Notes under the pieces: model-generated | The model's database searches: none | What the model saw: only the letters and a program-made list of their open reading frames with translations | What the model was told of the DNA's origin: nothing | Program-made: the position numbers and the translations under genes | Part shown: positions 1 to 20,699 of the stretch, one piece after another | Layout: each line of letters starts with the position of its first letter | Position numbering within the stretch: the stretch's first letter is position 1 | IMG/VR virus record: IMGVR_UViG_3300005532_000222 | Coordinates: 1-20,699 of that record | Length of the DNA: 20,699 nucleotides | Origin: a virus | Strand: one strand, 5' to 3'

Positions 1-811
1 CGATGTTCTCCGGGACCGACGGTCCGCAGAACCCTGTCCAGGTGATGTCGTAATACACGGCATGCTCGCGGTTTAACTTCGCCCACATGTCGATGAGGAC
101 GGCATCGCCCGCCCGGATCGGCCTGGCCGTGCCCGATTCGGGTTCGTAGTGGGGGTCTGACATGTTTTCATTAACGCCGACAATCGGACCTCCATCGGTC
201 ACCATGCCGGCGCGGTCGAATGCCTCGCGAATGAATACCTTGACCGCGTACTCATCAACGGACGCGCCGGCTGCAAGGCGCTCGCCGATCATCCGGAACG
301 CCTGCCCGCGAATCTCATCCACAAGCTTCCCGGCCTCGATATGGCTGCGGTACTGCGCGTCGGTCCAGGTGGCCTCAAACTGCTGGATCAGGTCGGCCGA
401 ACTCACAATTTCCACGCCCAGGCTGCGTACCAGCTCGATCGTCCCGGCGTCCACGTTCGAGACGTAAGGAATGGCGCACATCGGCGAATACTGCATCGCA
501 ATCCGGCGCGCTCCGTCGATGAGGTAGGCGAGCCCCTCTTTCTGTGAAGGCCAGTTGCCATACACTGCCTTCCGGCCGGGCAGCGAATCGAGTGTGTGTG
601 ACTCGATCCCGTGGACGAGCCCCCGCGCTTCTCCCTGTGCGGGAATAAAGTAATACCAACGCCGCGTAACGTGCCCGGTGGGCTCGAAACGCAGCACACG
701 ATAGGCCAGCATATCGCGCCGATGGTGATCGAAGAAGAGCCAGCCGTCGATACCCTCGGCGCGGATCGCATCCTGGATGGACGCAACGTCCACATGCTGC
801 ATATCACTCAT
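1..811 (-). CDS. M24-family metallopeptidase (Xaa-Pro aminopeptidase/prolidase-like), C-terminus cut by window edge
   Basis: The open frame runs from ATG at 811 off the left edge, giving 270 residues of a protein whose family is usually 350-450 long. Residues about 10-140 look like the creatinase/prolidase N-terminal domain, and about 155-270 begin the pita-bread catalytic domain. Visible catalytic features are the PHYEP histidine (H221) and the metal-binding aspartates D241 (in LIDMWAK) and D255 (in YYDITWTGF). The remaining His and Glu ligands lie beyond the edge. Family members remove N-terminal residues before proline or split X-Pro dipeptides using two metal ions, usually in the cytoplasm. 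The start overlaps the stop of the symporter gene by 8 bases, so translation is probably coupled; a second ATG at 802 is an alternative start. Pairing with a symporter suggests peptide or amino-acid use, but the substrate cannot be read from the sequence. Confidence 0.88.
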   Translation of the reverse strand, partial: MSDMQHVDVASIQDAIRAEGIDGWLFFDHHRRDMLAYRVLRFEPTGHVTRRWYYFIPAQGEARGLVHGIESHTLDSLPGRKAVYGNWPSQKEGLAYLIDGARRIAMQYSPMCAIPYVSNVDAGTIELVRSLGVEIVSSADLIQQFEATWTDAQYRSHIEAGKLVDEIRGQAFRMIGERLAAGASVDEYAVKVFIREAFDRAGMVTDGGPIVGVNENMSDPHYEPESGTARPIRAGDAVLIDMWAKLNREHAVYYDITWTGFCGPSVPENI

Positions 812-2192
812 AAAAGCCTTTCATTTTCGCTGGACTCGGCGGCGGCGTCAGATAACTCACCGCAATGAGGCAAACTACCGATGCCGCGACAGCCGGATAG
901 ACAGCCTGGTCGGCGGGGTATTGAAAGACGTTACACGCCAGCGTAACCACCGTTCCCGCGACTATCGACGTGATCGCTCCTGCCGTGGTGGCTCTCTTCC
1001 AGAGAAAGACTGCAAGCACTGCGGGTGTAACGGCAGTCCCGTAAATCGTGTACGCGTAGACCGCGGCATTGAGCACCGATTCGAATTGGGTGGCCAGCAG
1101 GAAGGCGAAAACGCCCAGCAGCACGACGATCACGCGCGAGGCGATGAGCGTCCGCTTTTCGGACGCGTGGCGATCGATGAAGCGCAGGTAAACATCCTGA
1201 ATGAGGTTCGTTGCCGGTGAGAACAGATAGTTGTTCGCCGTCGAGATTACCTTCGCGAATACGCCGCCCAGGAGAAGCGCGCCAAGCAACGCCGGCAGAC
1301 CCTCGCGCGCTGTAAGAGGAATGATTTCCCGCGGATTTTCCGTGTGAAAAACACTCGAGCCAATCACCGCCAGAGTGATCAGCAGTGTTTCCAGCAGGAG
1401 AGTGCCCGCGATCCAGCCATAAACCGCATAGCGCGCATCACGCTCCGATCGGGCTGAGAAGAATTTCTGGTACATGCTTTGATTACCCACCAGCAGAAGC
1501 ATGGTTGGAATCAGCCATCCCAGCGCTTGCCACAGGGTCACGTTACCCAGAACCTGGAAATGTGTGGCCGGAAGCGCAGCCCTGACGTGTCCCCAGCCGC
1601 CTGCGCGCGTAAGCAGAACCGGCACGGCGATTACGACGATGACCGTCACCATGCTGCCGATGATCAGATCCGTGTACGCGATGGACGCCATTCCGGCCGC
1701 CGCCGTAAAGATGATGACGAACGCAGCGATGATGTACATGCCGTTCCGCCTGTCCAGACCGGGGAAGATGAGGTGCAGAACGTCGCCGCCGCCCTTGAAT
1801 TGATAGCTGGTGATGACCGTATATGCGATCACGATCGCCACTGTGGCCATCACTCGCGCCACGGTGTTGTATCTCGCCTCCAGCAGATCCGGAACAGTGA
1901 ACTGTGCGAACCGCCGCGCACGGCCCGCGATAAACCAGATCACGACCAGGCCCAGCCAGCCGCCCGCCGGCTGCCAGAGTGCGGCGAACCCGTTGCGATA
2001 AGCGTTTTCCCCGCCGGCAAAAAGGCTGCCCGCGCCAATCCAGGAGGACAGGAGCGTGAACACCAGAACGGGCCACGCCAGTTTCCTGCCGGCTACGAGG
2101 AAGTCGGCCCTGTTTCGGACCGCCAGCGACTTGTAAATCGCTGTGGCCAGCAGCGCCAGGACGACGATGGCAATAACGACAACGTAGATCAT
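804..2192 (-). CDS. Sodium:solute symporter (SSS family)
   Basis: This 462-residue protein is strongly hydrophobic, with about 13 predicted membrane segments, the usual size and topology of the SSS (SLC5-like) family. Family marks are DFLVAGRKL after the first helix (30-38), the AAAGMASIAYTDLI stretch (164-177), which matches the hallmark segment of PutP and SGLT proteins, and FAKVISTANNYLF (312-324). In that last segment S317-T318 match the Ser-Thr sodium-site pair of helix 9. It should import a small solute with sodium across the inner membrane; proline, another amino acid, a sugar or an organic acid are all possible. Its ATG overlaps the stop of the upstream ABC gene by 4 bases, and its stop overlaps the start of the M24 peptidase by 8 bases. 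This makes a coupled three-gene unit and hints at a peptide-derived substrate (inference). Confidence 0.9.
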   Translation of the reverse strand: MIYVVVIAIVVLALLATAIYKSLAVRNRADFLVAGRKLAWPVLVFTLLSSWIGAGSLFAGGENAYRNGFAALWQPAGGWLGLVVIWFIAGRARRFAQFTVPDLLEARYNTVARVMATVAIVIAYTVITSYQFKGGGDVLHLIFPGLDRRNGMYIIAAFVIIFTAAAGMASIAYTDLIIGSMVTVIVVIAVPVLLTRAGGWGHVRAALPATHFQVLGNVTLWQALGWLIPTMLLLVGNQSMYQKFFSARSERDARYAVYGWIAGTLLLETLLITLAVIGSSVFHTENPREIIPLTAREGLPALLGALLLGGVFAKVISTANNYLFSPATNLIQDVYLRFIDRHASEKRTLIASRVIVVLLGVFAFLLATQFESVLNAAVYAYTIYGTAVTPAVLAVFLWKRATTAGAITSIVAGTVVTLACNVFQYPADQAVYPAVAASVVCLIAVSYLTPPPSPAKMKGFYE

Positions 2193-3412
2193 TCGGCGGG
2201 CGCCTCGCCGTTCCGGTGAACGGAACAGTGTACGTCCGTGTGCACGCTAAGAATCCCCGCCGTCGCCCGAGCGCTCGACACCCGAAACGTCAGCGCGTCG
2301 TCGATCCAGTCCTGAGCCGTGCCGTCCGGGTACTGCGAAGCCACGGTGAGCGTGTATTCGTGTTGAGCCAGCATGCAGGGAAAACTGAATTCTACTTCGA
2401 CCTGATCCCCGGCCGCGACTGCTCCGAGTTCCCTGCCCTCCACTCGGGTGTTTGTTCCGAACGCATCCACCCCCAGCCGATTACGAATGAGAATGCCGAA
2501 AACAGGGTTGACGACATTGGTCCTGAAACGCACGCCAACGCGGATGTGCATGGGATCGCCGGATACGAATGACCTGCAGGAGCGAAGGTTCGCGTCCATG
2601 ACGTCGATGCCCGTGATCCGGCTGGCGCCATCTCCGTGCCGCACGGAATTACTCAGATCGGCTGCCGGGCCATTCTCGGCCGCCGTATCGCGCCGCAGGG
2701 CAAACGCAATGTACTGGTTGGCCGCTTCGGAGGGAGTGCCTGATATCTGCACTTCGCCGTTCAGAAGGAATATCGCTCGATGCGCGAGGCGCTTCACCAG
2801 GCCCAGATCGTGTGAGACCAGCAGAACGGTCACTCCCTGGCCGGTGAGCTCCTCGAACTTGCGGACGCACCGGACAGAGAACGCGGCATCGCCCACTGCC
2901 AATGCCTCGTCCACGATCAGAATGTCCGGCTGCACATGAATCGCCGCCGCGAACGCGAGCCGTACGTACATGCCCGACGAGTATTCCCGGACCGGACGAT
3001 CCATGAACTGACCGATGCCGGCAAACTCCTCGATACGGGCAAAGAGGCGCGTCATCTCCGCGCGCCGTATGCCCATGATCTCGCCGTTCAGATAAACGTT
3101 TTCTCGGCCGGTGAACTCGGGATTAAAACCCGCGCCGAGTTCGAGGAGCGAGGCGATCCGACCTTCGGTTAACACCCGCCCCGAAGTTGGTTGCAGAATC
3201 CCGGCGACGATCTGCAGTAACGTGCTCTTCCCCGATCCATTGGGCCCGATCAGGGCAACCACTTCGCCGCGATTCACCTGAAAGGAGACGCCGCGAACAG
3301 CCCAGAAATCCGTCACCCGCCGATGCCGTTCCGGGGCGATGGCGTGCAGAAGCCGTTCCGACTGGCGCCCGTACAGACGATATGCTTTGGAGACGTTCTG
3401 GACGGAAATCAC
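2189..3412 (-). CDS. ABC transporter ATP-binding protein, Wzt/TagH-like (polysaccharide export)
   Basis: This 407-residue protein has two parts. Residues 1-240 are an ABC ATPase with Walker A GPNGSGKS (56-63), the LLELGAGFNPEFTGREN stretch typical of Wzt/TagH/RfbE-type exporters, signature YSSGMYVRL (144-152), Walker B with the catalytic Glu in ILIVDEAL (164-171) and the H-loop histidine H201. Residues about 262-385 form a beta-rich C-terminal domain like the Wzt glycan-recognition domain. The family powers export of O-antigen or similar lipid-linked glycans with a two-subunit permease (Wzm). No permease is in the window. The start is GTG at 3412; there is no upstream ATG in frame and no clear Shine-Dalgarno sequence. 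It begins 27 bases after the last phage tail gene with no terminator between, which is an odd placement, and it is coupled to the symporter gene by ATGA. Confidence 0.92.
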   Translation of the reverse strand: MISVQNVSKAYRLYGRQSERLLHAIAPERHRRVTDFWAVRGVSFQVNRGEVVALIGPNGSGKSTLLQIVAGILQPTSGRVLTEGRIASLLELGAGFNPEFTGRENVYLNGEIMGIRRAEMTRLFARIEEFAGIGQFMDRPVREYSSGMYVRLAFAAAIHVQPDILIVDEALAVGDAAFSVRCVRKFEELTGQGVTVLLVSHDLGLVKRLAHRAIFLLNGEVQISGTPSEAANQYIAFALRRDTAAENGPAADLSNSVRHGDGASRITGIDVMDANLRSCRSFVSGDPMHIRVGVRFRTNVVNPVFGILIRNRLGVDAFGTNTRVEGRELGAVAAGDQVEVEFSFPCMLAQHEYTLTVASQYPDGTAQDWIDDALTFRVSSARATAGILSVHTDVHCSVHRNGEAPAE

Positions 3413-3439
3413 TACAGATGAATTATCGCCTGCTGGCGC

Positions 3440-6157
3440 TCAGCCGCTCTGCTGGCTTCTCCGAACGCCTGCCGGAAGCGGCAGCCGGTGGCCCAGCAGG
3501 CACATCTGGTCGAGCGCGAAGAGCACCACCGACTCGTATCCGAGCCCTTCCGCCATTCGCGCTTCTTTCTGCCATGCAGTGCTGGAATCGCCATCCCCGA
3601 CCAGATGGCTGCGCTGCTTCGGCCCGAAGCCGTACTGATCGCCCGTCCTCATCGAGGCCAGGCACACGTCCAGATTCCGCGACGCCGTGTACGAGAAGTT
3701 TTCCGTCTTGAGGCACCTCAGATTCTGCGGCGTCCAGTAATCCGACGCGAAGTTAACGCTCTGCATCAGCGCCGTATTGTTCGTGTCCGGTGGATACAGC
3801 ACCTCGACGCGCGTGTGCGCATAGCTCGCCCGAACGAACTGCGCTATCGCCTGCGTATGCGCCGCTATGAGACCCCGCAGGAACGCTGTCTCCTGGGAGA
3901 GCGCGGCGGGATCTGTGGAACGATCGGTGATTCTGGGCAGTGGGCGCCCGTATGCCGCCTGGAACGCCGACGTCGTGTAAGCATCGTAGAACGGCAATCC
4001 GGATTTGTCATCGGGAAAGTACCACCATTGAATTTCGCCAAACTGGATGTACGGGGTCAATCCACTCGCGTCCTGAATCGCCGCAATATCCGCATACACC
4101 TGCTGCCAATAAGCCCGGCTCGTCGGTGAGAAATTCGTTTGCAGCGCCGGAGTATTCACGAAAACAGGGTTCCCGCTGGGGTAGACCTGAGCAATTCCAG
4201 CGGCTGGGGAACCGTCTCCAAACTGCAGCTCCGTGCTGAACGCCGTCACGCAGTCGAGTCCATATGAATGCAGCGTCGAAAAGAACGACTTTGACCAGTC
4301 CCGTGCCGCGCGGTTAAGCCGAGGCGTCGCGTTCAGGTCCGTTAGCCATGCGCCGTCCTTTCCACCCGCCAGCGTCGCCCCGGACGCGATCACCTGCAAA
4401 CCGGAATCGCCTGCTCCTGAAATCGTAATGGCATTGCCATCGCCGCCCAGCGATCGCGATTGCAGCGTGAGTACATTGCCGTCCGCGCTTGCCCATACAG
4501 CCGTCGAACCCTGATTCAGGATCAGCTCGAAGGCCTTCGCGATCGTCTCTGCCGTATCTCCGTAGAGGTTCACGTGCGAGAGCGTCGTGGGCTGCGCGCC
4601 TTGTCGCCCCACCAGTACCGCAGTTATCGAGTTCGGTATAGGAGTTCCCAGAAAGGTTAACGTTCCAGTCGCGTACACGTTTTCCGGATTGACCAGCTCG
4701 AAAAACCACAACGCGCCGGCATAGTGATTCACTCGGCCATGGAACCCCAGCGACTGGATCATCCACGCTGTGCGCTCCGGGGCCAGAGCGAGACAGTGTT
4801 CGGTATCCCAATCGGTAGCCATACCCAAAACGGGCTCTGCGGGAATACCGGGAAGGGCGGCCGTTGACACAACGACTTCGAGAAAGTCGAAGTAAACGAC
4901 GCCATCCGCAGTCGTGCTCTGAACTTGTACTGTATGCCTGCCCGCAGGCAACTGCTCCGCAATTCGCTTCCTCGCCAGAATATCTTCGCCGGCAAGGTTC
5001 AGCTGAATCGTTTGCGTACTGCCGGAATCCACGCTGACTTGAATCGTCCCTGCATTGAACGCTAATCGTGTCCCCACATACAGCGAGTGAGCGGACGCGC
5101 TCTGGTACGTACAGGTCAGTGCCGAACCGGCGGTCTGCGTTAAATGAATCGTGCCGCCTGAAAAGTTTCCTTTTGCGGACGTCCAGTTTCCCGAGTATCT
5201 GATCCGAGCATCGTCGTCCTCAATACGAAACCCGTTCGGGCCATTAACGAGGTACGCGGTATTGGACCCGCTTACCACCCAATTCGTCACCGATACCTGG
5301 AACTCTGATCGCGAGTATGCTCCTGTTTGAATATCCGCTGCCCACGTCCAGCGAAGTTTCCTCACCGAGTTGGTGGGAATTGTCCTCCCGTCGCGGTCCT
5401 TCAGGGCGCTGAAGTCCAGTCGAACGTCCCAACTGCTCGGCGATTTGCCTCCCTGCAGCAGGCCACTGGTCTTGTCCCACTTCTCCGATTTTGACCCGGA
5501 CACATACGTATACACGCCAACGCGATTGCCGTTCGCGCCGGCTTTCCCCGACGTACCCATGTACGAAAGTTGGATTGTCGTCGGCCCCGTGACCACGGCC
5601 GTCATGATGTGCGAAAACGCGTTTACCGCATCGGCCAGCGCGCTGATCGTCTTCTCCAGCGTGTCGTCGCCATAAAGCTGATGCGTGTAGTGCTGGTCCA
5701 GAAACGAAAATCCAACGTAATCGTTTCCCGTCGCCGTGCCGGTCAGCGTCAGTTCGATTGTGGCCGGTTCTACCTCTCCGTCTGCGGGGCACGAGTAGTC
5801 TGCCAGCGGCGCCCAATAAACCTCGTCGCCCGCGCCGGTATCCACAAAGACGCGCAGGTACGGCCAGTCAACGGTGGGGTAAACGTCTGAGTCGAAGGCA
5901 ATGCAGTTCTGCCGCGATTCGCGGTACGACAGCACGACGCCGCTCAGATCGCCATCCGGCAGATTGCGGAACGGCGGGTGCTCGAAGACGTTGTCGCGAT
6001 TCCATTCCAGCACTGCCCAGTCGAACTGCTGCCGCCATGTTCCCGAAATCGTAAAGCCGTCGGCGCTGGCCCCGCTTAGCGCGGCGATCGCCGACGGAGT
6101 CAGGAAGTAACACTGCAGGTCGCGATCCGGCTGAAGTTTCTGAAGTAGCGCCTCCAT
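3440..6157 (-). CDS. Large baseplate/tail-fibre protein with duplicated beta modules, a ligand-binding jelly roll and a glycosidase-like C-terminal region
   Basis: This 905-residue protein is the last of the tail genes and starts 3 bases after the hub gene. An N-terminal region (1-130) is followed by module A (about 133-238). A jelly-roll-like region (about 304-430) contains RYSGNW, FSGGTIH, VSVDSGS, GRHTVQV and a final YFDFLEVVV, a pattern typical of carbohydrate-binding modules. Residues about 445-890 have the look of a TIM-barrel glycosidase (TDWDTEHC, LDCVTAFSTEL, YIQFGEIQWWYFPDD, VEVLYPPD). Module B (about 498-600) is inserted in this part. Modules A and B share LYGD, a helix, a GN-containing strand and a final LxGGK, so one is a copy of the other. 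E708 in GEIQWW is a possible catalytic acid, but I could not confirm a family. Likely role: cell-surface glycan binding or cleavage at the tail tip. No signal peptide or membrane segment is seen. Confidence 0.6.
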   Translation of the reverse strand: MEALLQKLQPDRDLQCYFLTPSAIAALSGASADGFTISGTWRQQFDWAVLEWNRDNVFEHPPFRNLPDGDLSGVVLSYRESRQNCIAFDSDVYPTVDWPYLRVFVDTGAGDEVYWAPLADYSCPADGEVEPATIELTLTGTATGNDYVGFSFLDQHYTHQLYGDDTLEKTISALADAVNAFSHIMTAVVTGPTTIQLSYMGTSGKAGANGNRVGVYTYVSGSKSEKWDKTSGLLQGGKSPSSWDVRLDFSALKDRDGRTIPTNSVRKLRWTWAADIQTGAYSRSEFQVSVTNWVVSGSNTAYLVNGPNGFRIEDDDARIRYSGNWTSAKGNFSGGTIHLTQTAGSALTCTYQSASAHSLYVGTRLAFNAGTIQVSVDSGSTQTIQLNLAGEDILARKRIAEQLPAGRHTVQVQSTTADGVVYFDFLEVVVSTAALPGIPAEPVLGMATDWDTEHCLALAPERTAWMIQSLGFHGRVNHYAGALWFFELVNPENVYATGTLTFLGTPIPNSITAVLVGRQGAQPTTLSHVNLYGDTAETIAKAFELILNQGSTAVWASADGNVLTLQSRSLGGDGNAITISGAGDSGLQVIASGATLAGGKDGAWLTDLNATPRLNRAARDWSKSFFSTLHSYGLDCVTAFSTELQFGDGSPAAGIAQVYPSGNPVFVNTPALQTNFSPTSRAYWQQVYADIAAIQDASGLTPYIQFGEIQWWYFPDDKSGLPFYDAYTTSAFQAAYGRPLPRITDRSTDPAALSQETAFLRGLIAAHTQAIAQFVRASYAHTRVEVLYPPDTNNTALMQSVNFASDYWTPQNLRCLKTENFSYTASRNLDVCLASMRTGDQYGFGPKQRSHLVGDGDSSTAWQKEARMAEGLGYESVVLFALDQMCLLGHRLPLPAGVRRSQQSG

Positions 6158-6160
6158 GGC

Positions 6161-9100
6161 TCAGAACCGGATCATTACGGTCAGGTCGCTCGCGGTCACG
6201 TCATCCGCCCCGCCTGGCACCGAGGTGACATCAATATTGATTTCGGCGCCCTCATCGATTGGGCCCAGTCCGAAGCCGTCCACACTACCCGATACCGTTG
6301 TCCCATCCGCTATCGTAAGAGGACACAGAATGTTGCCGTTCACTGTCACGTTCAGAGTAACTGCGCCGCCGTGCGGAGCCCGCCCAACCACCGCATAAAC
6401 ATCGCGGATCGCACGTCTCTTGTCGACGAAGAGAGGCGGCACGGCGCTCGTCTGCACCGCGACAATACCCTGTATCTGCAGCGCAATCTGCCCCCCGCCC
6501 AGCGTCCGAACTCCGTTATCCAGAGTGTCCAGAAGATTGCGCCTGCTCACGTCGCTGTTGCCGAATGAGTTCGTCACGAACAGCTCCGCGGCAGCCGCCC
6601 GTATGTGGGGCGCTGTGATGGTGTAGCTGTAATCGCCACTCGCCTCGCTGCCGAAAAAGTTCCGGACGAACGGCAGCACGAAGGTGCTGCTGGCAAGCGG
6701 GTACACCGGTGTTCCTGTCGCGTGCGGGGCCACCTGTGTCCCATAAGCTCCGCGCGTTATTGTCAACCCGCCCGTCGGCGAAATACTGCTGACCTGAACT
6801 AACTCGGATTCAATCTGCATCACCGACGTTCCGCTCGGAATCGCCGGTCCGTTGACGCTCAGGGACGCCGTGTCCGGGGTCAGCGCTGTCGTGACCGCGT
6901 ACTGCGTCGGATAACTGAATTCATCCCAGAAGTGAATCGTAAACGTGCCGGACGTGATCGATGCCGTGTTCGTGAGGCTTGGAAAAGCAATCCCGGCAAC
7001 AACCAGAGTTCCATCTCCGGCCCAGTCCAGCCCGAATATTGGCGCCCCCGGTACGCCGCTGTCCGCTGTCCCGCCCCCCAGAAGATAGCGCGTCACGGGT
7101 GAGACTTCAATCGCACACTCCTCGTCCCGGACATTTGCCGAGCGGCCGCAAATCTCGACGAACGACAGCGCCGTAGGAGGGACGTCAAAGCTGATTGGCC
7201 CCGATGCGCCCGTCGCGCCGAATCGCCATCCGGCTTCAACTACGGCAAACGTGCTGGTTGAGTCCGGCTCCGTGTCCCACGACCCGGTGATGGTCAGCGT
7301 CGATGCCGTATTGCTTGAGATCGTCCGCTCCTGGGCGCCCCCTGTCCCGCCGGTAATCCGCACCAGGTACCCGCTGAACTCATTGACCGTCATCTGCAAC
7401 GCGGAGTTACCAACGGTGGTGCTGCTGTGCGTTTCCGCCGCGGCCTCGGGCGTTAGCTCATAACGCCAATAGAAGTTCGCGTGATCATAGTTCATATCGG
7501 GCGGCGGAACCGCCATGGCGGGAAGCCCCGTGTCCGTGAACGTCGGCGCCGGATGTACGCCTGTGGCTATCTGCAGCAGATCGGCTCCGCTGGTCCCTCG
7601 ATAGACATTGAAGCTCGCCGTGTCCCTCGAGAAACTCATTCCCTGTAACTCAACCGTGTTTGTGCTCGCGCCAGCGGGAATCATGGCCATTACCAGGAAG
7701 GACAGCGGACTTTCGTTGCCCGCCGAATCGACCGCGCTCACGGCGTAATAACGTACCGTGCCGCCGGGCAGTGTGCCGCCCGTTGCGCTCGTCTGCACGC
7801 CAAGGCTCACCAGTGGAATTCCAGCCGTGGATGGCGCTGGCTTCCTCGGCGCCGTAAACGCCGCGGACAACGTGTAGAATTCACTCCCATCCGTCCGCTG
7901 TGTATCCGCCTCTGTAATACCGAATTCCGTGTCGCCCGCTGCGGTTATGACCGACCCGATCAGCGGCCGCGGTATTCCCGTATCGAAAGCCGCCTGGCGC
8001 CTGCCATTGCCGCCGCCCGGACCGTCCCCATACCACTGATCGTCGTGAATCTGCGCGGTTACAATCGCCGTCCGGTAGTTCAGATCAGGTGCAATGGTCA
8101 CCACCCGGAAGAGTTGCCGCGTCCAGTTCTGTTTCGAGTACGTGATCGCGATCAGGTCCCCCGGGTTCAGCGAGACGGCGCGAAAGCTCGTGGAGAACGA
8201 GACGTAGCGGTTGCCCTGAAGCGACTTACTCAGGTACAACGCCGCGACCCGTCCCGCCTGCGCAAAATTCGACAAACCGATGGCGGGCAACGCCGTGGTG
8301 ATCTCCTGCCCGCACAAGGCGGCGTCATCGGCATCGAACATCGAAAGGCTGTCCTGCTGGTACTCATTCAGCTCGTCCTGAAACTCGATGCTCACGAAAT
8401 TCGGCGTATCCGCCATCGATCGCGAGTACACCCGAAGACTCGAGCTCCCGTCCGCGTTTCGAAGAATCCCTGAGATCGCGTTATCGCCGAACTCGTACGC
8501 CGGCCAGCCCGGCCCGGACGCTGCCACGCTGTTCGTGCCTGCCGGCTTCTCTCCCTGCTGGCTTCCAAGCGGACCCTCACAATGCAGTTCCAGCCTTCCG
8601 TCAGGTCCGGTGGCGAAGTATAGGTTGGAGGCAGTTCTGATCCCCCGAATGACGTCGCCAACGCTCCGCCGCGTCGTCAGGAGAAGATTGCACGAGTAAG
8701 CCGGAACACTTGTCGGATTCCCATGCGCGTCCGCTGTCTGCACCGGCGTTGAACAAACCGCTGCGGCTGTTGCGAACGCCCCGGCATGAATCTCCTCCGA
8801 GCTCCATCCGCTCCTGCGCAGAAGGTCGAGCAGCACCCATGCGGGGTTGTTCGTGTATCCGAACTCTGTCGCGTGTCCTGCGGTATCGTACTGTTGCAAC
8901 TGCAAACCCTGAATCAGAATGTCGATATGCGGTAGTGTCGTCCCATCCGAAATTCGGTTCGGCACAACCACCGAAAGATATGCCATGCTGCCGTACGGAT
9001 CGCCGCTGAAATTTCCCTTCCCGTCTGTGTAATCGGGGTCGAAGGTCCCGTCTCGCACCCCGCTGCCGAGCATCGTGAACCAGCCGGTTGCGGTCATGTT

Positions 9101-10066
9101 CGTTCCCGGCTGTCCCGCGGGTATTTCGATGTTGTTCACTACAACCTTCAGCACACCGGAAATATGCCCCAGCCCCAGCAGAACCTCCATGCGGGTCAGG
9201 TTGCCATCGTTACGGGCAAAGACAACCGGCGGAGTGTACCACCCTGTTCCATACGTCAGCGGAACGTAGTCGTTATAGCGAGCCTTGTTGTCACTTACCA
9301 CCGACCAATGATAGGACCGATCGCCATAACTTCTCACCAGAATCGATGACGGTACAAATTCCAGTCCTCCAAATCGCCGCGTTACGCGATTCTGGGTATC
9401 GGAATCCCACATACCGCGCAGCTGGCACGACGCCCTGGTATGGTCACACGACTGAAACGCGGCGCCATTGTCCAGGTTTCCGCACCCACCCGGCACGTCC
9501 GCCGAATATCCGCAGGCGTAATACCGTGAATACGTCCCCTTGCCGCCACCGCTGACCGCCTCCTGCCGCTCCTCCACGCTTGCCGGAAACACCCACGGAC
9601 ACTGCCGCTGAATCCGAACCTGCGGAACGTACGCCCGTTGCAGACTCATGCGATCCGCGAAGCTCAACCGGCAGGTGCTCTCCGTGATCTCCTGGACCGG
9701 GTCCGCGATGCCGGTAAAGACGACCCGCGCGTCCGATGTCGGCGTCCCGGACACAGCATCGGCAAACACGAACGACACCGTGACCCGCGTGCCTTTCCAT
9801 CCATATTCCTGCTCCACCTCCGAGCAGATCCCGTCGGCATTTGCGAGAACCACCGTGAGCCCGGCGGACCCATTGCTGGCCGTGTCCAGCGAGGCTCGCA
9901 GTTGAAACGCGTTGTGCCGCAGCACCCGTTGCACATAAGCCTGGCCCGCCACCGTGATCGCATGCGTACTCCAGTGTTCCGTCGCGCCGCCCGGCAGTGC
10001 AAAGTCGAACAGGAATATCGGCGTATCGCAAATCTCGGCCTGCTTCAGTTCGTCTATCGTCGCCAT
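6161..10066 (-). CDS. Fused tail hub/tip protein: DUF2163 (lambda gpL-like) plus gpJ-like region and FN3/beta domains
   Basis: The frame is open from 10159, but ATG at 10066 is the preferred start. It begins MATIDELKQAEICDTPIFLF, a normal DUF2163 start, and overlaps the upstream gene by 13 bases. This gives 1301 residues. Residues 1-245 match the DUF2163 hub family, with a cysteine set C156, C185, C195, C207 and C214. The FQSCDHTRASC segment followed by RFGGLEFVPSS mirrors the Cys region that holds an iron-sulfur cluster in lambda gpL and GTA hub proteins. Residues about 395-680 resemble gpJ-type tip proteins (NPAWVLLDLLRRSGW, DVIRGIRTASNLYFATGPDGRLEL, LNPGDLIAITY). An FN3-like domain (about 740-850), further beta modules, and a C-terminal jelly-roll-like domain ending in DLTVMIRF follow. 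The protein would close the tail tube and contact the cell. A single chain joining hub and tip is unusual. Confidence 0.78.
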   Translation of the reverse strand: MATIDELKQAEICDTPIFLFDFALPGGATEHWSTHAITVAGQAYVQRVLRHNAFQLRASLDTASNGSAGLTVVLANADGICSEVEQEYGWKGTRVTVSFVFADAVSGTPTSDARVVFTGIADPVQEITESTCRLSFADRMSLQRAYVPQVRIQRQCPWVFPASVEERQEAVSGGGKGTYSRYYACGYSADVPGGCGNLDNGAAFQSCDHTRASCQLRGMWDSDTQNRVTRRFGGLEFVPSSILVRSYGDRSYHWSVVSDNKARYNDYVPLTYGTGWYTPPVVFARNDGNLTRMEVLLGLGHISGVLKVVVNNIEIPAGQPGTNMTATGWFTMLGSGVRDGTFDPDYTDGKGNFSGDPYGSMAYLSVVVPNRISDGTTLPHIDILIQGLQLQQYDTAGHATEFGYTNNPAWVLLDLLRRSGWSSEEIHAGAFATAAAVCSTPVQTADAHGNPTSVPAYSCNLLLTTRRSVGDVIRGIRTASNLYFATGPDGRLELHCEGPLGSQQGEKPAGTNSVAASGPGWPAYEFGDNAISGILRNADGSSSLRVYSRSMADTPNFVSIEFQDELNEYQQDSLSMFDADDAALCGQEITTALPAIGLSNFAQAGRVAALYLSKSLQGNRYVSFSTSFRAVSLNPGDLIAITYSKQNWTRQLFRVVTIAPDLNYRTAIVTAQIHDDQWYGDGPGGGNGRRQAAFDTGIPRPLIGSVITAAGDTEFGITEADTQRTDGSEFYTLSAAFTAPRKPAPSTAGIPLVSLGVQTSATGGTLPGGTVRYYAVSAVDSAGNESPLSFLVMAMIPAGASTNTVELQGMSFSRDTASFNVYRGTSGADLLQIATGVHPAPTFTDTGLPAMAVPPPDMNYDHANFYWRYELTPEAAAETHSSTTVGNSALQMTVNEFSGYLVRITGGTGGAQERTISSNTASTLTITGSWDTEPDSTSTFAVVEAGWRFGATGASGPISFDVPPTALSFVEICGRSANVRDEECAIEVSPVTRYLLGGGTADSGVPGAPIFGLDWAGDGTLVVAGIAFPSLTNTASITSGTFTIHFWDEFSYPTQYAVTTALTPDTASLSVNGPAIPSGTSVMQIESELVQVSSISPTGGLTITRGAYGTQVAPHATGTPVYPLASSTFVLPFVRNFFGSEASGDYSYTITAPHIRAAAAELFVTNSFGNSDVSRRNLLDTLDNGVRTLGGGQIALQIQGIVAVQTSAVPPLFVDKRRAIRDVYAVVGRAPHGGAVTLNVTVNGNILCPLTIADGTTVSGSVDGFGLGPIDEGAEINIDVTSVPGGADDVTASDLTVMIRF

Positions 10067-10860
10067 GGCGTCTGCCCCGTGGTTCTGATCCGCAACGCGC
10101 ACCGGTAAACTCCCGGCGCAGTTGCCGTCATCTGCAATTCGTCCTGGTCGAATCGGCAATTCTCATACACACCACCGCTGATTGAGGTCCGCTTATACGT
10201 GCCCACCGCGGGTTGCGCCTCCACTTGTGCTCCGAATACCTGCACCTGCGCGCCACTGGGCACTTGAATTCCGAACGCGACACCGTCTCCGCCCGAAACG
10301 GCTCCCGACATCGCCGAGCGCCTCCATGATCCCGTCGTGATCACCTCATCCCGAAGCGTCGCTCCGTTGCAGCTCTGCGTCAGCCAAACCGTTTGTGGGA
10401 CATCAGACCGGACATACACGCTCAGGCAGTACCGATAACCACCGGGACCGTTGATCTGTTGCGAAACCGCCTGGCTCGCTTGCGCCGTGTTGGTCATTGT
10501 CATCCCCGCCGTGCCCCCGAAAGGATCTGCCGCGCCGGGGGTAATCCGGAGCAGCGGTCCCGGCGCCCAGCACGATTGCGTGAAATCCTCACTCCAGGCC
10601 AGTAGATTGTCGGCGGCATCAAGCATCGTGAATGTCTTCAGCCCGCCCCGCGTCTGCTCAAAAAATCCCTGTAATGTCTGGCGCTCGCATTCGGCTAATC
10701 CCGTGTAAGTCAGATTCCACGTGATTCCCGTAGCCGGCGCGTCACTCAGCATGGCCTGGCTGCCGTCCATAAAGGGGTTCACCACGGCCCGAAAGGTATC
10801 CGTCCATCGCAATGGGAGTTGCGCCACCGCGCCGGTGCTCAGTTGTGGAAAGTAGATCAT
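10054..10860 (-). CDS. Distal tail protein, DUF2460-like, with inserted beta-sandwich (268 aa)
   Basis: The ends of this 268-residue protein repeat the neighbouring upstream protein. Residues 1-85 (FPQL, MDGSQ, ERQTLQGFFEQTRGG, FTMLDA) align with its first 85 residues, and 230-263 (YENCRFDQ, ALRIRTTGQ) align with its last 33 (YANCSFDQ, TLMIRTNGQ). Between them, about 86-229 is an extra domain with LAWSEDFTQSCW, YCLSVYVRSD and AQVEAQPAVGTYKRTS. This is the pattern of the carbohydrate-binding-like beta-sandwich found in many phage tail proteins (SEDF...W at the start, AQVE...Y..T at the end). It likely forms part of the distal tail ring, with the insert projecting outward. The start ATG lies one base after the previous stop, so translation is coupled. 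Confidence 0.68.
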   Translation of the reverse strand: MIYFPQLSTGAVAQLPLRWTDTFRAVVNPFMDGSQAMLSDAPATGITWNLTYTGLAECERQTLQGFFEQTRGGLKTFTMLDAADNLLAWSEDFTQSCWAPGPLLRITPGAADPFGGTAGMTMTNTAQASQAVSQQINGPGGYRYCLSVYVRSDVPQTVWLTQSCNGATLRDEVITTGSWRRSAMSGAVSGGDGVAFGIQVPSGAQVQVFGAQVEAQPAVGTYKRTSISGGVYENCRFDQDELQMTATAPGVYRCALRIRTTGQTPWRR

Positions 10861-10861
10861 T

Positions 10862-11224
10862 TTACTGGCCGTTCGTTCTGATCATCAGGGTTGCTCCCCC
10901 GCGGTTAATATCTGTTACCCCCCCGTCCAGGCCTTGCTGATCGAAACTGCAGTTGGCGTATGCTGTCCCGGTGACCGGGTCGGTAAATGCGAAGCGCCCC
11001 GCCATCCCCCCCTGCGCCCGGAAAAACTGCCGGAGTGCCGACAATTCGCCTTCATCCACGCGGTCCAGCTGAATAACCCAGCGGCGGACCGGCTGTCCGT
11101 AGTTGCTGTATCGCTGCTCCGACCCGTCCACAAACCGGAGTATCTCAGTGCTGTATGTCGTCCGGCTCTGGAAAGGATATTGGGCGATCGCTGAAGTTCT
11201 TAATGCGGGAAACGTCATCGCCAT
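10862..11224 (-). CDS. Distal tail protein, DUF2460-like (short form)
   Basis: This 120-residue protein begins FPALRTSAIAQYPFQSRTTYSTEILRF and continues with FVDGSEQRYSNYGQPVRRW, LRQFFRAQGGMAGRFAFTDPVTG and YANCSFDQ. This is the typical string of DUF2460-type tail proteins, whose GTA member (gene 12) forms the distal tail ring. Full-length DUF2460 proteins are nearer 200 residues, so this is a reduced form. It starts 4 bases after the tape measure-like gene; an internal ATG at 11218 is an alternative start. The next gene is its paralogue with an inserted domain. The pair may build a mixed ring or successive rings at the tail end (inference). Confidence 0.7.
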   Translation of the reverse strand: MAMTFPALRTSAIAQYPFQSRTTYSTEILRFVDGSEQRYSNYGQPVRRWVIQLDRVDEGELSALRQFFRAQGGMAGRFAFTDPVTGTAYANCSFDQQGLDGGVTDINRGGATLMIRTNGQ

Positions 11225-11228
11225 CGCC

Positions 11229-11894
11229 CTATAACTCGCCTAATACGTCATTCAGGGCGTGCGACTGTAAAACAGCCGCCCGCACCGCCTGAGCAATCTC
11301 GTCCTTGTGGTCCAGGAACGACCGGCTATCCATGGCGTTAACCTGCACAATGACCGTCCCGCCACCACTCGCGCTCGCGCCCGGCGCTGGCCCCGGTGCA
11401 TTCAACGCCGTCTGCGGTTGTGAATCGGCGCCCGGGTTCAGAGTCGTTTCCGCCAGGGATCGGCCGCTCGAGGCGATCGTCGCCTGCACACCAATCGGCG
11501 CTGGCAGCGAAAATGGTTCGGCAACCCCACTGCTCTGCGAGCTTGACGCTCCGAACAGGCTCATAATCCCGCTCAGCACAGGCGCCAACAGCCCCCCGCC
11601 TCCCAGCAGGCTTTCCGCCGCGCTCTCCACCGCGTTCGCGGCGCCTCCCCCGCGCGCCTGCGTATTCTGTTCCAGCGCCGCGGTATTCTGCTGCATCGCG
11701 GCCGCCTGCGCCTCCTGAAGCGCGCTCAGCCCGCCGATCCCGCTGTTCAGCGTGCTCAGGTTCTGCACCACTTCCTGCGCCGTCCGGGCCAGCAATCCCG
11801 CGGTCGTCGTGTCCGTCTGTGTGATTCCCGGCAAACCCTGCGTAACCTTCTCGGCCGATCCACCAACTCCTTCGTTACTTCTGCTGCTCGCCAT
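11229..11894 (-). CDS. Short tail tape measure-like protein
   Basis: This 221-residue protein occupies the tape measure position, just after the chaperone pair. The N-terminal half is Ala/Gln/Asn-rich helix (about 30-80), a hydrophobic Gly/Leu stretch follows (about 96-115, LLGGGGLLAPVLSGIMSLFG), then a Pro/Gly/Ala/Ser-rich low-complexity linker (120-178). The C-terminal end, VIVQVNAMDSRSFLDHKDEI then a helix, resembles the end of small tape measure proteins such as GTA gene 11. Tape measure proteins fill the tail tube and set its length. Most siphophage members are 600-1500 residues, so this one predicts a very short tail. Its ATG overlaps the end of the chaperone T frame by 20 bases, with a purine-rich GAGAAGAG upstream. 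A head or connector role cannot be excluded by sequence alone. Confidence 0.62.
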   Translation of the reverse strand: MASSRSNEGVGGSAEKVTQGLPGITQTDTTTAGLLARTAQEVVQNLSTLNSGIGGLSALQEAQAAAMQQNTAALEQNTQARGGGAANAVESAAESLLGGGGLLAPVLSGIMSLFGASSSQSSGVAEPFSLPAPIGVQATIASSGRSLAETTLNPGADSQPQTALNAPGPAPGASASGGGTVIVQVNAMDSRSFLDHKDEIAQAVRAAVLQSHALNDVLGEL

Positions 11895-12246
11895 GACTCT
11901 TCTCGCGTGCCTCCTCTGCCCTCAGCGTTAATATCGCGTCCACGACGCGCGCCGGCATCCGCTCTGTTGCGCTTTGTCCGAGCGCGTCCCACACGGCGTA
12001 CGTCTCGAGTAATGAAACGCTCTCCGCGCTGATATAGCTCCGTGGGCACTCCATCGTCCATACGCCATCTCGTGCCCACACCGGCCTGCCTGGCTCGGTG
12101 TCCCGCGCCGCAGGATAGCCGCAGTTTCTTGCTCTCTCCAGACCGTTCTTACGGCATTCGTCGCACCTCCACCCGGTCTGATTTCCATTGCGGTGAAAAT
12201 GGAAGGCGACGATCAGTTTTTTCGCTCGGATTCGCTTAGCGCGCAC
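11875..12246 (-). CDS. Tail assembly chaperone, T-like frame reached by -1 frameshift
   Basis: This frame lies -1 relative to the preceding G-like gene and overlaps it by 34 bases. The only start codon near its beginning is a GTG at 12246 with no convincing ribosome site, so it is probably expressed as the tail of a 243-residue fusion made from ATG 12605 through the slippery AAAAAAC at 12216-12222. The 113 residues after the shift contain four cysteines (C28, C31, C42 and C67 of the open frame; CDEC, NCGYP, MECP), a possible zinc site. A helical region follows (SAESVSLLETYAVWDALG, MPARVVDAILTLRAEE). In lambda the equivalent GT protein links the tape measure to tube subunits during tail assembly. 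Identification rests on position, the overlap and the slippery site, not on recognised homology. Confidence 0.75.
   Translation of the reverse strand: MRAKRIRAKKLIVAFHFHRNGNQTGWRCDECRKNGLERARNCGYPAARDTEPGRPVWARDGVWTMECPRSYISAESVSLLETYAVWDALGQSATERMPARVVDAILTLRAEEAREKSHGEQQK
12158..12222 (-). promoter_or_regulatory. Programmed -1 ribosomal frameshift signal
   Basis: Read on the minus strand, the G-like frame ends CGA AAA AAC TGA. This holds the classical slippery heptamer A AAA AAC (12216-12222) directly before the stop codon (12213-12215). Slipping back one base gives AAA AAA CTG and enters the T-like frame. Immediately downstream, TCGTCGC (12206-12212) pairs perfectly with GCGACGA (12158-12164). 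Enclosed in it is a second 7-bp perfect stem, TTCCATT (12198-12204) with AATGGAA (12183-12189), and an 8-base loop. A stable structure 3-5 bases after the slip site is the expected stimulator. Confidence 0.85.
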
Positions 12247-12605
12247 TGCGCCTTGACTGCTGCTGCTATTTCGCGGGCCAGCCCTTCCGGTCCATCCGAG
12301 ATCAGCAGGTCCGTCGTCGCCGGGGCGCCGTCAATCGTCAGCCCTTCCATCCATATGAGCCCCCAGCGAATGTATGTCGACTCGATCTCCAGCGCCATCG
12401 CGGCAGCTTGCAGCCGGTCCTCTGTCGAATCCCCCGCGGCGTGAAATTCCGCCTGTCGCGACAGCTCGCGCACTCGGCGAATCAGCTCATTCCGGCGCCC
12501 TAAAGACATGCGCCGAACTGCGAACCGTACGCCAGGCACGGTCTGCGCTTCCACTTCGACACTGCTCCTCCAGTTCCCCTCAGGCAAACCCAATGTACAG
12601 CTCAT
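12213..12605 (-). CDS. Tail assembly chaperone, G-like
   Basis: The frame is open from 12626, but ATG at 12605 has the good ribosome site GGGAGG 8 bases upstream, giving 130 residues (MSCTLGLPEGNWRSS...). The start overlaps the tube gene by 26 bases. Residues about 25-60 hold a basic helix (VRRMSLGRRNELIRRVRELS) and the rest is mostly helical, including the IRWGLIWMEGL segment. The gene sits between tail tube and tape measure, exactly where G/GT chaperones lie in siphophages and where gene 10.1 lies in GTAs. Its end carries the slippery site. Most ribosomes should stop here to make the G form, and a minority should continue into the T frame. The function is assigned from context. Confidence 0.75.
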   Translation of the reverse strand: MSCTLGLPEGNWRSSVEVEAQTVPGVRFAVRRMSLGRRNELIRRVRELSRQAEFHAAGDSTEDRLQAAAMALEIESTYIRWGLIWMEGLTIDGAPATTDLLISDGPEGLAREIAAAVKAQCALSESERKN

Positions 12606-13749
12606 CGTTCGCGCCTCCCTGCGCACGGCTGTTCTGAAACTTCCACTGCAGCCTGCGCTGTCCGTCGTCGTACGAGGGCACTTCCGGCACTACGCTCTTC
12701 AGGTAAATGCCCATAAGCTGACCCTGCTGCTGCCCGAGCTGCAGCATGATGCTGATCGGCGACCTCTGCCGCGCTGCCTGATACAACGAAGTAACACCTG
12801 CATCGTCCTGCGCGAACAGGCTTAGCGTCGCGCTGATCGTGCGCGCCCCCGGCGAGATCCCTCGCGCCAGAGTGAACCCGAACTCCTGATCGCGTAACTC
12901 CAGATCGTTGTCCACCGTGATCTGCGCCGACGTAACCGTGAACGCCTGCCAGGGTATAACTCCCATCCATGCCTGCCCAAGGTTCCCCGCCACCAGCGAG
13001 TACGTCACCATACTCGGCGCCGGTTCCGCCGGCAACTCGCTCAGCCCCGCCTGCCCCGCTTCGAAGCTCCCGCTGTCCACCAGGTCCGCCGCGCTGCCTC
13101 GAAATGTCAGGTCATGAAAATCGCCATTGACCCCGATCGTCATCCTGCCGATCGCCGCCCCGCTCACCACCCGTTGCACCGCCGTGCCGGGACTCCAGTA
13201 GTCGAACATCGTCGCGCTCGGCAGCTCTTCAGCCGGCATATAGGTCATGGTTGGCGAACCAGCCGCGCCTGCCGCCACCGCGCCCGTGAATGGGGCATTG
13301 ATCTGCACCGCCGACTCGCTCGCAATGGCGGAAACGAATCGTATCTCGCCCCCCCAGCACACTGCCTGCCCAGGGATCAGCCCGTGCGCGCTCGAAAACG
13401 TCACCGTGCTGCCGTTAACCGACGCGACCGGCTTGCCGCCCCAGGCCAGCGGCGTCCCGCCAAGCGCCGCCTGCACCAGCGCGCCGTGTGGCGGCGCCTG
13501 CGTCGTATCGCCCCATGAGCACAAATAGCTGCGCAGCTCGAAATCCACGCTCCGCCGGACTCCACTGACTTCCCCCATGTACGTTCTGGTGCCGGTCTTG
13601 TCCTTCCGGTGCGGCCGCTGAAGCTTGTAGCTCGTGCTCAGGCTTACCAGCGGCGTCAGGTTCGCCGCGCTGACGCTCGCGGCGATACCGTAGGCCGGCT
13701 CCACTCCCACATAAAGGCGATTATTGTTTGACGAAATATATGATGCCAT
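12580..13749 (-). CDS. Major tail tube-like protein
   Basis: This 389-residue, beta-rich protein follows the putative tail terminator and precedes the chaperone pair, the standard place for the tube subunit. It starts SYISSNNNRLYVGVEPAYG, a motif common in tube proteins (the subunit introduced with its reference to a starting or binning value). It has two halves. About 1-95 and 195-389 carry tube-like strands (RRSVDFELRSYL, GRMTIGVNGDFHDLTFRG, ITVDNDLELRDQEFGF). A middle region (about 100-180: SVNGSTVTFSSAHGLIPGQAV, VQINAPFTG) looks like an inserted beta domain that could decorate the tube. The ribosome site GGAGAGGAA sits directly before ATG 13749. Length is above that of the smallest tube proteins, consistent with the insert. 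No membrane segment or signal is present. Confidence 0.72.
   Translation of the reverse strand: MASYISSNNNRLYVGVEPAYGIAASVSAANLTPLVSLSTSYKLQRPHRKDKTGTRTYMGEVSGVRRSVDFELRSYLCSWGDTTQAPPHGALVQAALGGTPLAWGGKPVASVNGSTVTFSSAHGLIPGQAVCWGGEIRFVSAIASESAVQINAPFTGAVAAGAAGSPTMTYMPAEELPSATMFDYWSPGTAVQRVVSGAAIGRMTIGVNGDFHDLTFRGSAADLVDSGSFEAGQAGLSELPAEPAPSMVTYSLVAGNLGQAWMGVIPWQAFTVTSAQITVDNDLELRDQEFGFTLARGISPGARTISATLSLFAQDDAGVTSLYQAARQRSPISIMLQLGQQQGQLMGIYLKSVVPEVPSYDDGQRRLQWKFQNSRAQGGANDELYIGFA
12614..12619 (-). promoter_or_regulatory. Ribosome binding site that sets the G-like chaperone start
   Basis: GGGAGG lies 8 bases before ATG 12605, inside the last codons of the tube gene. It favours 12605 over the upstream in-frame codon at 12626. 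Confidence 0.75.
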
Positions 13750-13757
13750 TTCCTCTC

Positions 13758-14249
13758 CTACTTACTTACATCCACCGCAATCACGATCCGCGCGCTCTGC
13801 AGAAAGTTCTTACCGCCGTGCTTTACCGCCCCGAAAGTTACTTCGTAGCCGCCGTTGTACAGCGCTCCGCCGCCCCAGTCTCCACGATTGGCGTCCAGCA
13901 CCGCCGTAACCGCCTCGACGCACCCGTGAAGCTGATCCTCGATACCGTCCAGCCGGTCCTGCGTAACCAGTGCTTCCACCGTCACCTCCGCCTGCCCGGA
14001 AAAGGTCCGAAACTTCTCCCGCAGTGTGTTTGCAACCTTGCTGCACGACACGCGAAATAACGGATAGTGCGCGCCTACGCTCTTTTCCGCCAGCTCGGCG
14101 GCCACGTTGCCGCCCATCACCTGCCCCGCCGAAAGCGCCGGTATCGCGATTCCGCAACCGCTGGCCACCTGCGCCCCCGCGGCGCCAAGATTCGCCGCGA
14201 GCAGGCTCCTCACCTTTCCGCCAACCTGACTTGCTACCAGAGCCATCAT
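13758..14249 (-). CDS. Putative tail terminator/tail completion protein
   Basis: This 163-residue protein lies between a connector-like gene and the tube gene, where siphophages encode the tail terminator (lambda gpU type). It has an N-terminal Ala/Gly-rich stretch, then AELAEKSVGAHYPLFRVSCSKVANTLREKFRTFSG and alternating strands ending YEVTFGAVKHGGKNFLQSARIVIAVDVSK, a mixed alpha/beta pattern suited to that fold. The first ATG (14249) overlaps the previous stop as ATGA. A second ATG at 14246 has better spacing from GGAGG and may be the real start. I did not recognise a named family, so the role is inferred from position and secondary-structure pattern. Confidence 0.5.
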   Translation of the reverse strand: MMALVASQVGGKVRSLLAANLGAAGAQVASGCGIAIPALSAGQVMGGNVAAELAEKSVGAHYPLFRVSCSKVANTLREKFRTFSGQAEVTVEALVTQDRLDGIEDQLHGCVEAVTAVLDANRGDWGGGALYNGGYEVTFGAVKHGGKNFLQSARIVIAVDVSK

Positions 14250-15022
14250 CCCCTCCGCAGTCTTTGGTCGTTCACGATCCAGCGGTCCGCCGCCTGACCC
14301 GTTCCAGGTTGAACACCCCCCGATGTCAGCGGCATTGGTTGTATCCAGCTATTGCCCACCGGCAGCGCGGCGGTGTTCTGCTGGCTCAGGTCGTCTGCCT
14401 GCGGGCCCGCGTATACGTTCCAGCCCACGATCCCGTCGGGACCGGCCCCCGGCGAAATGACGGCCTGCGTGCTGTCTGTAAGTGCGATCGCCGCGGGATC
14501 GCTGCACACTCCCTCGCCCCCGTCAGCTGTTACCCACGAGGTCCCGAAATAGTAAGTTCCCGGCTGCGAGGTGCCCGTCACCGTTGTTATTGCCGGTGCT
14601 GCCGGCCTGGGAGCGGGTCTGCAAACCAGGCCGACGCCTGTCTTCAGATAGGCTCGCTTCGCTTCTCCCTGCATCCGGTCGTAGTTGGCCCACTTCCCCT
14701 GATACCGGTCGTTCAGCTGGTTGTCATACGCGTCCCGAAACACGAACGCAAGCGTGCGTAACGTGTGCCACCGGCGCAGTATGTCCGTGACGACCACGTC
14801 TCCCACCCCCAAAGACCTTCGCGGCGAGATGCCCACGGACGGCTCTGCGCCGCGTTCCGTCTCGAGCAGGAACCGCAGCAGCTCCGCCGCAATCTCGCTT
14901 TGCGCCAGTTGCAGCTTGGCCGAGGTGTCGATCCCCTCCGTGCTCGCAACATCCAGGATCGATGTCTCATAGTTCATGAGATCCACGATCCCGCTGATCG
15001 GACCATCGTTGAACAGTGCCAC
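14246..15022 (-). CDS. Head-tail connector-like protein with C-terminal FN3-like domain
   Basis: This protein has 258 residues. The first 135 are mainly helical (DTSAKLQLAQSEIAAELLRFLLETERG, DILRRWHTLRTLAFVFRDAYDNQLNDRYQGKW), as in adaptor proteins that bind under the portal. After a Pro-rich linker (136-144), residues about 145-235 form an FN3/Ig-like domain (GTYYFGTSWVTADGGEGVCSDP, GIVGWNVYAGPQADDLSQQ). The hub protein of this same cluster carries a domain of the same pattern at its residues 740-850. It lies 8 bases after a small hypothetical gene and overlaps the next gene by ATGA. The connector role is inferred from gene order and the helical N-terminal part. The FN3-like part is likely exposed on the particle surface. 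Confidence 0.55.
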   Translation of the reverse strand: MALFNDGPISGIVDLMNYETSILDVASTEGIDTSAKLQLAQSEIAAELLRFLLETERGAEPSVGISPRRSLGVGDVVVTDILRRWHTLRTLAFVFRDAYDNQLNDRYQGKWANYDRMQGEAKRAYLKTGVGLVCRPAPRPAAPAITTVTGTSQPGTYYFGTSWVTADGGEGVCSDPAAIALTDSTQAVISPGAGPDGIVGWNVYAGPQADDLSQQNTAALPVGNSWIQPMPLTSGGVQPGTGQAADRWIVNDQRLRRG

Positions 15023-15030
15023 GCCGCGCC

Positions 15031-15357
15031 TCAGTCCTGCGTCCCGGGCCGCACCGCGTTCCGAATCGCCTTCAAATCCTGTTCCGAGAGCACCCCGCCC
15101 TGGACGCTCGCCTGCTCACGCCGCCGCGCCTGCTGCCAGCGCTTCTGCTGGGCCTTTTGGAACTCTTCGCGCTCCGCCTCGCTCGCCAGACGCGCGCGAC
15201 CCTCCACCACCATCCGCGCGGCCAGGTCGCGACGCGCTTCGGTCATCCGCCCCGCCGTCCCGCCGTCTCCGGTTTCCAGGCTCACAATCACCGTGTGCTC
15301 GTCCGCTATGTCCGCTTCCGTATTGCGTATCTTCTGGTAATAAGCTCGTAAGTCCAT
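15031..15357 (-). CDS. Small hypothetical phage protein (108 aa)
   Basis: I do not recognise this 108-residue protein. It starts MDLRAYYQKIRNTEADIADEHTVIVSLETGDGG, then has a long charged helix with many Arg, Glu, Gln and Ala (about 40-90). It ends in LSEQDLKAIRNAVRPGTQD. A GAGGAGA ribosome site lies 8 bases before ATG 15357. It is the first gene after the coat protein and its stem-loop, and it precedes the connector-like gene by 8 bases. A head-completion or decoration role is possible by position only. No membrane segment, signal peptide or cysteine motif is present. Confidence 0.6.
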   Translation of the reverse strand: MDLRAYYQKIRNTEADIADEHTVIVSLETGDGGTAGRMTEARRDLAARMVVEGRARLASEAEREEFQKAQQKRWQQARRREQASVQGGVLSEQDLKAIRNAVRPGTQD

Positions 15358-15382
15358 CGCTGTCTTCTCCTCAAAAATCGAA

Positions 15383-15404
15383 AGGGCGGCATTTCTGCCG
15401 CCCT
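15383..15404 (-). terminator. Stem-loop with T-rich tail after the coat gene (terminator/attenuator)
   Basis: A perfect 9-bp stem, AGGGCGGCA with TGCCGCCCT, and a 4-base loop lie 27 bases after the coat stop. On the minus strand it is followed by TTTCGATTTTT. This is an intrinsic-terminator shape. Since essential tail genes follow in the same direction, partial termination that keeps coat mRNA high and tail mRNA lower is the likely role; it may also protect the 3' end of the coat message. Confidence 0.7.
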
Positions 15405-15431
15405 GTTATGCTGCGTCGCTCGGTCCTTCAG

Positions 15432-16343
15432 CTACGAAAGCAGCTGCACGCCGAAGTTATTCCGCAGCACGCCGCACCCGTACAGCACGTCCACCGTGAA
15501 CTGCTGAGCCAGCGTGTTGGGTTGATAACTCATCACCACGCGCAGGCCGAAATTGCCCATCTCCGCGTACTCGGCGATCGCGCCCGTACCCGGCAGCGGC
15601 TGAGGCAGCCGGCGCACAACCAGACCCATCGCATCCTTCGCGAACGCCAGATTGTGCGTGGTCGCCGGAGAGCTGCCGGTCTTCGGAACGAACTGCGAGC
15701 GGAAAATGAAGAAGTCCTTCATCTTTCCGACCGACCCGTCCACCAGAGCCCTCAGGCCTGCCTCGCCCGCTGAATAGAACTCGCTGAAGCGCTGAATCTG
15801 CCGCAGCGCCGAGTACGACGTCGAGTCCACCACCAGGTACTTCGCCGCGCTCGCCGGCACCTTCGACTGGAACAGCGCCGTCTCCGCCGCGTCCACCGCT
15901 TCTTCGCTGATCGGCGTCCCCGGCGCCCCCACCGCGCTGTTGGCCGTGAACTGAGCATAAAGGCTCAGCAGATCCGATTCGATCTTCTCCGCCAGCGCGA
16001 TTACCGCCGGTTGCATGTACAGCTTCAGCAGGTCCGGAACGGCCAGCACCTTGGTCACGTCCGGAATCTGGAACGTCGCCTCCGCGTGCGTGTTGAGAAC
16101 GATCTGCGCGTTCCCCAGATTCGGATTCTGCGGCTGCACCGTGTTGCCTTCGGCAATGTTATTCGCCACCATCACCGGCGGAATCGGCACGTTGATCGTA
16201 TCGCCCGCCCGCGCCAGAATCGGCTCGTAGTCACGGTTCACCAGGTTGCCCATCACCAGATTGCCCATCAGCGCGGGCAGAGCGTCCACGGCAACCAGCT
16301 TCACGATCGCATTCGCGATATTTGCTGATGTAATTGTCGCCAT
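15432..16343 (-). CDS. Major capsid protein, P22 coat-like
   Basis: This 303-residue protein begins MATITSANIANAIVKLVAVDALPALMGNLVMGNLVNRDYEP and continues with AGDTINVPIPP, ATFQIPDVTKVLAVPDLLKLYMQPAVIALAEKIESDLL, AAKYLVVDSTSYSALRQIQRF and ALVDGSVGKMKDFFIFRSQFV. It ends GLRVVMSYQPNTLAQQFTVDVLYGCGVLRNNFGVQLL. This is the pattern of the P22 gene 5 coat family (HK97 fold without proteolysis). P22 itself is 430 residues; shorter relatives such as this lack part of the inserted domain. It follows a scaffold-like gene and no protease gene is present, as expected for this coat type. The ribosome site AAGGAG lies rather far upstream (16362-16367). A stem-loop follows the stop. Confidence 0.87.
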   Translation of the reverse strand: MATITSANIANAIVKLVAVDALPALMGNLVMGNLVNRDYEPILARAGDTINVPIPPVMVANNIAEGNTVQPQNPNLGNAQIVLNTHAEATFQIPDVTKVLAVPDLLKLYMQPAVIALAEKIESDLLSLYAQFTANSAVGAPGTPISEEAVDAAETALFQSKVPASAAKYLVVDSTSYSALRQIQRFSEFYSAGEAGLRALVDGSVGKMKDFFIFRSQFVPKTGSSPATTHNLAFAKDAMGLVVRRLPQPLPGTGAIAEYAEMGNFGLRVVMSYQPNTLAQQFTVDVLYGCGVLRNNFGVQLLS

Positions 16344-16410
16344 ACTCTTTGCTTCTTCTTTCTCCTTGTTTCTTTGTTGCGGCCCGGGCTTCCCCGCCCC
16401 GCACTTTCGG

Positions 16411-16989
16411 TTACAGCCCCCGCAGGGTCTGCGAAGCGAGCCGCGAGATTTCCTGCCGCACCCGCTCCAGTTCTTCCGGATTCATCCCCGGTCGGATTTT
16501 GTCCAGATCGAATCCGGACGGCGCCGGCCCGCTCTTCTGCGCCGGCGTCATTCCCGAGCCCCCGCTGATCCTTGCCGGCAGCAGCTCGGGGTTCTCGTTC
16601 ACGAAGTTGGTCAGAAAGTCTTTCAGCCCAACCTCGCCCTGTGGTCCGCGCGCCACCAGTCGGCCATCCTCGCCGCGAACCACATCGTCCCTGACCGCGC
16701 GAAACGCCAGGTCGACCTTGGAAACCCCCAGCCGCTGCAGTTCCGCCCGGATCAACGCGTTCCGGTCCGCCTCCTCGGCCGCCAGCCGCGCCTTCACGTT
16801 CTCCTGAATCAACTCGTTCACACGGGTCTCGAGTTGTTCGCGGCGCCGCCGCTGCTCCACCAGTTCCGCTTTGTAAGCCGGCTCTGCCTTCTGGCGCTGC
16901 GCCTCCACAAATTCGTCGATCACCCCGCGCACCACCGCTCTTAGGTCCGGCGCGGCCGTCTTCTCCTGCCTTGTCTCGTTTGCTTCCAT
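16411..16989 (-). CDS. Scaffold-like protein (192 aa)
   Basis: The frame is open from 17040, overlapping the portal end, but ATG at 16989 has a perfect AAGGAGAG ribosome site 2 bases upstream and is taken as the start. The 192-residue protein is highly charged. A long coiled-coil-like helix spans about 14-90 (VVRGVIDEFVEAQRQK, RRRREQLETRVNELIQENVKARLAAEEADRNALIRAEL). A short folded middle follows (GVSKVDLAFRAVRDDVVRGEDGR), then LKDFLTNFVNENPELLP, a Gly/Ser/Pro linker and a C-terminal helix (PEELERVRQEISRLASQTLRGL). Position between portal and coat, the coiled coil and the C-terminal helix all fit an internal scaffolding protein that guides coat assembly and then leaves. Confidence 0.75.
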   Translation of the reverse strand: MEANETRQEKTAAPDLRAVVRGVIDEFVEAQRQKAEPAYKAELVEQRRRREQLETRVNELIQENVKARLAAEEADRNALIRAELQRLGVSKVDLAFRAVRDDVVRGEDGRLVARGPQGEVGLKDFLTNFVNENPELLPARISGGSGMTPAQKSGPAPSGFDLDKIRPGMNPEELERVRQEISRLASQTLRGL

Positions 16990-16991
16990 GA

Positions 16992-16999
16992 CTCTCCTT
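16992..16999 (-). promoter_or_regulatory. Ribosome binding site that sets the scaffold start
   Basis: AAGGAGAG lies 2 bases before ATG 16989. It favours this start over the open frame's upstream codon at 17040 and removes the apparent overlap with the portal gene. Confidence 0.85.
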
Positions 17000-17017
17000 A
17001 TTCCGGTGCGCCGGCCT

Positions 17018-18442
17018 TCAGCCCTCGACGCTGCCTTCAATCTCGGCGGCGATCCGGTCTTTTGTTTCCTGCCTGCTGTCGCACAGATACTTCAGCGCCA
17101 GCTTCTTGTACACCTGCTTGCGCAGCGTCGCCGATTCCATCCCCAGACCCAGCAGCGCCTTCGCGTCCGCCAGTTCCGTGCTGAAATCCCCAATGTCGAA
17201 CTCGTCCATTCCTGTTACTTCCACCGTCAGCCCGTCCTCCCGGGCTTCGTTCACGGCGCGCAGCACGCGCTTCATCGCCTCCTTTACCGCGTCGCCGTAC
17301 GCCCGCAGCACCTCCTCCGTGATCGCGAAATCCCGCTGTTTGCTCAGCCCCGACTGCGAGCCCGGACCGCCCAGCGATCCCCCCGCCTGCGATACGTAGC
17401 AAACGCGGTATATCTCCTCCTGCAGCCGCTGCAGGTTATCCGCGGCTATCTGGTAGACCTTCCCCTCCGGCTCCGTCCATCCGAAACGGTCCTGCGGACC
17501 AAGTTGGATGTAGTAGGATTCCCCCACCATCTGGTTCCACTCGCGCTCCGAGTAAACCACCGGCATTGCGAACAGTCCCATGGTCAGCGCCCACGACAGC
17601 GCATTGGATTTGTTCAGATGTTCCAGCTGCAGTAGCCCGCACCGGTTCATCAGCCACAACCCCTCCCGAGCATCCACGTCGATAACCGGCACGCGCCGCA
17701 GCTTCGCCAGTCCGTGCCGTCCCGCGTCAACCAGTTCCACCGCGCCGGTTGTCGTCTCCGTCCACGGAAGCATGCCGCCCAGCTGCGCCGCCTCTGCGTG
17801 CCGGTAAATCCGGAAGCACTCCTTGTCGAAGTACGCCCATTTCGTCTCCCGGATCCATTCCGCGTCTTCGACCCGCGCTTTTCGCAGCGCCGTTGTCCGC
17901 AGCACGACCCACTCATAACCGCCGTGCTCGTCGTAGCTCCAGTTCGTCAATTCCTCGGGAGTGAACGCCGACAGATAGGCTCGCGAGACCCCTTCCGCAT
18001 CCTCCTGCGCCCGCGACTCCACCCCGCCGGCGTGTCGCGGAAAATCAAGCAGCACGTGGCTCTTCCCATACACCAGCACCTCGGTAAACCGCTTCCGGAA
18101 AAACTCGGTGAGGCTCGTCCCTCGGACATCGCAGTCTCCAATGAACTGCGCCAGAAATCGCCGCGCGTTGTCGTTAGCGCCGTCGAACAGGATCACCGGC
18201 TCACGCCGGAACAGCGTCGCCGTGTACCAGTCCACAATCGAACCGGCGTAGTTCTCATAAAAGAAATGTCCCAGCCTCTCCCCGTAAACTTCTCCGGGCT
18301 CCTTCTGCCTCCGGATCAGATACCGGTCGGCATTCGCCCGCAGTTGTTCTCCACCCGAATAAAGATCCCGGTAAGTTCTCCACGTTTGAGCCCGGCTCCG
18401 GTACTCCGGATGCTCTCGAATGATCTCCGTCGCGTTGTCCAT
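17018..18442 (-). CDS. Portal protein, DUF4055-like
   Basis: The frame allows a GTG at 18448, but ATG at 18442 is correctly spaced from GAAAGG, giving 474 residues (MDNATEIIREHPEYRSRAQTW...). Family-like segments are RTYRDLYSGG, YGERLGHFFYENYAGSIVDWYTATLFRREP, FFRKRFTEVLVYGKSHVLLDFPR and AYLSAFTPEELTNWSYDE. A later helical stretch, LMNRCGLLQLEHLNKSNALSWALTMGLFAMPV, matches the portal crown/wing pattern of DUF4055 proteins. Residues about 355-400 (GGSLGGPGSQSGLSKQRDFAITEEVLRAYGDAVKEAMKRVLRAV) are the long portal stem helices. The portal forms the dodecameric DNA gate at one capsid vertex. It lies between terminase and scaffold genes. Confidence 0.85.
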   Translation of the reverse strand: MDNATEIIREHPEYRSRAQTWRTYRDLYSGGEQLRANADRYLIRRQKEPGEVYGERLGHFFYENYAGSIVDWYTATLFRREPVILFDGANDNARRFLAQFIGDCDVRGTSLTEFFRKRFTEVLVYGKSHVLLDFPRHAGGVESRAQEDAEGVSRAYLSAFTPEELTNWSYDEHGGYEWVVLRTTALRKARVEDAEWIRETKWAYFDKECFRIYRHAEAAQLGGMLPWTETTTGAVELVDAGRHGLAKLRRVPVIDVDAREGLWLMNRCGLLQLEHLNKSNALSWALTMGLFAMPVVYSEREWNQMVGESYYIQLGPQDRFGWTEPEGKVYQIAADNLQRLQEEIYRVCYVSQAGGSLGGPGSQSGLSKQRDFAITEEVLRAYGDAVKEAMKRVLRAVNEAREDGLTVEVTGMDEFDIGDFSTELADAKALLGLGMESATLRKQVYKKLALKYLCDSRQETKDRIAAEIEGSVEG

Positions 18443-18449
18443 TGACACA

Positions 18450-18455
18450 CCTTTC
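18450..18455 (-). promoter_or_regulatory. Ribosome binding site that sets the portal start
   Basis: GAAAGG ends 7 bases before ATG 18442 but only 1 base before the in-frame GTG at 18448, so ATG 18442 is preferred. Confidence 0.7.
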
Positions 18456-18489
18456 CCCGCCCCTGTAAAACTGCAAGTGTTTTCGTGAT

Positions 18490-18512
18490 GGGACAGGCCG
18501 CCTAGCCTGCCC
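18490..18512 (-). other. Inverted repeat between terminase and portal genes
   Basis: In the 97-base gap between the terminase stop and the portal start, GGGCAGGC can pair with GCCTGTCCC (one bulged base) around a 6-base loop. A weaker AAAAC/GTTTT stem follows. There is no adjacent T-run, so it is more likely an mRNA processing or stability element than a terminator. Confidence 0.35.
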
Positions 18513-18539
18513 TCCTGCGCCAGCCCCGATTCCGCGGCG

Positions 18540-19841
18540 CTACATAAGCCCGCGCGACTGTGGCCCGAACGGCGCCCTTACCCTGAATTCCTGCCACACC
18601 AGATACCCGAGCGCGTCCGATAAGTGCGTCCGTTGCGAGTCCCGCTCCTTATCCACCACGCTGCTGTCCGGCTTGTAAGTTACCTGCTCGAAATCCTTGA
18701 TCAGTTCTTTGCACTTCGCATCCACGTACAGCGCCGTTTCCCCATCCGCCGATCGCAGCAGAGAGTTCATCATCTGCACCCGATCCTTGACCGGCGGGTT
18801 GCTCGCGCCCTTCGCCAGGCCCCACCTCCGATACCCCGCTTCCCGGAAAAAACGGCGCAGCACGTCATAATCCGAGTTCCCGCAGGTCTGCATTCTCTCC
18901 CCGGAAGCGTCTCCGTAAATCTTCACGCCTGCCTCCCACATTGGGTAGCGGTTATGAAACTCCTCGCATGCCTGCTCCGTGCTCGCCCGGTGCAGAACAA
19001 TCTCGTCCAGCACCTTCACCTCATCCGCGCTTCTCTGCGCGATAACCGAGCTCATGGGGTCCACGTTGAAATCCAGCGCCCACATCAGCGGCAGCACCGG
19101 ATCCGCCTCGGCCTTCGTTACGTTGATCTTTCGGTCGAAGGCGTGGTACACCTGCCCGGCGCTGACATTCAGATAAGCGCCCAGCACTTCCTGCTGAAAG
19201 AACCGCTCGTCGTAGCTGCTCTTCAGCCGCTCGTAGTAATCCGGAATCTGATCGAGTAAGAACCGGTTCTCGTAAGCCGGCGCCAGAATCGCTTCGTAAC
19301 CTTCCACCGGCTCCTGTATGAAGCGCTTGTATACCCAGTCGAAGCCTTTCGGCGTCCACACCGCGCATCCACACAGCTTTTTCGCCTTGGGATCTCGCAA
19401 TCGCCCTTCGAGCCTGAGCCACGCCTCTTCCGCCGTGTAAGTCAGCTCGTCAACGGCGAACCACGCCAGGTTCGTGCCGCGCAGCCGCTCGAATTCATCC
19501 AGCGATCGGACCAGGATCTTCGATCGCACCTCATTCAGCGTCAGCAGATTCTCCGCTTTATTGAAGTCATACGGTATCCTGTTCGCGTTCAGAATCTCGA
19601 ACAGCGTGCTCAGTGTTGCGTCTCGCAACATCGGATACGTCGGGGCTCCGATCAGGCCCGGCCTCCCGGGATTCAAATACGCCAGCCGAATCGCCTCCTG
19701 ACAAAGAGCCTGGCTCTTTCCCGACCCGATTGGCCCGGAAAACCCTTTGAAGCGCGCCTTCGAGTTATGGAACTTCTCCTGGGATGGCAGCGGCGCGTAA
19801 CCTATGGTTCGGGTTCGGATGCCTTCTTCGGTTCGCACCAT
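18540..19841 (-). CDS. terL: Terminase large subunit
   Basis: This 433-residue protein is the DNA-packaging motor. The ATPase part has Walker A GPIGSGKS (36-43) and Walker B with catalytic Glu WFAVDE (127-132; D131, E132). A motif III-like segment CAVWTPKGFDWVY follows. The nuclease part shows the three expected acidic sites: D257 in ALDFNVDP, D310 in YGDASGERM and D409 in HLSDALGY. All key residues are intact, so the motor should be active. The N-terminus overlaps the upstream small gene by 40 bases. ATG 19841 or the adjacent GTG at 19838 are the only plausible starts before the ATPase core, and GGAG lies about 11 bases upstream. The protein docks on the portal encoded next and cuts DNA into headful or unit lengths. 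Confidence 0.93.
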   Translation of the reverse strand: MVRTEEGIRTRTIGYAPLPSQEKFHNSKARFKGFSGPIGSGKSQALCQEAIRLAYLNPGRPGLIGAPTYPMLRDATLSTLFEILNANRIPYDFNKAENLLTLNEVRSKILVRSLDEFERLRGTNLAWFAVDELTYTAEEAWLRLEGRLRDPKAKKLCGCAVWTPKGFDWVYKRFIQEPVEGYEAILAPAYENRFLLDQIPDYYERLKSSYDERFFQQEVLGAYLNVSAGQVYHAFDRKINVTKAEADPVLPLMWALDFNVDPMSSVIAQRSADEVKVLDEIVLHRASTEQACEEFHNRYPMWEAGVKIYGDASGERMQTCGNSDYDVLRRFFREAGYRRWGLAKGASNPPVKDRVQMMNSLLRSADGETALYVDAKCKELIKDFEQVTYKPDSSVVDKERDSQRTHLSDALGYLVWQEFRVRAPFGPQSRGLM

Positions 19842-20077
19842 GTCACTCTGATCTCCGTCAGCGGTTCTTCGTCCGCCAGTTCGCGTTCCAGTTGCACAAG
19901 CCGGATGAACTCCGACAAGGTGGGCTTGAAGTCTTTCGCGTCAAGCTTCTCCCTGATCGCTTCCACCACGGCCGAAATCATCTTCCGTCCAAACTGCACG
20001 TTATCCTTCGCCTTCGCCGGCGTTCTCTCGCTCCTCCCCGCCCCATTCCTTTTCTCTTCTGCTTTGTGCCTGCTCAT
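19802..20077 (-). CDS. Small charged protein in the small-terminase position
   Basis: This protein has 91 residues: a basic, disordered-looking first 25 (KAEEKRNGAGRSERTPAKAK), then a helical core (FGRKMISAVVEAIREKLDAKDF, TLSEFIRLVQLERELADEE) and an acidic end. Small terminase subunits bind packaging sites and often carry an N-terminal helix-turn-helix and a helical oligomerisation core. Only the helical core and the location are suggestive here, and no clear helix-turn-helix is visible. ATG 20077 has AAAGGGAG just upstream and would be the first gene of the structural operon. The end overlaps the large terminase by 40 bases, suggesting coupled translation. It could equally be an unrelated regulatory or accessory protein. 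Confidence 0.55.
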   Translation of the reverse strand: MSRHKAEEKRNGAGRSERTPAKAKDNVQFGRKMISAVVEAIREKLDAKDFKPTLSEFIRLVQLERELADEEPLTEIRVTWCEPKKASEPEP

Positions 20078-20287
20078 AACTCCCTTTACGCCCCCACATT
20101 ACTCCCGAGGCCGTTCGGCTCTGCCGGAAAATTTCGATGAAATGATAGAAAACAGGGGAGATATAGTTCCTGCAAGCCCTGTGACCGGCTCTGGCCACAG
20201 CCCCACATTTACACCTGTTAATGAATTGGTTGATTTCCGGAAGCTACTCGCTCGATGGGGGGCAGGGCCTCGCCCTGCGGCGGGCTC
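20078..20287 (-). other. Intergenic region upstream of the phage block with several inverted repeats
   Basis: No gene is seen here. Besides the twin hairpins at 20262-20297, there is an 8-bp inverted repeat with one G-U pair in RNA (CTGTGACC 20179-20186, GGCCACAG 20193-20200). There is also a small palindrome ATTTC-GAT-GAAAT at 20131-20143 about 55 bases before the first start codon, in an AT-rich patch (20129-20153). These could be operators or promoter parts for the structural operon. No good -35/-10 pair with standard spacing is visible, so no promoter is called. Confidence 0.4.
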
Positions 20288-20297
20288 TCAGCCCGCC
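20262..20297. repeat. Twin perfect hairpins (REP-like) at the end of the glycosidase gene
   Basis: GCAGGGC-CTC-GCCCTGC (20262-20278) is followed without a gap by GGCGGGCT-CTC-AGCCCGCC (20279-20297). Both stems are perfect and share the same CTC loop. The stop codon of the glycosidase gene falls in the second loop region. There is no T-run on either side, so a classical intrinsic terminator is unlikely. The shape fits a repetitive extragenic palindrome that also blocks or protects transcripts. Confidence 0.7.
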
Positions 20298-20699
20298 TCT
20301 ACGGGCAACGGCTCCAATTGCATCGCTTCGCTCGACTTCTGAATAGCCATGCAAGCCGTGTCGAGCGGCAGAACGGAGCGCCAGTCGTGCACCAGCCTCT
20401 TGTACTCCTCGCCCACCGGCCGAATCTTCCGATTCAGATCGTACAAGCCCAACGGGTTAACATTGCCGTTGTTCTCCCGCAGCGCGGTATCCCAGTCAAT
20501 CTGATCCGTAAGGCTGTACCACGTGAAGCCCAGGATGGGCACGCCATGGTGCTTCAGCAGCGCCATATTCGCCCACTCCTTCCACAACCACCCCGGCGCG
20601 CGGTCCACTTCAGCCAGATTCGTCTCCGTATGCATCACCGGCAGATGATAGCGGTCGTAATATTGCTTCGTGATGATGTAATACCCGAACACCTCTCCG
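20288..20699 (-). CDS. Glycoside hydrolase (family 1-like), C-terminal part; N-terminus beyond window edge
   Basis: The frame is open to the right edge, so only the last 136 or so residues are seen. An internal GTG at 20692 is not a likely true start. LPVMHTETN fits the strand carrying the catalytic nucleophile Glu of clan GH-A enzymes. GFTWYSLTDQIDWDTALRENNG resembles the WSLLDNFEW region of beta-glucosidases, and NPLGLYDLNRKIRPVGEEYKRL is the usual C-terminal strand and helix. The acid/base residue lies outside the window. It would hydrolyse beta-linked sugars. Its stop codon lies inside a hairpin. It appears to be a host gene and marks the right flank of the phage block. Confidence 0.75.
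   Translation of the reverse strand, partial: GEVFGYYIITKQYYDRYHLPVMHTETNLAEVDRAPGWLWKEWANMALLKHHGVPILGFTWYSLTDQIDWDTALRENNGNVNPLGLYDLNRKIRPVGEEYKRLVHDWRSVLPLDTACMAIQKSSEAMQLEPLPVEAG

Follow-up and report, generated by a model that had tools for sequence, protein, structure and literature searches.

The Structural Gene Cluster of the Window

The window analyzed here, i.e., the whole IMG/VR contig IMGVR_UViG_3300005532_000222 of 20,699 bases, carries a phage structural module on its minus strand. Two overlapping frames in -1 relation to each other, which are referred to below as A and B, are found in this module between the tail tube and tape measure genes. For comparison, 20 genomes were sampled with 13-16 kb on each side of the homologous site, which together with the window gave 21 regions. 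The cluster and the genes next to the overlap are as follows:

6161..20077, minus strand: conserved structural cluster with TerL, portal, scaffold-like, P22-like coat protein, head-tail genes, tail tube, A/B, tape measure, two DUF2460 and J-like genes
12580..13749, minus strand: tail-tube-like protein (phrog_290, E = 7.6e-13), kept in 21/21 regions
12213..12626, minus strand: frame A, tail-assembly-chaperone-like (G-like) protein, 137 aa from GTG 12626 or 130 aa from ATG 12605
11875..12246, minus strand: frame B (-1), T-like CxxC protein, 123 aa, with the conserved part starting from KKL at 12222 (115 aa)
11229..11894, minus strand: short tape-measure-like protein, 221 aa

The coat protein was identified as P22-like with Pfam. 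The tape-measure-like protein was assigned from its position and a weak match to the C-terminal end of the phrog_3779 tape measure (E = 0.0039); a PDB sequence search with it returned nothing useful, and protein clustering placed a homologue at the same site in 17 of the 21 regions. No integrase, replication or lysis gene was recognized in the window with Pfam.

Several other features of the cluster were observed. Downstream of J, at 3440-6157, lies a 905-aa protein with PF23845 (non-contractile tail sheath TIM barrel), whose family is present in only 13 of the 21 clusters. DUF2460 (distal tail) is matched by two neighboring genes, 10862-11224 and 10054-10860, of which only one passes the curated cut-off; the pair represents a duplication that is kept in nearly all relatives. 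Long open frames antisense to the MCP, portal and J genes of the window recur at the same places in many genomes (families f0, f1, and f2), which is probably an effect of codon composition.

Distribution and Inheritance of the Cluster

Of 257 genomes of the host order Bryobacterales (Acidobacteriota), 195 encoded B and 201 encoded the coat protein, nearly always in one copy, and the coat proteins were ~73-85% identical to that of the window. Among 396 genomes sampled across the phylum, B was found in only three, two of which belonged to the same order. The gene order TerL, portal, scaffold-like, coat, head-tail genes, tail tube, A, B, tape measure, two DUF2460 genes and J was kept in all 20 genomes of the synteny sample, TerL being unmatched in one of them (G052). 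As in the window, a Wzt-type ABC ATPase and/or an M24 peptidase was found downstream in 8 of the 20. The distances among the elements followed those among the rpoB genes of their hosts (Mantel r = 0.60, 0/5000 permutations, 19 genomes), and every rpoB clade with support ≥0.99 (four clades) reappeared in the element tree, while a fifth, with support of 0.957, was absent. In the one close pair compared for substitutions, G202 and G206, dN was far below dS (0.001/0.173 for coat and 0.077/0.58 for J) and dN/dS was <0.3 in 12/12 genes, which is indicative of purifying selection. Pfam searches of nine flanking ORFs in the complete genome G165 identified host enzymes and transporters and no integrase or lysis gene. 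The same genome also contains, at ~2.135-2.142 Mb of G165:C1 (L248, L252, and L255), a dense array of tRNA genes, many of which duplicate tRNAs encoded elsewhere in the genome.

Given the synteny, mostly single copy, tracking of rpoB, purifying selection and cellular neighbors without a recognized integrase, the cluster is probably a gene transfer agent (GTA)-like, domesticated element of Bryobacterales. The original prediction, which was made from the window alone, missed this apparent vertical inheritance. We infer that the Bryobacterales cluster forms particles and that these carry host DNA.

Alternatively, the cluster could belong to an ordinary temperate phage family with a very wide distribution in Bryobacterales, which is unlikely and would leave the conclusions on frameshifting below unaffected. 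Hundreds of such contigs are filed as viral in IMG/VR, a few genomes carry 2-3 copies of the coat protein, and some clades of the element tree are absent from the rpoB tree, all of which speak for a phage. A temperate phage family would not, however, readily account for about one copy in ~80% of the genomes of the order and hardly any outside it, for co-diversification with rpoB, for the downstream Wzt and/or M24 peptidase genes common to the window and 8/20 genomes, or for the lack of any recognized integrase, replication or lysis gene in the window and the nine flanking ORFs of G165. GTAs, such as those of Rhodogtaviriformidae (PMC9662315), have been described for other lineages, and a literature search pairing gene transfer agent with Acidobacteria retrieved no report.

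Proteins A and B

With 37 homologues, AlphaFold2 predicted with confidence a mainly helical structure for A with a mean pLDDT of 91.5, and a structure for B with a pLDDT of 87.6. Neither protein has a Pfam or PHROG family, a fold match in the PDB, sequence similarity to known tail chaperones or, when used as queries, any match in the known phage genomes searched; searched in the same way, the coat protein had distant matches only. Weak viral fold matches of A in BFVD included the tail assembly chaperone of Arthrobacter phage Molivia. The site of A and B, between the tail-tube-like and the 221-aa tape-measure-like genes, supports reading them as counterparts of the G and GT products of phage lambda.

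In another acidobacterial genome, which lies outside the order (L164 in G400), a long tape-measure-like frame (>500 aa) was also found to be closely preceded by a distant B-like frame with AAAAAAC. That locus is phage-like, and the B family thus occurs in a conventional tail module too.

Slippery Heptamer and Adjacent Stop Codon

The minus strand at the junction of the two frames reads ...GAG CGA AAA AAC TGA TCG TCG CC..., where the heptamer is in the phase of frame A:

12216..12222, minus strand: slippery heptamer A AAA AAC (A AAA AAC/U in 120/121 dereplicated relatives)
12213..12215, minus strand: TGA stop codon of frame A, directly behind the heptamer (adjacent in 118/121; TGA 86, TAA 27, TAG 5)

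The original prediction of a -1 frameshift joining the tail-chaperone-like A to B was strongly supported by conservation over 121 homologues. Its individual elements were also borne out: A AAA AAC at 12222..12216 abuts the TGA at 12215..12213, the downstream frame of 123 codons (12246-11875) is exactly -1, and the predicted fusion of 243 residues is obtained when A is counted from ATG 12605 (250 from the GTG).

Close relatives of B occur frequently in viral contigs from soil, with 454 confirmed stretches, 80 of which were retrieved. The comparison set, drawn from soil viral contigs and Bryobacterales genomes, consisted of 121 dereplicated homologous loci and included very divergent ones. B was at -1 relative to A in all 121. 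The heptamer was A AAA AAC in 113, A AAA AAU in 7 and broken in 1, and its phase was kept throughout. The codon that provides its first A was of nine kinds (CGA, AGA, GCA, ACA, GAA, ATA, AAA, GTA, and CTA) for R, A, T, E, I, K, V, and L; thus, the base is conserved while the residue changes. The lysine of the heptamer was encoded by AAA in 120/121, compared to 225 of the 788 lysines elsewhere in the same ORFs (AAG in 563). Where the next codon of B had G in place of A as its first base, Leu was always encoded by CTA or TTA (5/5), so that a TAG stop formed. Judged from these codon choices, the conservation of the heptamer exceeds what chance and protein requirements can account for.

We also searched the 121 homologues for loci in which the slip site was broken and both frames were retained as separate genes. 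The only degraded site was that of L112 (G AGA AAC), where stop, frame and pseudoknot were all retained, which makes this locus a test case provided by nature. In three other relatives (L061, L134, and L140), the heptamer was retained and the stop of frame A lay 1, 1 and 45 codons further downstream, respectively.

An internal Shine-Dalgarno stimulator, as in dnaX, was considered and rejected. SD-like motifs were found 6-18 nt upstream in 42/121 relatives, which equaled the mean of the synonymous shuffles (43.7), and Shine-Dalgarno stimulation is thus unsupported.

A Downstream H-type Pseudoknot

Downstream of the heptamer, the following RNA elements were identified, which are listed in the order of transcription:

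12211..12215, minus strand: spacer UGAUC, 5 nt between heptamer and stem 1
12200..12210, minus strand: 5' arm of stem 1, GUCGCCUUCCA
12174..12180, minus strand: 5' arm of stem 2, CAGACCG, inside the hairpin loop
12160..12171, minus strand: 3' arm of stem 1, UGGAGGUGCGAC, with one bulged U
12139..12145, minus strand: 3' arm of stem 2, CGGUCUG, beyond the interval of the original prediction

The predicted frameshift stimulator is an H-type pseudoknot that is formed by stem 1 (S1, 12210-12200/12171-12160) and stem 2 (S2, 12180-12174/12145-12139). Its spacer lies within the 5-9 nt that usually separate a heptamer from its structure (PMC7618472). In its conserved form, the element consists of a 5-nt spacer, a stem 1 pairing GUCGC-N-UUYCA with UGGAR-N'-U-GCGAC and a stem 2 pairing CAGGCC with GGCCUG; the pseudoknot loop is 16 nt in relatives and 19 nt in the window.

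A nested hairpin had been predicted within 12158-12222, and only part of it stood. The outer stem UCGUCGC/GCGACGA is present, and is lengthened to GUCGCCUUCCA/UGGAGGUGCGAC in the minimum-energy fold and in homologues. The inner 7-bp stem UUCCAUU/AAUGGAA was dropped, as it is peculiar to this contig and unconserved. The interval also missed the second half of the signal, where CAGACCG (12180-12174) pairs with CGGUCUG (12145-12139). Covariation over the homologues, which had been proposed as a check on both nested stems, was found in the extended outer stem and in a second stem located elsewhere.

The folding energy of the window sequence by itself was unremarkable (z = -1.9), so that the case for the structure is comparative. 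Synonymous codons were shuffled among the sequences within each alignment column (1000 shuffles), by which every protein and the composition of every column were preserved. In these shuffles, which ignore kinship, a point partly met by the tree count and slid controls given below, the variable pair of S1 had z = 8.6-8.9 and S2 had z = 10.4 (0/1000 for each). In S1, the third base of an Ala codon covaried with that of the codon after Trp (1.4e-13); the pairs seen were C:G, U:A, G:C, G:U and A:U, and where A:A occurred, the A can pair with a neighboring U. In S2, the choice of CAG or CAA for Gln covaried with C or T in Leu (Fisher, 7e-9): CAG was found with CUG 38 times and CAA with UUG 17 times, compared to 4 and 3 mismatched combinations, and GAG was found with CUC in two relatives (L040 and L115). 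On a tree built from A and from that portion of B which lies outside the RNA element, double changes from CAG.CUG to CAA.UUG occurred independently at least five times. By pair counting, 93.6% of the cells were paired, compared to 29-46% in slid controls, and there were 35 double-change cells, compared to 12.1 in shuffles (0/500). The register of S2 was shifted by one base in the group with the PA-type loop, and S2 was weak in the most divergent members.

Proposed Mechanism and Alternatives

Heptamer, adjacent stop and pseudoknot together argue strongly for functional -1 programmed ribosomal frameshifting in the manner of lambda G/GT with a signal of retroviral type, by which A is very probably extended to an A-B fusion with the help of the pseudoknot, in a probably GTA-like cluster. 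Most ribosomes would make A and terminate at the codon directly behind the slip site. A minority would be held up by the H-type pseudoknot 5 nt downstream and undergo a tandem slip on A AAA AAC, in which tRNA-Lys and tRNA-Asn re-pair one base back; the slipped ribosomes would then produce the rarer A-B fusion, as with gpG and gpGT in lambda. If the analogy to this phage applies, A may coat the tape measure and A-B, the less abundant product, may recruit tail-tube subunits, with the slip rate setting the ratio of A to A-B required for tail assembly. We infer the occurrence and rate of slippage, and the roles of A and A-B. In E. coli, slippage on A AAA AAC is less efficient than that on A AAA AAG, which is the best heptamer there (PMC5009743). 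The sampled complete host genome G165 encodes both the UUU and CUU tRNA-Lys, which, if general, may explain why A AAA AAG is unused.

The start of B bears on the alternative in which B is an ordinary separate gene, translated from GTG 12246 or its equivalent with a ribosome site of its own or by coupling to A, and the A-rich stretch is incidental. B had been predicted to lack a good start of its own. This did not strictly hold in the window, where GTG 12246 has AAGG 4 nt upstream as a possible ribosome site, and some ATG, GTG or TTG precedes KKL in the -1 frame of 77/121 relatives. It did hold in the other 44/121, which have none of these codons between the last -1-frame stop and the conserved KKL, yet still keep B and the slip site. 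Moreover, the GTG and AAGG of the window fall on codons for residues of A itself (K-A-Q-C, or K-A-E-C in many relatives), and a separate gene would leave the invariant heptamer, the adjacent stop and the pseudoknot all unexplained. Given the conservation of slip site and stop and the 44 relatives without a start codon, an independent B is inadequate, and we regard it as very improbable. Slippage of RNA polymerase on the run of six A (up to ten in L017), which would join the frames in place of the ribosome, was rejected as exceedingly improbable, as six A are short for productive polymerase slippage and the run, exactly six long in 115/121, keeps the phase of the ribosome and is followed by the adjacent stop and the conserved pseudoknot.

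A nearly unchanged signal in a cluster found once per genome in most Bryobacterales suggests a domesticated particle whose assembly would depend on the slip. We somewhat favor the view that the cassette serves as the assembly switch for an undescribed GTA of Acidobacteriota (Bryobacterales) that co-diversifies with its hosts, and whose tail assembly would depend on slippage at the retrovirus-like A AAA AAC-stop-pseudoknot signal, conserved over a whole order. The conserved and mostly single-copy cluster suggests domesticated phage particles, which may transfer DNA from cell to cell, in a bacterial group that ranks among the most abundant in soil. The ~120 natural variants also provide material for comparing the effects of stop, spacer and pseudoknot on the efficiency of bacterial frameshifting.

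Comparison with Known Systems

The tail assembly chaperone frameshift of lambda G/GT (Levin, 1993; Xu, 2004; described in PMC5009743) resembles the system proposed here in that two frames overlap between the tail tube and tape measure genes and a -1 slip occurs toward the end of the first one, resulting in a short product and a fusion. Between slip site and stop, the sites of SEA-PHAGES have a mean of 26 nt and those of the Xu set a mean of 36 nt (PMC10885494). In contrast to lambda, the heptamer here is A AAA AAC with the zero-frame stop directly adjacent, and A and B lack sequence similarity to the known chaperones. We know of no lambda-type site with a covarying H-type pseudoknot and, to our knowledge, no phage tail-chaperone frameshift has been found with a pseudoknot supported by covariation or with a stop built onto the slip site over a comparable range.

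The signal shares with those of retroviruses and coronaviruses the X_XXY_YYZ heptamer, the 5-nt spacer, a stem 1 of 11 bp and a stem 2 of 6-7 bp, and A_AAA_AAC is among the shiftiest heptamers with mammalian ribosomes (PMC5009743). It differs from them in its bacterial host, its location in tail-protein genes and its loop 1 of 16-19 nt. In the IS3 family, as is proposed here, a -1 slip occurs with a pseudoknot in bacteria; there and in the A_AAA_AAC cluster of IS elements, which we take to be IS1, a transposase fusion is the product. This A_AAA_AAC cluster is a proven case of frameshifting without an established stimulator (PMC4066793). Listeria phage PSA and Lactobacillus phage A2 also have frameshifts in structural genes, and PSA has a pseudoknot in its capsid gene and a tail-gene slip beside a stop codon. 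In contrast to the cassette described here, PSA shifts to +1, and the products in these phages are virion components instead of chaperones.

Compared with RcGTA and other GTAs as they are described, the candidate cluster differs in its Acidobacteriota host and P22-like coat protein (Pfam). In common with these GTAs, it appears to be a vertically inherited head-tail cluster in mostly single copy, under purifying selection and with no linked integrase recognized, and the tape measure of RcGTA is very short, as is the one found here.
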